Assembly: GCA_028283655.1 (NCBI GenBank)
Contig: JAPWKE010000003.1
Coordinates: 1,736,001 to 1,800,000, forward strand
Length of the DNA stretch: 64,000 nt
Origin: Acidobacteriaceae bacterium
Lineage (GTDB): Bacteria; Acidobacteriota; Terriglobia; Terriglobales; Acidobacteriaceae
Direction of reading: 5' to 3'
Part shown: positions 1-64,000 of the stretch, piece by piece
Position numbering within the stretch: position 1 is the first letter of the stretch
How the letters are laid out: the number at the start of each line of letters is the position of its first letter
The notes under the pieces: generated by a model
What the model saw: only the letters and a program-made list of their open reading frames with translations
What the model was told of the DNA's origin: nothing
Databases searched by the model: none
Position numbers and translations under genes: made by a program

Positions 1-93
1 GGACATGGCAACACGGCGGTCTCTTCGAATTTGTTCGAACTCCTTCCGGATGAGAGCAAGGAGACGCGGGCTGAAGAATCTCTTGAAATTCAT
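1..93 (-). CDS. ybhR: ABC-2 type permease, N-terminal part (YbhR-like)
   Basis: Only the first 31 codons lie in the window; the gene runs off the left edge. The start ATG is at 93. The peptide (MNFKRFFSPRLLALIRKEFE, then a basic stretch) has the cytoplasmic lead typical of ABC-2 export permeases and resembles the start of the next permease (MKRILAQIRKELIQ). It sits 8 bp downstream of that gene on the same strand. An order of regulator, membrane-fusion protein, fused ATPase and two permeases matches the E. coli cecR-ybhGFSR operon, so YbhR-like is the inference. The partial length prevents a domain check. Confidence 0.75.
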   Translation of the reverse strand, partial: MNFKRFFSPRLLALIRKEFEQIRRDRRVAMS

Positions 94-101
94 AACGCTC
101 C

Positions 102-1208
102 TTATGCCTGAACCTGCATGCGCCGCATGGTTCTCCAGGCGAGCACGTAGAACACCAGTCCCGTGAAAGCAATGATCAGAATCTCAAACCAAGTCGAAGG
201 CCACCCCCCGCCTTGCAGGAACGCATCACGGACCACATAGATGTAGTGCTTGCCCCATACAAAGTCTGATATCCATCGAATTTGCGGCGGGATGTTATCA
301 ATCGGAAAGATCAGGCCGGAGAGAAGAAACACAATCAAAAAGCCGCCCAGCGCAACGGCCTGCATCGCAGCGACTCGGCTGGGAATGGCAGCTCCGACCA
401 TCGTCCCAAAGGAAGCGACACAGAACGCGTAGAGAACGGTTGCAACGAGGAACGAACTGGGGTCTCCAACAAAGCTCAAACCGAAATAGAAGTGCAGGAG
501 GAAGAGAAGAGGGATGCCTTCCGCGATTCCGACTAGGGTGAACGCGAGGATCTTACCGAGCAGAAATTCATGGGCGGAGATGCTTGATACATATACCTGG
601 AGGATGGTCTTGTTCTCTCCTTCTTTAGCCATAGCCAGTGATGCCAGTAGCGGCGCGAACATGGACATTGCCAGCACAAAGACGCCGGGGCCGGAATACT
701 TCTTGCTGTCGAGACCTGGGTTGTACCAAAGTCTTATCTCGGCCTGCACCGGCTGCGGACTCGCTGCTCCACTATGCGAAGCGTTGTACGCATTCACAAT
801 GGCAGTGGCATACCCTGCAACCAGGCTCGCTGTGTTCGAGTCGGAGCCGTCGACCAGGAACTGTACCGGGGTGCTCTGCCCGCGCACCATATCGCGGCCA
901 AAATGCTCAGGGATAATCAACACCGCTCTTGCCTTGTTGCTGACAAAGGCGTCCTGCGGCTGTCGATCACTGGGCCACGAGACCACATATAGCGAGGTAG
1001 AGGCACGGAAGGAATCGACAAGCTCACGTGAGTTGGTGGAGCCGTCGAAGTCCTGCACGATGATGGGCAGGTGGCTCACCGTGAGCGCAATCGAGGACCC
1101 CATAAGCAGTAGGATGAAGACGGGCAACACCAGCACAAGCGCCAGGGCGAGCCGATCACGGACGATCTGAATCAGTTCTTTACGAATTTGTGCAAGGATT
1201 CGCTTCAT
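102..1208 (-). CDS. ybhS: ABC-2 type export permease (YbhS-like)
   Basis: A 368-residue integral membrane permease of the ABC-2 class. One N-terminal membrane segment (about residues 20-42) is followed by a roughly 130-residue extracytoplasmic domain. A C-terminal block of five hydrophobic segments follows (about 175-360), with the family-typical LSGLIFPIDNIPPQIRW stretch near residue 300. It would form the channel of a drug or toxic-solute exporter with the other permease and the two-domain ATPase directly upstream (12 bp gap). Regulation is presumably by the TetR-family gene at the head of the operon. The substrate cannot be read from sequence; E. coli YbhFSR has been linked to cation and drug export. 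Confidence 0.88.
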   Translation of the reverse strand: MKRILAQIRKELIQIVRDRLALALVLVLPVFILLLMGSSIALTVSHLPIIVQDFDGSTNSRELVDSFRASTSLYVVSWPSDRQPQDAFVSNKARAVLIIPEHFGRDMVRGQSTPVQFLVDGSDSNTASLVAGYATAIVNAYNASHSGAASPQPVQAEIRLWYNPGLDSKKYSGPGVFVLAMSMFAPLLASLAMAKEGENKTILQVYVSSISAHEFLLGKILAFTLVGIAEGIPLLFLLHFYFGLSFVGDPSSFLVATVLYAFCVASFGTMVGAAIPSRVAAMQAVALGGFLIVFLLSGLIFPIDNIPPQIRWISDFVWGKHYIYVVRDAFLQGGGWPSTWFEILIIAFTGLVFYVLAWRTMRRMQVQA

Positions 1209-1220
1209 AGGGTTATCTGC

Positions 1221-3200
1221 CTAGTCTTCTGAGGCGACTTTTCCTTCCTGACGCGCTTTCTCAACAGTTCCGATAAACACGTCTTCCAACGAGAAGCGAT
1301 CTTCGCGAGCGTTCAACACATGAACGCCGTGCTTGAGCAGTTCGTCGGTGGTGTGTCGAATGCCGATTTCGGGCGACTCGTTCGTGATGACATGCAGCCG
1401 GTCGCCAAACAACGAAACCTTCCAGCGATCCATGGTTTGCTTGAGTACATCGGCGGCCTTCTGTGGCTGATCGGTGATGAATTCGAGCAGATGGCCTTCC
1501 TGTCGGCTCTTGATCTCGGAAGGTGTTCCTTCAGCTACGAGTTCTCCGGCCACCATGAAGCCGAGGCGATTGCATTGCTCTGCTTCTTCCAGGTAATGCG
1601 TGGTCACGAGGATGGCTGCACCGAGATCAGCAAGCCGATTGATGATCGTCCAGAAAGCTCTTCGCGCAAGCGGATCAACGCCGGATGTGGGCTCATCCAG
1701 GAAAAGAACGCTTGGCTCGTGCATGATTGCGGCACCTAACGCAACGCGTTGCTTCCAACCTCCGGGTAAGCTTCCAGTGAGCAGTTTCTCTTTACCTTCG
1801 AGCCCTGAAAACGAAAGCGCCCAGCGTCGCTTCTCCACTCGCTCCGATTCTGGAACGCCGTACACGCCAGCAAAAAACTCCAGGTTTTGCTCTATGGTCA
1901 GGTCGTCATAAAGCGAGAACTTCTGCGACATATAGCCAATGCGTTCGCGCACTGCCTGCGAGCGCAGACTTCCGGTCTCGCCTGCCAACTGCATTTTGCC
2001 TGACGATGGCGCGAGCAAACCGCACAGCATCTTGATGGTTGTTGTCTTGCCGGCGCCGTTCGCTCCAAGCAAGCCATAGATTTCACCATAGCGAATCTGA
2101 ACGTTCACATGCTTGACCGCCATAAACGATCCAAACTGCTTCGTCAGGTCCGTTGCGCCAATCGCAATCTTCCCTCGAAGGTCCGCATGATCGTGGTGGC
2201 CTGGGAATGGAGCAGAACTGATCTCTTGTCCGAGACCGCGGAGCGTTGCAACAAAGGCATTCTCAAGCGTTGGTTCGTCGGTTCGTATCTCTGAGATCTG
2301 GAGTTGCGCGGCACTGAGGGTGCTTTCCACCAACGCCGTAGCAGCTTTGGGATTGGGAACAAGGAGATCCAGTCGATCGCCGAAGCGCTGCACATCCAGA
2401 ATCTCCTGCCCAGTGCCTGCATTCTGCGAGAGAAGCATCTCCGCCTTGGCCAGGTCAGGCGTGCGCAATTCCAAACGCTTGGCATGAAGGCTGTCTCGCA
2501 ACTGCGATGGCGTACCCGTCTGATGGATCACGCCCTCATGCATCAGAGCGACTCGATGGCACCGCTCGGCCTCATCGAGATACGGCGTGGCCACCATGAT
2601 CGTCAGACCCTCTGCGGCCAAGTGAGCCAACGCATCCCAGAACTCACGACGGGACACGGGATCGACGCCAGTGGTGGGTTCATCCAGAAGCAGAACCCGC
2701 GGCTGCGGTACCAGAGCGCATACCAGTGCCAGCTTCTGCTTCATGCCGCCGCTCAACCGTCCTGCCAGCCGATCCTGAAAGCGATCCATGTCAAACAGCT
2801 TCAGATACTGCAGCGCGCGCGTTGCTATCTCGTCCGACGGCACACGGCGGAGATCGCCGATGTAGCGGATGTTCTCCGCGACTGTGAGGTCGGGATAAAG
2901 ACTGAACGTTTGCGTTAGATACCCAGTCTTGGATCGCGCATCTCTTGCAGGCTGTCCGAAGATTTCGACCGCGCCGGAGGTGGGCTCCATCACGCCCGCG
3001 AGAATCTGGAAGGTCGAGGTCTTACCCGCACCATCGGGGCCAATGAGGCCAAAGATCTCCCCCGGCGCGACATCGATGTCGATGCCGCGCACCGCCTCGA
3101 CAGCTCCGTAATGCTTCACAATCTGCGAAGCGTGTATCGCGCTGTTGCTCGCCTGCGGAGCAACAACGGACGCCGACTGGATGGAATCGAGCGCGGCCAT
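1221..3200 (-). CDS. ybhF: Fused two-domain ABC transporter ATPase (YbhF-like)
   Basis: About 659 residues with two complete ABC ATPase domains in one chain. Domain 1 has Walker A GPDGAGKTS, signature LSGGMKQK and Walker B LLLDEPTTGVDP. Domain 2 has Walker A GANGAGKTT, a variant signature LPGGWKQR and Walker B LFLDEPTSGVDP. Each ends in a DUF4162-like tail. The chosen ATG (codon 3198-3200) overlaps the stop of the preceding gene as TAATG, which suggests translational coupling; a GTG 24 bp upstream is the alternative. This fusion layout is characteristic of YbhF. It energises the two permeases downstream. Confidence 0.92.
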   Translation of the reverse strand: MAALDSIQSASVVAPQASNSAIHASQIVKHYGAVEAVRGIDIDVAPGEIFGLIGPDGAGKTSTFQILAGVMEPTSGAVEIFGQPARDARSKTGYLTQTFSLYPDLTVAENIRYIGDLRRVPSDEIATRALQYLKLFDMDRFQDRLAGRLSGGMKQKLALVCALVPQPRVLLLDEPTTGVDPVSRREFWDALAHLAAEGLTIMVATPYLDEAERCHRVALMHEGVIHQTGTPSQLRDSLHAKRLELRTPDLAKAEMLLSQNAGTGQEILDVQRFGDRLDLLVPNPKAATALVESTLSAAQLQISEIRTDEPTLENAFVATLRGLGQEISSAPFPGHHDHADLRGKIAIGATDLTKQFGSFMAVKHVNVQIRYGEIYGLLGANGAGKTTTIKMLCGLLAPSSGKMQLAGETGSLRSQAVRERIGYMSQKFSLYDDLTIEQNLEFFAGVYGVPESERVEKRRWALSFSGLEGKEKLLTGSLPGGWKQRVALGAAIMHEPSVLFLDEPTSGVDPLARRAFWTIINRLADLGAAILVTTHYLEEAEQCNRLGFMVAGELVAEGTPSEIKSRQEGHLLEFITDQPQKAADVLKQTMDRWKVSLFGDRLHVITNESPEIGIRHTTDELLKHGVHVLNAREDRFSLEDVFIGTVEKARQEGKVASED

Positions 3201-4450
3201 TAGCGCTTCCGCTGCGAGGGCCACGCATCGCCCTGCACGAGAATCTCGCCGTCGGAAGGCATACCGGGTTTGGCGTAACCGATGCCGCTCTTCAGTTGCA
3301 ACTTGACGCCGACGACCTGCTTCACACGATCGTCACGGAAGTAAGTGTTCTCCGGCGTGAAGGTGGCCTGGGGATCAATGCGGATCACACTAGCGTCCAG
3401 CGGTGCCTTCGGGTTCGAGTCAAGATAGACATGAGCCTGCTGACCGATCTTGACCTTCCCAATCTCGCCTTCCGGGATAAATCCACGAAGGTACACCTTG
3501 CTGAGATCGAGAAGAGTCACGATGGCCGTCCCGGCCGTGACAACCTCTCCCGGCTCAGCCGCGCGTGTGATCACCGTGCCCGCAAACGGAGCGCGGATGA
3601 CAAGATCCTGCCGATTTGCCTGCGCTTCAACGAGCTCGTACTTCGCCTGCTGCGATGCAGCAGCAGCACTTGCAACCTCGGCGTTCTGCTGCAACATTTG
3701 TCGCCGAACGCCAGCAACCTGCGCCTCGCGAATACTAGGATTCGTAAGGTTTGCCCGTGCCGTCGTGAGCGAGCCGCGAGCCGCTTCAACGCGCCGCTTT
3801 GCCGCCACCACCGCCGCTTCCTGCTGATCGGCAGTAGACACGGATTGTTTGCCTTGGCGTTCTGAAACAGCTCCAGTTTGAGCGAGACGCGTGTACGCAT
3901 CCTTATCGAACTGCGCCAGCTTGAGCGAAGCCTCCTGCTGAGCCAGATCGGCTTCGGCAGCAGACAAATCGGCATCGGCCTGGCGAACGCGTCCCGCAGC
4001 GTCTTCCTTAGACTGACCCGCGGATAACTGATTCTGGTTGAGCTGCTCCTGTAGAACTGCAACCTGGGCCTGGGCCGATTGCGTCTTGGCATCGGCTACG
4101 GTGAGAGCCGCCTGTGCCTGCTCCTCACGGGCGCGTACCTGTGCATCATCGAGCACAGCGATCACGTCGCCGGCCTGGACCTGATCTCCTTCTCGGACAC
4201 GAACTTCGAGGACGCGGCCAGTCGTCTTGGAGGCGACCGCGGAGTCATCTCCTTCGATCCTGCCGCTCAAGTCGACAACATTGGGAGACACCGACGGCGA
4301 AGCAAAGAATACCCGCCACACAACAAGCGCGACAGCGATAAGGACAACCAGAATGAGAACTCTGCGAAGGGCTACGGCTTTCGTCTTGGTCGCATCAGGC
4401 GCGGCTGACGAAACCTGTGGGTTTGCAGCATCGTTCGTTGTAGTGGTCAT
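3200..4450 (-). CDS. ybhG: HlyD/YbhG-type membrane fusion protein
   Basis: A 416-residue periplasmic adaptor. A single N-terminal membrane anchor (about residues 27-48, LILVVLIAVALVVWRVF) is followed by a biotinyl-lipoyl-like half motif (VLEVRVREGDQVQAGDVIAVL). A long Ala/Gln-rich coiled-coil hairpin (about 110-280) leads to the second lipoyl half (VIRAPFAGTVITRAAEPGEV) and a beta-barrel. It would link the inner-membrane ABC exporter to an outer-membrane channel, although no TolC gene lies in this operon. Its start overlaps the regulator stop by an ATGA, and its stop overlaps the ATPase start. The predicted operon role is strong; the exported compound is unknown. Confidence 0.9.
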   Translation of the reverse strand: MTTTTNDAANPQVSSAAPDATKTKAVALRRVLILVVLIAVALVVWRVFFASPSVSPNVVDLSGRIEGDDSAVASKTTGRVLEVRVREGDQVQAGDVIAVLDDAQVRAREEQAQAALTVADAKTQSAQAQVAVLQEQLNQNQLSAGQSKEDAAGRVRQADADLSAAEADLAQQEASLKLAQFDKDAYTRLAQTGAVSERQGKQSVSTADQQEAAVVAAKRRVEAARGSLTTARANLTNPSIREAQVAGVRRQMLQQNAEVASAAAASQQAKYELVEAQANRQDLVIRAPFAGTVITRAAEPGEVVTAGTAIVTLLDLSKVYLRGFIPEGEIGKVKIGQQAHVYLDSNPKAPLDASVIRIDPQATFTPENTYFRDDRVKQVVGVKLQLKSGIGYAKPGMPSDGEILVQGDAWPSQRKR

Positions 4451-5151
4451 AGTGAGTTCCGCTTCCTTTGCGATTTCTTTGTCGTCTTTGGCTTCACAAG
4501 CTTCTTGGGTGGATGGATATACGCCAACGAAAAGTCTGCGATGTGATCCGCGATGCGCTCGATCTGTTCAGGAGAAAAGCGCATCTCCGGCCAGAGCCGG
4601 ACGAGGATCGGGCGTGCATGGACGTAGTGCGTTACTTGTCCGAGAATGCTATGCGTGCAAAGCCGCGTCGTTTCGTGGTCCGGCGGCAACTTGAGGATGG
4701 CCCCGACCGAGGTGCGAATGTGGTCGTAGAGCGGACGAATGGTCGTCTCGATCTCGTCCGTCAGAACGGTCGTTGGATTCGCAAGCTCTTTCAGCATCAA
4801 CCGGAAATGCAGCCCCGACTGCTCGTGATTCGCGACGATGCGCTCAAGCAACCCTCGGATGAGTTGACGCAGGCTTTCCTTCGGATTTGCAGTGCCGAGG
4901 GCCGCCTGTCTGGCCAGTTCCGTCCTCGCGTCCGAGTTTGTTACGAACCGAATGACGGCGCGATATAGGGCCAGCTTATCGCCGAAATGGTAACTCACAA
5001 GAGCAATATTTACGTCGGCACGGCGACAAATTTCACGCACCGTGGCTCCGTCGTACCCGCTCTCGGAAAAAACTTCAATCGCGGCTTGAAGCAGCTTGTC
5101 GCGTGTTTCTAACGCTGGGGTCTGAGCGGCTTGGACTTTTCTTTGGGGCAT
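4447..5151 (-). CDS. cecR: TetR/AcrR family regulator (CecR-like)
   Basis: 234 residues. The N-terminal TetR helix-turn-helix (about 15-62, RDKLLQAAIEVFSESGYDGA, then VREICRRADVNIALVSYHFG) is followed by a ligand-binding domain like that of CecR (YbiH, DUF1956). It is the first gene of the minus-strand export operon and overlaps the adaptor gene by 4 bp. Two near-identical inverted repeats lie just upstream, so it very likely represses its own operon until an inducer binds. The C-terminus is lysine/arginine-rich. CecR identity is inferred from the operon match with ybhGFSR. Confidence 0.88.
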   Translation of the reverse strand: MPQRKVQAAQTPALETRDKLLQAAIEVFSESGYDGATVREICRRADVNIALVSYHFGDKLALYRAVIRFVTNSDARTELARQAALGTANPKESLRQLIRGLLERIVANHEQSGLHFRLMLKELANPTTVLTDEIETTIRPLYDHIRTSVGAILKLPPDHETTRLCTHSILGQVTHYVHARPILVRLWPEMRFSPEQIERIADHIADFSLAYIHPPKKLVKPKTTKKSQRKRNSL

Positions 5152-5159
5152 CGTTTGCG

Positions 5160-5200
5160 TTAAACACCTGTTTAGGTTTTATAGTTAAACCCGTGTTTAA
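5160..5200. promoter_or_regulatory. Tandem TetR operator boxes upstream of cecR
   Basis: Two 16-bp inverted repeats, TTAAACACCTGTTTAG (5160-5175) and TTAAACCCGTGTTTAA (5185-5200), share the pattern TTAAAC-N4-GTTTAR. Their centres are 25 bp apart. They lie 9-49 bp upstream of the regulator start, where a repressor dimer pair would block the promoter. Assignment to the adjacent TetR protein is inferred from position and symmetry. Confidence 0.75.
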
Positions 5201-5287
5201 GGCAAGCCCCACCCACGCTACTACGCGTCCGGGGCAAGCCTCGAACGGCAAGACTCGTTGAATTACCCCAGAGGAGGTTTCGCATCT

Positions 5288-5941
5288 ATGAAGTTCTATC
5301 GTTTGCACTGGTATCACGTCGGCGGTCTGTTATTCGTCGCGATTGCCTATGGGATGGGCTTTTGGGGAGACAACTTCAACCGGATACAAGTCATCCTTGT
5401 GTACAGCTTCATGGCGATGCTGCTGCATCAGTTTGAGGAATACGCGATGCCGGGCGGATTTCCGGGAATCGCCAACATCCTCCTGATGGGCGAGAAGCAG
5501 GCGCCGGACCGCTATCCACTCAACGCCAACCAGGTGCTGATCAGTAACGTCTTTTTGACATACCCGTTCTACGTCATCCCGATCTTCTTCCCGCAATTCA
5601 TCTGGCTGGGCATCATGCAGATAGGCCAGGGGCTGATTCAGGTTCCCCTTCATGGTGTCGTGATGAACGTGAAGATGAAGACTCCCTACAACCCCGGCAT
5701 GCTCTCCTGCGTGCTCGTACAACTCCCTATAGGGGTTTACTACCTCTGGTATGTGACAGCGCACCATCTTGCGAGCACAACCGATTACGTTCTCGGTTCG
5801 ATCGCTGCTTTGCTTTCGATCGTGGTCTTGTGGCTGGGGCCCATTGCGCTGCTTCGCAGCCGGGCATCGAAGTATCCCTTTGCTCCGCAGCAAATGTATG
5901 GCTACGCAGCAGACAAGGTCAAAGCCACGCTCCGCTCATAA
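5288..5941 (+). CDS. HXXEE domain integral membrane protein
   Basis: About 217 residues and very hydrophobic, with roughly six membrane segments. The sequence LLHQFEEYAMPGGFPG carries the H-x-x-E-E signature that names the HXXEE family; a second conserved-looking patch is the Asn/His region around LISNVFLTYPFYV. The function of the family is not established. The start was set at ATG 5288 because a strong GAGGAGG ribosome site (5271-5277) lies 10 bp before it; an upstream TTG at 5258 has no such site. It is divergent from the ABC export operon and not obviously part of a longer transcription unit. Confidence 0.8.
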   Translation: MKFYRLHWYHVGGLLFVAIAYGMGFWGDNFNRIQVILVYSFMAMLLHQFEEYAMPGGFPGIANILLMGEKQAPDRYPLNANQVLISNVFLTYPFYVIPIFFPQFIWLGIMQIGQGLIQVPLHGVVMNVKMKTPYNPGMLSCVLVQLPIGVYYLWYVTAHHLASTTDYVLGSIAALLSIVVLWLGPIALLRSRASKYPFAPQQMYGYAADKVKATLRS

Positions 5942-6006
5942 GCGGCAACGACCGACAACCTCATTAGCTTGCGCGGTGACGGACCACCTTCGCGCAAAGG
6001 ATAACT

Positions 6007-6590
6007 ATGCAGCTTACTGGCAACACGATTTGGTGACGGGGGGACGGCAGCGGAATAGGCATGGGTCTTGCCTTCGCTTTCCACGCTCTCCGCAATCACG
6101 TCATCATCGCAGGAAACGCGAGGCTGCACTGCAGCGCGTCACGGAGGCATACTCCGGTATGGAGTATGTCGGCGCCGATCAAAGCGTGGCGTCCGGTGTT
6201 GAAGAGCTAGCCTCAGCGGTATCCAAAGCTGAATGTCCTGATTAACAATGCCAGAATGCAGCGCGTGGAAGACCTCACCCACGGGCATACTGCGGATACC
6301 GAAGCGACGATTCACACAAACCTGCTCAGTCCCATTCGACTGACTGCGGCGCTCATCCAGCCTCTTCTCGCGCAGCCAAAAGCACCATCATCAATGTCTC
6401 GTCCGCACTTGGCATGATGCCTCGCCTAACGCGTCGAAGGCGTGTTGAGCGGCCTTTCTGCGATTAAACGGCGAGGTATGTGCCTACCCCAAGGCGATAC
6501 GATCAGTAGCAATAAACGCCGCTCTAATCACTGATGGATCGCTGACGACAAGCCAGCTTCTCGGAACTTATCACAGGACTTCCGACAGTT
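6007..6590 (+). pseudogene. Decayed short-chain dehydrogenase (SDR, DltE-like)
   Basis: An ATG at 6007 (preceded by AAGGATAAC) begins MQLTGNTI. The Rossmann glycine motif (GSGIGMGLAFAFHAL) then continues in a different frame, followed by NHVIIAG in the same frame. Near 6240 the frame changes again into LINNARMQRVEDLTHGHTAD and TNLLSPIRLTAALIQPLLAQ, both typical of this SDR subfamily. The catalytic Tyr-x-x-x-Lys region around 6420-6480 is scrambled. At least three frame disruptions are visible. Only relics of an NAD(P)-dependent oxidoreductase remain; no intact ORF spans the family length of about 240 residues. Confidence 0.75.
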
Positions 6591-6597
6591 GAGTTCT

Positions 6598-7056
6598 TTA
6601 GTAGTGCTTCACGTCGGGATCGTAAATGGTGGCCTGACGCGCAATCATCATCCAGCTGCCTTCGGTGTACTGCCAGACATTGGTGGAACGGCGATGTAGC
6701 AGTTTGCCTTTCTCGGGACCGAATGCTGGCGTATAGGTGTCTTCTCCCATGGTGACAGCGACATTGCCGAAAAATTCGATCTTCTCAATCGTGGTCTTGT
6801 AACCGGTCTCATAGTCGAGCTGACCGTTCTTCATCCCTTCGAAAATCTCAGCGCGCGTGAGCACTGTATTGTTGGGGCCATTGACGATCATCTGTGGCGA
6901 CCACAGCTTTTCAAGGGCGACCTGGTCATGGGTGGCGAGGGCCTTACCGAGTGCTTGGCCGGCCATTCCCAGTTTCCGTTTCGCATCTACATCCTGGGCA
7001 TGCGCGGCGGAAAGGGGTGCGAGGAGCGAAAGCAGCAAGAGAGCACGAAGAAGCAT
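6598..7056 (-). CDS. Secreted NTF2-like (DUF4440/SnoaL type) protein
   Basis: 152 residues with a clear signal peptide: MLLRALLLLSLLAPLSAAHA, with cleavage expected after AHA. The mature part has the cone-shaped NTF2 fold pattern of DUF4440 proteins. It opens with a helix containing LGKALATHDQVALEKLWSP, then ends in strands with NVAVTMGEDTY and the closing TNVWQYTEGSWMMIARQAT. No catalytic residues can be assigned. It is transcribed alone on the minus strand between two decayed genes. It probably acts in the periplasm; its role is unknown. Confidence 0.72.
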   Translation of the reverse strand: MLLRALLLLSLLAPLSAAHAQDVDAKRKLGMAGQALGKALATHDQVALEKLWSPQMIVNGPNNTVLTRAEIFEGMKNGQLDYETGYKTTIEKIEFFGNVAVTMGEDTYTPAFGPEKGKLLHRRSTNVWQYTEGSWMMIARQATIYDPDVKHY

Positions 7057-7213
7057 TGCAAAGACCTCCTGAAACGGGATGGTTCAAGTGTCCATTTACA
7101 AGCGTCGAATGTAAAGGTAGTGGATCGAACGTCCGTCCGGGGCGAGACTCAGTCAATTAAGTGACAAGTCCTGATAAACGCCGTTACCGGAGGCTGTTTA
7201 CCGCCGAACTCAC

Positions 7214-7548
7214 TTACTCCAACCCCACAAACGCAGCCCACGTCGCATCCTCCACCGCCACACCCTCTGCCATCGCTTCCTTGCGCAACCGCAGCGTGCT
7301 CTCTCCAGGATACCTCGGCCGCTCACCCTCGCGCAAAGGCCGCGCGCCGCCTCAATCGCCGCCGGGTCTGCCGTCAACTCACCCTCCGCATCCCAGCCGC
7401 CGGGGAAAGGCAGTGGCTCGCCGCGCTGCCGATACTTCGCCAGCGTCCCATACGAAAACTGGCTCATCGCAAAATCCAGCACCAGGTGCTCGCCGTTCGA
7501 GCGCGGCGCCGCCATCACCAGCGGATTGGGGCCGAGATGGTTATATGG
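7214..7548 (-). pseudogene. Remnant of Ldh-type malate/L-lactate dehydrogenase
   Basis: On the minus strand, from about 7548, the frame reads YNHLGPNPLVMAAPRSNGEH and then VLDFAMSQFSYGTLAKYRQR, which resembles the NAD-binding core of the Ldh_2 (YlbC/ComC) family. After about residue 80 the family middle is missing. In another frame a C-terminal segment appears (RYPGESTLRLRKEAMAEGV), ending in a stop at 7214-7216. So an internal deletion and a frameshift have destroyed the gene, and the N-terminal third is absent. Family identity comes from recall of conserved blocks, not alignment. Confidence 0.68.
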
Positions 7549-7665
7549 ATTCTAGGGGTGCAGGGGTTTCTTGCCCACTGACCATCGCTGGTTAGGGTTA
7601 AGACAACAGACAGCGATACTCAATACCTATCTCAACGAACACTTTTCGACATCCACTAGTGCTTC

Positions 7666-7726
7666 AAATTATTGATTCTAATGGCTATACCCAGATGAGA
7701 TTCGAACCCACGTACCGCCTCGAAAG
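7666..7726 (-). repeat. Degenerate tRNA-Glu-derived attachment repeat, copy 1
   Basis: About 60 bp that align end to end with the two better copies at 21305-21364 and 31425-31484: AAATTATTGATTCTAATGG, then GATTCGAACCCACG, then TACCGCCTCGAAAG. The T-arm GATTCGAACCC is retained, but the acceptor and anticodon stems no longer pair. It is probably an old attachment-site scar marking the left edge of an earlier insertion. The surrounding 7549-8067 stretch holds no convincing gene. Confidence 0.6.
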
Positions 7727-8067
7727 AAGCCACGCAAACATTAACTGTAAGAAAAAAATGGCGCGAGAAGCCCCGGAACGGATCTTTGGCATACCAGCAA
7801 ACGTCTCTCGGGCCCCCATGAGGTTCAGAGAGACCAGAGCCGCTGGACACAATCGCTTCAGCAAGTTTCCGAAGCAAACCACTGGCGGAGACGAATGTGA
7901 CGCTTCATCGACGTAAACAGCCCCATGTACTCAGTCTCTATCACTCACTCAAACGGCTACAAGAATCGTCGGCAGCCCAAGCGTAAAGCACATCGCAAGC
8001 ATCCTTCAACACTCTCTGCGCACTCCAACTCCTTGCATGCGTTCTTGCATTTTGAGGTGATACCACG

Positions 8068-9015
8068 ATGGCGCGTCCGTACTGGTCCGGTCAGATTCAA
8101 ATCTCGCTCGTCAGCTTTGGGGTAAAGCTCTTCGTCGCCACTGAAGCCAGAAGCCAAATTAACTTCCACCAGATCGACCGCAACTCAGGCGAACGGGTGA
8201 AGCACCAGAAGGTGTTGGCATCGGCAGTTGAAAGCGATCCAGAGGATGCCGCAGCACCAGTCGAGCACTCGCAGATTCTCAAGGGATACGAGTATTCCAA
8301 GGGACAATACGTCACCTTCGAAGCCGAAGAGATTGCGGGGTTGCGCGTGCCCTCCAAGCACACCATGGAGGTCACGCAGTTCGTCAGCGCGAGCGAAATC
8401 GATCCCGAGTATTTTGAGAAGCCTTACTTCGTAGTGCCCGAAAATGCTGCACAGAGCGAGGCCTTTGCCACCGTGCGCAAGGCTCTCATCGAAACCAAGA
8501 AGCTCGCTCTCAGTAAAGTTGCCTTCGGCGGCCGCGAGCACATCGTCGCGATTGCCCCAGCGGGGTCGGATGCGCACGGCGGCATGATGGCTTATACCCT
8601 GCGCTACGCCGCCGAACTGCGTGACTCCACCCAATACTTCCGCGATATTCGGCAACACAAGGTGGAAGCCGATTCGCTGGCTCTGGCCAAGGAACTCATT
8701 AGCCGCAAGAGCGGACACTTCCAACCAGATAGCTTTGAGGACGGTTACGAGATTGCGCTCAAGGAAATGGTCGACGCCAAGCTGGCGCATCTGCCGCTCC
8801 CCAAGGAAGACGCGCCAGCACCGCAACGCGGCAAGGTCATCAACCTCATGGATGCGCTCAAGCGTTCCGTCGCGAGGCGCAGCACGGAAGAGGACGAGCA
8901 GCCTATCCCGGCGAAAACAAAAAAGCCAGCTTTGAAGCTAGTCAAAAACGGTAGCGCCAAGAAGCCCACCACCAAACACGCAGCGAGCAAGCCTACACGG
9001 CGGAAATCGGCCTAA
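8068..9015 (+). CDS. ku: Ku protein, DNA-end binding for NHEJ
   Basis: 315 residues. The Ku core beta-barrel (about 1-250) opens ARPYWSGQIQISLVSFGVKL and contains HQKV and SKGQYVTFEAEEI, typical of bacterial Ku. A Lys/Arg-rich C-terminal tail (about 250-315) is the kind that stimulates LigD and DNA threading. A homodimer would encircle broken DNA ends and recruit the ligase encoded 3 bp downstream. The ATG has a GAGGTGAT site about 9 bp upstream. This pair gives template-independent double-strand-break repair in non-growing cells. It lies between two tRNA-derived repeats, so it could be island cargo. Confidence 0.96.
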   Translation: MARPYWSGQIQISLVSFGVKLFVATEARSQINFHQIDRNSGERVKHQKVLASAVESDPEDAAAPVEHSQILKGYEYSKGQYVTFEAEEIAGLRVPSKHTMEVTQFVSASEIDPEYFEKPYFVVPENAAQSEAFATVRKALIETKKLALSKVAFGGREHIVAIAPAGSDAHGGMMAYTLRYAAELRDSTQYFRDIRQHKVEADSLALAKELISRKSGHFQPDSFEDGYEIALKEMVDAKLAHLPLPKEDAPAPQRGKVINLMDALKRSVARRSTEEDEQPIPAKTKKPALKLVKNGSAKKPTTKHAASKPTRRKSA

Positions 9016-9018
9016 GCG

Positions 9019-11892
9019 ATGACCACGAAAAAGGCCACGGCGAAAAAGCATGTCGCGAAGCCAGCGACCGCAAAGAAGTCGACAGCGAAGAAAGCGTCCT
9101 CAAAGCCTGCATCGACACCTTCCAGCAAAGTGGACGAGCAGTTAGCGAGCTATCGCTCGATGCGCGATTTCAAGATCACAGACGAACCCAGCGGAAAGAC
9201 GACCAAATCTTCCGATGCGAAACAACATCCCTTCGTCGTTCAAAAGCACGCGGCCTCACATCTGCATTACGACTTCCGACTTGGATGGAATGGTGTGCTC
9301 AGGAGCTGGGCTGTGGCGAAGGGCCCAAGCTACAACGTCAAGGACCGTCGGCTGGCTGTACAGGTAGAAGACCATCCCATGGAGTACGGCGGCTTCGAGG
9401 GCATTATCCCCAAAGGCCAATACGGTGGTGGCACGGTGATGCTATGGGATCAGGGCACATGGGAGCCACAGCCCGGCCAGGATGTGGACGAAGGTCTACG
9501 CAACGGCTCGCTGAAGTTCATCCTTCGCGGAAAGAAGCTTCTGGGCAAATGGACCCTGGTGCGCATGCACACCGCACCCGGCGATAAGAGTTCGCGTTGG
9601 GGATCGAGTTCAAAACCGAACTGGCTGCTGATCAAGGAGCATGACGACTTCGAACGTGGCCCCGAGTCCCCTGCGATCACCGACGAGAAGCCAGACTCCG
9701 TCGTCACTGGCCGAACCATGGAGGCAATCGCCGCGCAGGAAGATCACGTGTGGAACTCCAAGGATACGGCTGGCGACGGACAAGCCTGGTATCGGCAAGC
9801 AACGCAAGAAAAGTCCGTTCCCCCAAAGACCAAAGCGACTCGGCAGCCCAGCCCAACCAAGAGTCCTGCAAGAACGGCTCGTCCTTCTATGCTCCAAGAT
9901 CTGCCCCGCGAAGAGCAGCCCAAGTTTCTTTCGCCGCAACTTGCGCAGGAAGCCATCGCACCACCTGAAGGTGCTGAGTGGCTGCACGAGCTCAAACTCG
10001 ACGGCTACCGTATTCAGGCGCGCAAGTCTGGTGCCTCCGTGACATTACTTACACGCAAGGGACTGGATTGGACTCATCGCATGCGCCCAATCGTGGACGC
10101 CCTCGCGCAGTTGCCCGCCGAGCAGGCGACACTTGATGGTGAGGTCTGCGTCGTCGGTGCAGACGGCACCACCAGCTTTGCGGACCTGCAGGCATGGTTC
10201 CAAAGCGCCACACCGGCGCCCCTGACCTACTTTGCATTTGACCTGCTCCATCTCGATGGCGGCAACACGCGCCATCTGCCTCTGCTCGAACGCAGATCTT
10301 TGCTTACTGATCTGCTATCCAACGTCGTCTCCGAAACCTTGCTGCTCTCCGACCACATCACCGGCAGCGGTGAGCGGTTCTACCAGAGCGCCTGCGAACA
10401 CCACGCCGAAGGCATCGTATCGAAGCTCGCGAGTTCTCCCTACACCGGCACCCGCAGCACCACGTGGCTGAAGTCCAAATGCCTGCATGAGCAAGAGTTT
10501 GTAATAGGTGGCTACACCGACTCCAGCGAAGGCCCCGAGCGCATCGGCTCGCTTCTTCTCGGCGTCTACGAGAACAAGCAACTGCTCTACGCCGGGCGCA
10601 CGGGAACAGGATTCACTAAAAAGCTCAAACGCAGCCTCTATCAGCAGCTTCACTCCACAGAGCAAAAGCAATTCCCTTTTGCCAAGCGCCCCAGCGACGC
10701 CCGTAGCGACGTTCATTGGGTCACCCCGAAGTTCGTCGCGCAAGTTCGCTTCGCCACCTGGACGGCCGACAATCTGGTGCGCCAGGCTGCGTTCCTCGGT
10801 CTGCGCGAGGACAAATCACCTGAAGAAGTGCACCGCGAGCAGCCCACCGTCTCCCCTATCCCTAAGCGCGCACGCAAATCAGCGCAGCAGACTGAGACCA
10901 CCGCTACTCCTGCACGCGGCCGCACCAAAGCGTCGCTTGCGACGGTGCAACCACGGGCGGCAAAGCTCAACCAGGCGAAGCCTCAAGCGCCCCCGCCGAA
11001 TCCGCTTCCTATTCGGCTTACTCATCCGGAAAAAATAATCGATCCGCAAAGCCAGCTCACCAAGAGCCAGTTGGCCGATTTTTATTGGGCCATCGCGGAC
11101 CGCATGTTGCCATACGTGGCCGACCGCCCACTCTCGCTAGTACGCTGTCCCGACGGCGCTGGCAAACCGTGCTTCTTCCAGAAACACACAAACCACATGC
11201 TGCCGCCGGGCATCGGCTCTGTGATGGTGAAAGACAAAAAGACCGGAAAGCTTGATCCGTACATCACCCTCAATACGCGCGAGGCGCTTGCAGGCCTCGC
11301 GCAAATGGGTGTGCTTGAAGTGCATCCGTGGAGCTCGAGCAACAGCGACCTTGAACATCCGAATCGATTGATCCTCGACCTCGACCCGGATGAATCTTTG
11401 CCATGGTCAGCCTTGACCGCTGCAGCTACTGACGTCCGTGCGCGGCTAAAGAAACTCGGACTCATTAGCTTCCTGAAGAGCACCGGTGGCAAAGGGTTAC
11501 ATATTGTTGCGCCGATTCAACCAACCATAACCTTTGCCGAAGTCAAAGAAGCCGCTCACCGCATCGTGCTTGCCATGGAACACGATAGCCCGAAACTTTA
11601 CCTGACACGGATGACCAAAGCCGCCCGCGTCGGCAAAATCTACCTCGACTATCTGCGCAACGAACGTGGCGCCACGGCGGTCGCACCCTTCAGTCCACGT
11701 GCACGACTTGGCGTACCAGTTTCCCTGCCTCTGCCTTGGAGCGCGCTCCAGCTTTCGGAACGCCCCATCTTCTCAGTTTCCGATTTTGAGCAATGGAGGC
11801 CCAAGCTAAGCTCAGATCCCTGGAAACTAATGGCTTCTACCAGGCAGTCGCTTGATCTGAGTCAACTCAAGTCTCTTTCGAATTCAGGGTGA
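9019..11892 (+). CDS. ligD: LigD multifunctional NHEJ DNA ligase
   Basis: 957 residues with the order phosphoesterase, ligase, polymerase. Residues 1-70 are a Lys/Ala/Thr-rich, histone-H1-like tail. The phosphoesterase domain (about 75-225) has FVVQKHAASHLHYDFRLGW. The ATP-dependent ligase (about 290-600) has the adenylated lysine in ELKLDGYR near residue 325 and the EGIVSK motif. After a basic linker, the PrimPol-type polymerase (about 665-950) has LILDLDPDE as its metal site. It starts 3 bp after ku. Pseudomonas and Agrobacterium LigD share this domain order, whereas mycobacterial LigD starts with the polymerase. It seals ends held by Ku after trimming and fill-in. Confidence 0.96.
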   Translation: MTTKKATAKKHVAKPATAKKSTAKKASSKPASTPSSKVDEQLASYRSMRDFKITDEPSGKTTKSSDAKQHPFVVQKHAASHLHYDFRLGWNGVLRSWAVAKGPSYNVKDRRLAVQVEDHPMEYGGFEGIIPKGQYGGGTVMLWDQGTWEPQPGQDVDEGLRNGSLKFILRGKKLLGKWTLVRMHTAPGDKSSRWGSSSKPNWLLIKEHDDFERGPESPAITDEKPDSVVTGRTMEAIAAQEDHVWNSKDTAGDGQAWYRQATQEKSVPPKTKATRQPSPTKSPARTARPSMLQDLPREEQPKFLSPQLAQEAIAPPEGAEWLHELKLDGYRIQARKSGASVTLLTRKGLDWTHRMRPIVDALAQLPAEQATLDGEVCVVGADGTTSFADLQAWFQSATPAPLTYFAFDLLHLDGGNTRHLPLLERRSLLTDLLSNVVSETLLLSDHITGSGERFYQSACEHHAEGIVSKLASSPYTGTRSTTWLKSKCLHEQEFVIGGYTDSSEGPERIGSLLLGVYENKQLLYAGRTGTGFTKKLKRSLYQQLHSTEQKQFPFAKRPSDARSDVHWVTPKFVAQVRFATWTADNLVRQAAFLGLREDKSPEEVHREQPTVSPIPKRARKSAQQTETTATPARGRTKASLATVQPRAAKLNQAKPQAPPPNPLPIRLTHPEKIIDPQSQLTKSQLADFYWAIADRMLPYVADRPLSLVRCPDGAGKPCFFQKHTNHMLPPGIGSVMVKDKKTGKLDPYITLNTREALAGLAQMGVLEVHPWSSSNSDLEHPNRLILDLDPDESLPWSALTAAATDVRARLKKLGLISFLKSTGGKGLHIVAPIQPTITFAEVKEAAHRIVLAMEHDSPKLYLTRMTKAARVGKIYLDYLRNERGATAVAPFSPRARLGVPVSLPLPWSALQLSERPIFSVSDFEQWRPKLSSDPWKLMASTRQSLDLSQLKSLSNSG

Positions 11893-12114
11893 GGTGGGTC
11901 TGCCTGCATTGGCCTACTATGTTGTGGATTCGAGGTTCTACAGGAGCAACGGGCTAATGCTTCATCAAACCAAAGTCTCGGAAGCTCAACATAAGCTGAC
12001 CAGCCTTCAATTATTTATAAGCATACGGACTCGCCAAGCGAAATTTTGCAAGTACGACCTTCTTGGCTCCTGCAAATCGCATCTGAGTTCTTAGACATTT
12101 TAGGGAGACAACAA

Positions 12115-12258
12115 ATGATTATCCTACTTATCGTGCTTATCCTTGTATTTGGCTTTGGCGGCTATCGCATGGGACCTGGTCTCGGTTACTACGGAGGCGG
12201 AGGCCTGAGTTTAATCCTTACTATCGTGCTTATTTTGCTTCTCTTAAGAATTTTTTAA
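12115..12258 (+). CDS. Small glycine-rich membrane protein (DUF3309-like)
   Basis: 47 residues: a hydrophobic stretch (IILLIVLILVFGFGGYRMG), a Gly/Tyr-rich turn, and a second hydrophobic stretch (SLILTIVLILLLLRIF). The ATG at 12115 is preceded by AGGGAGAC at 12102-12109. Short two-helix proteins with a GGG turn of this type are common in Acidobacteria and alphaproteobacteria, often as DUF3309. Function unknown. The gene stands alone and is followed by a strong inverted repeat that may end its transcript. Confidence 0.65.
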   Translation: MIILLIVLILVFGFGGYRMGPGLGYYGGGGLSLILTIVLILLLLRIF

Positions 12259-12294
12259 ACCTCGAACTCATCGCAAGAATCGGTTTCCTTTCAC

Positions 12295-12338
12295 TCGAGC
12301 GGGAGTGGATGTCATGCATGACACCCACTCCCGCTCGA
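12295..12338. repeat. 44-bp near-perfect palindrome
   Basis: Outer arms TCGAGCGGGAGTGG / CCACTCCCGCTCGA pair over 14 bp. They enclose a second perfect palindrome, TGTCATGCATGACA, with a single A/C mismatch between the two parts. It lies 36 bp after the small membrane-protein gene and about 155 bp before the next start. It could be a long terminator-like hairpin (no clear T-run follows), a protein-binding site or a mobile palindromic repeat. Confidence 0.8.
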
Positions 12339-12492
12339 CATGAAGTATATCTATTCGGCAGACTGCAAACCTTCACGAGACTCAAACGAATCGTCCAGAT
12401 ACTGTGCCAGGCGTGGTAACGCTCAAACACAAGTAGGTGTCCTAGGAAAGATAGGCAGCTTCTCTAGAAGCTATAGCCTGCAGGGAGATTTC

Positions 12493-12915
12493 ATGAACGC
12501 CTCGGACATTCTCGTAGAACGCCTTCTCGCTTGGGGCGTAGACACTATTTTTGGCCTACCCGGCGACGGTATTAACGGCGTCATGGAAGCTCTTCGCAAG
12601 GCACAAAACAAGATTCGCTTCATCCATGTTCGACATGAAGAGTCTGCAGCATTTATGGCCTGCGCATATGCCAAGTTTACTGGCCGACTAGGTGTTTGCC
12701 TCTCGACCTCTGGTCCAGGTGGCATCCACCTACTGAACGGACTTTACGACGCAAAAATGGATCAGCAACCCGTGCTAGCGATTACGGGAATGCAGTTTAA
12801 CGATGTCACTGGAACCTTTCAGCAGCAGGATGTCGAACTCGACAAAGTCTTCATGGATGTGGCCTGCTACAACAACCGCGTGATGAGCGGCGCACACATG
12901 GAATCCGCTGAAAAA
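12493..12915 (+). pseudogene. Truncated ThDP-dependent enzyme (pyruvate oxidase/acetolactate synthase-like), N-terminus only
   Basis: ATG 12493 follows AGGGAG (12482-12487). The first about 140 residues match the Pyr domain of ThDP enzymes: ILVERLLAWGVDTIFGLPGD, the catalytic-type Glu in RHEESAAFMACAYAK, and CLSTSGPGGIHLLNGLYDAK. After AHMESAEKAF the homology stops abruptly and the sequence becomes the start of an unrelated oxidoreductase gene. The full family is about 550-590 residues, so the cofactor-binding C-terminus is gone. The frame stays open into the next gene, giving a 523-codon accidental fusion from this ATG. A deletion junction near 12905-12925 is the simplest explanation. Confidence 0.78.
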
Positions 12916-12925
12916 GCTTTTGGGG

Positions 12926-14064
12926 ATGGACTCGGAGAAGAAGGTTCGTTATGCAATCGTGGGCGTAGGCGACATCGCACAAGAGGACATGATGCCCGGC
13001 GTCGAACACATACGGGAAACTCCACCATCACAGCACTCATCAACTCGGATCCCAAGAAGGCCTCTGAGCTTGGCGAGAAATACGATGTGGCCGCCACATA
13101 CAGCTATGAAGAGTTTGCACAGGCGCTGCAGTCAGGTACCTTTGATGCAATCTACCTGGCGACTCCAAACTGGCGCCACGCGGAGTTCATCGTGCCGGCT
13201 CTGGAAGCAGGCATTCATGTACTCACAGAGAAGCCACTTGAAATATCGACGGCCAAGTGCAAGGAGATTCTCGCAGCGGAGAAGGCTTCGACCGCAAAGC
13301 TCATGGTGGCGTATCGCCTACACTTCGAGCCAGCCACGCTGGACACCATCGAGAAGGTTCGTTCCGGTAAACTCGGGCGTGTTCATCTCTTCTCCTCGAA
13401 CTTTGCGCAGCTCGTCGACCCCAAAAACCACCGTGCTCACTCTGGCAATCTAGCGGGGCCCGTGCTCGACATGGGACCGTATCCGGTGAACGCTGCTCGC
13501 TACATCTTTGGCGACGAACCGACGGAGGTTGTGTCCGCCGCAGGCACGAAGCACCCAGAATCCGGAATCGATCAGGACTTCGCAGACACCGTCGCCGTTA
13601 CGCTGCGATTCCCCGGCGAGCGACTTGCTCAGTTCAATGTCTCGTACTTCGGTAACCCCATCAATACCCTTCTAGCCGTGGGCGAGAAAGGCAGCGTACA
13701 ACTGGATCCGGCTTACGTGTTCGGCAAGGGTTTGGAGCAGACGGTCACCATCGGCGAAGAGAAGACATCTCAGACCTTCAAGAACACCGATCATTTCGGC
13801 GGAGAAATGAAGTACTTCTCCGATTGCATTCTGAACGACGTCTCTCCCGAGCCCGATGGCGAAGAGGGATTCGCAGATGTGCGTGTACTCGAGGGGATTC
13901 TCGAAGTGCTCAAGACCGGCCAGTCTCTGAAGCTCGAACCGTTCTCCCGTTCAAAGCGCATCGACATCGCAGCGCAGAAAGTGATGCTCGCAGCCATTTC
14001 TACTCCGGAATTGGTCGACGCAAAGAATCCCGGCAAAGGCGTCGAGAAGCAGCCGAAAAACTAG
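12926..14064 (+). pseudogene. Frameshifted Gfo/Idh/MocA family oxidoreductase
   Basis: The N-terminal Rossmann part reads in one frame from ATG 12926: MDSEKKVRYAIVGVGDIAQE, then DMMPGVEH. It continues after about 13010 in another frame as TGNSTITALINSDPKKASEL. Two extra bases (AT after the CAC of PGVEH) explain the shift. The C-terminal part is intact: EKPLEIS as the catalytic lysine motif, the substrate domain, and an end at 14064. The downstream frame happens to be that of the truncated ThDP gene, so a chimeric polypeptide could be made, with about 30 nonsense residues replacing the nucleotide-binding loop. Intact, it would be an NAD(P)-dependent sugar or polyol dehydrogenase. A sequencing error is a possible alternative for the indel. 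Confidence 0.78.
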
Positions 14065-14082
14065 GGCAATCCCGCTAATCTG

Positions 14083-14120
14083 ATGCCGTTCGGGCCACGG
14101 CCTTGAGCGGCATTTCTTTT
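14083..14120 (+). terminator. Rho-independent terminator after the oxidoreductase
   Basis: ATGCCGTTC and GAGCGGCAT pair over 9 bp with one G-U, around a GGCC-containing loop. TTTCTTTT follows immediately. It lies 18 bp after the stop codon at 14064. Confidence 0.75.
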
Positions 14121-14265
14121 CGCCCGCTGCTTTATTGCGAGATGAAACCAAAGGATCTTCCTGTCCGATTTCCGCTCGCAGATGTGTGCATCGGCTCGCC
14201 CCAATTCGGCTAAATCATTGATAGGCTAGAATCATAGCCTCGATAACCGAAGGCAAGGCGGATAC

Positions 14266-15141
14266 ATGAGCGCGTTTCAGGAAGTAATCGAAAGCAACTC
14301 CTCCACAATTCTCACGGGCTGGCTGAGTGAGATGGCGAACAGCACGCGTCGCAGTGATTTAATGAGCGACGTCGAACTCAAGCAGCAAGCAGCTGAACTC
14401 CTGCGACTCGTCATCGATGCCTCGCAGATCAATGCAGACGTGCAATCGTCGGACTTCCTCACGACCCGCGAGTTTCTTGACGACGTGGCGAAGAGCCGCA
14501 TGGAGCAGGGCTTCACTCCGGCCGAGACCGCGATGTTCGTCCTCTCGATGAAGCAGCCCATCTTCAACGCTCTCAGCGAGAAGCTGAAGGGCAAGCCAGA
14601 GCAGTTGATCCAAGAGATTTGGACCGCCGGCAACCTCATCGACAAGCTCTCCATGCTGACCGTCTCCACCGCCGTCGCATTCCGCGAAGCCACCATCCAG
14701 CGCCAGCAGGAAGAGATGCTCGAGCTCTCCACCCCGGTCGTGAAGCTCTGGGACGGCGTACTCGCACTGCCGCTCATCGGCACACTCGATAGCGCACGCA
14801 CCCAGGTTGTGATGGAGTCGCTACTCACCGCGATCGTCGAGACAAACAGCCAGGTCGCGATCATTGACATCACCGGCGTGCCGACCGTCGACACCCTCGT
14901 CGCGCAGCACCTGATCAAGACAATCACCGCAGCTCGACTGATGGGCGCCGATTGCTACCTGAGCGGCATTCGCCCGGCGATTGCTCAGACGATCGTCCAT
15001 CTCGGCATTGAACTGAGCGACATTCAGACCAAAGCGAAGCTTGCAGACGCATTTGCAATCGCACTCGCTCGCCTGGGCAAGACCGTCGTGAACGTCAAGA
15101 CCCCGACGTCGAACACAACCACAAAGCAGAAGGAATTCTAA
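14266..15141 (+). CDS. rsbR: RsbR-type stressosome protein (STAS domain)
   Basis: 291 residues. The N-terminal half (about 1-160) is a helical sensor domain of the RsbRD/RsbR_N type (FLTTREFLDDVAKSRMEQGF region). The C-terminal half (about 165-275) is a STAS domain with the phosphorylatable Thr region IIDITGVPTVDTLVAQHLIK. It would form the stressosome shell with RsbS, encoded 2 bp downstream, and hold RsbT until stress. First gene of a six-gene plus-strand operon with overlaps or near-overlaps throughout. An AGGCGG-like site precedes the ATG. The input signal is unknown. Confidence 0.92.
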   Translation: MSAFQEVIESNSSTILTGWLSEMANSTRRSDLMSDVELKQQAAELLRLVIDASQINADVQSSDFLTTREFLDDVAKSRMEQGFTPAETAMFVLSMKQPIFNALSEKLKGKPEQLIQEIWTAGNLIDKLSMLTVSTAVAFREATIQRQQEEMLELSTPVVKLWDGVLALPLIGTLDSARTQVVMESLLTAIVETNSQVAIIDITGVPTVDTLVAQHLIKTITAARLMGADCYLSGIRPAIAQTIVHLGIELSDIQTKAKLADAFAIALARLGKTVVNVKTPTSNTTTKQKEF

Positions 15142-15143
15142 GC

Positions 15144-15542
15144 ATGGATCGCATTCCTATCCTCAAGGTAGGCGACTGCCTTTTGGTCACGATTCAGGTG
15201 GACATGCATGACGAGCTAGCTATGTCCCTGCAGCAGGACCTCACCGCTCAGATCGCACGCTACGCGTCGCGCGGCGTCCTGATCGATATCTCCTCGCTGG
15301 AGATCGTCGATTCGTTCATCGGCCGCATGCTGGCCAACATCGCTGCGATGTCCCGTGTACTGGATGCGCAGACGGTGCTGACGGGCATGCAGCCCGCAGT
15401 CGCCATCACCCTCGTCGAGCTGGGTATGTCTCTTCCCGGAATCAAGACCGCTTTGAACGTTGAGCGCGGCATGGAACTTCTCCGCGAGTACATGAACCAG
15501 GACCAGCCTGAAGCGGAAGATACGGATGCCACTGAAGAGTGA
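15144..15542 (+). CDS. rsbS: RsbS-type STAS antagonist
   Basis: 132 residues, a single STAS domain. The key serine environment is GVLIDISSLEIVDSFIGRML, matching the RsbS phosphorylation motif (DISSLEIVDSF). RsbS traps RsbT in the stressosome; phosphorylation of this Ser by RsbT releases the kinase. A short acidic C-terminal tail (PEAEDTDATEE) follows. Its 3' end overlaps rsbT by 17 bp, indicating coupled expression. Confidence 0.93.
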   Translation: MDRIPILKVGDCLLVTIQVDMHDELAMSLQQDLTAQIARYASRGVLIDISSLEIVDSFIGRMLANIAAMSRVLDAQTVLTGMQPAVAITLVELGMSLPGIKTALNVERGMELLREYMNQDQPEAEDTDATEE

Positions 15543-15927
15543 CAAGTTCCCCATTGCATCCTCTGACGATGTTGTCCGCGTTCGTCAGGTGGCTCGCCAA
15601 TGGACAGCAGAGCTGAAGTTCAGCCTGGTGGACCAGACGAAGTTCGTCACGGCCACCAGCGAACTTGCGCGCAACACGCTCGAGCACGGCAAAGGCGGTT
15701 ACATGCTCGCCGAAATGCTCGAAAATGGCATTCGTAAAGGGATCAAGCTTACCTTCGTGGATGAAGGCCCCGGCATTGCCAACATGGAGCTCGCTCTCCG
15801 TGACGGCTACACCACCGGCGGCGGCATGGGGCTGGGATTGAGCGGCAGCAAAAGGCTTGTGAACGAGTTTGATATTAAAAGCGAGCCGGGACGGGGTACT
15901 ACCGTGACGATTATTCGCTGGAAGTAG
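15526..15927 (+). CDS. rsbT: RsbT-type serine/threonine kinase (switch protein)
   Basis: 133 residues of the GHKL/HATPase_c_2 anti-sigma-kinase fold. The N box is ATSELARNTLEHGKGG, the G1 box FVDEGPGIANMELA, and the G2 region GGGMGLGLSGSKRLVNEFDI. RsbT phosphorylates RsbR and RsbS and, when free, normally activates a downstream phosphatase. No RsbU-type phosphatase with an RsbT-binding N-terminus follows; the next gene encodes an ATPase-phosphatase fusion instead. The start ATG 15526 lies inside rsbS in another frame. Confidence 0.94.
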   Translation: MPLKSDKFPIASSDDVVRVRQVARQWTAELKFSLVDQTKFVTATSELARNTLEHGKGGYMLAEMLENGIRKGIKLTFVDEGPGIANMELALRDGYTTGGGMGLGLSGSKRLVNEFDIKSEPGRGTTVTIIRWK

Positions 15928-15933
15928 TGACCT

Positions 15934-16941
15934 TTGCATTTGATTCATAAGTCCGTTGCGATCACCGATCGTAGTTCTATCGGCGAAGCTCGCCGTGCTG
16001 CGCTTTCCGCGGCACTGAGCCTTGGCTTCAGCGAAGAGCGTCGCAGCGATATCGGCATCGTAGCTACAGAAGCCGCGACCAATATCCTCATGCATGCGAG
16101 CTCTGGCGAGATCGTTCTCTGCCCTTTTTCTCTAGGTGAGACGACCTGGCTGGATATGTTCGCCCTTGATTCAGGCCCCGGCATCACCGATATTGGCATG
16201 GCGATGGAGGATGGTTTTTCCTCCATTGGCACAGCAGGACAAGGGCTCGGCGCGATCGCGCGGATCGCCAACGAGAGTTCCCTGCACTCCATGCCGGGCA
16301 AAGGTACCGCCTACTGGAGCCGCTTCAGCAAAGGCCGCGCCGTGCCGGAGATGGCACTCGGAATCCTGAATATTCCCGTACAAGGCGAAGTGGTCTGCGG
16401 AGACAGCTTCTATCTAAATCTCGGCGAGACGTCCTCCACCTACATGGTTGTCGACGGTCTGGGCCACGGCGCAGGCGCGACCGAGGCCGCGAGCGAAGCG
16501 GTCACCACCGTGACACGTTATGCGGAAGAGCCGCTCGCTCCAATCGTGGAACGGACACATGATGCCCTCAAGAAGACCCGTGGTGCCGCAATGTCCATTG
16601 CACGCGTGGATCACGATCGCCTCACGCTCGCCTACGCAGGCGTCGGCAACATCAGCGGCATCCTCGTGAGCGGAACGCAATCGCGCTCCACCGTTTCGCA
16701 GAACGGTACACTGGGCGCAGTACTTCCGCGCAGTGTTCAGGAATACAACTACCCTGTAGATCGCAATACCCTGCTCATCATGTACTCTGACGGCCTCAAC
16801 ACGAAGCTCAGTCTTAGCAGCTATCCCGGCCTGCAGAACCGGCACCCCGCACTCATCGCGGCCGTTCTGTATCGCGACTTCAGCCGCAAGCGCGACGACG
16901 CCACCGTCCTTGTCGCACCGCTGGGAGCGTCCGTCGCATGA
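15934..16941 (+). CDS. HATPase plus SpoIIE/RsbX-like phosphatase fusion
   Basis: 335 residues beginning at TTG 15934. Residues about 1-135 form a GHKL ATPase domain: IVATEAATNILMHASSGEIV as N box, LDSGPGITDIGMAMEDG as G1, and GTAGQGLGAIARIANE. Residues about 145-335 are a SpoIIE/PP2C-type phosphatase with metal-binding Asp in VVCGDSF and VVDGLGHGAGATEAASEA and a late MYSDGL. The combination suggests a module that resets RsbR/RsbS phosphorylation, as RsbX does. Its stop overlaps the next gene by 4 bp. Seen: both domain motifs. Inferred: the RsbX-like role. Confidence 0.85.
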   Translation: MHLIHKSVAITDRSSIGEARRAALSAALSLGFSEERRSDIGIVATEAATNILMHASSGEIVLCPFSLGETTWLDMFALDSGPGITDIGMAMEDGFSSIGTAGQGLGAIARIANESSLHSMPGKGTAYWSRFSKGRAVPEMALGILNIPVQGEVVCGDSFYLNLGETSSTYMVVDGLGHGAGATEAASEAVTTVTRYAEEPLAPIVERTHDALKKTRGAAMSIARVDHDRLTLAYAGVGNISGILVSGTQSRSTVSQNGTLGAVLPRSVQEYNYPVDRNTLLIMYSDGLNTKLSLSSYPGLQNRHPALIAAVLYRDFSRKRDDATVLVAPLGASVA

Positions 16942-19073
16942 CGAATCTTATCCAAACGATTCCTTTGGTAAACGAGCGCGACGTCGTCAGCGCACGTCAG
17001 CGCGGGCGCTCGATCGCAGAGCTGCTCGGCTTCGATCATCATGATCAGATACGCATCGCGACCGCCGTCTCGGAGATAGCGCGCAACGCATTCCGCTACG
17101 CTCGCGGCGGAGCCGTAGCCTTTAGCGTAGATCCCTTCCAGCGCATCTTCCGCGTGACCGTCACGGATACCGGCGGCGGCATTCCGCATCTCGATTCCGT
17201 TCTCGGCGGCTCCTATCGCTCGTCGACCGGCATGGGTATGGGCATCCTAGGCACCAAGCGTCTGATGGATGAGTTCACCATCTCACCCACGCCCAGTGGA
17301 ACCACGGTGGTTTTCGGCAAGGCGCTTCCCCTCACCTTACCCATCCTCGACGAGGCTCGACTCAAACGTCTCTCCACCGATCTTGCCCGCCAGCATCCCG
17401 TCACTCCGCTGGACGAGTTGCAGACGCAGAACCGAGAGCTCCTCAAGACGCTGAATGAACTGCGCGAGCGCAAGGAAGAGCTCGTGCTCATCAACAGCGA
17501 GCTCGAAGACACCAACCGCGGCGTCGTCGCTCTTTATGCAGAACTCGACGAACGCGCGGATTATTTGCGTCGCGCCTCGGAGTTGAAAAGCAGTTTCCTC
17601 TCAAACATGTCGCATGAGTTCCGCACGCCGTTGAACTCCATGCTCGCGCTGACGCGCATGCTGCTTGACTGCATGGATGGCGAACTCAATTCGGAGCAAG
17701 AGCAGCAGGTCCGCTTCATCCAGAAGTCCGCCAAAGAACTCTCCGAGATGGTCGACGACCTGCTGGATATCGCCAAGGTTGAAGCAGGAAGGCTGGAAGT
17801 GAAAGCACGCAGCTTTGACGTACCGGACCTCTTCGGCGCGCTGCGCGGCATGCTCAAACCGCTACTCGCGGATAGCTCGCTGAATCTGGTCTTCGAAGTA
17901 AGCGAAGACCTTCCCGAGATGTTTACCGATGAGCAGAAGGTCTCGCAGGTCCTGCGCAACTTCATCTCGAACGCTATCAAATTCACTCCACGCGGCGAGG
18001 TTCGCGTCACCGCTCGCTCTCTCGGTTCTTTCGTTGAATTTGCGGTCAGCGACACCGGCATCGGCATCTCCGAATCGGATCAGCGCGTGATCTTCGAAGA
18101 GTTCGCGCAGATTGAAAGTTCCATGCAGCGACGCGTGAAAGGCACGGGCCTCGGCCTGCCGCTTTCGCGCAAGCTGGCCGAACTCCTCGGCGGTGCAGTG
18201 GAAGTCCGCAGCACCGTTGGCGAAGGCTCTACCTTCGCCTTGAGCATCCCTGCGAAGTACGAGAGTTCAGCTCCGCTCGCGGAGTCCTCCTGGCCGGAGT
18301 TCGATCCTGCGCAAAAAGTTATTCTCATCCTTGAGGACAACAGCGAAACGGCCTTCATCTACCGCCGCTATCTCGAGGCGGCAGGATTCCAGACCCATCT
18401 CGTGGCCGCCATCTCCGAAGCTCGCAAGTTCCTCACGCGAGTGCGCCCGGATGCGATCATCCTCGACCTCCTCCTGCGCGGCGAAACGTCCTGGGACTTC
18501 CTTCGCGAGCTGAAATCTGTTGAAAACCCCATCCCCGTACTCGTCATGAGCGTGACCGATGACGAACGCAAGATCTTCGGTCTTGGCGCGGACGATTACC
18601 TCACCAAGCCTTTCCAGCCCGAGGCGATGGTCGATTCGATCGTCAAACTCACCTCTCAGATCGAGCGCGTGCGCGTGCTGATGATCGACGATAACGAAGT
18701 CTCACGCTATCTACTCCGCGGCCACATCCCCGAAGCGGGGTACGAAGTGTTCGAAGCTCGTGAGGGCCGCGAAGGAATCAAAATGGCACACGAACTGAAG
18801 CCTGCGATCATCTTCCTCGATTACTACATGCCCGACCTCAACGGGCTCGAGGTGCTGAAAGATCTTCGTAGCACGCCGGAACTCCGCGAGATTCCGGTCG
18901 TTCTCCACTCCACCAAGGCGCTCGATGCAGAGGAGCTGGCCTTCTTCCGGGAGAATACGATTGCAATTTTCCCGAAGCAGTCCCTAACTTTGCCTGATTC
19001 TGCGCTGCGCGTACGTGAACTTCTGCTCACACTTGCATCTCATGTAAGCAGGAACACTATTGCCCATGCCTGA
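16938..19073 (+). CDS. RsbT-like ATPase fused to hybrid histidine kinase with two receivers
   Basis: 711 residues with an unusual order. An N-terminal RsbT-like GHKL domain (about 1-130; AVSEIARNAFRYARGG, TDTGGGIPHLDSVLGG, GMGMGILGTKRLMDEF) is followed by a coiled coil (about 150-205). A HisKA domain has its His in MSHEFRTPLNSML near residue 225. A second ATPase domain (about 330-440; NAIKFTPRGEV, GTGLGLPLSRKLAELLGG) follows. Two receivers come next, with phosphoacceptor Asp near 509 (IILDLLLRGETSW) and near 627 (FLDYYMPDLNGLEVL). No membrane segment, so cytoplasmic. It would join stressosome release to a phosphorelay. The stop overlaps the next gene. Confidence 0.9.
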   Translation: MTNLIQTIPLVNERDVVSARQRGRSIAELLGFDHHDQIRIATAVSEIARNAFRYARGGAVAFSVDPFQRIFRVTVTDTGGGIPHLDSVLGGSYRSSTGMGMGILGTKRLMDEFTISPTPSGTTVVFGKALPLTLPILDEARLKRLSTDLARQHPVTPLDELQTQNRELLKTLNELRERKEELVLINSELEDTNRGVVALYAELDERADYLRRASELKSSFLSNMSHEFRTPLNSMLALTRMLLDCMDGELNSEQEQQVRFIQKSAKELSEMVDDLLDIAKVEAGRLEVKARSFDVPDLFGALRGMLKPLLADSSLNLVFEVSEDLPEMFTDEQKVSQVLRNFISNAIKFTPRGEVRVTARSLGSFVEFAVSDTGIGISESDQRVIFEEFAQIESSMQRRVKGTGLGLPLSRKLAELLGGAVEVRSTVGEGSTFALSIPAKYESSAPLAESSWPEFDPAQKVILILEDNSETAFIYRRYLEAAGFQTHLVAAISEARKFLTRVRPDAIILDLLLRGETSWDFLRELKSVENPIPVLVMSVTDDERKIFGLGADDYLTKPFQPEAMVDSIVKLTSQIERVRVLMIDDNEVSRYLLRGHIPEAGYEVFEAREGREGIKMAHELKPAIIFLDYYMPDLNGLEVLKDLRSTPELREIPVVLHSTKALDAEELAFFRENTIAIFPKQSLTLPDSALRVRELLLTLASHVSRNTIAHA

Positions 19074-20520
19074 AACCTCCGCCGCGCGCATTCTCATAAT
19101 CGACGACCAGGAAGCCACTCGCTACATATTGCGTCGTATCCTTGCGCGCGCGGGCTACGAGGTCATCGAAGCATGCACGGGCGCTGAAGGTCTCGAAGCA
19201 GCGATGGCCTTCCCCGACGTTATCCTTGCCGACGTCAAACTTCCCGATATGCTCGGCTACGAAGTCAGCCGCCGACTGCGCGCCAACCCCGCAACCGTCA
19301 GCATCCCGATCGTGCAGATCTCAGCTTCGTTCACAACGGACGAGAGCCGCGTTCAGGCGCTTGAAGGCGGTGCCGACACCTATCTCACGCAGCCTGTGGA
19401 ACCCGCAGTTTTGCTCGCGCAGGTCAGTGCCCTGCTTCGCCTGCGCCGTGCGGAATCGCTCTCAAGCCTTGCGGCTCGCGAATGGCAAGCCACCTTTGAC
19501 GCGATGAGTGAAGGCCTCGCACTGGTCGATTCAACCGGCATCCTTATGCGCGCCAATCGCGCGTTCCTCGAACTCCTGCATTTCGTTCCCTCCGAAATTG
19601 AAGGCAGAGCGATTGCAGAGGTCTTCGAATCTCGCTTCAGCATCTCGTTCGCCGAATTCCTTACTCGCAGCGCCTCGAGTTCTGTAGAGCTTTCGAGCGG
19701 CACCTGCTGGCTTCGCCTCAGCTACGACCGCCTGCAAGGGGACCCACGGAATGAGACGGGCTCTGTCCTGCTGCTCGCCGACATTACGGATTACAAGAAG
19801 CTTCAGGAGACCGTACGGCACAGCGAACGCCTCGCTGCGACCGGCCGACTGGCGCACATCATCGCGCACGAGATCAACAATCCTCTCGAAGCGCTTTCCA
19901 ACCTGCTGTACCTGGTGCAGAACAACACACCGACCACCAACCCATCTTACGAATTCGTGGAACAGGCCTCGGCAGAGTTGAAACGAATCAGCGAGATCAC
20001 CAAGCAGATACTCGCCTATCATCGTGAGTCCAAACGCCCTATCCCCACCCCAGCGAACGAACTGCTTGAGGGGACAGTGGCCATGTTCCGCGCGCAGATG
20101 CTCAGCAACCGAATCAAACTGCTCTCCGAAATCCGTTGCACGGCCATGGTCTCTGTACATCCGGGTGAAATTCGCCAAGTCTTCGGAAACCTCATCTCCA
20201 ATTCTCTGGATGCGATGGGCACGCACGATGGCCATTTGCGCATTCGCTGCGCGAACGCGTCTGACACGCAGTCGGGCGCTCGTGGAGTACGCTTCACCTT
20301 CAGTGACAACGGCGCAGGAATCCCGCCGAATGTTCTCCCTCGAATCTTTGAGGCCTTTTACACGACGAAGGATTTGGAAGGCTCAGGAATCGGGCTTTGG
20401 CTCAGCTCCGAAATCCTCGAAAAGCACCACGGCCACATGAAGATCCGCACCCGCACGGAGGGCCCGTATCGCGGCACCCTCTTCTCTATTTTTATCCCGA
20501 TGTCTGGATCCCTGCCCTAG
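19066..20520 (+). CDS. Receiver-PAS-histidine kinase
   Basis: About 484 residues: a receiver domain (1-125; Asp near 55 in VILADVKLPDMLGYEVSRRL), a PAS-like domain (about 145-245) and a HisKA domain with His near 268 (GRLAHIIAHEINNPLEALSN). The ATPase domain has NLISNSLDAMG, FSDNGAGIP and EGSGIGLWLSSEILEKHHG. Start ATG 19066; an in-frame TTG at 19060 sits at better distance from AGGA (19050-19053), so two residues more are possible. Last gene of the Rsb operon. No output DNA-binding domain is encoded here, so the final target must be elsewhere. Confidence 0.87.
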   Translation: MPETSAARILIIDDQEATRYILRRILARAGYEVIEACTGAEGLEAAMAFPDVILADVKLPDMLGYEVSRRLRANPATVSIPIVQISASFTTDESRVQALEGGADTYLTQPVEPAVLLAQVSALLRLRRAESLSSLAAREWQATFDAMSEGLALVDSTGILMRANRAFLELLHFVPSEIEGRAIAEVFESRFSISFAEFLTRSASSSVELSSGTCWLRLSYDRLQGDPRNETGSVLLLADITDYKKLQETVRHSERLAATGRLAHIIAHEINNPLEALSNLLYLVQNNTPTTNPSYEFVEQASAELKRISEITKQILAYHRESKRPIPTPANELLEGTVAMFRAQMLSNRIKLLSEIRCTAMVSVHPGEIRQVFGNLISNSLDAMGTHDGHLRIRCANASDTQSGARGVRFTFSDNGAGIPPNVLPRIFEAFYTTKDLEGSGIGLWLSSEILEKHHGHMKIRTRTEGPYRGTLFSIFIPMSGSLP

Positions 20521-21304
20521 AGACAACTCTTGGTTTCGATTGCGCTGTTAACGACAAATCATTGAGTCACAACAGATCCGCAGCGAATAGAAATTGTGCG
20601 AAAGAGAGAGGGGTTATAGCGACATGGTTTTGCGGCGAACGGTAGAAAGAGGGCAATCAGCCTGCCGTGATCGTGAGCGCGATTGCTGCTTCGCAGGAGA
20701 AGCCGCCCATCGTGGCGCGCCACGATGTCTGAGGATATCCAAAGCCCAAGCCCCGAACCACCGATTCCCTTCGTCGTGTAGAACGCTTAAAAGACCTGCT
20801 CTTTGACTTAGCACTCATTCCTACCCGTATCCGCGACGGTGAGTATTCGACCTTTGCGCTCCGTACGCCAAGACAAAACGAACGAAACGTGGAAAACTAG
20901 TATGCCCCTCAGATCACGATATGCGGGCAGACCCCGATTCGTTGGTTATGCTCGCACGGCGAGAGCTAGATGCCATTCTTGAACGGGTCCGCGATTATCC
21001 ATGCCCAGTCATAAAAGCCGACGGCCGCCGCAATGAGCAGTGCCAAGAACCACCATAGCCATCAGTTTGGCGTCGCATCCACCAATCATAGCGCTGGTGC
21101 TACGCATGGCTAACCGCGCGTTATCCGGGTATCTCCATGTGTCCTAGAATGCTCGCGTACCGAAGGCCGGGGGCGCGCTGGTTTGTGGGAATCCTCGGGG
21201 TACGGGTGTTTAATGGCGGAGCCTGTTTCAACCCCAGCGCGCCATCGGCAGCGCGGGCCGTACCGGTGCCGTACAGAGTGGCTGTGCCATATCGCTACCG
21301 TTTA
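20521..21304. other. Non-coding stretch with a palindrome, before attachment repeat 2
   Basis: No credible gene. It holds a perfect 20-bp palindrome CATCGTGGCGCGCCACGATG (20708-20727), a 43-bp repeat shared with the right end of the satellite (20915-20957), and sequence near 21190-21260 weakly resembling 31310-31370. It probably contains the right end of an older integrated element. Confidence 0.5.
20915..20957 (+). repeat. 43-bp element-end repeat, left copy
   Basis: It begins CACGATATGCGGG, contains ACCCCGATT and ends ATGCTCGCAC. By my count it is identical to 31230-31272 at 34 of 43 positions, with no gap. Each copy lies a few hundred bases to the left of a tRNA-derived repeat, in the same orientation. 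Confidence 0.7.
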
Positions 21305-21364
21305 AAGTTGTTGATTTTGTTGTCATCCCAGACGGGATTTGAACCCGCGTTACCGCCGTGAAAG
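21305..21364 (-). repeat. tRNA-Glu-derived attachment repeat, copy 2 (left end of satellite)
   Basis: On the minus strand it reads CTTTCACGGCGGTAACGCGG, then GTTCAAATCCCG. This is the 3' half of a tRNA-Glu from the TTC anticodon loop through the T-arm, with a degraded acceptor end. The tRNA 5' half is absent to the right. It matches 31425-31484 over about 60 bp, including the non-tRNA flank AAGTTGTTGATTTT. Taken as the left boundary of the integrase-bearing element. Confidence 0.75.
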
Positions 21365-21530
21365 AATGATACGCAGCGCCAAAGGGGACATGCAACCAAG
21401 ACCCAATAAAACGATATGGCGCAGTCAATACAAGCATTTGGAGCCATCTCAATGGTTTTTCACTTCCACTCGTTTTCGCTTGCATTCGCACCCCTATATT
21501 CGGTATCTATTCGGTACGGAGATTTCCCCA

Positions 21531-22913
21531 ATGCCCCGAGTATCCGAACACTCTGCAACCGAACTAGGTAGCCGCACTGCCCGCCAGCGTCTTCCGATCC
21601 GTCGCAATCCGTACTTTGCTCATCTCGACAATGGCTTGTCGCTCGGCTATCGCCGCGCTTCGACCGGAGGAACATGGGTCGCCCGGCGCGTCTCTCAGTC
21701 GAAAGTCGAAGCTGGCGCTATCGGCAGCGCTCGCTACGAGGAACACGCGCTCGGAGCCGCGAACGATGCAATAGAGAGCGTCGGCATGAGCTTCCAGCAG
21801 GCCAAGAAGGAAGCAGAAGACTGGTTGGCCGGGGAAACCCTCAATGAAGCTCACGGAGTCGTCAGAGGCTCTTATTCGGTCGCTGAGGCGATGGAGGACT
21901 ACCTAAAGGAACGCGAGCGCCAGAAGCGTAAGACGCTCTACTCCACGCGCGTCACGGTGAAGGCGCATATCCTGCCCACTCTGGGCAAGATTGAACTCTC
22001 GAAGCTCACGCATGGCCGGGTGAAGGCATGGCGCGATGCGCTGGCCGATGCCGCGCCGCGTGTCCGTAGTGGCTACAAGAAAGAGCGCGTCATGGTTTCG
22101 CGCAACGTCAAAGGCACGATCAAACGCCAATACCGCGAGCGCATCGTGCGTGATGAACACGGCAAGCCCATCCCGCTTGCTCCGTCATTCAAGGAATACG
22201 ATCCGAGCGATATGGACGCTCTACGCAAAGGGCAAGCTACAGCCAACCGCATTCTTGCCATCCTCAAGGCCGGATTGAACCACGCTCACACGGAAACCAA
22301 GCGCGTGGCGACCAAGGCAGCATGGGAGACGGTCAAACCGTTCCGCAAGGTGGACGTGGCGAAGATTCGTTTCCTCACACAAGCGGAGATTAGAAGCCTG
22401 TTGGAGCATTGCGAACCGGCGGATTTCAAGCGTTTGGTGCAAGGTGCATTGTTGACAGGTTGCCGCTATGGTGAGCTTGCACGAATGCGTGTCTCTGACT
22501 TCGACGCGGTGAATCATACCGTGTTCGTAGCCATCAGCAAGAACGGTGAATCACGCCACGTTGAACTGAATGATGAAGGCATCGCGTTCTTCATCGCCCT
22601 AACGGATGGACGCGAACCGCGCGAACATCTCTTCATCAAGGACAACGGCAAAGCATGGGGTAAGTCGGAACAAAAGCCGCTGATGGATGCGGCTTGCGAA
22701 GCGGCTGGGCTGGAAGGCGTGACGTTTCATATCGTCCGTCATTCCTATGCGTCACACTTGGCGATGAACCTAACGCCCATGAGCGTGATTGCTCAACAGT
22801 TAGGACACAAGGACACGCGAGTCACAGAGAAGCACTACGCGCACTTGGGACGGGCATTTGTCCGTGACACCATCAGGACGAACTTGCCTAGCTTTGGCCT
22901 AAGCGCTTCATAG
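21531..22913 (+). CDS. int: Tyrosine site-specific integrase
   Basis: 460 residues from ATG 21531; upstream in-frame codons run into the attachment repeat and look non-coding. The N-terminal part has an arm-binding-like domain. A core-binding SAM-like domain (about 115-170, VAEAMEDYLKERERQKR) follows. The catalytic domain has box I Arg in GALLTGCRYGELARMR, His and Arg in HIVRHSYASHLAM, and LGHKDTRVTEKHYAHLGRAF with the nucleophilic Tyr. It would cut and rejoin DNA at the tRNA-Glu repeat that lies 166 bp upstream. A strong hairpin terminator follows. Confidence 0.93.
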   Translation: MPRVSEHSATELGSRTARQRLPIRRNPYFAHLDNGLSLGYRRASTGGTWVARRVSQSKVEAGAIGSARYEEHALGAANDAIESVGMSFQQAKKEAEDWLAGETLNEAHGVVRGSYSVAEAMEDYLKERERQKRKTLYSTRVTVKAHILPTLGKIELSKLTHGRVKAWRDALADAAPRVRSGYKKERVMVSRNVKGTIKRQYRERIVRDEHGKPIPLAPSFKEYDPSDMDALRKGQATANRILAILKAGLNHAHTETKRVATKAAWETVKPFRKVDVAKIRFLTQAEIRSLLEHCEPADFKRLVQGALLTGCRYGELARMRVSDFDAVNHTVFVAISKNGESRHVELNDEGIAFFIALTDGREPREHLFIKDNGKAWGKSEQKPLMDAACEAAGLEGVTFHIVRHSYASHLAMNLTPMSVIAQQLGHKDTRVTEKHYAHLGRAFVRDTIRTNLPSFGLSAS

Positions 22914-22961
22914 CCAGCGGTACGGGTATGTCCGCATATAGCAACTTCATATAGTGATGAC

Positions 22962-22988
22962 AAAGCCATGCTTTCGAGCATGGCTTTT
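22962..22988 (+). terminator. Integrase terminator
   Basis: Perfect 11-bp stem AAAGCCATGCT / AGCATGGCTTT with a stable TTCG tetraloop and a trailing T-run, 49 bp after the integrase stop. The A-tract in front makes it potentially bidirectional. Confidence 0.88.
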
Positions 22989-23111
22989 CTGCGTCTATAC
23001 GCATTTGCAGAATCGCTGAAACGACAACAAAACGATTCCTGCCCATTGGGTCGTCATGCTTTTTACAGCGCGACCAATGCGGAAACGCGGCCCTCCCCCG
23101 GTTCCCACGAT

Positions 23112-23334
23112 CCGAAGATGACACACGTTCTCTATTACCCTGTACCTTCAGCATCTTCGGTATCTTCGAACATACCCAAGCCTCGAAGATGCCCAAAAGA
23201 AGATACTCATAAAACCCCTTGTTATTTACGAAGATACTCAAGATAACTTGTAATACGGAAGCGTCTCAAAACGACCCCTCAGAGCAGCCTCGAAGATGCC
23301 CAAGCACGACCGCCCGGCCTGCGAAGATGCCCAA
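23112..23334. repeat. Iteron-like array, putative replication origin of the satellite
   Basis: At least eight copies of a GAAGATR-centred motif. Best copies CGAAGATGCCCAA at 23184-23196, 23291-23303 and 23322-23334; CGAAGATACTCA at 23229-23240; GAAGATACTCA at 23199-23209; CGAAGATGAC at 23113-23122; inverted copies at 23151-23159 and 23161-23168. Consensus CGAAGATRCYCAA. The array lies between the integrase terminator and the 3' end of the PrimPol-ATPase gene. Directly repeated sites next to a replicase gene are typical of Rep-bound origins. Confidence 0.65.
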
Positions 23335-23336
23335 CC

Positions 23337-25397
23337 TCACTGAATGTACGGAATCGCCGGAACAACCGGTATCTGCAATTTCAGCAGGTCATTAGGCAGT
23401 TGCCAATGCCAGCCACCGGCCATGCCATTCTTGCGTGGCTCAATGCCTAGCTTGTCCTTCGCACGTCGCAGCGTGTTTGCAGAGATGCTGTGAAGTTCTC
23501 GCGCATGTTCCATTAGCTCCCTCTGCGGGACAGGACCATGCGCCAGCGATTCGAGCAGGAAGCGTTCGGCCTTGCCCAGCTGCGTGTTGTCCTTCGATAG
23601 CCCTTCCTCGACCTCTGCCAGAATGGAGCGGGACGAACCTTCCAGCGCATCGCCCCAGACTATGCGCGATGCAGTGATCCCGTTAGCCAATGCCACCTGT
23701 TCGATGATGTAACTGAAGCCCCCTGTGTCTGGACTATTGTTCGACTTGGCGCGAGTGAATACACGCCTGTCAGAATCCTCTTCCTTTGCCGCTGCCCAAA
23801 CCATGCGAGCGAACGCGGCGAACGCCTGCGAGCCAATCACACGATCCGCCGAGTTGCGGCCTGCCGTTCCCTTGGCGAAGTGCGTGATGCCGAGGACGGC
23901 GCAATTCATTTCGGCGGCGAAGTCCACAATCGTTTGCAATCCGCGTCGTACATCATTGGCTTTGTGCATGTCGCCTTGTACCGCCGTCACAATCGGGTCA
24001 ATGATGAGAAGCGACACGCCGCCTATACTGGCAACTGCCGAGCGCAAGGCGTCAATGTCGCAGGATGGATCGAACGCTTGGCGCTGGCCATTCTCATCTA
24101 CGGCACCAGAAATAATGCTGCAACGTGCGCTGTCTGCTCCCATCGCCATGAGGCGCGGCTTGATCGTGTCTGCCGGGTCATCCTCACTACTCCAGATGAT
24201 TACGTTCCCGTGGCGATTGCACAGCGTTCCATCTGGCCACTGTCCAGCCGTCGCGATGGTCGCGGCGAGGCTAAACGCGATGGTCGATTTCCCTGTACCG
24301 CCGTCACCAGCCAAGAGTGTGAGCTTGCCTTTCGGCAGGTAACCATCCCATAGCCATTCGATTGGTTTGGCTTCGATCTCCGCCATGCTGGTGAGTTCTA
24401 CGCCCCGTTTCGTCCTGGCCTTGTCCTTGCCCTGCTTCAATGGGACGGAATCAATGCCGCTCAGGTCGATCCCTGATCCTCCCTGCGACGGCAGAGCGCG
24501 AGGCTTGCCGATACCGGCATTGATCCCGCTTTTGATGGTGGCGCGTGTCTGCGCTTCGCCATGCTTCGATACATGGCCATTCGCAATGCTGGCTTCGAAC
24601 AGCGCATTGGCTACGGCGGCAAGATCAAGCGAGCCATTACCGATGATCGTCCCCATGCTATGAGCGGCTGTGTTGAGTGCCGCGTTGCGACCATTGCCGG
24701 GTTTAAGCATAGACAATCTCGTTACTTCTGCCTGCAATGCGGCGCTGGCATACTCTCGGTCGCTATCGCTAATTTCGATCATGCCCGCTTTCTGTTCCTC
24801 AGACGCCGCAAGAGGCGTCGGGGGTATCGCGGCAACCTCTGCCCCCAGCAACGCAGCAGCGGACGCAACAAAGGCCGCTACAGCTTCAGGGGTGACGACC
24901 GGAGCCTTGGAAAGTGGGAACGTAGAAGGATCGTGTCCACCTTCCCATTCGTAAGGCACTCCGCTTGTATGGTTGCCGAAGGCCACGAACTGCTGACCGT
25001 AGCCAAGGATTTCGACCTTACCCATATCGCTATTGATCGTCTGCTTACGCGGCTCGCCCTCAGCCGCTCGGTATAGCAGCAAGCAACGCGCACTGTTAGC
25101 ACGGGTGCGCCGTGGAGCTAGGCCGAGATGCTGACGCGCAAGCGTTAGGATGCTGGCGGCAATGGTTGGATCGTCTGCATCTATGTCCACGACGACCAAA
25201 CCATCACACAAGATGCCGGTAGAGAGCGCCTGTGCATTTGGCCATTGATTAGCAGCTTCAGGAACGGGCTGACGCGCTCTCGCAACCCAACCCATTCCCA
25301 TAGGCCGCTTGTCATCGGTAATGACAGCGATTGGACGAAAGCCGTTCGCCCAAAGCCGCTTTCGTAGTGTGTCTACAACAAAGGGACTGCTTGCCAT
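23337..25397 (-). CDS. PrimPol domain plus RepA/RecA-like ATPase (satellite replicase)
   Basis: 686 residues. The N-terminal PrimPol (bifunctional primase/polymerase) domain covers about 5-180, with LVVVDIDADDP as the metal-binding acidic motif and a downstream GKVEILGYGQQFVAFGNH. A RecA/RepA-type ATPase (about 340-560) has Walker A LLAGDGGTGKSTIAF near residue 360 and Walker B LLIIDPIVTAV near 470. A C-terminal winged-helix-like part (about 610-675; SANTLRRAKDKLGIEPRKNG) follows. It likely primes and unwinds at the adjacent repeat array. Phage satellites and integrative plasmids carry the same primase-helicase class. Two bases separate it from the upstream gene. Confidence 0.85.
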   Translation of the reverse strand: MASSPFVVDTLRKRLWANGFRPIAVITDDKRPMGMGWVARARQPVPEAANQWPNAQALSTGILCDGLVVVDIDADDPTIAASILTLARQHLGLAPRRTRANSARCLLLYRAAEGEPRKQTINSDMGKVEILGYGQQFVAFGNHTSGVPYEWEGGHDPSTFPLSKAPVVTPEAVAAFVASAAALLGAEVAAIPPTPLAASEEQKAGMIEISDSDREYASAALQAEVTRLSMLKPGNGRNAALNTAAHSMGTIIGNGSLDLAAVANALFEASIANGHVSKHGEAQTRATIKSGINAGIGKPRALPSQGGSGIDLSGIDSVPLKQGKDKARTKRGVELTSMAEIEAKPIEWLWDGYLPKGKLTLLAGDGGTGKSTIAFSLAATIATAGQWPDGTLCNRHGNVIIWSSEDDPADTIKPRLMAMGADSARCSIISGAVDENGQRQAFDPSCDIDALRSAVASIGGVSLLIIDPIVTAVQGDMHKANDVRRGLQTIVDFAAEMNCAVLGITHFAKGTAGRNSADRVIGSQAFAAFARMVWAAAKEEDSDRRVFTRAKSNNSPDTGGFSYIIEQVALANGITASRIVWGDALEGSSRSILAEVEEGLSKDNTQLGKAERFLLESLAHGPVPQRELMEHARELHSISANTLRRAKDKLGIEPRKNGMAGGWHWQLPNDLLKLQIPVVPAIPYIQ

Positions 25398-25399
25398 GA

Positions 25400-25825
25400 T
25401 TAGTGAACCATGTCCTTATCTGAAGTGCCTTGCTTCTGCCCAAGCTCGAACATCATCCACTCGCCAACGTCGATACCTTCGCGGCGAGATTGCTCTGTAA
25501 GCACCTGCCCGATTTCTTCATCGCTTGATAGCTTCTCGCTCCAAAAGCGTCTGCCACGGTAAACAGGGATTGCCAAATGGGTAGCAGCCAACACCTGAAT
25601 GACTAGGACATGGAGAACGGGAACGCCCAACCATTCGCCAATGCTCAGTTGCAAGTCGAACTCATCGGGGATCGCTTCGCGCAGATGCAGACGGCGGCGC
25701 GGGTTGGCTTTGAAGAACTCGGCATCACGCCGTTGTGCTTCGCGGTTTTGCTTGCTGGGCGAATCAACGCGCAGTGCGTTCAGGCTGAAGAGCGGGGGGC
25801 AGAGTTTATAAACGTCGTCAATCAT
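25400..25825 (-). CDS. Hypothetical protein of the satellite replication operon
   Basis: 141 residues, no family recognised. It has a basic stretch near 25-50 (KQNREAQRRDAEFFKANPRRR), a hydrophobic patch LGVPVLHVLVIQVLAATHLA, and an acidic C-terminal half (SDEEIGQVLTEQSRREGIDVGE). It ends 2 bp before the PrimPol-ATPase start and follows the AlpA-like gene by 29 bp, so the three probably form one transcript. Confidence 0.6.
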   Translation of the reverse strand: MIDDVYKLCPPLFSLNALRVDSPSKQNREAQRRDAEFFKANPRRRLHLREAIPDEFDLQLSIGEWLGVPVLHVLVIQVLAATHLAIPVYRGRRFWSEKLSSDEEIGQVLTEQSRREGIDVGEWMMFELGQKQGTSDKDMVH

Positions 25826-25854
25826 GGCGTGTCCTTATGAGTGGTCTGGTGTAG

Positions 25855-26070
25855 TTACTGCTTGGCTGTGAGTTGTCCGGTTGGTTGGCTGGTTATGAAG
25901 TTCCGCAAACTGGCGTAGTCCACTAACCGGCGTTTGCCGAGTTTGTAAGAAGCCACGCTTCCATCTGCCAGCAATTCATAGAAGAATGTCTGGCCGATGC
26001 CCGTTAGCTTCAATGCCTCTTCAACCGTGATGGTTATTGGCGTTTTGATATGGCTTGCTAGGTGATTCAT
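25855..26070 (-). CDS. AlpA/excisionase-like helix-turn-helix protein
   Basis: 71 residues from the ATG at 26070; an upstream in-frame extension lacks coding character. The MerR-type excisionase fold reads TITVEEALKLTGIGQTFFYE, then LLADGSVASYKLGKRRLVDY with the wing, and ends in a short Gln/Thr tail. Such proteins direct excision or activate the replication operon in phage satellites. It is the first gene of the minus-strand replication operon and is divergent from 26201. Confidence 0.82.
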   Translation of the reverse strand: MNHLASHIKTPITITVEEALKLTGIGQTFFYELLADGSVASYKLGKRRLVDYASLRNFITSQPTGQLTAKQ

Positions 26071-26200
26071 GCTGTAACTCCGTAGGGTTTCGAGTCCGTC
26101 CGTAGAGGACTTGGGCGACGGTAACGGCACCCTCAAAATATGTCAACATTTTTCTTGCAGAAAATTTGCACTTGGGTTATTTTGCAGTCGGGAGATACCG
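26071..26200. promoter_or_regulatory. Divergent control region between alpA-like and RHH-like genes
   Basis: A 130-bp AT-richer stretch than its surroundings. It contains TGCAGAAAATTTGCA (26156-26170), a partial inverted repeat, and a related TTTTGCAG near 26180. It must carry promoters in both directions. The symmetric site is a candidate operator for either flanking small DNA-binding protein; no direct evidence for which. Confidence 0.45.
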
Positions 26201-26701
26201 ATGAAAGAGAACAGCACCAAGCCAACACGCTCAGAAAACCTCAACATCCGCTTTGAACCAAGGCTTCGCTACTTAGCAGGGATCGCAGCACGGCAAGAGC
26301 GCCGAACGCTCTCAAACCTGATTGAAGCCGCCGTTGCCACCCATCTCGATTCAGTTCGCATTGCCGGAGGCGGCAAGCAAGTCGCACTCATGGATATAGC
26401 TAAGGAACTGTGGTCGATCCATGAGGCCGAACGCTTCATCGCGCTTGCAGAGAGGCTTCCGTTCCTTCTGACCTTCGAAGAAGAAGAGCTATTCGAGTTG
26501 ATTCAGCAGAGCAAGGAATATCAAAGCGGCGATTACGCGGGTGTACAAAACCGCTTCGCAACGTTGCAGGAACAGGCAGCGAAGAACGCCGCGAACAAAC
26601 CCACAGTGTCCGTCGGCGGTTTTCCGTACCGTGGCGGTCGCATAGACGGCAGCATCCCCGAAGCAATCACCCAACCTAAGCGAAAGAAGGCGACGAAATG
26701 A
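26201..26701 (+). CDS. Ribbon-helix-helix-like protein, satellite
   Basis: 166 residues from ATG 26201, with GGGAG just upstream. Residues about 12-50 (SENLNIRFEPRLRYLAGIAA, then RRTLSNLIEAAVATHL) have the strand-helix-helix pattern of Arc/CopG-like DNA-binding proteins. An acidic middle (LLTFEEEELFELIQQSKEY) and a basic tail (PKRKKATK) follow. It could regulate the divergent replication operon. Its stop overlaps the next gene by 4 bp. Confidence 0.62.
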   Translation: MKENSTKPTRSENLNIRFEPRLRYLAGIAARQERRTLSNLIEAAVATHLDSVRIAGGGKQVALMDIAKELWSIHEAERFIALAERLPFLLTFEEEELFELIQQSKEYQSGDYAGVQNRFATLQEQAAKNAANKPTVSVGGFPYRGGRIDGSIPEAITQPKRKKATK

Positions 26702-27255
26702 GCCAACAGACAGAACCAACCATCGAGAGCTTGCAAGCTGAATTGACCAAGCTCCGCGAAACCAACGCGGACTTGCTCCGTGCCAAGCATGAGCGTGGCG
26801 AGAAGATAAAGGCGCTAGTCGCTGAACTCGACACAAGCAAGGCCAGCCTTACGACCGCACAGGCGACCATCCACGAGATGACGGTCGGCCTTCCATTGAA
26901 AGAGTTGGCTTCTGAGTCCAGTGCAACTCCCGGCCTTTGGCTTTCAGCGTTCAACGCTGCGTTCAAGGCCGAAATGAAGGATGGGCGTCTGGTATTGCTC
27001 AATCAAGCTGGTGAGCCAGTACAGGCCAAGGATGGGAAGGAAGTCACGCCGGAATGGTCGAGTCTGAGCAAGCATCTTGCTACTTCTGACGATGCTTCTC
27101 TGAAGGAACTAGCGTCAATCACTCGCATCAGCAAAGCCTCTGGCGGGGGCGCGGGGAGCACAGGACACTCGACGAGCCACCAGAGCGCAGCGGACGCGCC
27201 ACAAGCCCCTGCGAAGCCCGCGATGAGCTTCGGGCTTCGCTCTACCAACCGCTGA
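26698..27255 (+). CDS. Coiled-coil protein, possible scaffold or packaging factor
   Basis: 185 residues. The N-terminal coiled coil (about 8-62; ESLQAELTKLRETNADLLRA) is followed by a compact domain (about 70-140; PGLWLSAFNAAFKAEMKDGR) and a low-complexity Gly/Ser/Ala/Pro tail. The shape resembles phage scaffolding proteins or replication-accessory proteins, but no family is recognised. It is coupled to the preceding gene by ATGA. Its 3' end overlaps the convergent large terminase gene by 14 bp. Confidence 0.55.
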   Translation: MSQQTEPTIESLQAELTKLRETNADLLRAKHERGEKIKALVAELDTSKASLTTAQATIHEMTVGLPLKELASESSATPGLWLSAFNAAFKAEMKDGRLVLLNQAGEPVQAKDGKEVTPEWSSLSKHLATSDDASLKELASITRISKASGGGAGSTGHSTSHQSAADAPQAPAKPAMSFGLRSTNR

Positions 27256-28642
27256 AACTCACCGCCACTTCACGCGCTATGGTCTGCCCCAAGATTCCGT
27301 AGCGCGTGGCGTCGGCGGCATGATCCGGCGCAGACGAATCCAAATCTTCAACTCGCTTTATGTCATACGGCAGGCTAGGAACAGTTTGCCACCAATACCT
27401 GCAAGCTCGACTGATATACAAGCCGGGTTTATCGAGCTTGCCAGCATCGGCCAACAGCCGTTTCATCTTCAGCCAGCCTTGTATGCGGTCGCCTTTCTGG
27501 GCAGGTGTTAGGTATATGCCGGAAGCTCGGAACTCATCTGCGATGCTGCCTTTGGATGAACCTGTTTTAGCGAACATGGCATCGTCACCAAAGCCGTAGG
27601 GCGCACACTTCCATCTGTCACATATCTCGATCTTGATTGCCTCGGCAAGCTGGGTCGCGTTCCAGCCTAGACCTTGGCTCAGATTGCCGGGCTTGTTTGT
27701 TGCGAACTCATCTACCAAGATCAATGAACCGCGCGAGTACCACTTGCCCTCGTACATGTCGCCGGGGGAACGCGCGACTAGGTATGTAACGCTGGGTGCA
27801 GCGCTTCCAAAGTCATGCGCGATGTAACTTTCCCAGCCGTCGGGAAGCTCTTTCCAAGGATCTACGGCGTTTCGCTCTTCAGACAGGCAGCTTGCAAAAT
27901 ACGCGCCTCTGTTGATTGCCCAATCACCATCCACCCACGCTCTCAAAAGTTCTGGATCGTCCGGGCATGAACTTTCCAGTTGGTCGCGGTACTGCTTGCG
28001 GTCAATCATGTTGTTTGCTGAGAAGGTAGATGGACAGTAGACCCATTGCCGCTTGCTCTTGCTCTCTAGGAACGGTTCCCAAGGTGCTGCTTGGAAGACG
28101 TACCTTGCCGCTAGCCATGAATGGCCAGCGCCGCCGGGGTTTGCAGCAATCACCATGCGAATGGGTATTTTCTTATAGCCGCGCAGGTTTGAGCGCATCA
28201 TGTCCAATAGCGAAGGGTCGCTATACTGGCCGGCTTCATCGACCATAAGCAAGGTGAAGCTGCGGCCTTGGTACTTGGTATAGTCTGCTGGCGTTTCAAG
28301 TTGGCCAAGCTCCATGTAACCGCCGTTCGGGAACCTCCAGACGTGTTCGGCAGCGTTGTACTTGGCAGCCGTTCCATAGACCATCCCAAATAGCTCGCGC
28401 GTCACCAACTCGAAATCGGCCAAGCCCTTGTAGCTCTTGCGAAGATAGAGAATTCTCGCGCGGTCGCCGTACTGCTCGACATGCCGAAGGGCTAGGTATG
28501 CGAGCGCCCAGCTTTTGCCACCGCCACGCCCACCGCCAAGGAACACGTCGAAGTCTTCCGGCACGGCCATCAGCCTAGCTTGGAAGTCGTTTAGCTGTAG
28601 CTCTTGCGTCTCCATCTTCGATGCTCCCTTCCATCGTGCCAA
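27242..28642 (-). CDS. terL: Phage terminase large subunit
   Basis: 466 residues. The N-terminal packaging ATPase has Walker A GGGRGGGKSWALAYLA near residue 34, Walker B LLMVDEAGQYSD near 131, and a coupling-motif-like IAANPGG. The C-terminal nuclease domain has acidic residues in IAHDFG, LVDEFA and FGDDAMFAKTG. It forms the DNA-packaging motor with the small subunit encoded just upstream (68-bp overlap, so the true start may be the internal Met 27 bp later). Length is normal for the family, arguing against decay. Confidence 0.9.
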   Translation of the reverse strand: MARWKGASKMETQELQLNDFQARLMAVPEDFDVFLGGGRGGGKSWALAYLALRHVEQYGDRARILYLRKSYKGLADFELVTRELFGMVYGTAAKYNAAEHVWRFPNGGYMELGQLETPADYTKYQGRSFTLLMVDEAGQYSDPSLLDMMRSNLRGYKKIPIRMVIAANPGGAGHSWLAARYVFQAAPWEPFLESKSKRQWVYCPSTFSANNMIDRKQYRDQLESSCPDDPELLRAWVDGDWAINRGAYFASCLSEERNAVDPWKELPDGWESYIAHDFGSAAPSVTYLVARSPGDMYEGKWYSRGSLILVDEFATNKPGNLSQGLGWNATQLAEAIKIEICDRWKCAPYGFGDDAMFAKTGSSKGSIADEFRASGIYLTPAQKGDRIQGWLKMKRLLADAGKLDKPGLYISRACRYWWQTVPSLPYDIKRVEDLDSSAPDHAADATRYGILGQTIAREVAVSFSGW

Positions 28643-29015
28643 CCACGACCCCGCTTGCCCTGTAATCCGTGGACTTCATCGCACCCGGCAGGTTGAACAC
28701 GATGGCGACCTTGTTTGATTGGTCGCTTTGATCGCCTTCCCTGTAGCCATGCCGCGACTTGAGCAGGAAGATGGACGCCACGGTATCGCCCTTTTCAATC
28801 GCTCGCTTGTACAGAGCGTTATGCAGAGCCTGGCGCTCATCCTCACGCCCAGCGTTGAAAGACTCTTGCATTTCCCCGTCTTCTTCCATCCACCGATTCA
28901 GCGTAGGAAGCGACACGCCGAAGTGCTGCGCTACGCCTTGCTTTGTGAAGCCGCAAGCGGCGAGCGTTCGAACTTCTGCGCCTATGTTTCGCGGGGCTGG
29001 TTTGATGGCACCCAT
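28575..29015 (-). CDS. terS: Phage terminase small subunit
   Basis: 146 residues. An N-terminal helix-turn-helix (about 12-42; VRTLAACGFTKQGVAQHFGV, then LPTLNRWM) recognises packaging sites in this family. A helical oligomerisation region (EDERQALHNALYKRAIEKGD) follows, then a disordered C-terminus with GYREGDQSDQSNK and IVFNLPGAM as in many TerS proteins. It sits directly upstream of, and overlaps, terL. In satellites TerS redirects packaging to satellite DNA. Confidence 0.86.
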   Translation of the reverse strand: MGAIKPAPRNIGAEVRTLAACGFTKQGVAQHFGVSLPTLNRWMEEDGEMQESFNAGREDERQALHNALYKRAIEKGDTVASIFLLKSRHGYREGDQSDQSNKVAIVFNLPGAMKSTDYRASGVVVGTMEGSIEDGDARATAKRLPS

Positions 29016-29090
29016 AACGATTGCTCCAAAATGAGGAAGAGCGCGGCCCCGCGCTCTCCCCCTAGTCCCGAGGACGGTCGGGAAACTTGC

Positions 29091-30095
29091 TTACTTGCTG
29101 ATGAGGAAGGCCAGAGGAACGCTCTTGCGCTGGGCGACTACGCGCGTCCAGTGCGCTCCGTTGGCAAGCTCCGCGATGCTCGGGGAATCGCCAACAATCG
29201 CGTTGGCCGTTCCCGTTGCATCGCTCCATGCGAAGCCAAGCGGATGCAAACCGACATTGAACCGGCTATGCAGTACCGACTGGCCACCGCCGTTACCTGC
29301 TGCGGGAGCGCGCCAAAGCTCAGTGCCGAAGCCCGTTCGCGGTTCGCTGGCAGCAAAGCCAACCGCACCATAGCCAAGCAGGATCGTTGTGTAGACGCCA
29401 TTGGCCGGGGTAAGCTCATCGTCTACGATGACGCCCATTCCCTTATAGGTGGCAATCTCCAACCCGTTCTCGCTCGGTTTGAAGAACTCGATATCATTGT
29501 TCTTCAGTGCTTGCGAATAGACATAGCTGTGCATGGCAATCGCTTTGAAGTCGCTCAGGCGGTCGCCCATAGTGATGGCCGTGTCAATGACAGCATCACC
29601 ATTGAACTGCGCTGCTGCGCCTGCATTGCCGGAAATGTCCACGACCATATCGCCAGCGTTGTTCGCGACATTGTTGGCGAGTACGCCTTGCAAGCTCGCG
29701 ATAAGGCGCTTGCTGAACTGACGATCCCAATAGGCCGAAACACGGTCTTGAATTCGTGCCAGCGCATCGCTGCCCGAAAGCTCGCTGGCAAGGCTCATTT
29801 CTGACCATGACTGGTGAAGGAAGGACTTGCGGACGTTCTGCTTGTTCGCCGTGACCTTCTGCGGGGTGCTGAGGATGGTTGGATCGTCGTTCGTGATGTC
29901 CGCTTCCGTGTCGGCAAGGTCTGCCCAGAAAGGCACGGTGAAGCTCTCGGCACCAGCTTGTAGCTGGGCTTCGATGGCTCCGTTGCGCGAGAGAACGCCG
30001 GACTGAAAAAGGGCTGTGTTCACCATGCTGTTCTCGACCTGATAGGCCGTGAACTCTGCGGGAACAACTACGTCAGCAATTTGTACTTGGGGCAT
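29091..30095 (-). CDS. Phage major capsid protein (HK97 fold, Gp13-like)
   Basis: 334 residues from the Met at 30095 (MPQVQIADVVVPAEFTAYQV). The conserved opening continues with SMVNTALFQSGVLSRN and FTVPFWADLADTEADITNDD, which I recognise from the Gp13-like capsid family. The middle has YWDRQFSKRLIASLQGVLAN and IAMHSYVYSQALKNN; the end has GYGAVGFAASEPRTGFGTEL. An N-terminal extension of six codons is unlikely because its start lacks a ribosome site. It assembles the icosahedral shell. No separate protease or decoration gene is seen nearby. Confidence 0.85.
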   Translation of the reverse strand: MPQVQIADVVVPAEFTAYQVENSMVNTALFQSGVLSRNGAIEAQLQAGAESFTVPFWADLADTEADITNDDPTILSTPQKVTANKQNVRKSFLHQSWSEMSLASELSGSDALARIQDRVSAYWDRQFSKRLIASLQGVLANNVANNAGDMVVDISGNAGAAAQFNGDAVIDTAITMGDRLSDFKAIAMHSYVYSQALKNNDIEFFKPSENGLEIATYKGMGVIVDDELTPANGVYTTILLGYGAVGFAASEPRTGFGTELWRAPAAGNGGGQSVLHSRFNVGLHPLGFAWSDATGTANAIVGDSPSIAELANGAHWTRVVAQRKSVPLAFLISK

Positions 30096-30271
30096 AGCAA
30101 AACCTCGAATCAAAGTGATGGTTCTTGATCCGGGTATTGCCGACTGGCTCTAACCCGCTTCGCGACTGCGAAGGGTGACACATGGGAAGAATCGCGCGAC
30201 CGCGCTCTGAGGAAGCTAACGCAGGTCGATTCGCCGTGCAAGCAAAATCAACCCGCGAAAGTATGCGGAAG

Positions 30272-30835
30272 CTATGACCACGGCATAACCGACCTTGAGA
30301 CGCATTTGCAGCCATCTTCTACTCTTGGGCGCGTCCACTTGCCGTTCAAATACATGCCTTTGCTGATTTCGTACTTCTTGCCGTTCGCCGCACGATGGGC
30401 AGCGTCACGCTGCACGTCCGACTCAGAAGGGTTATGAGGATCGTTCATGCACGGAGCCGCGTACATCCAGATGGCGTGAGTGATGCCAAGAGAACCCCGC
30501 CGCTCTTGTTCAATCATGGCCGTAGCCTTGTCATTCAGAGACAAAGCAACCTGCCCGGCTTGCCCGCGTGTCATTCCAGCGATTTCCATTAGCGCTTTAG
30601 AAAGTAGGTGCAAATCTCTTCCCACAGAGACAGAGCGCAAAGCCGCCTGATAAATCGCTTCGACATGCTTCTTTGGCAAGCCGAGCGATTGAACGTTCTT
30701 TCGCAGGTCGCTTTTGACTGTCTCCGTCACCAATGCCGGGTCAAACGCAACCGTCGGGATGGCTTTGAGTTCCTTCCCAGAGTGCTGTTCTTCCGTCTTA
30801 TTGCTGTCAGAAAATAGGCGTCGAAGCCAAGACAC
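30272..30835 (-). CDS. Phage head morphogenesis-like protein (Mu gpF/SPP1 gp7 C-terminal type)
   Basis: 187 residues. A helical N-terminal part (KSDLRKNVQSLGLPKKHVEA; LSKALMEIAGMTRGQAGQVA) is followed by a C-terminal region with CMNDPHNPSESD, GKKYEISKGMYLNGKWTRPR and VEDGCKCVSRSVMP. This Cys-rich ending resembles the minor head proteins that join portal and capsid. It is shorter than typical family members (about 300). First intact gene of the structural block, 176 bp upstream of the capsid gene. Confidence 0.6.
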   Translation of the reverse strand: MSWLRRLFSDSNKTEEQHSGKELKAIPTVAFDPALVTETVKSDLRKNVQSLGLPKKHVEAIYQAALRSVSVGRDLHLLSKALMEIAGMTRGQAGQVALSLNDKATAMIEQERRGSLGITHAIWMYAAPCMNDPHNPSESDVQRDAAHRAANGKKYEISKGMYLNGKWTRPRVEDGCKCVSRSVMPWS

Positions 30836-30861
30836 AGTTCATTCTCCCTTGAGAGTTCATC

Positions 30862-31210
30862 TCAAGATTCCCGCGTGTACCAAAAGCTCAGTGCGAGGAC
30901 AGACGGAGAGCCGACCTCCAGCCTTCGCCAATTTACGAAAGCAGCGCACTCGATCAGCGCCTTATTGCGCCGGGCATCGAACAGCAAAGCTTGCCACGTT
31001 CGCCAACTCAAGCGTGAGAACCTTGCCGGGTTCACAATGAACGTTCGACATGCCATCTTCCGGGGCGTCGAGCGAAGTCATACAGTCGATCCAAGCGTCC
31101 ATGTTCCTGCCATAGAACGCAGGGAAACCGAAGACTTGAGCAAACTCGCTATGAAACGACTCCCAATCTCGTATGTTCTTGCAGTCTAAGGAAACCTTTG
31201 CAATAGTCAC
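30862..31210 (-). pseudogene. Frameshifted barstar-family gene
   Basis: From 31210: MTIAKVSLDCKNIRDWESFH, then FAQVFGFPAFYGRNMDAWID, clearly the barstar fold with the FYGRN motif. The frame stops at a TAA near 30963 after SFAVRCPAQ. A one-base shift restores the family C-terminus, KALIECAAFVNWRRLEVGSP, then VLALSFWY, ending at 30862. Barstars inhibit barnase-type RNases or act as toxin immunities; no partner nuclease gene lies nearby. It is the last gene before the right attachment repeat, a usual place for cargo. Confidence 0.75.
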
Positions 31211-31229
31211 TGCTCAAGCATAGCGTTTG

Positions 31230-31272
31230 CACGATATACGGGTATACCCCGATTGACTTGCTACGCTCGCAC
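31230..31272 (+). repeat. 43-bp element-end repeat, right copy
   Basis: It begins CACGATATACGGG, contains ACCCCGATT and ends ACGCTCGCAC. It aligns gap-free with 20915-20957. It lies 152 bp inside the right attachment repeat of the satellite. Candidate recognition site for recombination or replication. Confidence 0.7.
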
Positions 31273-31424
31273 TGCGGGGTGGGGGTTACGCCGCTTTTGA
31301 GCCTGCTTTGGGGTGTACCGGGGGTTTCGATGGTGGAGTCTGTACGACCCCGCGTGAGCCATCCGAAACTCGATATTCGGTATGTGATTCGGTATGGACT
31401 AAATTCGATACGATTCGCACTCAC

Positions 31425-31484
31425 AAGTTGTTGATTTTATTGGCGTCCCCGACGGGATTCGAACCCGTGTTACCGCCGTGAAAG
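31425..31484 (-). repeat. tRNA-Glu(TTC) 3' half, attachment repeat copy 3 (right end of satellite)
   Basis: The minus strand reads CTTTCACGGCGGTAAC, then T-arm ACGGGTTCGAATCCCGT, then CGGGGACGCCA. This is everything from the Glu anticodon loop (TTC) to an encoded CCA, as in E. coli tRNA-Glu. No matching D-arm or 5' acceptor strand lies to the right, so this is a 3' fragment, not a functional tRNA. It is the best preserved of the three copies. Confidence 0.82.
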
Positions 31485-31491
31485 GGACCCC

Positions 31492-31534
31492 GGACGCCGT
31501 AACCCATTGTAATCATTGGGCACGGTTGGCGTCC
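31492..31534. repeat. Imperfect hairpin beside the right attachment repeat
   Basis: Outer arms GGACGCC / GGCGTCC (7 bp) and inner arms CCCA / TGGG enclose TTGTAATCAT. It begins 8 bp beyond the tRNA fragment, where the tRNA 5' half would have been. The rest of 31535-31710 shows no gene. Confidence 0.5.
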
Positions 31535-31710
31535 AACGGCAGTTTCGGAGCCCTGAGTAAGCTTTATCGAACCCTTATCGAACCCACGTTCGTGCCCTTC
31601 AGGACGGGGGTTCGTTGCTTTTTGAGGCGCTCGGTCGGAGATGACTCAGCCGCATAGAACCGAAGCTTCATATACTGGTTTTGACGGTATGGTTGTGCCG
31701 AAGATTCGAT

Positions 31711-32967
31711 ATGCGCCTTGAAGAACAAGTCAATCCGGCGATCCTTGTATGGGCACGTGAGTCTGCGGGCCTAGACGTGCAGGATGCTGCGAAGAAGCTC
31801 GCACTCGGCGATTCCAAGGAGGCGAGCGGGACGGACAAGCTCCTCGAGCTGGAACGTGGCGCCCGGCGTCCTACGCGAACGCAGCTCAACAAAATAGCGA
31901 AAATCTATCGCCGCCCGCTCCTTGCGTTCTATATGGCTGAACCTCCGAAGAAAGCGCCTCGGGGTGAGGACTTCCGCTCGACCGGCAATGAAGTGAGCGC
32001 AAGGGACAATGCTCTTCTCGATGCGCTTCTCCGTGACCTCAAGGCTCGCCAGGAGATTGTCCGAGACCTCCTCGAAGACCTCGATGAAGCTGCGCCCAAA
32101 GCCTTCGTTGGTTCTTCTCGTCTCACGGAGAGCGCTCAGACGGTGGCAGATCGTGTGTCTGCTCTGCTTCACATCCCCCAAGTTCGTTCGAACTGGGGAA
32201 CAACCCCGGACGAGTATTTCAAAAGGCTCCGTTCGGCGGTGGAGAGCGTGGGGGTCTTTGTACTGCTGACGGGCGATCTCGGCTCGCACCACTCGACCCT
32301 GACCGAAGACGTGTTCCGTGGTTTTGCCGTGGCCGATCCGGTTGCTCCGTTCATTGTCATCAACGATCACGACGCACGCACCGCCCGCTCCTTTACGCTT
32401 GTTCACGAACTCGTACATATCCTGCTGGGCCAGACCGGAGTAAGCGGTACTCCTGAGTCCGTGCGAGACAACTCCGACATCGGTCGTATCGAGCAATTTT
32501 GTAATGATGTTGCAGGACTCGTCCTGCTTCCGACGACATTTGCCGATCGGCGGCCCAGTGAACTGAACAACGGTACGACTCTTGCTGCGTCTCGCTACAT
32601 CGAGACGGTCGCAAAGAACTGGCTTGTGAGTGAGCCGCTTGTCGCTTTTCGCCTGAAGCGTCTTGGCTGGATTTCAACCGGGACATATCGCGAACTCGCA
32701 ACCATCTACGCTAAGCGGTGGGCTTCCGTTAAAGAAAGCACGCGGGCAGCGAATCAGCTCAAAGAAGGTGGTCCTAGCTATTACGTCGTGAAGCAGAGTC
32801 GACTCGGCGAAGCGCTTGTAGACGTCGTACGTCGGACGCTCCGAGAGAACCGCCTGACACATACACGGGCAGCGCGAGTTCTGGGAGTGAAGCCTTCATC
32901 TGTTGAACCGCTGATTCGACGCTATGAGAAGTCATCCCCAGGACTCGTCGCAATGGGGGCTCGCTAA
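31711..32967 (+). CDS. XRE/ImmA-IrrE metallopeptidase-type antitoxin
   Basis: About 418 residues from ATG 31711. An N-terminal HTH_XRE-like region (about 5-65; LDVQDAAKKLALGDSKEASG, LLELERGARRPTRTQLNKIA) is followed by an IrrE/ImmA zinc peptidase core with HExxH in FTLVHELVHILLGQTG near residue 231. A late helical domain (LTHTRAARVLGVKPSSVEPL) resembles a second DNA-binding element. The gene lies 3 bp upstream of a PIN-domain gene. That pairing is a known type II toxin-antitoxin arrangement (XRE-COG2856 with DUF4411). Inference: it represses its operon and neutralises the PIN nuclease. Confidence 0.85.
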   Translation: MRLEEQVNPAILVWARESAGLDVQDAAKKLALGDSKEASGTDKLLELERGARRPTRTQLNKIAKIYRRPLLAFYMAEPPKKAPRGEDFRSTGNEVSARDNALLDALLRDLKARQEIVRDLLEDLDEAAPKAFVGSSRLTESAQTVADRVSALLHIPQVRSNWGTTPDEYFKRLRSAVESVGVFVLLTGDLGSHHSTLTEDVFRGFAVADPVAPFIVINDHDARTARSFTLVHELVHILLGQTGVSGTPESVRDNSDIGRIEQFCNDVAGLVLLPTTFADRRPSELNNGTTLAASRYIETVAKNWLVSEPLVAFRLKRLGWISTGTYRELATIYAKRWASVKESTRAANQLKEGGPSYYVVKQSRLGEALVDVVRRTLRENRLTHTRAARVLGVKPSSVEPLIRRYEKSSPGLVAMGAR

Positions 32968-32970
32968 ACC

Positions 32971-33459
32971 TTGCTCTACCTGCTCGACGCAAACGTCCTA
33001 ATCCGTGCCCACGAAGACTACTATCCAATCGATCGGATTCCCCAGTTCTGGACCTGGCTACAAGCTCAGGGAGACAGTGGCACAGTCAAAGTCCCATATG
33101 AGATTTATAACGAAATTGCGGTTTCTGTTGGTCTGCTCCATGATTGGCTCACGGATTCGAATGTCTCTGCGAGTATGCTGCTTCAGCAACAAACCAATCC
33201 CGTACATCTCAATTCTGTGATTGCCAACGGGTATGCGCCTGACCTCAATGACTCTGAAATCGAGGAGATTGGGCAAGATCCCTTCTTAATCGCATATGCA
33301 TATGCCGATCCAAGTGGGATCACCGTTGTATCGCGCGAAGTATCGGCACCAAGCAAGCAGCGTGCGAACCGTCGCGTTCCAGATGTTTGCAAAGCCTTCG
33401 GAGTTCGTTGTCTCAGCGACTTCGAGTTCCTGCGGGAACTCAACTTCAAGATCGTCTGA
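32971..33459 (+). CDS. DUF4411 PIN-domain ribonuclease-type toxin
   Basis: 162 residues starting at TTG. It opens LYLLDANVLIRAHEDYYPID, with the first PIN acidic residue in LLDANV. Further acidic residues are in YEIYNEIA, DPFLIAYA and VVSREVS, and the ending RRVPDVCKAFGVRCLSDFEF is typical of DUF4411. It would cleave RNA when not held by its antitoxin. Tight coupling to the ImmA-like gene (3 bp gap) supports a toxin-antitoxin pair. Confidence 0.84.
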   Translation: MLYLLDANVLIRAHEDYYPIDRIPQFWTWLQAQGDSGTVKVPYEIYNEIAVSVGLLHDWLTDSNVSASMLLQQQTNPVHLNSVIANGYAPDLNDSEIEEIGQDPFLIAYAYADPSGITVVSREVSAPSKQRANRRVPDVCKAFGVRCLSDFEFLRELNFKIV

Positions 33460-33507
33460 TTCCGGTGTCCGCCAAGCTCAAGTCAGCGGCTCGGCAGGTC
33501 CCTATCA

Positions 33508-33783
33508 CTACCTAGGTGTCGGCAATTCAAAGCTCGCGAGCTTTTCGACTTCACGAATGAAGACTGACGGCTTGATCGAGAGCGAGCTGCAGATGTCGAA
33601 GATGCTTCTCAAAGATGGGTTGGTCTTCCCCAATTCAATAAGACTGATGAAGGCCCTTTCGTAGCCGGATTTAGCTGCAAGGGCTTCCTGGCTCATCTTC
33701 AGCCGTAACCGATGCTTCCGCAGCAATTGACCGAACGCCGCAGAAGGATCGAGCCCCGGATTGTTCTTTGAAGATGACGCCAC
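33508..33783 (-). CDS. XRE family transcriptional regulator
   Basis: 91 residues, a single HTH_XRE domain: FGQLLRKHRLRLKMSQEALA, then KSGYERAFISLIELGKTNPS, ending with a short helix (SIKPSVFIREVEKLASFE). It reads convergently to the toxin gene. A precise inverted repeat lies 17 bp upstream of its start and overlaps a TATAAT box, so autorepression is likely. It might regulate the plus-strand gene at 33979 as well. Confidence 0.85.
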   Translation of the reverse strand: MASSSKNNPGLDPSAAFGQLLRKHRLRLKMSQEALAAKSGYERAFISLIELGKTNPSLRSIFDICSSLSIKPSVFIREVEKLASFELPTPR

Positions 33784-33799
33784 ACCTCACTGTGGCATC

Positions 33800-33832
33800 G
33801 CAAGTATATTACGCGCTGCTTATAATACTTGC
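33800..33832. promoter_or_regulatory. Operator with embedded promoter for the XRE regulator
   Basis: Inverted repeat GCAAGTAT (33800-33807) and ATACTTGC (33825-33832) with a 17-bp spacer. A TATAAT at 33821-33826 overlaps the right arm on the plus strand. Position directly upstream of the regulator argues for an autoregulatory site. Confidence 0.65.
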
Positions 33833-33978
33833 GGAGCATGTGTCGTCCGTATGGGGCTGATGACATCAGCTCAGGCAATTGGGTATCCTGAGCCCGCTGA
33901 ACATTCGGCCAGGCTGCCCAAAATCTATGCACGGACGGCCCGAAATCCCCTGGAGGGCTCGGGCGGAGAGCGAATCTG

Positions 33979-34236
33979 ATGCAGGTGAAGCTAGTGATAT
34001 TCCCAGCTGAGAATGGCCTGCACGTGGTCATTTGGGGAAAGTGGACGAAAGGGACGATGCGTGTTCGTCAGTTCGAGAACCGAACCGAGATGATTGCAAC
34101 CCTGAACGCACTCGGGCTCGTTGGGCTGTCTGAAGGTGAAGCGCTGGAATCTTTCGTCTTCAATGACTCATGCCCGCTGTTCTCCGGCGAAGTTGACGAG
34201 GAGTCTCTTGCGGCCCACGGATTCGAGTCGGCCTAA
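33979..34236 (+). CDS. Small hypothetical protein
   Basis: 85 residues from ATG 33979, with GGAGAG 8-13 bp upstream. No family recognised. Sequence pattern: beta-rich start (MQVKLVIFPAENGLHVVIWG), then FENRTEMIATLNALGLVGLS and an acidic end (SGEVDEESLAAHGFESA). Composition and the ribosome site suggest a real gene. It stands between the XRE regulator and a convergent HTH gene. Confidence 0.55.
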   Translation: MQVKLVIFPAENGLHVVIWGKWTKGTMRVRQFENRTEMIATLNALGLVGLSEGEALESFVFNDSCPLFSGEVDEESLAAHGFESA

Positions 34237-34246
34237 CCTCGTCGCC

Positions 34247-34501
34247 CTATTGCACAATCCGGTGATGCGACACCGCAGCTTCGCGAAAAGCTCTGATGAG
34301 AATCTGGCCCTCTTCTGTTAGCTCTATTCCTCTCTCCCTGGATGTGAAGATATGCAGGCAGAGCTGTGCCTCGAGCGCAGAGATTTGTTCCCGCAACTCG
34401 GCACACGAGATGTTCAACTTTTCAGCAGCTCGTGGATAGTCCAATTCGTCTGCAAGCACGACCGCAGCCCGCTTCAGTGTGATGGTGATGTATTCAGCCA
34501 T
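34247..34501 (-). CDS. LysR-type HTH domain-only protein
   Basis: 84 residues from the ATG at 34501. It contains only the winged helix of LysR regulators: AVVLADELDYPRAAEKLNIS, AELREQISALEAQL, TSRERGIELTEEGQILIRAF. It ends shortly after the linker helix. The usual 200-residue effector domain is absent and no continuation is visible downstream, so it is either a natural single-domain regulator or a truncated LysR gene. Confidence 0.68.
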   Translation of the reverse strand: MAEYITITLKRAAVVLADELDYPRAAEKLNISCAELREQISALEAQLCLHIFTSRERGIELTEEGQILIRAFREAAVSHHRIVQ

Positions 34502-34654
34502 GTTTGGCGCCCTCGACTTGAGTGATCTGCCGGGAGTTATCGGCGTCGCCTCCTGAAGTCCCCTGTTCTGAATGACAGTTCGAACCACCGGTCCCTTGTA
34601 CCGGCTCGGCAATGAAGCTCATCCCGCTTGATGAAAACGTTGACATATGACTGT

Positions 34655-34691
34655 GGCTGCAAGCCGCGCGCTTCACCGCGAGCTTGCAGCC
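34655..34691 (-). terminator. Hairpin after alpha/beta hydrolase gene 1
   Basis: Nine-bp arms GGCTGCAAG / CTTGCAGCC with an inner GC-rich partial stem, 20 bp past the stop of the hydrolase at 34711. No long T-run on the minus strand, so termination strength is uncertain. Confidence 0.5.
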
Positions 34692-34710
34692 TTTCACCTT
34701 AAGCCAGCGG

Positions 34711-35586
34711 CTAGGCCCGAATATCTTCTGCGGAGAGCATGGCGTTTGCTACCGCTTCAGGATCATCGATCTGTGGCCAGTGTCCAGCAGGTAGCGTTAC
34801 GAGTGAAGAGTGAGGCAGCTTGGACAGCAAATCCTGTGCCACTTCAATATTGAGGTAAGGATCAAACTGCCCCCAGATGAGGCGGAAGGGCACAGCCAAT
34901 CCCTGTACGGACGCCAGGCGCTCGTCGTTGCGCTTCACCTCAGCAAAGACCGCTGCTGTCATCGTTGCAAAAGCGGGACCTGCGCTTTCCTTTTGCATGA
35001 AGTTCTCAGCGACGATCGGCATCAGTGATTTATCGAAGTGAGCTGCCTGAGCGGTTGGCAGGTGCGCCTTGAATTGTTTGCCTTGAAAGTCAAGAAGCCA
35101 TCCCATCTGTGCTGGGTCCGACAGGATAGCGCGAGAGAGGCCAGACAGGCTTCCGGTCGCAAACAACTCGATCAGTTCCGGGAGCCTGAGAGTAGGTGCG
35201 CTGCCATAGAAGCAGTTCAACAGATAAACCTCGGCGACCCGTTCCGGGTAGTTTAGGGCAAAGTTGATCGCCACGGAGCCGCCTGCATCGTGGCCTACGG
35301 GAATGATCTTGTCCAAGCCAAGAGCATCCGCTAATGCCTTGACATCTGCCATTTGCTGATCGAAACTGTACTCCATCTTTGGGGACTTGTCTGAGCCGCC
35401 AAAACCGAAGAAGTCGAATGTGACGACTCTCTTTCCGGCTTCTGCCATGAGTGGAGCCCACTCGTCGAAGATGTGAAGGTTGTCGGGGAATCCGTGAAGG
35501 CCAACGTAGGCTTCACCTTCGCCTCCATAGTCTCTGACGTTTAGCATTCCCTTTTCCTGCTGGATACGGTGTTCACGGTATTTCAT
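34711..35586 (-). CDS. Alpha/beta hydrolase, haloalkane dehalogenase/epoxide hydrolase-like (copy 1)
   Basis: 291 residues. Oxyanion-hole HGFPDN near residue 30, nucleophile elbow VGHDAGGSVAINFAL with Asp (not Ser) as nucleophile near 100, and catalytic His in LPAGHWPQIDDP near 275. Asp-nucleophile hydrolases open epoxides or remove halides by an ester intermediate. It is followed on the minus strand, after a gap, by nothing else of the same unit. A close paralogue lies at 44718-45581, together with a broken copy of the neighbouring NmrA gene. No signal peptide, so cytoplasmic. Confidence 0.86.
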   Translation of the reverse strand: MKYREHRIQQEKGMLNVRDYGGEGEAYVGLHGFPDNLHIFDEWAPLMAEAGKRVVTFDFFGFGGSDKSPKMEYSFDQQMADVKALADALGLDKIIPVGHDAGGSVAINFALNYPERVAEVYLLNCFYGSAPTLRLPELIELFATGSLSGLSRAILSDPAQMGWLLDFQGKQFKAHLPTAQAAHFDKSLMPIVAENFMQKESAGPAFATMTAAVFAEVKRNDERLASVQGLAVPFRLIWGQFDPYLNIEVAQDLLSKLPHSSLVTLPAGHWPQIDDPEAVANAMLSAEDIRA

Positions 35587-35738
35587 GTGCTCTCCTCTTC
35601 CGTTGCCTTATTCAGGCGGCTTACTTCGTAGTTAGGAGTGGCCTAGCTTGTCGATGCCATACCACTGCGGAACTTTTGTTTGAGAGATCGGGACGTTTCA
35701 GAACGAAACGCTCCAACTCGACTCGCACACTTCTACGG

Positions 35739-36641
35739 TTACCGCTTCAGAGAAGCAATGTTTTGTCGAAGAAACTCTGGAAGGCTGATGGGGGCTTTCC
35801 CTGTGATGCGCTCCACGACGTTATCCGTACCGGCAAAGATGCCGTTCTGGTGGTCAACAGCGATCTCCTGAAAGTGCTGCCAGAGAGTGTCATCGGCACG
35901 CTTTTCTAGCGTGCCTTCGTGTTCTCCAGCCGCGGCTCCGGTTGCCAACGCCTTAAGGTGGAATGCATCAATCTGCCGATACTCCAGCGGCTGGCCAAGC
36001 ACCTTACCGATCTCTGCGGTGATTTCGGCAAACGTGTACTCCTTCTCTCCGTAGAGCGGATAGACTTTGCCCAGATGCTCAGCCGGCTTGAGCAGTATTT
36101 CCGTAATCACTCGCGCCTGATCTTCGGCTGCAATGGGCGCGTGTCGACCTGTGCCAAATGGCAACGCAAGAACTCCCGTTTTGATCTGCTTCGCCCAGTA
36201 CAGTGCCCATTCCGCAAAAAGCGTGGGGCGCAAATGAGTCACAGGAATCGCAGACCAGTTGAACACTTGTTCTGCGATCCAATGATCCTGAGCCGCGTGA
36301 CTTTTAGCCTCTCTACGCGCAGACAGCTGAGACATGTTCACAACAACCTTGAGATTGACTTCCTTTGCTGCTTGAGCAAAATAGGAAGTCACTTGCAGGA
36401 TGCCAGGCAGGATAGGATAGACGAAGTAGGCACCGTCTACTCCGTCAAGCGCCGAGCGCACCGATGCAAAATCGAGAAGGTTGCCGACGACGACCTCGGC
36501 CCCGAGGCTATGCAGCGCTTCCGAGCGCTCGTCCTCACGATGAACGAACGCCCTGACGGAGGCGCCGCGCTCCAAGAGATTGCGAACGGTTGCGCGTCCA
36601 GTGGATCCAGTCGAACCAGTGACAAGAAAGGTTTGCTTCAT
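35739..36641 (-). CDS. NmrA-family NAD(P)-binding protein
   Basis: 300 residues from the ATG at 36641 (MKQTFLVTGSTGSTGRATVR), the Rossmann glycine motif of atypical SDR/NmrA proteins. Mid-region VKVVVNMSQLSARREAKSHA and THLRPTLFAEWALYW are typical. No catalytic Tyr-Lys pair is evident, so it may be a quinone reductase/isomerase-like enzyme or redox sensor. It probably shares the operon of the hydrolase 150 bp downstream. A frameshifted C-terminal copy lies at 45738-46052. Confidence 0.85.
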   Translation of the reverse strand: MKQTFLVTGSTGSTGRATVRNLLERGASVRAFVHREDERSEALHSLGAEVVVGNLLDFASVRSALDGVDGAYFVYPILPGILQVTSYFAQAAKEVNLKVVVNMSQLSARREAKSHAAQDHWIAEQVFNWSAIPVTHLRPTLFAEWALYWAKQIKTGVLALPFGTGRHAPIAAEDQARVITEILLKPAEHLGKVYPLYGEKEYTFAEITAEIGKVLGQPLEYRQIDAFHLKALATGAAAGEHEGTLEKRADDTLWQHFQEIAVDHQNGIFAGTDNVVERITGKAPISLPEFLRQNIASLKR

Positions 36642-36683
36642 TGCGATACCTCGATTTCTTTCTACAAACAATCAGTAGTGTTG

Positions 36684-36705
36684 GCGTATGCATATACGCT
36701 AAAAT
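36684..36705 (+). promoter_or_regulatory. Inverted repeat and promoter-like box
   Basis: GCGTAT-N4-ATACGC at 36684-36699 runs straight into TAAAAT (36700-36705), with TTGGCG at 36681-36686. It sits between the divergent NmrA gene and the secreted-protein gene. The TACGCTA core recurs upstream of several other genes in the window. Confidence 0.45.
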
Positions 36706-36762
36706 CTGTCTGGGACAGTCCGTCTGCAGCTTGCCAGGACATGCTTCCCATGGAGGAGCATC

Positions 36763-37158
36763 ATGCGACGAGTGTTCTTAGGTTTGGCTCTGGCCCTTCT
36801 ACCAATGAGTTCCGTAAATGCCTCTGGTCAAAGTCCAGCGAATTTGCCTTCTGTACCGACGACCAAAGTTCTTGCCCTCGGTAAGTTGAGCGCGCCTCTG
36901 ACCGAAGATCAGCGGAAAGGCATCATGACGCGTGAAGTGCCTGACACCGTCCGACTCTATCTGGCTGGCAAGATCGATCAATGGTATGTTCGAACCGATG
37001 GTCGTGGCGTTGTCTTCCTCCTTAATGTTTCCTCTGTGGATGAAGCTCGAACCCTGTTGGAGCGGCTTCCTTTGGGACAGGCGAAGCTGATGTCTTTCGA
37101 CCTCATTCCATTGGGACCTCTTAGCCCTCTCGCGCTTCTGTTGAAAGAACGGCAGTAG
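36763..37158 (+). CDS. Secreted muconolactone-isomerase-like small protein
   Basis: 131 residues with a signal peptide (MRRVFLGLALALLPMSSVNA). The mature part has TEDQRKGIMTREVPDTVRLY, GKIDQWYVRTDGRGVVFLLN and TLLERLPLGQAKLMSFDLIP. This is the ferredoxin-like pattern seen in muconolactone delta-isomerase and YCII-like proteins found beside SDR/NmrA genes. Divergent from the NmrA gene with a 121-bp control region. Enzymatic role not shown. Confidence 0.7.
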   Translation: MRRVFLGLALALLPMSSVNASGQSPANLPSVPTTKVLALGKLSAPLTEDQRKGIMTREVPDTVRLYLAGKIDQWYVRTDGRGVVFLLNVSSVDEARTLLERLPLGQAKLMSFDLIPLGPLSPLALLLKERQ

Positions 37159-37282
37159 CCCCGCTGTTCATATGGAGGAAGCTTCTCTTTTACGATCTGC
37201 TCCGATACCATCCATCCGTTAGCCGTCAACCGTGATATCGGCGTGACCGGAGTCCAGACCTTCTGAACTCCGATGCGGTTTG

Positions 37283-38281
37283 TCAGTAAGCTGCGGACTC
37301 CGACTTCGACGCCAGAAAGAGATTTGCCTGGCGTGCGAAGGCTTCGTGCCACTGAAAGATGGCACCGTGACCGGAATCCGGGTAGACGAGCAATGTAGCG
37401 TCAGGCAGGTTCTCCACGAGCGCATACGAGTTCTTAATTGCGATGAGCTGATCGTCCACGCCGTTCACAACCAATGTCGGCTGTTGAATTGCTTTGAGTT
37501 CTGCAAAGCGTTCGCCATGGGGTTGATCCCACTCGCGGAAAGCCGCCATCTGAGCCTGCGCGATCTCTGGACCAGAGACGGGATCGCGATCTGCTCCGCG
37601 AAGCATCAGACGATCGATGAAGGCCTGGCCTGCGGCTTGGCTCTTCGCTGAAGGGGTGAAAAAGATCTTCTGGAGGATTTGGTAACCCTTCAGATTCGGA
37701 TCTTGGAAGTACTTACCGACAGATGGTTTGTCGAGCCGCATTACGTCTTCGCCGCCGCGCGGCGAGGTACCTGCAAGAATGATCTTGCGAAAGACTGTCG
37801 GACGATCAAGCACCATCTGCTGCGCGACTGCTCCGCCCAGAGAGAAGCCAAGCACGTCGCAACTAGGGATCTGCAGTGCATCGAGAAAAGCAAGAGCGTG
37901 CTGTGCCATAGCCGCGACTGTCGTCGGCACACTTCCGCTCGACTTTCCGATCCCAGCGTTGTCGAAGAGAATCACGTCATGCTCAGTAGCCAATGCAGAG
38001 GTGAGTGCTGGGTCCCAGTTATCAAGCGTGCCGATGAAGTGTTGCAGCAACAGGAGCGGAATACCGCCCTTCTTTCCAAATCGACGGTAGGCGTACTTCT
38101 CCTTGGATGTCTGAGCGAAGAGGGTAGGCGATGTGACAGCTTGCCCCTTGGGGTCCAAATCCTGCCTTTGCTGGCCGACGGCCATAGCTTCCGCGACCGC
38201 AGGCTGTAGTCCTATTGTTGCCGTGGCCGAGAGTATCGCGGCGGCGCCGGTAGTTGTGAGAAAAGTTCTCCGAGTCTGCAT
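37283..38281 (-). CDS. Tat-exported alpha/beta hydrolase
   Basis: 332 residues. The N-terminal twin-arginine signal (MQTRRTFLTTTGAAAIL) directs export. Nucleophile Ser in DVLGFSLGGAVAQQMV near residue 150, and catalytic His in YPDSGHGAIFQWHEAF near 312. This is a serine hydrolase of the lipase/haloperoxidase type acting in the periplasm. It is 12 bp downstream of the TetR gene and likely co-transcribed. Substrate unknown. Confidence 0.87.
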   Translation of the reverse strand: MQTRRTFLTTTGAAAILSATATIGLQPAVAEAMAVGQQRQDLDPKGQAVTSPTLFAQTSKEKYAYRRFGKKGGIPLLLLQHFIGTLDNWDPALTSALATEHDVILFDNAGIGKSSGSVPTTVAAMAQHALAFLDALQIPSCDVLGFSLGGAVAQQMVLDRPTVFRKIILAGTSPRGGEDVMRLDKPSVGKYFQDPNLKGYQILQKIFFTPSAKSQAAGQAFIDRLMLRGADRDPVSGPEIAQAQMAAFREWDQPHGERFAELKAIQQPTLVVNGVDDQLIAIKNSYALVENLPDATLLVYPDSGHGAIFQWHEAFARQANLFLASKSESAAY

Positions 38282-38293
38282 TGTGTTTCTCCT

Positions 38294-38905
38294 CTAATTC
38301 TGAACAACGCTGCGGTCTTCAGCCGCAGGAACCAATTGCTTGAGGGTGATGGCCATATGGTCTGCCGCCTTTTCGAGATACCGCCCAGCGGCGTCTATAC
38401 GTTCCAATGCCATTGCCCCTTCAAGCAGTGACATCAGTACGGCAGTGACACCGTCCGGGTCGAACTCCGCTTTGAGCTCCCCGCGCTTCTGTCCCTCGCG
38501 AAGTTCCCGTTGCAGATACGCTCTCCATCCGACAAGCGCCTGATTAGCTTTTCCAAGCAATGCCTGATTCCCGTCGTCAGCGTCGATGATCGTGTTCATC
38601 AAGGGACAGCCTCCGGGCAATGGTGTATGCGTCGTAAAGTTCCGGACATGCAGGAGTAGCCTGTCGATCACTCCAGGCAATGCCTCTACACCCTCTAACC
38701 GATCACGCACTGTTTCTCCCCACGCGTGGTCGAAGGCCGCTAACGAAAGCTCTTCTTTGGAATGAAAGTGTCCGTACAGGGTCCCTTTCTCAAGGCCGGT
38801 TGCTGCACCAATGTCCTGCATGGAACAGCCGTCGAAGCCCTTTTGGTTGAACAAAGTGGCTGCTTTGGCGATGATGCGCTCTCGGGTTTGTGTTCCTTTG
38901 CTCAT
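38294..38905 (-). CDS. TetR/AcrR family regulator
   Basis: 203 residues from the ATG at 38905 (MSKGTQTRERIIAKAATLFN). TetR HTH with FDGCSMQDIGAATGLEKGTL and YGHFHSKEEL. The C-terminus contains GGCPLMNTIIDADDGNQALL, as in the TetR_C_6/YxaF-like group. It lies between an SDR and a hydrolase, all on the minus strand. A 67-codon upstream open extension overlaps the SDR-side spacer and is unlikely to be coding. Candidate binder of the palindrome at 39800-39814. Confidence 0.88.
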   Translation of the reverse strand: MSKGTQTRERIIAKAATLFNQKGFDGCSMQDIGAATGLEKGTLYGHFHSKEELSLAAFDHAWGETVRDRLEGVEALPGVIDRLLLHVRNFTTHTPLPGGCPLMNTIIDADDGNQALLGKANQALVGWRAYLQRELREGQKRGELKAEFDPDGVTAVLMSLLEGAMALERIDAAGRYLEKAADHMAITLKQLVPAAEDRSVVQN

Positions 38906-39002
38906 GACGACGCCCCGTGAATAGACTTGACCCCTTGGCACGGCGACCAACATTTTGTTCGCAGTCGCCGTGCCCATCGCATCGTGTTGTCTTAAGCCGC
39001 TT

Positions 39003-39743
39003 CTACCAAGGCAGTTCGGAACCAGCGTGGATGAACTTGCCTGTCGGACCGTCAGGTCCAAGCAATGCGAGATCGACACTCGTCTTTGCGCCCTCCGACA
39101 CCTCAAGCTGCGCGTGCTGCGTACCGAGGTCCGTCTTCACCCAACCTGGGTGCGCTGAGTTCACCTTGATGTTCGAATCTTTCAGCTCCGCTGCGAGGTG
39201 AATCGTGAACGCATTTACAGCGGTCTTCGATGCGTTATAGGCAAACGCCTTCATCGGAGCGATGGGACTGTTTGGTGCTGCCTGGAGCGTCAGCGAACCG
39301 AGAATGCTCGACACATTGACGATGCGGCCTGCTTCGCTCTTCTTCAACAGTGGCAACAGTTCGCGCGTGACGGCGACGACCGACAGGACATTGGTGCGGA
39401 ACACGTTCTGGAATTCCTGATCGGTCGTACTGCTGGTGTGCGGATTGAGAATGCCACCTTCTCCACCCACGCCGGCGTTATTAATCAGGATGTCGAGTGC
39501 GCCAAACTTCTCTGCAATAAAGCTCGCCGCCGCTTTGCGGTCTGCTTCACTGTTCACATCGAAAGCCAAGGGCAAAGCTTCGATTCCTTCGGCGGTAAGC
39601 GTTGCGGCAGCGGCCTGTGCGGCCTTCAGCTCCCTGGCTCCCACCAGTACAAGTACGCCTTTTTGTCCAAGCTGCCGGGCCGTCTCGAACCCAATTCCAC
39701 GATTAGCACCTGAGATCAGTGCAACTTTCTTTTGCGTCGGCAT
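39003..39743 (-). CDS. Short-chain dehydrogenase/reductase
   Basis: 246 residues, classical SDR. Cofactor motif LISGANRGIGFETARQLGQK, NNAG in LDILINNAGVGGEGG, catalytic Ser in IVNVSSILGSL, and Tyr-x-x-x-Lys in AYNASKTAVNAFTIHLA. The end has NSAHPGWVKTDLG. It resembles plant-type carbonyl reductases. It probably forms a unit with the TetR and Tat-hydrolase genes downstream. A palindromic operator candidate lies 57 bp upstream. Confidence 0.92.
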   Translation of the reverse strand: MPTQKKVALISGANRGIGFETARQLGQKGVLVLVGARELKAAQAAAATLTAEGIEALPLAFDVNSEADRKAAASFIAEKFGALDILINNAGVGGEGGILNPHTSSTTDQEFQNVFRTNVLSVVAVTRELLPLLKKSEAGRIVNVSSILGSLTLQAAPNSPIAPMKAFAYNASKTAVNAFTIHLAAELKDSNIKVNSAHPGWVKTDLGTQHAQLEVSEGAKTSVDLALLGPDGPTGKFIHAGSELPW

Positions 39744-39774
39744 GTTTTGTGCCCTCCTGGATACTTAGAGCACG

Positions 39775-39830
39775 GTCATACGCTAAACGGTTCATATTTT
39801 TCGACCGATCGGAATTTTTTTGCAAGTTCC
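39775..39830 (-). promoter_or_regulatory. SDR promoter region with palindromic operator
   Basis: It contains TTCGACCGATCGGAA (39800-39814, CCGATCGG core) inside an A/T-rich stretch. The block from CTAAACG to TTTTTGCAAG aligns with 46062-46105 upstream of a broken NmrA copy, where the core is TTGTCCGGTCGGACAA. Shared architecture suggests one TetR-type regulator for both. Confidence 0.55.
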
Positions 39831-39927
39831 CCGAGCGAGCGCTGTCCAACAAGGCATTGATTCTGATCTGCGCGTCGGACTCACTTCTCCTGTGAATCAC
39901 TGAACTTCGCATGAGACTAGCGCAGTG

Positions 39928-41547
39928 CTAGTGTCCTGCTGAGGGAGCTCCACTCGCCGTGAACTTCCGGATAAGGATCGCCACGGGAATCATGCCGACC
40001 GTCACCCAGGCAAACACGCGGAAGCAATCCATGAAGGCCAGGAATTGACTCTGCTGTAGAAGCTCACGGTAAACCACACCGAGGGATGCAGGACCCGCAT
40101 CCGCACTGGTGAGGCCAAAGTGCATCAGCCGATCAATCACCGTCGTAGAGCCGTCATGGATAGCGTGGGAACTATCACCCAGCCTCGATCCAAGATTGAG
40201 TTGATGCAGGTTGGCCCGACGCTCTGCTGCCGTCGTCACGAACGCGATGCCAAAGCTGCCTCCCCAATTTCTGAAGAGATTCGTAAGGCTCGAAGCCTTA
40301 TTGTTCTGATCCGGTTTGAGCTGCGAATACGCGATCATGTTGACGGGCACGAGGAAAAGACCATAGCCAAGTCCCTGCAACGCACGAATCCATCCATAGT
40401 GTGCCCCATTTGTATCGAGATTCATGTCGCTGTAGATGAACATTGCGGCGGCGATGAAGACCAAGCTCGCTAGCAACAGGGTCTTCGCCGTGATGAGATG
40501 CCGTTGTAAGAGCTGCGCCGAGATGGGTGCGAGCAAGGTAATTACCAGTGCACCGGGACCAAGTACGAGTCCGGCGTCCACTGCTCGATAGCCGTAGAGG
40601 GACTGGAGCAACTGTGGGATAAGAGTGGTCGAGCCGAAAAGTCCGACCCCAAAGACAAAGAACAAACCGCTGGCGATGGCGAAGTTCGGACTCTTGAGAA
40701 CCCGAAAGTCGATGATGGGTTCGTCAATGTAAAGCTCCCATAAGACTGTCCCAATCCAACCAGTCACCGCGATAAGGATCATCGTGGTGATGAAACGGCT
40801 GCCGAACCAATCGTCGATCTGCCCACGGTCCAGAGAAACTTCAAGAGCACCGGAGGCCAAAGTGATGAGCACGATGCCAATCGTGTCGATCGACATCTTT
40901 CCTGCAGCCTTGGCCTCTAGGCGTTCCGCCGTGTAGGCCCCCGGATCATGAATCAGCTTATTGGAGAGGTAAAGCGACAGCAGACCCACAGGAACGTTGA
41001 TGAAGAAGATCCATCGCCATGTGTAGTTGTCTGTGATCCAACCACCGAGTACGGGACCAACGGCTGGGGCTGTCACGATTACCACTGTGAAGACAGCAAA
41101 CGCCGCGGCGCGTTTTGCTGGTGGAAAGGTGTCTACGAGGATCGACTGTGCAACTGGAGCAAGTCCGCCTCCGCCGATGCCTTGGATGATTCTCCAGAAG
41201 AGCATGAAACCAAGAGAAGGGGCCAGCCCACAGAAGAGCGAAGAGACGCTGAACATAATGACGCAAAGCAGGTAATACCGTTTACGTCCCATCAAGCGGC
41301 TCAGCCATGCGGTCATCGGCAGGACGACCGCGTTCGCCACGAGGTACGTAGTAAGAATCCACGTCACCTCGTCGTAGCTACGCCCGAGTCCGCCTCCGAT
41401 GTACGGCAACGCGACGTTGGCAATAGAAGTATCGAGTAATTCCATGAACGCGGCGATCGTCACGGTGACCGCTATGAACCAAGGATTGATTACAGGGGCC
41501 GATGGCTGAGTGTCTTTCTCTGCCAGAGTTGCATTTGCGGACTCCAT
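39928..41547 (-). CDS. DHA2-family drug:H+ antiporter (EmrB/QacA type)
   Basis: About 539 residues from the ATG at 41547, which follows AAGGAG at good spacing; an upstream in-frame start is weaker. Fourteen membrane segments are expected. Motif A is present as AWLSRLMGRKRYYLL, motif C region APAVGPVLGGWITDNYTWRW, and the early ELLDTSIANVALPYIGG is characteristic. It pumps toxic compounds by proton exchange across the inner membrane, with the EmrA-like and TolC-like proteins encoded just upstream on the same strand. Confidence 0.93.
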   Translation of the reverse strand: MESANATLAEKDTQPSAPVINPWFIAVTVTIAAFMELLDTSIANVALPYIGGGLGRSYDEVTWILTTYLVANAVVLPMTAWLSRLMGRKRYYLLCVIMFSVSSLFCGLAPSLGFMLFWRIIQGIGGGGLAPVAQSILVDTFPPAKRAAAFAVFTVVIVTAPAVGPVLGGWITDNYTWRWIFFINVPVGLLSLYLSNKLIHDPGAYTAERLEAKAAGKMSIDTIGIVLITLASGALEVSLDRGQIDDWFGSRFITTMILIAVTGWIGTVLWELYIDEPIIDFRVLKSPNFAIASGLFFVFGVGLFGSTTLIPQLLQSLYGYRAVDAGLVLGPGALVITLLAPISAQLLQRHLITAKTLLLASLVFIAAAMFIYSDMNLDTNGAHYGWIRALQGLGYGLFLVPVNMIAYSQLKPDQNNKASSLTNLFRNWGGSFGIAFVTTAAERRANLHQLNLGSRLGDSSHAIHDGSTTVIDRLMHFGLTSADAGPASLGVVYRELLQQSQFLAFMDCFRVFAWVTVGMIPVAILIRKFTASGAPSAGH

Positions 41548-41579
41548 CAAAGTATCTCCTTCAGGCACGGACTGGCGTC

Positions 41580-42812
41580 CTAGCGCACACGGACGGTTGC
41601 TTCCACGGACATACCGGGACGGAGATTGTGTCCAGGGTCCTGACCTGGCTCGATGTGAATACGAATCGGAAAGCGTTGAACGATCTTTACGTAGTTACCG
41701 CTGGCGTTCTCAGGAGGAAACAAGCTGAAGAGCGGTCCAGAAGCCCCGGCCATGTCTTCGACCGTGCCGCTATAGTCATTACCGAACGTGTCGACGTGGA
41801 TGGTCACATGCTGCCCTGGCTTCATCTCGCGAAGCTGCGTCTCTTTGAAATTCGCGGTGATCCAAATGTCGTCCACCGGCACTACGGTCAGCAGAGTTTG
41901 GCCGGGCTGGATGCGATGACCAAGCTCTACTGTCTTGTGCCCGACTACGCCGCTCACAGGCGCATAAATCTTGGTATAGCTCAGGTTCAGCTCAGCGGTC
42001 TGCTCGTCGGCTTTCGCCAGATCGAGCTCGCCCTGTGCGGCAGCGAGGCGCGCGCGGGCGTCAGAGGTCTGCTGCGGGGCAGTACGCGCGCTTGCGATCT
42101 GTGCGTCTCGCTGCGTGACAAGGCTCTGCTGCTGTGCAACCTTCTGCTCTGCGGCTGCGACTGCGGCCTGGTCGGCTGCCAGCGTCTGTGCACTGGCAGC
42201 GGCTTCGGTCGCACGCGCGTCGTAGAACGAACGAGAAATCTCACGCTTCTCTACCAGAGCTTCGTAGCGAACCCGGTCACGTTCCGCCCGGTCAGCAACA
42301 ACTTTGTCCATGACGACCCGGTGCTGTGCTGCCGTGAGCTCGGCCTGGGCAGAAGAAACACTTGCGAGAGCTTCTTGCTTCGAGGCCTGGGCGAGATGGA
42401 GTTGGCTGAAGGCTGCCGCGTCTGTGATTGGAACTTGGAGGTTTGCAGCATCCACCTGAGCCTGCTTCGCTTCGACCACGGCCTTTGCGTGGGCCAACGC
42501 AGCTGCATAGTCACGCGGATCAAGTTCGATGAGCAGCGTACCAGCTGTCACCGTTCTGTCGTTCTCGATAGCCGGATTGACGTAGGTGACGGTGCCGGTT
42601 ATGCGCGTGCTGAGTTGCGCGAAGTGTCCGTCTACCTGAGCATCGTCGGTGTCCTCAAATTGCCGTGCCCAGAGCCAATAGCCGAATGCGACCACGGCGA
42701 TGATGACGAGAACCGCAATTCCCAATACTTTCTTGAAGGACTTCTTAGAGTTGCCTCCCTCATGGTCTATCGCTGCGGCCTGCGAGGAAGGAGTTGTCGT
42801 TGCTGTAACCAT
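41580..42812 (-). CDS. EmrA/HlyD membrane fusion protein
   Basis: About 410 residues from the ATG at 42812, preceded by GGAGG. One N-terminal membrane helix (about 30-50; VLGIAVLVIIAVVAFGYWLW) is followed by a lipoyl half (GHFAQLSTRITGTVTYVNPA), a long Ala/Gln coiled-coil hairpin (about 110-250), and the second half (IYAPVSGVVGHKTVELGHRI). The end, LRPGMSVEATVRVR, is typical of EmrA. It bridges the DHA2 pump and outer-membrane channel. Confidence 0.92.
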   Translation of the reverse strand: MVTATTTPSSQAAAIDHEGGNSKKSFKKVLGIAVLVIIAVVAFGYWLWARQFEDTDDAQVDGHFAQLSTRITGTVTYVNPAIENDRTVTAGTLLIELDPRDYAAALAHAKAVVEAKQAQVDAANLQVPITDAAAFSQLHLAQASKQEALASVSSAQAELTAAQHRVVMDKVVADRAERDRVRYEALVEKREISRSFYDARATEAAASAQTLAADQAAVAAAEQKVAQQQSLVTQRDAQIASARTAPQQTSDARARLAAAQGELDLAKADEQTAELNLSYTKIYAPVSGVVGHKTVELGHRIQPGQTLLTVVPVDDIWITANFKETQLREMKPGQHVTIHVDTFGNDYSGTVEDMAGASGPLFSLFPPENASGNYVKIVQRFPIRIHIEPGQDPGHNLRPGMSVEATVRVR

Positions 42813-42842
42813 ATCTGCCTCCAATAATGTCTAGGTAGAAGT

Positions 42843-44342
42843 TCAGTTCGATCCGAAGAGTTCACCGAGATGGGACTCTGCGGAGCCAAGAGCGCGTGCC
42901 AGGGCCATCTTCGCCACATTCAGCGAGAACATGCTGGCAACGTAGTTATCGTTTGCGGCTTCTTGCGCTTGTTGGGCTTGGAGAACTTCGAGATAGTTGG
43001 TAACGCCATTCTTGAAGCGATCTTCCGACTGTTCGAGCGCTTTGTTGGCGAGCTTGCGGTTGTCTAACGCGACCTTGACCGCTGAAGTTGACGCATGCAC
43101 ATCGAGTCGAGCTGTCCGAATGTCATAGTCCACACGCCCCTGAAGGTCGAGGTATTCGGCACGCCGTTGTATGAGGTTGGCTTCCGCTTCATGGACATCT
43201 GACCGGATGCGTCCGCTGGTGAAGATCGACACACTGATGCTGCCTTGCACGGAGTAGACCTGGTTGTAGTTCGCCGGATTTTGACCCCCGCCGCCGTAGG
43301 TGCCAGCGAAGGAGATCTCGGGAAGGCGCTCGGCATGAGCCGACCGGACGCCAAACTCTGCGGCCGAAACCTCTTGCTTCAGGCTCGCAAGATCGGAACG
43401 CGATTGCGTGGTGGTCGAAGACGCCGGCTCTGGAGTCGTAGATACGGTCGCATCATAAAGTCCGCTTGGCTTCCACTGCTGCTCCAAGGGAATGCCAGCC
43501 ACACGATCTAGTGTGAGCTTGTCTTTTTCCAAGTCATTGGTCGCGTTTACGACGCGCTGCTTTGCTGTACTGAGTTCGACCCGTGCCTTCAACGCATCAA
43601 TCTCCGGCGACACCTCGGACTTGAACTGATCCTCAACCTGCCGGTTGAGTTCTGCGGCAGCGGTCTCCGCAGTTTGTGCTGCGACCAAACGGGCCTGACT
43701 GGCGACGACTTGGAAATAAGCGGCGCCAACAGCGAAGGCGACCACGTCGCGCGCATCCGTCGTGCTCAGGAGTGAAGCTTGCTCAAGCTTCTTTTGCTGT
43801 TTGTATTTATCGAGCAGGCGGAAGTTGACGACGGGAGACTCTGCTTGAATCCGCGCCTCGGAGTATCCGAAGGCACCGCTGGTTGGCGGGAGGACAATGC
43901 CTGCGCTCTTCGGCAGCTTGATACCGATCTGCTGGAAGCTCAACTGCTCAAAGTCTTGCTCTGCGCGGGCGGAGATTTGAGGGAGCAATGCGGCCAGTGC
44001 GTGCTCACGCTGTGCGCGTGTGCGTGCATCGGTCTGTTGATCGTCGATGAGCCCCAGATTGTATTTCTCTCCCCGCGCAATCGCATCGGCCAAGCTCAGT
44101 GTGAGCACTCCATTCACGACCTTGCCGTCGCTGGCGCTCCCTAGATAAGGGTTCAGCGATTGCGTTGCGCGCGCACTCGGATTCGTCGAGTCCGTGGCGG
44201 GATTGATCGGACGAGGCGTGTTGATGGAGCCAAAAGATGGTGAAGCTCCCTGCTGGTTCGCCACCTGGGCAGAAGCCACAGGCGGCCCCGCGATGATTAC
44301 CTGCATGGCGAGGACGGCAAGCCCTGCTACGTGTCTTTTCAT
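42843..44342 (-). CDS. TolC-family outer-membrane efflux protein
   Basis: About 499 residues with a signal peptide (MKRHVAGLAVLAMQVIIAGP). Two long OEP repeats are visible: LSLADAIARGEKYNLGLIDD starting the first, and SRSDLASLKQEVSAAEFGVR starting the second. The ending YLEVLQAQQAQEAANDNYVA is typical. It forms the trimeric exit duct of the tripartite pump. First gene of the three-gene minus-strand operon. A GTG nine bases upstream is a possible alternative start. Confidence 0.92.
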   Translation of the reverse strand: MKRHVAGLAVLAMQVIIAGPPVASAQVANQQGASPSFGSINTPRPINPATDSTNPSARATQSLNPYLGSASDGKVVNGVLTLSLADAIARGEKYNLGLIDDQQTDARTRAQREHALAALLPQISARAEQDFEQLSFQQIGIKLPKSAGIVLPPTSGAFGYSEARIQAESPVVNFRLLDKYKQQKKLEQASLLSTTDARDVVAFAVGAAYFQVVASQARLVAAQTAETAAAELNRQVEDQFKSEVSPEIDALKARVELSTAKQRVVNATNDLEKDKLTLDRVAGIPLEQQWKPSGLYDATVSTTPEPASSTTTQSRSDLASLKQEVSAAEFGVRSAHAERLPEISFAGTYGGGGQNPANYNQVYSVQGSISVSIFTSGRIRSDVHEAEANLIQRRAEYLDLQGRVDYDIRTARLDVHASTSAVKVALDNRKLANKALEQSEDRFKNGVTNYLEVLQAQQAQEAANDNYVASMFSLNVAKMALARALGSAESHLGELFGSN

Positions 44343-44360
44343 TCTTTCCACACCTTTCCG

Positions 44361-44385
44361 GTGGTCAGACGGTTACTTCGACCAC
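44361..44385. promoter_or_regulatory. Inverted repeat upstream of the efflux operon
   Basis: GTGGTC (44361-44366) and GACCAC (44380-44385) separated by 13 bp, 19 bp before the TolC-family start. Candidate operator for a local regulator. The rest of 44386-44717 shows no gene and carries degenerate sequence resembling 34640-34700. Confidence 0.45.
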
Positions 44386-44717
44386 TCGGCAGTGAGGGAA
44401 GCCAGTTGCTTTGCTCCCGGCTCCCTCGCTGCCACGACCTGCATCGATCCGAACTCAGAGGTCAATGCGCTACACTGCCTCCTCACTGGTCCAAAACATC
44501 AGGCAAGCCAATTGCTCTACACGCGACTCAACGATGCAATGATTGGCCATCTGCGGCAATTTGCAGTGTTCATGCTGATCTGTGTCTGACAGTGTCCTCT
44601 CGAAGACCCGAGCTAAAGGACTTAATAAAACATGGGTTTACCAAGCTTGGACATATGGCGTGTGCTACAGGTGCGTCTTCAGTTGCGCACTTGTAGCCTC
44701 TCGCTTAAGGCCCGAAC

Positions 44718-45581
44718 CTACTTTGGGGAGAGCATGGCATTGGCCACCGCTCCCGGGTCGTCAATCTGTGGCCAGTGTCCCGTGGGTAGTGTCACGAGAG
44801 ACGCATGCGGCAGCTTGGACTGGAGATCCTGTGCCACTCCAATATTGAGGTAAGGGTCCAACTCCCCCCAGATAAGGTGGAAAGGAATGTCCAATTTCTG
44901 CACGGCTGCCAAGCGTTCGTCGTTTCGTTTCACCTCTGGGAAAGCAGACGCTGTCATGGTCGCAAAGGCAGGACCCGCGCTTTGCTCTTGCATAAAGTTC
45001 TCCGCGACGATTGGCATCAGGAACTCGTCAAAATGCTTTGCCAGAGCGATAGGCATATGCGCTTTGAACTGTTTACCTTGAAAGTCGAGTAGCCATCCCA
45101 TTTGGCCTGGATCGGCCAAAATTGCGCTAGAGAGTCCAGATAGGCTTCCGGTCGCGAACAGTTCTATGAGTTCGGGTAGCTTTAGGGTGGGTGTACTTCC
45201 ATAGAAGCAGTTGAGCAGGTAGACCTCAGCGGTCCTGCCAGGGTTTTTCAGGGCAAAGTTGATTGCGACGGAACCTCCGGCATCGTGACCTACGGGAATG
45301 ATTTTGTCCAAGCCGAGACCATCTGCTACCGCTTTCACATCCGTCAACTGCTGGTCAAAGCTGTACTCCATCGTCTGGGTTTTGTCTGAGCCACCAAATC
45401 CCAAGAAGTCGAAGGTTATAACCCTCTTGCCGGCTTCGGCCATGAGCGGAGCCCACTCATCAAATATCTGGAGGTTGTCCGGGAATCCATGAAGGCCAAC
45501 ATACGCGTCGCCTTGGCCGCCGTAGTCTCTGACCCGGAGCATTCCATGCCCCTGGGGGATGCGTTGTTCTTGGTATTTCAT
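44718..45581 (-). CDS. Alpha/beta hydrolase, haloalkane dehalogenase/epoxide hydrolase-like (copy 2)
   Basis: 287 residues. HGFPDN, Asp-nucleophile elbow VGHDAGGSVAINFAL and His in LPTGHWPQIDDP are all conserved, so it should be active. By eye about four of five residues match the gene at 34711-35586, and the two share flanking sequence on both sides, so they arose by segmental duplication. The C-terminus is four residues shorter. It now reads downstream of a broken NmrA copy and an operator-bearing promoter. Confidence 0.86.
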   Translation of the reverse strand: MKYQEQRIPQGHGMLRVRDYGGQGDAYVGLHGFPDNLQIFDEWAPLMAEAGKRVITFDFLGFGGSDKTQTMEYSFDQQLTDVKAVADGLGLDKIIPVGHDAGGSVAINFALKNPGRTAEVYLLNCFYGSTPTLKLPELIELFATGSLSGLSSAILADPGQMGWLLDFQGKQFKAHMPIALAKHFDEFLMPIVAENFMQEQSAGPAFATMTASAFPEVKRNDERLAAVQKLDIPFHLIWGELDPYLNIGVAQDLQSKLPHASLVTLPTGHWPQIDDPGAVANAMLSPK

Positions 45582-45737
45582 GAGCTTTCCTCTTTCCTAA
45601 AGTTTTGCGCCTTACGCTGTTGTGGTTGGAGGTGACTCGGGCACCGATGCCCATATCACCGAGACCGTTTGGGTGAGAAACTGGCCGCTACGGGAGACTG
45701 CATGCGAGCAACTCATTTCGGATGTGTCTCCGGTCAC

Positions 45738-46052
45738 CGCTTCAGAGAAGCAATGTTCTGTCTGAGAAAATCTGGAAGACTGATGGGGTGTTTCCAGGTA
45801 ATGCGCTCCACGACGTTCTCCGTACCGGCAAAGATGCCATTTTGGTGGTCAACCGCAATTTCGTGGAAGTGCTGCCAGAGTGTCATCGGCTCGCTTTTCT
45901 AACGTGCCTTCGTGCTCTCCAGCCGACGTTCCGGTTGCCAACTCCTCAAGGTGGAAAGCATGAATCTGTCGATACTCCAGCGGCTGGCCAAGCACCTTAC
46001 CAATCTCTGCCGTGATCTCGGCAAATGTATATTCCTTCTCTCCATAAAGCGG
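45738..46052 (-). pseudogene. C-terminal fragment of NmrA-family gene (duplicate)
   Basis: The DNA aligns with 35739-36056: minus-strand peptide PLYGEKEYTFAEITAEIGKV, then LGQPLEYRQIHAFHLEEL. A CT deletion at GACACTCTGG shifts the frame before the conserved end. Homology stops at AGCGGAT near 46052, where it joins an unrelated promoter-like sequence. Roughly two thirds of the gene is missing. Confidence 0.8.
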
Positions 46053-46061
46053 ATCAGACTC

Positions 46062-46105
46062 TAAACGACTCGTTTATTTTGTCCGGTCGGACAATTTTGC
46101 AAGGT
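46062..46105 (-). promoter_or_regulatory. Palindromic operator joined to the NmrA fragment
   Basis: TTGTCCGGTCGGACAA (46079-46094) is an inverted repeat with TTGTCCG/CGGACAA arms. CTAAACG before it and ATTTTGCAAG after it match the SDR control region at 39775-39830. It may now drive the second hydrolase gene. Confidence 0.6.
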
Positions 46106-46172
46106 GGATCCACCGGAATGCCGCAGGGTTACAGGTGAGTGCCGCAGAACCACAGAAATGTCATTTGCACTC

Positions 46173-46913
46173 TCATGCGATATTGAGCCGTATGTGTCGA
46201 GAAGTCTGCTGCGGGCGTGTACTTTGGTGCCCATCCTCATCATTCCCGATGATCACGATCTGAATCGGCGTCCATGTATGGCCACCCCTATGCGCTTGAC
46301 TCGTCCTGTGACCGACGGTGCTTTTCTGTTGTCCGAGAATTGCCATCAATCTTTGTCGAGCTCGATAGGCGCGAGATTTCGTGGCAGCCAGGGAGAGTCC
46401 CCGTCTTTCGGCGATTTGCAATATCGGCAGTTGCTCATAAACGTAATCGCAAGCAATATTCTGCAAACTCGGAGGGAGACGCGATATTGCACGAGAGAGT
46501 TGCGCCCTTTGCTCGCCATCCAGACAGAGTTGTTCCGGATCCCACGCACTGTCCGCGAGAGGGAGGAATGAGGATTCATCATCCGTCAGATCTTCAAATG
46601 AGGTAACTGGTTTGCGTCGTGTCTGACGCAACCGTTGCAAGCTCGCATTGATGGCTATCCGGGTCAGCCATGTCGAGAACGTCGACGCACCCTGGAATGT
46701 ATGGAGCTTTCGGAACACGCAGAGCGAGACCTCTTGATATATGTCTTCGACATCTTCATTGTTGTGAACGAATGAATAAGCGGTGCGACAGACAAGTGCC
46801 GCATGTCGCTTGAGCAGTTCTCCGTATGCATCGGATTCTCCAGAGCGAGCCCTGTTAATCAACGCGTCGATGCTGCTGTGCGTACCAGCTGAAAGCTCCT
46901 CACAAGCCTGCAT
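46173..46913 (-). CDS. ECF-type RNA polymerase sigma factor
   Basis: 246 residues. Region 2 (about 30-95): LLKRHAALVCRTAYSFVHNN, EDIYQEVSLCVFRKL, TFSTWLTRIAINASLQRLR. Region 4 (about 130-190): LSRAISRLPPSLQNIACDYV, LPILQIAERRGLSLAATKSR. A C-terminal extension of about 50 residues beyond region 4 is longer than most ECF factors. No anti-sigma gene is visible on either side. It would direct polymerase to a small regulon, possibly in response to stress. Confidence 0.9.
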   Translation of the reverse strand: MQACEELSAGTHSSIDALINRARSGESDAYGELLKRHAALVCRTAYSFVHNNEDVEDIYQEVSLCVFRKLHTFQGASTFSTWLTRIAINASLQRLRQTRRKPVTSFEDLTDDESSFLPLADSAWDPEQLCLDGEQRAQLSRAISRLPPSLQNIACDYVYEQLPILQIAERRGLSLAATKSRAYRARQRLMAILGQQKSTVGHRTSQAHRGGHTWTPIQIVIIGNDEDGHQSTRPQQTSRHIRLNIA

Positions 46914-47770
46914 GAAGTGTTCTCCGAGTGTCTTGTATCGCTTACCCCTGAATCGTAGAGAGAAAACGTTCGGCCTTCTTTGCTGAATGTAGCGGCCTTT
47001 GGAAAATGCAGGATCATCTCAATGGAGGTCTGGTTCTGGAACGATCAGATGTATATGAGGGAGCCAATTCAGGATCATCATTAGGGCAGGCGATGAGGTT
47101 ATGGCGTCCCCCATCTCCGAGCGCCCGGAAGGGAACCCACGGCTGATCGATTTATCGCTGCTCTGGTGACGACGAGCGCCTCTGTAGCTAACAAGAGTTA
47201 GCGATCCTCATCTAGGACATCCTTGATGTCAGATCACACCATCCTGATAAGACTCCTGTATATACATGGCCGCCATCTATATACAGGCGGTCGTCGAAGC
47301 AACAGTGCAACGCGCTCGCCCGTATTGATAACCGCACTTGCTGCCGTCCTAGCGTTCATTCCGCTCACATCTTCGGTTTGTGCCGATCGATGGCACAGAC
47401 ACTCATTGGTGCGACTCTAACCGCACGCTTCTCTTTCTTCCTGCGCTCTATGTAGTTGGTAACGTGTGCAATCGCCCAAGACTACTGAGGTGCAGGACAC
47501 CGAACTGACCAACAGCGCTCTAAGAGATGGCCAACTCACTCTGTGACTCGGCCATCTCTTCTCTGTTGCTTCTAGATTCTGCGTATGCCGTGTACGACAC
47601 AGCTCTTGAACCAACTGAAAGCTCCGTCGCGAGAGAAGCATTTCCGCATAGGCACCCCTGGAGATCGTTCCTATGGACACCCCATGCCACCCAACACTCA
47701 ATGAACCAAGGATCGAATCGCGACGAATGTATTGGAATTTACTGAAATGAATGTCCGCAAGACAAGAACG
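46914..47770. other. Gene-poor stretch with relics
   Basis: No intact gene. It contains an inverted repeat CCTGTATATA-N13-TATATACAGG (47255-47287) and a short relic of an RND efflux pump just after it (47290-47375). The remainder shows stop-rich frames. Confidence 0.5.
47290..47375 (+). pseudogene. Relic of an RND efflux permease C-terminus
   Basis: The plus frame reads ATRSPVLITALAAVLAFIPL, then TSSV. This closely resembles the transmembrane-11 segment of CzcA/AcrB-type pumps (R-S-R-P-V-L-I-T-A-L-A-A-V-L-A-F-I-P-L). Flanks lose all similarity. Only about 28 codons survive, so identity is tentative. Confidence 0.5.
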
Positions 47771-48325
47771 CTAGATGCCAAACTGCCGAAGATGATAGTC
47801 AATGTGGATCTGAAGCAGTTTGCCCCATTCCCATAACGACATCTTGCCAAAGGTGCAGTGCGGACCCCACTGATCGGCTGCCCTCCTACTCCACGCTGAT
47901 TCGATGATCTCCACGAGTCGGTCTCGCTCCACAAAGAAGTCGAAATGCTCTTCGTGCGCAATCCGAAACCCTGCAGGCAGTCGGAGTCCTTGTGGCTGCT
48001 CTGGAAACCAATCAACCAAGATCCATCGGAACACTGTGCGAGAGGCGAGGTAGCTCTCGTCTGGAAGCGTGTAGAAACCGTTCGGATGACCACACGCGAG
48101 ATTGAGATGATGCAAGCCCTGGTCTACAGTCATGGTCCCCCAGACTGTTAGGGTGGCGGGACTCAGCATCGCGATACGAGATTTGTATTCGTTGAGTTTG
48201 GCGTCGGTGAAAAACGCCATCCCGTTGACTTGCGGCTTGCGGAGTGCGCGGGGAACATAACGAACCATCGCTCCGCCGGTTCTCCAAAAGTCCACGGTTA
48301 GTAAGGCTGAAAGTAGGTTGGCCAT
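47771..48325 (-). CDS. DUF1569 (DinB-like) protein
   Basis: 184 residues from the ATG at 48325, with GAGAGG six bases upstream. Segment AMLSPATLTVWGTMTVDQGL, then HHLNLACGHPNGF, matches the DUF1569 opening helix with its metal-type His. Later HEEHFDFFVERDRLVEIIES and FGKMSLWEWGKLLQIHIDYH, then LRQFGI, with the terminal His cluster, follow. DinB-like four-helix proteins often bind divalent metal and act as thiol-dependent transferases; the role here is unknown. Confidence 0.78.
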   Translation of the reverse strand: MANLLSALLTVDFWRTGGAMVRYVPRALRKPQVNGMAFFTDAKLNEYKSRIAMLSPATLTVWGTMTVDQGLHHLNLACGHPNGFYTLPDESYLASRTVFRWILVDWFPEQPQGLRLPAGFRIAHEEHFDFFVERDRLVEIIESAWSRRAADQWGPHCTFGKMSLWEWGKLLQIHIDYHLRQFGI

Positions 48326-48830
48326 GCTCACCTCTCTCGACGATCGAATAATGTACCGATTCCGCCGATTTCATAGAACAAATGTGATGGCCTCAGTAAC
48401 GCGCGGTGGAACCCCGGGGGCCGACAAATGTCATGCCTGAGGCTACTGAGAACGATTTCCGTGTGTTTCATTGTCTTTCCCGCGATCCGCTATGCACTCT
48501 GCGAAGATTGCCCGCTTCTTATTTGGAGTACGTTAGGGCGCTTAATGCTGCATGCAAATTGCCTCGTTCGCATCCTACGAATTTCAGTAATCGAATCGTC
48601 AGAGACCAGGCGAGCCATGCGGTCCAACTGATCCATCCGCCATGCATAGGCTCTTGTCTTGCCGGACCGGAAGTAGCGCCGCTGAGGATCATCCCGTTTT
48701 CAGAGTCCCGAGAGAAACAGGACTCAGTCTTGCCAAATTCGGGCGGATTGTGGATCTTTGTACCGGATTGGGGAACCCCTGTACGCTAGACATGTAAGTC
48801 GATGCTTCAGGTGTGGAGCAGAAAGGACCC
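48326..48830. other. Intergenic region between divergent DUF1569 and TetR genes
   Basis: About 500 bp with no convincing gene. Near its right end TTGGGG (48768-48773) and GTACGCTAGACAT (48781-48793) look like a promoter for the TetR gene. Confidence 0.4.
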
Positions 48831-49421
48831 ATGAGGCGATCAAAGGCAGACAAGGCCGTTACGCACTCGAAGATTGTCGCCGTCGCGGCGAAGCGATTCC
48901 GTGAGAGGGGACTCAACGGAATTGGCGTGGCGGACGTGATGAAGGAAGCTGGAACGAGTGTCGGGGGGTTCTATAAGCATTTCGGATCACGTGACGAACT
49001 GGTGATTGAGGCTCTTGCCGAGGCATTCAAAGACCTCGACACGCTAGAGCGTTCCGCTGAGGAGCTGTCTGCTTACCTGTTGAAGTTCATATCTGAGGAG
49101 CACCGCGACACCCCCATGACAGGCTGCGCGATCACAGCCTTCGCGGGTGAAATCGGACACGCAAGTACGGGTATCCGTACGGTCTACACGCAAAGGGTCA
49201 AGCAGACACTCAGCTACTACAGAGACCACCTCAAGGGCGACGAAGAAGCGAGGCGTTCAAGAGCTATTCTGTTGCTGAGTGCGGGTGTCGGTGGGCTTTC
49301 GCTTTCCCGAGCCGTCAACGATAAAGCTCTATCGAAGGAAATACTCGCGGTACTGAGGCAAGAGCTTACGGCTCTCGCGGACCGACCTGTACGTAAGAGG
49401 ACCGAAAGCAAAGCAGAATAG
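48831..49421 (+). CDS. TetR/AcrR family regulator
   Basis: 196 residues from ATG 48831 (AGAAAGGA directly before it); an in-frame GTG at 48813 is the alternative. HTH: THSKIVAVAAKRFRERGLNG, IGVADVMKEAGTSVGGFYKH. The C-terminal domain has GCAITAFAGEIGHASTGIRT, characteristic of the TetR_C_33/YxaF-like group that controls oxidoreductase or drug genes. No neighbour faces it closely, so its target is unclear. Confidence 0.88.
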   Translation: MRRSKADKAVTHSKIVAVAAKRFRERGLNGIGVADVMKEAGTSVGGFYKHFGSRDELVIEALAEAFKDLDTLERSAEELSAYLLKFISEEHRDTPMTGCAITAFAGEIGHASTGIRTVYTQRVKQTLSYYRDHLKGDEEARRSRAILLLSAGVGGLSLSRAVNDKALSKEILAVLRQELTALADRPVRKRTESKAE

Positions 49422-49933
49422 CCGCCCTCACTTTAGCTTCCTCATTCTTCTTGCGGAACAATTTCAACGAGCACAGCCACGAGGATTCAACTGAAACGAT
49501 GCAAGTTTATCGCCTGCTCGATCTGTGCGTCCCCAAGGCATAGGGCCTAATATCGTCTTCCCGTCAAAGCCCGGAGAAGAAAGCTGACCGGGAAAGCGGT
49601 GTCCATTCACCCGCCACAGGCCGCTCCTCGCTGATAAAGACTTTGATGTCATAGTGGTGCGAAGCGTCAACTATCGCTCTGCACAGGCTAATCCGGCAAC
49701 AGTGATGTTGATCTCGTTTGGCATACGATGCGAGGTGCAGCACACCCAAAAACGAGCGCTTCTGAAAGGAAATGGCGAGGCGAAAGCGATAGGATTGTTT
49801 GGGATAAGGCATCATCTTCGACTCTGGTAGGGGTTCACCAGGAGTGCAGGGATCGCAGCAACACTATTTGCGGAGCTGCATGTATCCGATGCGGACCACA
49901 TATCTGTAAGAACTGCACGTGGGAGTGCAAGCA
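49422..49933. other. Intergenic region, no gene recognised
   Basis: About 500 bp. Open frames on the minus strand (around 49464-49815) have no recognisable domain and poor coding character. Possibly decayed DNA. Confidence 0.4.
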
Positions 49934-50584
49934 ATGCGAGAATCAATGAATCTACCGCAATCCGTATATATTCCTGACAGTAAGCTTGCGGAAAACATTA
50001 CCTCGTTCATCCGTGATAACGAGACAGAACTTTTGTTCAACCATTCGAGCAGGGTGTATCATTTCGCCGCCCTGGCAGGCCTGAAGCGAAACCTGAATTT
50101 TGACCGGGAGCTTCTATACGCGGGTGCAATGTTCCATGATCTTGGCCTAATGCCGAAGTTCAGCAGTGAATTCGAACGGTTCGAAGTCGATGGAGCCAAC
50201 GCCGCTCGAAGTTTTCTTGAACAATACGGTATTGATTCGATCGATATCGAGCATGTGTGGACAGGTATTGCACTTCACACGACTCCCGGTATCCCGCAGC
50301 ATATGCACCCTGTCATCGCTCTGGTCACTGCAGGAGTCGAGATGGATGTACTCGGTCTTACCCACGCGCAATATAGCGATGAAGAGCGTGAGGCAGTGGT
50401 CAAGATGTTCCCGAGATCCGCCGATTTCAAAGAAGATATCATCCAAGCGTTCTATGACGACATCAAGACCAAGCCCGAGACCACATTTGGGAATGTGAAG
50501 GCGGACGTGCTTGCGGACAAAAGCGTCAGCTACAAGCGTGGAAATTTCTGCGCGGTGATTCGGAACTCCGCTTGGCGCAGCTAG
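49934..50584 (+). CDS. HD-domain phosphohydrolase-like protein
   Basis: 216 residues from ATG 49934, with GGGAG 8 bp upstream. The HD metal-binding pattern is visible: NHSSRVYHFAALAGLKRNLN (first His), AGAMFHDLGLMPKF (His-Asp pair), IALHTTPGIP (third His) and a later ALVTAGVEMDVLGL (Asp). The arrangement resembles the cyanamide-hydratase/HD family of bacteria and fungi. Substrate not predictable. Monocistronic. Confidence 0.85.
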   Translation: MRESMNLPQSVYIPDSKLAENITSFIRDNETELLFNHSSRVYHFAALAGLKRNLNFDRELLYAGAMFHDLGLMPKFSSEFERFEVDGANAARSFLEQYGIDSIDIEHVWTGIALHTTPGIPQHMHPVIALVTAGVEMDVLGLTHAQYSDEEREAVVKMFPRSADFKEDIIQAFYDDIKTKPETTFGNVKADVLADKSVSYKRGNFCAVIRNSAWRS

Positions 50585-50805
50585 GACGCACGATGCCATC
50601 CAGATCAATCGTTACAGGAGACCGTTTAGGGCTCCGCAGTTACAGCCACCAGGCCGCGGTAGGCCTCAGCTCTGTGTCGGTGGCCGTCATCTTCGAGATC
50701 AGATGCTTTTTCGTCCCAAATGGCTACGATTGACGGTTTTCGATATCCGTCACCTCGCAGAATCGGACAGCAGGGGTGAGATGCTGCCAACCCCTGCCGC
50801 GCAAA

Positions 50806-52272
50806 CTACAAGTGTTCGGTAGTCGGAGATTTGGTTCCCTTAAGTAGCTCAATCGCATGCCGCACACCGGCACCGTATTCGGGGTGGGCTTTCTCGCAGT
50901 TGCCAATGTGACGTTGTTGCACTTCTGGCCGGGCTCCGAAGAGCGCGCGGGCTGTGTTTGCGAATAATCTTTCACGTTCTTCACTACTAAACATGAGGAA
51001 TAACGCTCTTGGCTGAGAGTAGTAATCGTCGTCATCATCACGAAAGTTCCAATGATCCGCCGCGCCCAAGCCTTGAAGCGAGGGCTCTCGGAAATCGAGC
51101 TGTTCAAGCCATTCACCCTTGCTATTCGGCTCGTAACTGGTCGCAGCGCCCACATTTCCATCGACTCGTGTCTTGCCATCACGGTGATAGCTGTGAAACG
51201 GACATTTTGGCGCGTTCACGGGAATTTGGCTGTAGTTGACCCCTAGCCGGTATCGCTGGGTGTCGCCATATGAGAACAGCCTGCCCTGCAGCATCTTGTC
51301 CGGCGAAAAGCCGATGCCCGGTACAACGTTGGCTGGTGAGAATGCGGCCTGTTCCACGTCAGCGAAGAAGTTCTCAGGATTTCGGTTCAACTCCATCACC
51401 CCGACCTCAATCAATGGATAGTCTCCGTGCGGCCAGACCTTAGTCAGGTCGAAAGGATGAATCCGGTACGTCTCGGCGTCTTTTTCCGGCATGACCTGAA
51501 CGTATAACGTCCATTTCGGAAAATCACCGTCTTCGATGCTCTTGAAGAGATCACGCTGGTGGCTTTCACGATCGTTGCCAATGAGTGCAGTCGCTACTGC
51601 ATCCGTGATGTTCTGAATCCCTTGCTGCGTCTTCAACGTGAACTTCACCCAATGCCGTTCGTTCTGCTCGTTGATAAAGCTGAATGTATGACTGCCAAAA
51701 CCATGCATATGCCGAAACGATTTTGGGATACCGCGATCGCTCATAACGATGGTGACCTGATGTAGTGCTTCAGGGAGGAGGCTCCAGAAGTCCCAATTAT
51801 TGTCTGCGCTACGCATCCCGGTTTTCGGGTCGCGCTTGATTGCGTGGTTCAAGTCTGGAAACTTCAGCGGATCGCGCAGAAAAAAAACCGGTGTATTATT
51901 ACCAACCAGATCCCAGTTGCCCTCGTCTGTGTAGAACTTCATCGCAAAACCACGGATATCGCGCTCGGCATCAGCAGCGCCTCGCTCTCCTGCCACAGTA
52001 GAGAAACGAACAAACATTGGCGTTTGTTTGCCAATTTCAGAAAAAATCTTTGCGCGTGTGTATTGGGTAATGTCGTGTGTCACGGTAAAAGTGCCGAACG
52101 CTCCCGCACCCTTCGCGTGCATCCGTCTTTCAGGAATAACCTCCCTGTCAAAATGAGCGAGCATTTCCAAAAACCAGATGTCCTGGAGTAACGCTGGACC
52201 GCGGGGTCCTGCCGTTTGGATGTTTTGGTTATCCACTACTGGCGCGCCGAATGCTGTAGTCAGTTTGTTCAC
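50806..52272 (-). CDS. katA: Monofunctional heme catalase, small-subunit clade
   Basis: 488 residues from a GTG at 52272 with AAGGAAAT upstream; a longer in-frame extension looks non-coding. Catalytic His in [13 protein letters not shown], distal Asn in [15 protein letters not shown], and proximal heme Tyr in [16 protein letters not shown]. The N-terminal [20 protein letters not shown] is characteristic of clade 3 catalases. It breaks hydrogen peroxide into water and oxygen in the cytoplasm. No OxyR site was recognised. Confidence 0.96.
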
Positions 52273-52544
52273 GTGAGAGATTTCCTTGGCTGGTTTTGGT
52301 TGACAGTACAAAATGCAGCGCCCATAGCTCTTGCCGAAACATTGCAATCTTGCGTCAAACCGTCATCGCAAACTTGGGGTGCTTCCGCAGGGATCGCACG
52401 AAGCACGCGATGCCACAGGTCAGTAGTGGTAACAGCTACTGACTTGTGGCCACATGGCATCGATTGCCAGAGGAGTGCGAAAGGCCGAGACTCAACCCCA
52501 TTCCGATTCGAATGGGCTGGCCGCTCGGCCCTCAGGCAGTCTAA

Positions 52545-53531
52545 CTAGCTCTTGAGAAAATTGAGAATGTCTGCATTGATCGCTTGTGAATGCGTTTCAG
52601 CCATCCCATGCGGATATCCCGGATAGATCTTGAGAGTGGTATTTGGAAGGATCTTCGCCGCTCTTACACTTGCATCTTCATAAGGAACAATTTGATCATC
52701 TTCTCCTTGCAGGAGCAGGGTGGGAATGGACATCTTCTTGAGGTCCTCGGTAAAGTCCGTCTCTGAGAACTGTTGAATGCAGTCGTAGTGGCCCTTGATT
52801 CCTCCGAGCATCCCCTGCAGCCAGAAGTGATTGCGGATCCCCTGTGAGACATGAGCGCCTTCGCGATTGTAGCCATAGAACGGCATCGTGAGATCCATGT
52901 AGTACTGGGAGCGATAGTCCAGGACACCTTTGCGGATGGCATCGAAGACGTCCTTCGGAAGGCCTCCAGGATTCGCCTCTGTTTTGAGCATGATTGGCGG
53001 AACAGCTCCGATCAGCACTGCCTTACGTACACGCTTGGTTCCATGCCGACCGACGTAACGAGCAACTTCTCCACCACCTGTGGAATGGCCAATCAGCACC
53101 GCCCCTGCGAGATCCAGGTGATCGATGAGGGTCGCGAGGTCATCGGCGTACGTGTCCATATCATTGCCGTCCCACGTCTGATCGGAACGGCCGTGGCTTC
53201 TGCGGTCGTGTGCAATGACGCGATATCCCAGCTGCCCGAAATAGATCATCTGGGCGTCCCACGCGTCCGAACTGAGCGGCCAGCCGTGACTGAACACGAT
53301 CGGCTGTCCCTTGCCCCAGTCCTTGTAGAAAATTCTTGTACCGTCTTTCGCCTGAACAAAGCTCATTTTGTGTTCCCCCGTCTGTGTATGTGTCCGTGTG
53401 TCCTGATGCAGAGGTTCTGCATAGACCTCTCGGCAAGAGCCCGCAAGAACGCCGAACGAAACTGCAGTTTTCGTTGCAACAGAGATGAAGTCTCGACGTG
53501 TCATCTCATCACCAGTAGAGATTGCGCTCAT
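52545..53531 (-). CDS. Tat-exported alpha/beta hydrolase, non-heme haloperoxidase-like
   Basis: 328 residues from the ATG at 53531, which has AGGAGG at ideal spacing. Twin-arginine signal in [20 protein letters not shown]. Then [20 protein letters not shown], oxyanion [11 protein letters not shown], nucleophile Ser in [16 protein letters not shown] near 160, Asp in [14 protein letters not shown] and His in [13 protein letters not shown]. This is the CPO-F/arylesterase group that can make peracids from peroxide. Catalase lies next to it on the same strand, with 272 bp between. Confidence 0.9.
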
Positions 53532-53845
53532 GATGCCTCCTGACCTGACGAGCATCGTTGCACTGAGCTGCACTCAATATCTTTGCCAGAAGAGACATTT
53601 TGTGTCTTGGAACCCCACGCCTGAGGGATTCTTTAGCGGTCTTCCTCAAAGCGGTGCGAAAACAGTTGTCATTCCACATATGGCGCGTTTCAGCCAAGAG
53701 TCCCTGCTTGGCAGAAGCTTAGGATGCCGAGAACTGCTGCCAGGCCTATCTTCGGGCCGGCCCGGAAGAAGTAGGCATCTCTCTCTGGTCTGCTCTCGGC
53801 TTCGAACTCTGCTTATGGAACTGATCGGTATCGAAAGGGATCGAA
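53532..53845. other. Intergenic region between divergent genes
   Basis: About 310 bp with no recognisable gene. It should hold divergent promoters for the hydrolase (left) and the hypothetical gene (right); no clear operator seen. Confidence 0.35.
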
Positions 53846-54565
53846 ATGGGACAGCTTCTAGAACTGGCCATGGAAGCACATGGAGGGATGCAGCGCTGGC
53901 TGACCTTTTCCGATCTAGTGACAAATGTTGGTGTTCATGGAGAACTATGTGAAAGGAATGGATGGACCGGACCGGTGCCCACGTCGCGAATGCTCCTCTC
54001 TCTTCGGGAGCACCGAACAGTAGTGACGATTCCTCCTGTCGGCGACAACGTAATCGTTGAGCCAGGGATCGTCACGTTGATGAAGGAACGAAAAGAAGAC
54101 CGTCGCGTATTACGTCACCCCCGTCGGGTGTTGCTTCAAGAAAAAGAGAACACGGTATGGGATGTCCTGCGTACGTCCTATTTTTTCGCCCATGTCATCC
54201 GCTTTTCTGTCACTGTCCCCTTCGTCTATGCGTCAAAGGGTTTCACTATCGAAGAAGTCGAGCCACGGATCGAAAACGGCGAGCCGTGGCGCGGACTCAA
54301 AGTAACGCTTCCACCAGCGCTGGAAGCCCCAATCACCTTCCAAGTCGCGCATTACGGCGCAGACGGGTTACTCCGTCGTCTTTACAGTAAAGTTGACGTT
54401 CTGGGAGTGTCTGATCTCGTTGAGTATGTGGCTGACTACAAACAGGTCAGTGGTATCTGGATTCCTACGCTGAAACACGTGTTCGCTTGTGGCAGCGACG
54501 GCGAGACACTCGGTCGTGACTGTATAGGGAACATCAGACTCCTCGATGTCTTACTCATCGACTAG
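53846..54565 (+). CDS. Hypothetical protein, possible LolA-like fold
   Basis: 239 residues, no signal peptide. It opens MGQLLELAMEAHGGMQRWLT; AHGG-x-x-R/W openings occur in lipoprotein-sorting-like (LolA/LolB fold) proteins. The end, VADYKQVSGIWIPTLKHVFA, also fits that family. Middle: RRVLLQEKENTVWDVLRTSY, VPFVYASKGFTIEEVEPRIE. No catalytic site visible. The function is not known. Confidence 0.6.
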   Translation: MGQLLELAMEAHGGMQRWLTFSDLVTNVGVHGELCERNGWTGPVPTSRMLLSLREHRTVVTIPPVGDNVIVEPGIVTLMKERKEDRRVLRHPRRVLLQEKENTVWDVLRTSYFFAHVIRFSVTVPFVYASKGFTIEEVEPRIENGEPWRGLKVTLPPALEAPITFQVAHYGADGLLRRLYSKVDVLGVSDLVEYVADYKQVSGIWIPTLKHVFACGSDGETLGRDCIGNIRLLDVLLID

Positions 54566-54696
54566 GGTGTCAGCGAGGTCCTGTGCCCCCCCTCAAAAGA
54601 GGGTAAGGAGAGCGGACTCTAGTGGGGCTTTCCGAGGCGGTAGCCTATTGAAACAATAAGGGGCATCGATGCTTACTTCGCTGTCGAGGCCCGCGC

Positions 54697-55548
54697 ATGA
54701 CGAACATCCAACCCGGATATCTGGAGTCACATCGTTCGAGTTTCCAGCCATCCCCTGAGGTGCTTGTTTGCCAAACGGAGCAAGCTGGGCGCCTGATCTA
54801 CATCGGGAACGGACACAAGGATTTAAAGAGCGCCACAGAGCCAACTCTTCACGTTGGACTTTCAGCAGCCAGCGTCGCAAGCTACGTGGCAATGTTTGAA
54901 GACGTCGATGGGAGCGATCCAGACAATATCGATCTGCACGTCGAGATTCGAATGCTGACACGGTTTCTCCCCGTGCACCGACATCCACCGTCACTTCATG
55001 CGATAAAGACGGAAGACCTCGTGGTTATCGGCCTCGCGCGAGAACTGCTCTCTGTGGGGGCTTTCAGCAAGCGTGAGCCTGAGCTTCTCAAACGAGCAGC
55101 ATCTTTGCTTTGCGCTCGTTTAGCGGATCTCGTGTTCGAACGCGAGACGTCATCAGGCCCTCGAGGTTTTGAGATGTGGCAGCTCGAAATAATTCATGCG
55201 CAACTTGCCGAAGACGCAGAAGAAGTCAGCCGAATTGCCATGATCGCGGATCGATGTGGACTGTCAGTATGTCACTTCTCACGGCTCTTTAAGGCTTCGT
55301 TCGGCTCATCATTCCATCAATTCCGATTAAAAGCGCGTATCAATCATGCCCGTGAGAAACTCGCTGCGTCCGATCAATCCATCTCCCAGATTGCACTGGA
55401 GTGTGGCTTTGCTGATCAGTCATGCTTAACGAGGCGCTTCACAGGTGAGATGGGAATTTCGCCAGGATTGTGGAGGCGACAGAATAAGTTGATAGCGACA
55501 CCAGCCTCAGGCGGTGTGCCATCACCGCGCTTATGGGCGGCCACATGA
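54697..55548 (+). CDS. AraC-family regulator 1
   Basis: 283 residues. The C-terminal double HTH (about 180-270) includes IADRCGLSVCHFSRLFKASF, HQFRLKARINHAREKLAASD and IALECGFADQSCLTRRFTGE, then MGISPGLWRR. The N-terminal about 170 residues are unlike the cupin domain and have no assigned fold. Its stop overlaps the start of a second AraC gene (ATGA), so the two are translated together. Confidence 0.86.
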   Translation: MTNIQPGYLESHRSSFQPSPEVLVCQTEQAGRLIYIGNGHKDLKSATEPTLHVGLSAASVASYVAMFEDVDGSDPDNIDLHVEIRMLTRFLPVHRHPPSLHAIKTEDLVVIGLARELLSVGAFSKREPELLKRAASLLCARLADLVFERETSSGPRGFEMWQLEIIHAQLAEDAEEVSRIAMIADRCGLSVCHFSRLFKASFGSSFHQFRLKARINHAREKLAASDQSISQIALECGFADQSCLTRRFTGEMGISPGLWRRQNKLIATPASGGVPSPRLWAAT

Positions 55549-56468
55549 AGCCTCTACAACAAAAGACTCTCTCTCGAAGGATTGGCAGCGTTCCCCTGAC
55601 GTTTGCCATGGATATGCGTGGGGATAGGTTCAACTCCACTGGCTCTCGAATCTCCCTGCGCGTATCTCTGCCGCTTCCTGGTGCGGAAATCCGTATTGCT
55701 GCGGGAATAATTGCGGTACTCGTACAGATTGAACCAGAAGCTAGACTGGCGTCCCAAGGTGCGGCTAAGTCGTATCTGGCGGGGAAGGCCGGCGATACTT
55801 GTTCCTTTTCATCAGGTACTCATGTAATTACCGAAGTATTCAGTGTCGGAACGGTCATGCGATTTGACGTGGCCAGAGCCGATTTCAAGACATTTGCGCA
55901 GGTTGAATGTCGCGCGGATGTTTGTACGTTTGAGATACCGGCAGGCCGACAGGATCCCACGTTACTATTCTTCGCAAAGGCAATACGGCCGTTGCTTTTA
56001 GCGAGGGCTATGTCCAGGGAGTTCTCGCGCCACTTCACTTCCACTTTCTACAGCCATCTTCTTGTGGCTTATGCGGTGGCGGGTGTCGATGTCGCCCGAT
56101 TTTCTGGTGGCTTTTCTCCAAGAAATCACGCGAAGATCATTGCGCTCCTCGCAGAAGACACCCGGGCCAAGCTCTCTCTAAAGGGTTGTGCAAGTGCATG
56201 TGCTCTGTCTGAGAGGCATTTCGCAAGAGTGTTCCATGAGAGCTACGGAATTCCGTTCCACAAATTCCAGTTGAACAAACGGATTAACCGAGCGAAGCAC
56301 TTGCTCATGGAAACTGATCTTCCATTGAAAGTGATCGCAACTCACGCCGGATACGCCGACCAATCGACATTTACGGAAAGCTTTACAAGAGAGAGCGGAT
56401 TGGCCCCGGGTCGCTATCGCCGACTTCATCAATCGGTTGCAGACACCAGCATGACGCATCCCCGTTAG
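55545..56468 (+). CDS. AraC-family regulator 2
   Basis: 307 residues from the ATG of the ATGA overlap. The C-terminal HTH reads CASACALSERHFARVFHESY, GIPFHKFQLNKRINRAKHLL and IATHAGYADQSTFTESFTRE, then SGLAPGRYRR. The N-terminal half is unrelated to regulator 1 at a glance. Two coupled AraC regulators may act as a pair or reflect an old tandem duplication. It converges on the NarL-type gene. Confidence 0.86.
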   Translation: MKPLQQKTLSRRIGSVPLTFAMDMRGDRFNSTGSRISLRVSLPLPGAEIRIAAGIIAVLVQIEPEARLASQGAAKSYLAGKAGDTCSFSSGTHVITEVFSVGTVMRFDVARADFKTFAQVECRADVCTFEIPAGRQDPTLLFFAKAIRPLLLARAMSREFSRHFTSTFYSHLLVAYAVAGVDVARFSGGFSPRNHAKIIALLAEDTRAKLSLKGCASACALSERHFARVFHESYGIPFHKFQLNKRINRAKHLLMETDLPLKVIATHAGYADQSTFTESFTRESGLAPGRYRRLHQSVADTSMTHPR

Positions 56469-56511
56469 CAGGCCCTTGCACGACAGTAGCCTATAAACAT
56501 TTTCACTAGAG

Positions 56512-57147
56512 TCACGTGTGCGGCTCTAGAATGCCTCGTTTCATGGCGATGACTACTGCGTGAGTTCTATCGCTTGCACCAAGTTTTGCGAAAATGCTTT
56601 TCATGTATCCCTTGACGGTCTGCTCTGTCAGATTGAGGCGATCCGCGATCATTTTATTTGAGCAGCCTGCAGCGGCACCGCGAAGCACTTCTAGTTCTCG
56701 TTGGGATAGTTCTTGTGAGTGCAAGTGTTGGGCAAGTTCCATCGCGATGGTGGGTGGAATCTTTTTCTGGCCTGCGTGCACGCAACGAATCGTATCCATT
56801 AACTGCGTGCGCAATGCATCCTTCAACAAGTACCCTGCGGCGCCACGTCTTAAGGCCTTCTCCGCCTGCGAGTCACCTGAGAAGGTCGTCAACACGATCA
56901 CCTTGGATCGTCCCAGATGTGCTTCGAGAGCCGAAAGGACCTCCAGTCCGTTCATGCGCGGCATTTGTAGATCCAAGAGCATGATGTCGGGCTGCCACCT
57001 CTTGAAGGACTCGACCGCCTCGACGCCATCCTGTGCCTCCGCAACAAGTAACATGTCCCTCTCTTGGGAGAGCGCGAACGCTATGCCGTCGCGTATAAGA
57101 GGGTGATCATCCGCACACACCACTCGAATTAGCGATTGTTTACCCAT
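56512..57147 (-). CDS. NarL/FixJ-type response regulator
   Basis: 211 residues. The receiver domain (about 5-125) has the acidic pair in VVCADDHPLIRDGIAFAL, phosphoacceptor Asp in DIMLLDLQMPRMNGLEVLSA, Thr in VIVLTTFSGD and Lys in GYLLKDAL. The LuxR HTH (about 145-205) has LSQRELEVLRGAAAGCSNKM, ADRLNLTEQTVKGYMKSIF. The HisKA_3 sensor kinase at 59901-62987 is the natural partner by class, although four intervening positions separate them. Confidence 0.92.
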   Translation of the reverse strand: MGKQSLIRVVCADDHPLIRDGIAFALSQERDMLLVAEAQDGVEAVESFKRWQPDIMLLDLQMPRMNGLEVLSALEAHLGRSKVIVLTTFSGDSQAEKALRRGAAGYLLKDALRTQLMDTIRCVHAGQKKIPPTIAMELAQHLHSQELSQRELEVLRGAAAGCSNKMIADRLNLTEQTVKGYMKSIFAKLGASDRTHAVVIAMKRGILEPHT

Positions 57148-57492
57148 GTGCCGGTCCGAAACAACAGATTGCTTGGTGTTGATTGTACGATATAGCGTAC
57201 GCTTGACCGCCTAAATAGGGCAAAGAGGTCGTGTCCGGAAGCGCACGCGGCTTGAGATTGATTTGGCTTACGTGCGAGCCGTTCACGTCCAGTCCACAAA
57301 TTGCCGAAATCGGCAAAGCACCCACGCGTGCAGTACGAATATAGTCCACAGTACAGACCGCGACTGGCTTGCAGTAGAGCTCAGGTCAGGTCAGATTCGC
57401 GGGATCGATTGCGCCATAGCCTTCATCCAATTCGTGATAGAGCACGGACATACGCGATGTCGCAAACAGCGGTTCACATGGAGGAATCGAGA
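57148..57492. promoter_or_regulatory. Divergent control region with GTACG inverted repeat
   Basis: About 345 bp. GTACG-ATATAG-CGTAC at 57185-57200 forms an inverted repeat; read on the minus strand it gives GTACGCTATATCGTAC, a promoter-like box about 40 bp before the response-regulator start. No gene seen. Confidence 0.45.
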
Positions 57493-57906
57493 ATGCAAGC
57501 ACAGACGCCACCACCCCCTAATCCCCGCATGGGACAAGCGACGGTTACGGTCGTTTCTCATGACACTACCGATGACGCTGGAGATCCAATAACATACATC
57601 TCCACTCCAAATCCAGAGGTCACCTCCGCTATTGTTGCCCTTCCCCCAGGAGGAAAGACGGATTGGATGACGCATCCCTGCCCCGGATATCTTTATGTGC
57701 TGGAGGGCGAATTGACCGTCGAGTTTGAAGACGGACATCATCTCATCTTCAAAACCGGCCAAGCGTTCATGCAAGCCCGTACGAAATGGCATCGTGGCAT
57801 CAATTCCGGTAAGGGCCAGATGCGTTTCCTCGCCGTGTTCTATGGTGCAAAAGGGATGCCGCAAGTATTGAATCCACCTCACGGCCCCGCCGCATCTCGG
57901 CCTTAG
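57493..57906 (+). CDS. Cupin-domain protein
   Basis: 137 residues from ATG 57493, with GAGGAA 6 bp before it. One conserved cupin barrel: IVALPPGGKTDWMTHPCPGY, LYVLEGELTVEFEDGHHLIF, GQAFMQARTKWHRGINSG. Metal ligands are reduced: His in TDWMTHPCPG, Glu in VLEGE and His in KWHRG. It could be a small dioxygenase or ligand-binding protein. First gene of the plus-strand run leading into sulfur-type genes. Confidence 0.8.
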   Translation: MQAQTPPPPNPRMGQATVTVVSHDTTDDAGDPITYISTPNPEVTSAIVALPPGGKTDWMTHPCPGYLYVLEGELTVEFEDGHHLIFKTGQAFMQARTKWHRGINSGKGQMRFLAVFYGAKGMPQVLNPPHGPAASRP

Positions 57907-58010
57907 TTCCACTTCGGTTCGTCGTCAATTGGAGTCTGTTTAGCGACAACCGCTCTATATACGCAAAGCCGGGCGGCTGGCACCGCTGGCATGAGAGGAG
58001 ATAAAACGGA

Positions 58011-59402
58011 ATGATCTTACGACGCTTTGAGGTTCCGGGGCTAGCGCACTATTCATACCTGATTGCATCTGACGGACACGCTGTCGTCGTCGATCCACAA
58101 CGTGATGTCGCTCTTTATATGGATTTCGCCAGAGCAAAAGGTTTGAGGATCGATCATGTAGTGGAGACCCACATTCACGCGGATTACGCGTCCGGGGCAC
58201 CGGCTCTGGCCGGGGCAACAAGCGCGACTCTTTGGCTGAGCGGTCACGATATAGACGAGCAATTCGAATATGCAATGCCGCATTCGGAAGTCAGAGACGG
58301 CAACGAAGTGCTTTTCGGAAAGTTAAAACTGGTTGCAGTTCACACTCCTGGACACACGCCAGAGCATCTGAGTTTCCTTTTGTATGAGCGACAGGGATGC
58401 GGCCAGCCACTCGGCATTTTGAGTGGTGACTTTCTTTTGATCGGCTCATTGGGGCGGCCAGATTTGCTCGGCGAATCGGAGAAGCAAGCTCTTGCCGCGC
58501 AATTGTTCCATAGTGCGCAGACCAGGATCGCGGACGTGCCCGATGGGACCATCGTCTATCCAGGTCACGGAGCAGGTTCGTTGTGCGGCGTAGGAATCGC
58601 CGAGCGCCCAGAGTCAACGGTTGGATATGAACGGCAATGCAACCCGTTCATGATTCCCAGCACACAGGACTCCTTTGTTTCGAAGATTCTTGGGTCGGTG
58701 CCACAGTTTCCTCCCTACTACAAACGAATGAAAGAGCTGAACTCGAAGGGATTCCCAACTCTGGACCAGCTCCCCGGTGGCGTTTCCCTGACGGCTGCCG
58801 AGACGCTTAAAGAACTGGAGCTAGGAGCGTTGATGCTGGACGTGAGAAGTGCAGACGCTTTTGGAGGAGTTCATATACCCGGATCATTCAATATCGGAGC
58901 TGGCCCCAACCTTTCCCTTTGGGCGGGGTGGGTCCTTCCCTATGAAGGTAAAATCCTGCTCGTGGGCGACGATTCTTCCGGCGATCTCCTTGATGTTCGG
59001 AAGTCGCTGATCCGTGTGGGCCATGACGAGACCTTTGGCTATCTCCGGGGTGGAATCAATGCTTGGATAGCCGCGGGCCTTGAGCAAGCGCATCTTCCCC
59101 AAATCTCTGTAGGTGAGTTGCAGAAAGCTGCCCTCAGTGGGGAGTTCGTACTCGATGTGAGGAGCCCAGCCGAATGGAAATCTGCGCATATAGCATCGGC
59201 TGTTCACATTCCTCTTGGAGACTTGTCGGAACGAATCGATGAGATACCGCGCGATGCCACGATCCACGTTATCTGTGGGAGTGGCTATCGATCAAGCATC
59301 GCCTGCAGCATCCTTCAGAGGGCATCACTTCCGGAAATTCGCAACACAATGGGCGGCATGGCTGCGTGGTTCGCTCAAAAATTGCCAACGATTCCGGGCT
59401 GA
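58011..59402 (+). CDS. Metallo-beta-lactamase plus double rhodanese protein (persulfide dioxygenase-like)
   Basis: 463 residues. The MBL domain (about 1-235) has VETHIHADYASGAPAL; this is H-x-H-x-D-Y rather than the standard H-x-H-x-D-H. Later metal ligands are in VHTPGHTPEHLSF, LSGDFLLIGS and VYPGHGAGSLC. Two rhodanese domains follow. The first (about 265-350, LMLDVRSADAFGG) lacks a catalytic Cys. The second (about 365-460) has it in VICGSGYRSS. This CstB/BLH-like layout oxidises persulfides to sulfite or thiosulfate. The TauE/SafE gene directly downstream fits sulfite export. Confidence 0.87.
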   Translation: MILRRFEVPGLAHYSYLIASDGHAVVVDPQRDVALYMDFARAKGLRIDHVVETHIHADYASGAPALAGATSATLWLSGHDIDEQFEYAMPHSEVRDGNEVLFGKLKLVAVHTPGHTPEHLSFLLYERQGCGQPLGILSGDFLLIGSLGRPDLLGESEKQALAAQLFHSAQTRIADVPDGTIVYPGHGAGSLCGVGIAERPESTVGYERQCNPFMIPSTQDSFVSKILGSVPQFPPYYKRMKELNSKGFPTLDQLPGGVSLTAAETLKELELGALMLDVRSADAFGGVHIPGSFNIGAGPNLSLWAGWVLPYEGKILLVGDDSSGDLLDVRKSLIRVGHDETFGYLRGGINAWIAAGLEQAHLPQISVGELQKAALSGEFVLDVRSPAEWKSAHIASAVHIPLGDLSERIDEIPRDATIHVICGSGYRSSIACSILQRASLPEIRNTMGGMAAWFAQKLPTIPG

Positions 59403-59442
59403 TTGGCGGCCGATGGCACCCGAGAGAAAGGACGTAAAGCAT

Positions 59443-59811
59443 ATGCTTGTCATCAACACGATCGGCGCGATATTCCTGGGTGTCGCGGTAGGAACTATTT
59501 CTGGACTTGTAGGGATCGGCGGCGGAGCATTTCTGATCCCGGCGTTGGTTGCGTTTTATGGGATGTCGCAGTTACGTGCTCAGGGCACATCGATCGCGAT
59601 CCTGCTTCTACCAATTGGCGTGTTGGCGTTTTGGAAGTATCAGAAGGCAGGTCACGTTGACTTTCGCATCGCACTCCTCGTGGCCGTCGGATTCATGCTC
59701 GGCGGCTGGATTGGGGGCTCCGTGGCTCAACAACTGCCCCCTTTGGTGATGCGGAGAACGTTTGCCGTTCTCATGATGCTGCTGGCACTTCGGATGGGCT
59801 TCTCTCGATAG
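59443..59811 (+). CDS. TauE/SafE-family permease, half-size
   Basis: 122 residues from ATG 59443 with GAGAAAGGA upstream. Four hydrophobic segments. The family motif GTISGLVGIGGGAFLIPALV is present at the start, and GGWIGGSVAQQLPPLVMRRT near the end. Full-size members are about 250 residues with two such halves; this one probably dimerises. Together with the MBL/rhodanese protein it suggests export of sulfite or another sulfur anion. The two genes are 40 bp apart. Confidence 0.85.
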   Translation: MLVINTIGAIFLGVAVGTISGLVGIGGGAFLIPALVAFYGMSQLRAQGTSIAILLLPIGVLAFWKYQKAGHVDFRIALLVAVGFMLGGWIGGSVAQQLPPLVMRRTFAVLMMLLALRMGFSR

Positions 59812-59900
59812 CGTTCGTGCGTACGCTAAAATACATGTGTGCTGACGAGAGGCTTTCCCACCGAAGTGAAGCAAGGGTTTATCACCTTCTGACGTTCAGC

Positions 59901-62900
59901 ATGCGTCGATTCACAATCGGGTTATTGTCTTCAAGCGAACTGGCTTCGAGCGCAGGCCCTCGCCTTGCAGTCGCCATGTACATTCTCCTCCTCTCTCCGC
60001 CGTCATGGTCTGGCAGGGACGGGAGCAAGATCTTTGCTCAAGCACCCATCGCTCAGATGGCGCACAAGGCATGGTTCGTTAGAGATGGAGCGCCGAGCAA
60101 CGTTAGAGATACTGCGATTGGACCGGATGGGCTATTGTGGCTCGCTACCGACACAGGATTATTCCGCTTCGATGGCGATACGTTTCATCATTACGTCCCG
60201 ACTGCTGGATACTCCCTCCTTTCTCAGCGACTTATCTGTGTTACCCCGGGCCCAGACGGCAGTATGTGGGTCTCATATGCATTTGGTGGCGTCAGCAAGA
60301 TACAGGGGGGCGTCGTCACGAACTTCTCGACTGATGAAGGACTTGGAACCGGACAGATCAGGTCGATTGAAGTGGATCAGAAAGGCACAATCTGGCTAGG
60401 CGGCACAGATGGCTTGTTTTTACTCGTCAACAACCGGATACAGCGTGTGGGTACATCCCTTGGCTTTCCACAGCAGCCGGTGTTTAGGCTTGCAGTCGAC
60501 CCTGCCAACAATTTATGGGTTTCCACCCTCGGGAAGGTCATGGTCCGGATCGCCGGGGAGCGGCGATTCCAAATCGCTACGACGATTCGTGGAAGCGGAA
60601 TCATTCATTGCTGGCCTGTCTCACCGAAAGGGGCGCGCTGTTTCGATCCTTTTGGCGAACAGTTCCACCTCCAGATCGCGAACGGAAGGGTTATTCGTTT
60701 CCAAGACAGCAAAGTACCCGGCTTCCATTCGTTTCTTTCAGCACAGGACGGCTCTTTATGGCTATCGACGGACAACCAGGGCATTCTCCGCCTTCCGTCG
60801 CCGACCAGTTCGGTTGGAGTGAAGGTCAACCAGTATGAGCAATACGCTGCACAACAAGGGCTCAGTTCTAACCACGCCATCGTTCCAGTACAGGACAAGG
60901 AAGGAAGTATATGGGTCAGCACGGACCAGGGACTTGATCAGTTTCGCAGCTACTCCGTGCGCTCAATGAAACTGGAGTCAGATTGGAGTGCGCTGAATAA
61001 ACGTCCAGGGAGCGGGACAGTCGTAATTGCTGCGAACCGACTTTTCGACGTTTCGGCAACTCAAGTCCATGCCATGACTACTTCAATTTCTCCACAGATA
61101 CGGAGTCTCTACGGTGCCGTGGACGGAAGTATCTGGGTTGGTACTGAGTATTCTCTCTGCCACATAGTAGGCGATCGGATACTGCAGCAGCCACTGCCGC
61201 ACGACTTGGGTAGTCCACTACGAAGTATTCAAACCATCACAGAGGACTCGAGGCACAATCTTTGGATCTCGATCGTACGCAATGGCGTGTACCGCCTGAG
61301 CGGCCAGCTGTGGCTCCGCAATGGCGGATACAGTGAACTCCCAAGCGAACCGGCCGTCAGTTCAGGGAAGGATTCTACGGGCAGTGTGTGGTTCGGCTAT
61401 CTTGACGGCACGGCCGTCAGCATTTCTCCGAGTGGTAAAGTGACGCGCTATGGGGGATCGCAAGGGCCGAATGTCGGCACGATCAAGGTGTTTGGGCGGG
61501 ATGGCTCGGATGTTTTGGTCGGCGGTGACAAAGGCATCGCCATCCTGCATGCTGGAAAGTTTCATCAGTTAATCACTGCTGACGGCTCCAGCTTCGAGGG
61601 GGTAACGGGTATTGTCCTTTCCTCTGCGAAGGAACTATGGATGAATAGCAGCCGGGGAATCATTCGAGTTCCCGCTGCTAGTTACGCGCAAGCGAGGACC
61701 AATCCAAAAGCTCATCTGGAATTCCAGATCTTCGATTACCGCGACGGAGTTCAGGGGGCCCCGACTCCGATCGGCGGCTTGGGATCCGCAGTTGAAGGCA
61801 ATGATGGCACGCTATATTTCCTTGACGGAGATCACCTCAACTGGATTGCCCCCTCTACCGTCCTTCACAATCCGATTTCTCCGCCCGTCATGATCGTCAA
61901 GTTGGATTCGAACGCGGCCAGTTGGCGGTGGCCGCGTGCAGTCGAATTGCAGCCGAATCCTGAGAATGTCCGGGTCACCTTCCAGGCGGGAAGTCTGCGC
62001 ATTCCTAGCAGGGTCAGGTTTCGATATTTTCTGGAGAACTATGACAATACCTGGATTGACGGTGGGAATCGTCATGAAGCGGTGTACTCGAAGCTTCCTC
62101 CCGGCCACTATGTGTTCCACGTGACGGCGTGCAACGACGATGGTCTATGGAATGAGGTCGGCGCTACGCTGACGATTACAGTTCTTCCTACATTGACGCA
62201 GCGCACAATGTTCCGAATATTTCTGGGCATCTTGCTTTTGGCTGCGACGTTTTTAGTAGTGCATCTCCGTCTGACGCGGGCTCGGCGGATGGTGGCGGCC
62301 CAGATGTACGAGATCTTCGACGAGCGTCAAAGGATTGCGAGGGATCTCCACGATACCTTGCTACAAAGCGTGCAGGCTCTGATTTTCAAATTCTCTGTGA
62401 TAACGCAGAAAATGCCGATGAGCGACCCAAACAGAGCACTTCTCGATCTAACCCTTGATCAGGCTGATTTGGTGTTGTTAGACGGACGACGAATGGTGGC
62501 CAACCTCCATACTTCGGAGCTTGAGACCGTTGCGTTGGTTGAAAGCCTACGCAGTGTAGGCGAGGAGCTTGAAGAGCTTCACCGTATCGACTTTCATCTT
62601 GATGCTCAAGGCGTGGAGCGAAGTATGGATAGTGTCGTCGTCCGTGAAATCTTAGCGTTTGGACGAGAAGCGTTGACGAACGCATTCCGCCATTCTGAAG
62701 GTCGAAATGTCTGGCTCTCCCTCCTGGCCACGTCGAAGGGCGTATTGCTCCGGGTGAAAGACGATGGCCTTGGGATCCACCCGACAATCTTGCAAAAGGG
62801 CAAACGCGAAGGCCATTTCGGGTTGCAGAATATGCGCGATCGCGCGAAACGGCTGGGAGGCCGGTGTACGGTCATCAGCAGCGCCGGCGAGGGTAGCACG

Positions 62901-62987
62901 ATCGAGCTGAATATTCCGGCGTACCTTGCCTATACCGATGCTGCCAACGGGATATGGAGTCGCATCCGCCGAGCTTGGAAGTCGTAA
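59901..62987 (+). CDS. Periplasmic beta-propeller sensor histidine kinase (Y_Y_Y, HisKA_3)
   Basis: About 1028 residues from ATG 59901; upstream in-frame starts overlap promoter-like sequence, so the start is uncertain. After a hydrophobic leader, the periplasmic region has two-component-regulator propeller repeats (IGPDGLLWLATDTGLFRFDG; VDQKGTIWLGGTDGLFLL; DKEGSIWVSTDQGLDQF). A Y_Y_Y domain (about 670-765, RFRYFLENYDNTWIDGGN) and a membrane helix near 775-800 follow. HisKA_3 has its His in RIARDLHDTLLQSVQALIF near 815. The ATPase has ALTNAFRHSEGRNVWLSLL. Typical of Bacteroidota and Acidobacteriota. Likely partner: the NarL-type regulator at 56512-57147. Confidence 0.9.
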   Translation: MRRFTIGLLSSSELASSAGPRLAVAMYILLLSPPSWSGRDGSKIFAQAPIAQMAHKAWFVRDGAPSNVRDTAIGPDGLLWLATDTGLFRFDGDTFHHYVPTAGYSLLSQRLICVTPGPDGSMWVSYAFGGVSKIQGGVVTNFSTDEGLGTGQIRSIEVDQKGTIWLGGTDGLFLLVNNRIQRVGTSLGFPQQPVFRLAVDPANNLWVSTLGKVMVRIAGERRFQIATTIRGSGIIHCWPVSPKGARCFDPFGEQFHLQIANGRVIRFQDSKVPGFHSFLSAQDGSLWLSTDNQGILRLPSPTSSVGVKVNQYEQYAAQQGLSSNHAIVPVQDKEGSIWVSTDQGLDQFRSYSVRSMKLESDWSALNKRPGSGTVVIAANRLFDVSATQVHAMTTSISPQIRSLYGAVDGSIWVGTEYSLCHIVGDRILQQPLPHDLGSPLRSIQTITEDSRHNLWISIVRNGVYRLSGQLWLRNGGYSELPSEPAVSSGKDSTGSVWFGYLDGTAVSISPSGKVTRYGGSQGPNVGTIKVFGRDGSDVLVGGDKGIAILHAGKFHQLITADGSSFEGVTGIVLSSAKELWMNSSRGIIRVPAASYAQARTNPKAHLEFQIFDYRDGVQGAPTPIGGLGSAVEGNDGTLYFLDGDHLNWIAPSTVLHNPISPPVMIVKLDSNAASWRWPRAVELQPNPENVRVTFQAGSLRIPSRVRFRYFLENYDNTWIDGGNRHEAVYSKLPPGHYVFHVTACNDDGLWNEVGATLTITVLPTLTQRTMFRIFLGILLLAATFLVVHLRLTRARRMVAAQMYEIFDERQRIARDLHDTLLQSVQALIFKFSVITQKMPMSDPNRALLDLTLDQADLVLLDGRRMVANLHTSELETVALVESLRSVGEELEELHRIDFHLDAQGVERSMDSVVVREILAFGREALTNAFRHSEGRNVWLSLLATSKGVLLRVKDDGLGIHPTILQKGKREGHFGLQNMRDRAKRLGGRCTVISSAGEGSTIELNIPAYLAYTDAANGIWSRIRRAWKS

Positions 62988-63090
62988 AGGAATGTGGCTG
63001 CACAGAATTAGGATGTGGCCCCTCCTGGCCATGCGCACTGAATGTTCACGGCTGACATCGCAACAACGATATAGGAAAGGAACAAGCCTG

Positions 63091-63669
63091 ATGCATGAGC
63101 CGATCATCAAACCTTTTGAAAGAGTCGAACTCGTGGATTCCGTGCATGGAATCCATGAGCAAGTCGCGGCTTTCGTCAGATCGTTTACATCGGCTGCCTG
63201 GCGTCATCGTCAGGCTGATGGTGCATGGTCTCCATCAGAGATCGTTGAACATCTGCTTTTGGTAGAAGAGGAACTTCTCTCTGCCGTTCAAGAGCGATGC
63301 GGAGACGATCCTTGTTTGGACTGGGCGAAGGTCACCCATGGGAAAGAATTATTACTACGTAGGTTTTTGCCAAACGCCGGAAGGGCCCAAGCAAGTGACA
63401 GTACCTCACGCTTTTTGGGAATCAGTCAAGGGGAGGCTCTTTCGCAATTGGCACGAAGTGAGCGACGGTTGGAGGAGCAACTGGCTGTTTGGGCAAACCT
63501 TCCACTGAAGGCCATTGTTTGGAACCATACGGGCTTCGGCCCTCTGAGTGGGTATCACTGGCTGCTTTATATTCCCCTTCATTCGGAGCGGCACCTGAAT
63601 CAACTGAGGCAGCGTTACCCCATCGCTGGCCAAGCGTCAGGGCTGCTTGAAAATGATCGTGGTATGTGA
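63091..63669 (+). CDS. DinB-family protein
   Basis: 192 residues from ATG 63091 with AGGAAAGGA upstream. Four-helix DinB pattern: VAAFVRSFTSAAWRHRQADG, SPSEIVEHLLLVEEELLSAV with the first metal His, and a C-terminal GYHWLLYIPLHSERHLNQLR with the His pair. Members bind divalent metal and often act as thiol transferases in stress responses. Possibly co-transcribed with the sensor kinase 100 bp upstream. Confidence 0.82.
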   Translation: MHEPIIKPFERVELVDSVHGIHEQVAAFVRSFTSAAWRHRQADGAWSPSEIVEHLLLVEEELLSAVQERCGDDPCLDWAKVTHGKELLLRRFLPNAGRAQASDSTSRFLGISQGEALSQLARSERRLEEQLAVWANLPLKAIVWNHTGFGPLSGYHWLLYIPLHSERHLNQLRQRYPIAGQASGLLENDRGM

Positions 63670-63970
63670 TCGCACATCCGCGATAAGCCATTGCACATCC
63701 GCAGCTCAGTAAATGAGAGTGGTTTGGTCAGCTGGTGGCTCTTCATCCCAAAAGCGCCGAGTTCTGCCAAGAGAACCTCTGTCACTCAGTCTAGTTTCTA
63801 GCTACATGGGGCAGATTCCGATGGGTCGTTCTGTGCAAGCCGCTCGATTTGGTTTCCTGGGCACATGGCAACTCTCACGTGAAATTCGATGAGGCTTCGA
63901 CTCGGGGCAATCTTATCGTGAGCAATGAGCGGGCCGATGCAGCGGCCACAGCAAGAGAAGAGAGATGAAT
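63670..63970. other. Non-coding tail, nothing recognised
   Basis: About 300 bp with stop-rich frames on both strands and no clear repeat, promoter or RNA. Confidence 0.35.
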
Positions 63971-64000
63971 ATGAGTGATTTACGTGATCGTGAGTACACG
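63971..64000 (+). CDS. Possible start of a further gene
   Basis: A purine-rich AAGAGAAGAGAG precedes two ATGs (63965 and 63971). The second gives MSDLRDREYT running off the right edge. Ten codons are too few to name a family. Confidence 0.3.
   Translation, partial: MSDLRDREYT

What the first reader, a model, noticed from the sequence alone, without database searches (positions are those of the whole stretch)
21305..31484. Candidate capsid-forming phage satellite in an acidobacterial-type genome
Seen: direct tRNA-Glu repeats bound a 10.2-kb unit holding integrase, PrimPol-ATPase, AlpA-like HTH, TerS, TerL, capsid protein and a head-morphogenesis-like protein. Known: capsid-forming PICIs combine int, alpA, primase-replicase with their own capsid and packaging genes and borrow tails from a helper phage. 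Inference: this is such a satellite, or a very reduced prophage. The host lineage would be new for this class as far as I know. The gene orientation (TerL convergent with an RHH/coiled-coil pair) does not match layouts I can recall.
Basis: partly seen in the sequence, partly recalled or inferred. Interest (0 to 1): 0.85.

Follow-up and report, generated by a model that had tools for sequence, protein, structure and literature searches.

The report
Phage satellite with borrowed portal
A 10-kb genetic parasite of bacterial viruses carries genes for its own virus shell, shell scaffold and DNA-packaging motor but none recognisable for the portal ring through which DNA must enter, so it probably borrows that ring and the tail from a helper virus; relatives of similar size sit in distantly related bacteria.

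Summary
A 10.1-kb island lies between two 60-bp copies of a tRNA-Glu 3' end. Correction: neither repeat is a whole tRNA; the intact tRNA-Glu is 114 kb to the right.

It does not look like a broken prophage and fails the cf-PICI definition. It belongs to a family in Acidobacteriota and Proteobacteria whose capsid proteins form one clade (support 100/99). In 22 members with both ends, the element is 9.5-11.3 kb (nearer repeat taken in three ambiguous cases). dN/dS is 0.05-0.14. A C-terminal [F/L/Y]G[L/I/M/F] scaffold motif is in 31 of 31 satellite scaffolds and 0 of 66 phage scaffolds.

The striking feature: no recognisable portal. A profile from six phages rings in 57 of 69 other loci outside the clade and in 0 of 46 within it. 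The window's island has no unassigned ORF over 117 aa.

Best model: own small shell, scaffold and terminase; portal, connectors and tail from a helper. Mobilisation and helper are untested.

The parts
21305..21364 (.). distal att copy: 3' part of tRNA-Glu (diverged copy)
   Evidence: direct repeat, 90% identical to 31425-31484; 1 mismatch to the tRNA 3'-half pattern
21339..22913 (+). tyrosine integrase (ORF; probable start near 21528)
   Evidence: PF00589 9e-26, phrog_1 2e-48; alignments with four of five relatives begin at residue 63-65
22914..23336 (.). candidate replication origin: iterons with core CATCTT(CG), 3' of PrimPol
   Evidence: CATCTT 5 times against 0.3 expected; enriched in the same place in 6 of 6 acidobacterial islands examined
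23337..25397 (-). PrimPol-AAA replication protein
   Evidence: PF09250 2e-14, PF13481 2.5e-34
25400..25825 (-). orf141, conserved unknown protein of the acidobacterial members
   Evidence: 27-40% identity to 5 relatives; no family match
25855..26136 (-). AlpA/excisionase-type HTH protein
   Evidence: TIGR01764 6.8e-9
26111..26701 (+). putative ribbon-helix-helix regulator
   Evidence: relatives in the corresponding place; RHH label is inference, no profile match
26698..27255 (+). head scaffolding protein with satellite-type C-terminal FGLR motif (here followed by STNR)
   Evidence: phrog_206 1.4e-8; homologues immediately upstream of MCP in proteobacterial relatives; motif
27242..28642 (-). 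terminase large subunit; Walker A (GGGRGGGKS) and several acidic residues invariant in 9 members (motif names recalled)
   Evidence: phrog_2 1.4e-27; alignment A2
28575..29015 (-). terminase small subunit
   Evidence: phrog_309 1.5e-17
29091..30113 (-). major capsid protein, SPP1 gp13 type
   Evidence: phrog_247 2.4e-88; PDB 4AN5 4.4e-47 and 6R3A 6.9e-47
30272..30835 (-). MuF/gp7-like minor head protein (accessory)
   Evidence: phrog_324 4e-13; not hit by my own phage MuF profile; no relative of it in the loci searched
30862..31210 (-). Barstar-like gene, split over two frames (accessory)
   Evidence: PF01337 1.5e-15 for the 5' part; no Pfam match for the 3' part alone
31425..31484 (.). tRNA-proximal att copy: 3' part of tRNA-Glu
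   Evidence: 0 mismatches to the tRNA 3'-half pattern

Best explanation
The island is a phage satellite that outsources the portal vertex. When a helper phage is active, the AlpA/integrase pair excises it from the tRNA-derived att sites, and PrimPol-ATPase replicates it from the iteron array beside its gene. It makes its own SPP1-type shell from its own capsid protein and scaffold, sized for one ~10-kb genome, and its own TerS/TerL bring satellite DNA to the shell. Since a terminase pumps DNA through a portal ring and the element encodes none that I can recognise, the shell must incorporate a helper portal (in this member perhaps aided by its own MuF/gp7-like protein), then helper connectors and tail. 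Shown by sequence: genes, att sites, family, narrow size range, purifying selection, satellite-specific capsid clade and scaffold motif, lack of a recognisable portal. Inferred: induction, helper identity, small shell, use of the helper portal.
For: Gene content.

Family: 44 loci, some only fragments, in a scan of one genome per species; 6 of 398 genomes of the host's family carry an intact TerL at 61% identity or more, own genome included.

Size: 22 elements with both ends, mean 10,279, s.d. 475, range 9,513-11,302 bp. In L019, L075 and L095 I took the nearer repeat; their first-ranked repeats give 12.0, 12.9 and 11.4 kb. The 12 elements with repeats of 44 bp or more span 9.5-11.3 kb; the other 10 rest on 15-18 bp.

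Portal: a profile from six phages alone hits 57 of 69 non-seed loci outside the capsid clade and 0 of 46 inside it, nor any of 44 further or overlapping satellite loci, at E 0.1. A profile enlarged with IMG/VR loci gives 0 in 48 sources, two of them duplicates, while TerL hits 27 ORFs and capsid 45. Largest unassigned ORFs in the window's island: 117 and 104 aa; of 19 islands inventoried only L070, L071 and L076 hold an unidentified ORF of 300 aa or more that is not antisense to an integrase or replication gene (some integrases named by BLAST kinship only).

Clade: 100/99. Selection: dN/dS 0.05-0.14 in 19 of 22 pairs, 3 saturated. Motif: 31 of 31 satellite scaffolds (one duplicate) against 0 of 66 phage scaffolds.

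SPP1 precedent: gp11 and gp13 alone give normal and smaller procapsids, gp6 is needed for packaging, gp7 binds gp6 (passages of PMC6316719).
Against: No experiment shows excision, particles or a helper. No SPP1_portal (PF05133) match in the host genome, so no resident helper of that type was seen (its control rang in 2 of 14 genomes); phrog_145 also gave nothing but its control did not ring. A very divergent portal could escape a profile, though the window's island has no room for one. Several members depart from the pattern: a head-tail adaptor in L092 and L116; tape-measure-like proteins in L078 and L094 and another TerL type in L078; circular plasmids with capsid and scaffold but no TerL hit. 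TerL is not exclusive to satellites: phage contig L204 has a portal, and its TerL is 58-61% identical to six of seven satellite TerLs compared. The window's MuF-like protein is not hit by my phage MuF profile. The window's own TerL gave no usable dN/dS (saturated).
Confidence: 0.68

Rival explanations
1. It is a cf-PICI in the strict sense, with portal, protease and connectors present but unrecognised.
For: Same general plan: int, AlpA, primase, TerS, TerL, capsid, no tail gene.
Against: Portal profiles 0 of 48 sources and 0 of 46 clade loci; no ORF of portal size left in the window's island; an SPP1-type shell needs no protease (recalled; in line with the minimal set gp6, gp11, gp13 in PMC6316719); capsid family differs from the PF05065 cf-PICIs.
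Confidence: 0.08
2. It is a shrunken, dying prophage.
For: A Barstar-like gene is split over two frames; decayed relatives exist (G061, G352, G103).
Against: Same core set, similar size and tRNA sites in distant taxa; single capsid clade; dN/dS 0.05-0.14; ORFs of int, PrimPol, TerL, TerS, MCP and scaffold are intact.
Confidence: 0.05
3. The satellite's capsid, scaffold and terminase act as weapons: they poison helper assembly or redirect helper heads, and the satellite travels in mixed or helper-built heads.
For: The scaffold C-terminal motif is reminiscent of SaPI CpmB, whose RIIK motif binds the capsid protein as the phage scaffold's does (PMC5644958 passages); no portal of its own.
Against: The window's capsid protein is at most 45% identical to the phage capsids aligned, and the best-ranked phage records reach 42-43%, so co-assembly is doubtful; the narrow genome size suggests a dedicated shell; capsid and TerL are under purifying selection.
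Confidence: 0.14
4. A domesticated gene-transfer agent or defence island using capsid and terminase genes.
For: Lack of tail and lysis genes.
Against: Integrase, att repeats, replication gene with iterons, different tRNA sites, two related copies in one Marinobacter assembly: behaviour of a mobile element.
Confidence: 0.03

Closest known systems
Capsid-forming PICIs (cf-PICI)
   Same: int, AlpA, primase, own TerS/TerL, own capsid protein, no tail
   Different: cf-PICIs also encode portal, protease, connectors and HNH, and average 14 kb; here no recognisable portal or protease, SPP1-type capsid plus scaffold, about 10 kb
Streptomyces satellites MulchRoom/MiniFlayer
   Same: own capsid, scaffold and terminase genes; tail genes not found in the satellite
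SaPI/PICI and P4 (recalled, with passages of PMC5644958 and PMC10690885)
   Same: island of about 10-15 kb with integrase and primase; small-capsid logic
   Different: they remodel helper capsid protein; here the capsid protein is the element's own
Episomal cf-PISP of Vibrio
   Same: satellite-plasmid with own head genes (compare the 8.7-kb plasmids L259 and L260)
   Different: cf-PISP has portal, protease and adapters with a PF05065 capsid (PMC13230959 passages)
Phage SPP1 head module (gp1, gp2, gp6, gp7, gp11, gp13)
   Same: TerS, TerL, scaffold, capsid type and, in the window, a gp7-like MuF protein
   Different: no counterpart of the gp6 portal or the gp15/gp16 head-completion proteins was found; about 10 kb instead of 44 kb

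Membership tests
cf-PICI | integrase, AlpA and primase/replicase | tested here: met
cf-PICI | own major capsid protein with own TerS and TerL | tested here: met
   phrog_247, phrog_309, phrog_2; capsid of another family (SPP1 gp13 type)
cf-PICI | portal protein | tested here: not met
   profiles 0 of 48 sources and 0 of 46 clade loci; no unassigned ORF above 117 aa in the window's island
cf-PICI | head maturation protease | tested here: not met
   no Pfam, PHROG or NCBIfam protease match among the window's 10 proteins
cf-PICI | head-tail connectors and HNH nuclease | tested here: not met
   connector profile hits only L092 of 48 sources, plus L116 among the satellite IMG/VR contigs; only a weak HNH-family match (0.012) to TerS among the 10 proteins
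cf-PICI | mobilised by a helper that supplies tails | not testable with these tools
   needs induction and transfer
Phage satellite (general) | compact island with int and att, lacking genes needed for a virion, conserved as a unit across hosts | tested here: met
   22 tRNA-bounded elements of 9.5-11.3 kb; no portal in 48 sources; tail-type genes only as tape-measure-like proteins in L094 and L078
Complete or defective prophage | portal, tail and lysis genes, or the same block inside larger prophages | tested here: not met
   portal and tail-tube profiles silent, no tail or lysis family among the 10 proteins; satellite capsids form one clade apart from phages
SPP1-type capsid proteins | near full-length homology to SPP1 gp13 | tested here: met
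   4AN5 residues 3-312 of 324, E 4.4e-47; 4AN5 named as gp13 in PMC6813328

The most novel reading that the evidence does not exclude
A so far unnamed class of satellites, spread over at least two phyla, splits the phage head at its symmetry mismatch: the element owns shell, scaffold and motor, while the twelve-fold portal and everything below it come from a helper. The satellite scaffold with its C-terminal FGLR motif would nucleate small shells (about T=3 for 10 kb, my estimate) on a foreign portal, and the nearly fixed ~10-kb genome length would be the footprint of that shell.
Probability: 0.5. Interest if true: 0.86.

Novelty: new variant of a known kind. Interest (0 to 1): 0.76.

Why it matters
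In SPP1 the portal most likely starts procapsid assembly and ensures its correct size (PMC6316719 passage). A family that keeps shell, scaffold and motor but drops the portal would make portal nucleation, size control and terminase-portal matching testable with natural parts. It would also put satellites with their own capsids into Acidobacteriota and fill the gap between PICIs, which own few head genes, and cf-PICIs, which own the whole head.

Tried and rejected
A single-sequence capsid query of IMG/VR confirmed nothing; the alignment query did (its list and that were capped at 80 of 81 and 80 of 112 loci). AlphaFold of orf141 gave pLDDT 45, unusable. Solved-structure search with the TerL profile gave nothing at E 0.01; with the scaffold profile only weak matches (best 0.0065), mainly coiled coils and ribosomal L9. 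The 501-521-aa genes beside the scaffold in L075, L079 and L086 looked portal-sized; they match DUF3987 (two, also a PHROG helicase family) or DUF3631 (one), not portals. No match of the Klebsiella-plasmid capsid gene in 20,395 E. coli records. No Rfam match up to E 0.1 in the island. No SPP1-type portal in the host genome (inconclusive). Literature: 9 searches. 'phage satellites' with 'Acidobacteri' gave 0 papers and no portal-less capsid-forming satellite surfaced; subscription journals are not held, and the cf-PICI and SatelliteFinder papers themselves were not seen. Of the papers cited I saw passages only; of PMC12324425 the abstract and outline, of PMC11389934 passages, neither of which describes this family.

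Rejected: 'TerL marks the satellites'. TerL is shared with phage contig L204, and loci with this TerS-TerL but without this capsid exist in the DNA held (L002 and others). Also rejected: counting the enlarged portal profile's 62 of 74 hits outside the clade as a control, because that profile was built partly from those loci; the six-phage profile replaces it.
Full report
WHAT IS THERE. Window 21305-31484 is a 10.1-kb island between two 60-bp direct repeats, 90% identical. The repeats are the 3' part of a tRNA-Glu gene. ARAGORN and Rfam find no tRNA in the window. The intact tRNA-Glu(UUC) is at C3:1881181-1881256 of the same genome, about 114 kb beyond the right repeat. The simplest reading (inference) is that the satellite entered this tRNA and a second, larger element later inserted between the two.

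Reading from the tRNA-proximal end, the genes are: a Barstar-like gene split over two frames, a 187-aa MuF-like protein (phrog_324, 4e-13), the major capsid protein (phrog_247, 2e-88), TerS, TerL, an inverted pair of putative RHH regulator and scaffold, AlpA, orf141, PrimPol-ATPase and integrase. The capsid protein aligns along nearly its whole length with PDB 4AN5 and 6R3A (E 4e-47 and 7e-47), which are SPP1 gp13 structures (PMC6813328 passages). The coiled-coil gene is a scaffold: phrog_206 at 1.4e-8, and its homologues sit directly upstream of the capsid gene in the proteobacterial relatives.

A FAMILY. A search of 396 genomes of the phylum with the capsid protein gave 6 genomes with a match, own included, some only fragments. 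A search of 398 genomes of the family with TerL gave 24 with a match, of which 6 (own included) are intact and at least 61% identical. An alignment query of one genome per species gave 44 loci, among them Terriglobus roseus and Edaphobacter, Pseudomonas, Stutzerimonas, Halomonas and its kin, Marinobacter, Lysobacter, Luteimonas and Rhodobacteraceae; a dozen are fragments. The fuller loci show scaffold, capsid, TerS and TerL side by side, in one of two main orders; the Rhodobacteraceae loci show scaffold and capsid without this TerL. In the alignments the satellite capsids share 51-78% identity with the window's protein and the phage capsids at most 45%. In 50,697 phage records the best-ranked match is 41.8% (30 of 721 listed), or 42.8% with the Pseudomonas member as query (8 of 733 listed). 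For TerL the best-ranked phage record is 32%. In a 94-row tree the 41 satellite capsids, including two from circular plasmids, form one side of a branch with 100/99 support. The 120-row quick tree without those drops shows the same split, with 46 satellite rows at SH-aLRT 100.

SIZE. Copies of the tRNA 3' end bound 22 elements including the window's: mean 10,279 bp, s.d. 475, range 9,513-11,302. In three loci (L019, L075, L095) a higher-ranked repeat would give 12.0, 12.9 and 11.4 kb; I took the nearer one. Ten of the 22 rest on repeats of only 15-18 bp. The 12 with repeats of 44 bp or more span the same range. L083 (ambiguous), L057 and L088 (no tRNA found) were left out. So narrow a spread is what a fixed shell would impose (inference). 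From SPP1's ~45.9 kb in a T=7 shell (PMC6316719 and PMC6813328 passages), volume scaling gives about 13 kb for T=3, less with shell thickness, and about 20 kb for T=4. One 10-kb genome thus suits T=3. This is an estimate, not a result. IMG/VR contig L194 (9,839 bp) has a 47-bp terminal repeat that I read as a tRNA 3' end, and carries scaffold, capsid, TerS and TerL without a portal hit; it is either an excised circle or a repeat-bounded assembly.

NO PORTAL. I built profiles from six phages with this capsid or TerL type and enlarged them with IMG/VR loci. At E 0.1, in 48 sources (the whole window plus 47 loci, two of them duplicates), portal hit 0, MuF 0, head closure 0, tail tube 0, connector 1 (L092) and tape measure 1 (L094), while the TerL profile hit 27 ORFs and the capsid profile 45. 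The MuF profile's silence includes the window's own MuF-like protein, which only PHROGs recognises. As an independent control, the portal profile from the six phages alone hits 57 of 69 other loci outside the satellite clade, a few of them near-copies of seed phages, and 0 of 46 loci of the clade. In the capsid tree 43 of 46 satellite loci show no phage structural gene of the tested kinds, and 3 show a connector or tape-measure hit. In the window's island the largest ORFs not overlapping a named gene are 117 and 104 aa. Portal-sized genes tested elsewhere proved to be DUF3987/DUF3631 proteins, primases, a TerL or tape-measure-like proteins. Of 19 islands inventoried, three keep an unidentified ORF of 300 aa or more that is not antisense to an integrase or replication gene: L070 (413 aa), L071 (354 aa), L076 (387 and 300 aa); two of these were scanned without a Pfam match. 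L057, not inventoried, has an unknown 322-aa protein. Two circular plasmids, 8,725 bp in Moellerella and 8,712 bp in Klebsiella, carry a capsid protein of this clade and a scaffold-like protein upstream of it (recognised by the profile in L259 only), with no portal and no TerL hit.

SIGNATURES OF FUNCTION. dN/dS for capsid, TerL and scaffold is 0.05-0.14 in 19 of 22 pairs; three deeper pairs, two of them with the window's TerL, were saturated. In 31 of 31 satellite scaffolds (one duplicate locus) the protein ends in [F/L/Y]-G-[L/I/M/F]-x; 0 of 66 phage scaffolds have [FLY]G[LMIVF] in their last 14 residues. The two plasmid proteins end in FGLK and LGIK; the window's scaffold has FGLR followed by four more residues. 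The SaPI scaffold CpmB and its helper's scaffold bind capsid protein through a C-terminal RIIK motif (PMC5644958 passages), so a capsid-binding role for FGLR is a fair guess. CATCTT iterons are enriched 3' of PrimPol in 6 of 6 acidobacterial islands examined (4-8 copies against 0.2-0.7 expected), as expected for an origin. Two related elements in one Marinobacter assembly, at different tRNAs, share a 3.7-kb stretch with the packaging genes at 90% while the rest gave no match, so the module can move as a unit.

HOW IT PROBABLY WORKS. In SPP1, gp11 and gp13 without the portal gp6 assemble normal and smaller procapsids; gp6 ensures the size and is needed for packaging; gp7 binds gp6 (PMC6316719 passages). 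The satellites keep counterparts of gp1, gp2, gp11 and gp13 and lack gp6. The window's member also keeps a gp7-like protein. The most economical model is a satellite-made small shell built onto a helper portal, filled by the satellite's terminase and finished with helper connectors and tail. The nearest phage TerL found is that of IMG/VR contig L204 (L203 is identical to it there): 58-61% identical to six of seven satellite TerLs compared and 50% to the seventh, with its own portal and a capsid of another PHROG family; phages of that type are my first helper candidates.

AGAINST. Nothing here shows movement or particles. The host carries no SPP1-type portal gene that I could find. The cassette varies: L078 has another TerL type, and L078 and L094 have tape-measure-like genes; two members add a head-tail adaptor; some loci with this TerS and TerL lack this capsid in the DNA held; and the plasmids lack a recognised TerL. 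IMG/VR contigs are often fragments, so absence of a portal there is weak evidence.

PLACE AMONG KNOWN THINGS. It works like a capsid-forming satellite but fails the cf-PICI definition on portal, protease, connectors, HNH and capsid family. I file it as a new variant of phage satellite. The literature searches listed under Tried and rejected found no description of a portal-less capsid-forming satellite in the open library; subscription papers were not searchable.

Noticed in passing
window 30272-31210: A MuF-like protein without a C-terminal extension lies beside a Barstar-like gene split over two frames. gp7-like (MuF) proteins with fused toxins are known in phages (PMC6316719 passage), so this may be a remnant of a toxin/immunity pair or immunity against a helper's nuclease.
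   Followed up: partly
G000:C3:1767484-1881181 (window 31485 onward): About 114 kb separate the island from the intact tRNA-Glu, suggesting a second, larger tandem element at the same tRNA; its first genes are an IrrE-domain protein and a DUF4411 protein (31681-33459).
   Followed up: no
L259 (NZ_CP093253.1), L260 (CP067839.1): 8.7-kb circular plasmids of Moellerella and Klebsiella carry the satellite capsid and scaffold types without a TerL or portal hit: candidate satellite-plasmids.
   Followed up: partly
L084 and L096: Two satellites in one Marinobacter assembly, at tRNA-Val and tRNA-Ser, share a 3.7-kb packaging stretch at 90% with no match elsewhere.
   Followed up: partly
L078:11554-13035, L094:11131-12807, L010:6727-7647, L200:5019-9137: Tape-measure-like proteins in satellite-like loci: possible control of tail length by the satellite.
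   Followed up: no
L002, L005, L010, L188, L195, L198-L200: Loci with satellite-type TerS and TerL but without this capsid family in the DNA held; L002 looks like a tRNA-adjacent island of about 10.6 kb (my estimate, no att repeat sought).
   Followed up: no
L093:13160-15182: A DNA methylase and a MamI-type restriction enzyme inside the repeat-bounded island: likely defence cargo.
   Followed up: no
L020-L023 (G061, G352, G103): Decayed fragments of the capsid gene, three of the four loci with a tRNA-Glu gene nearby, indicate past visits of the family.
   Followed up: partly
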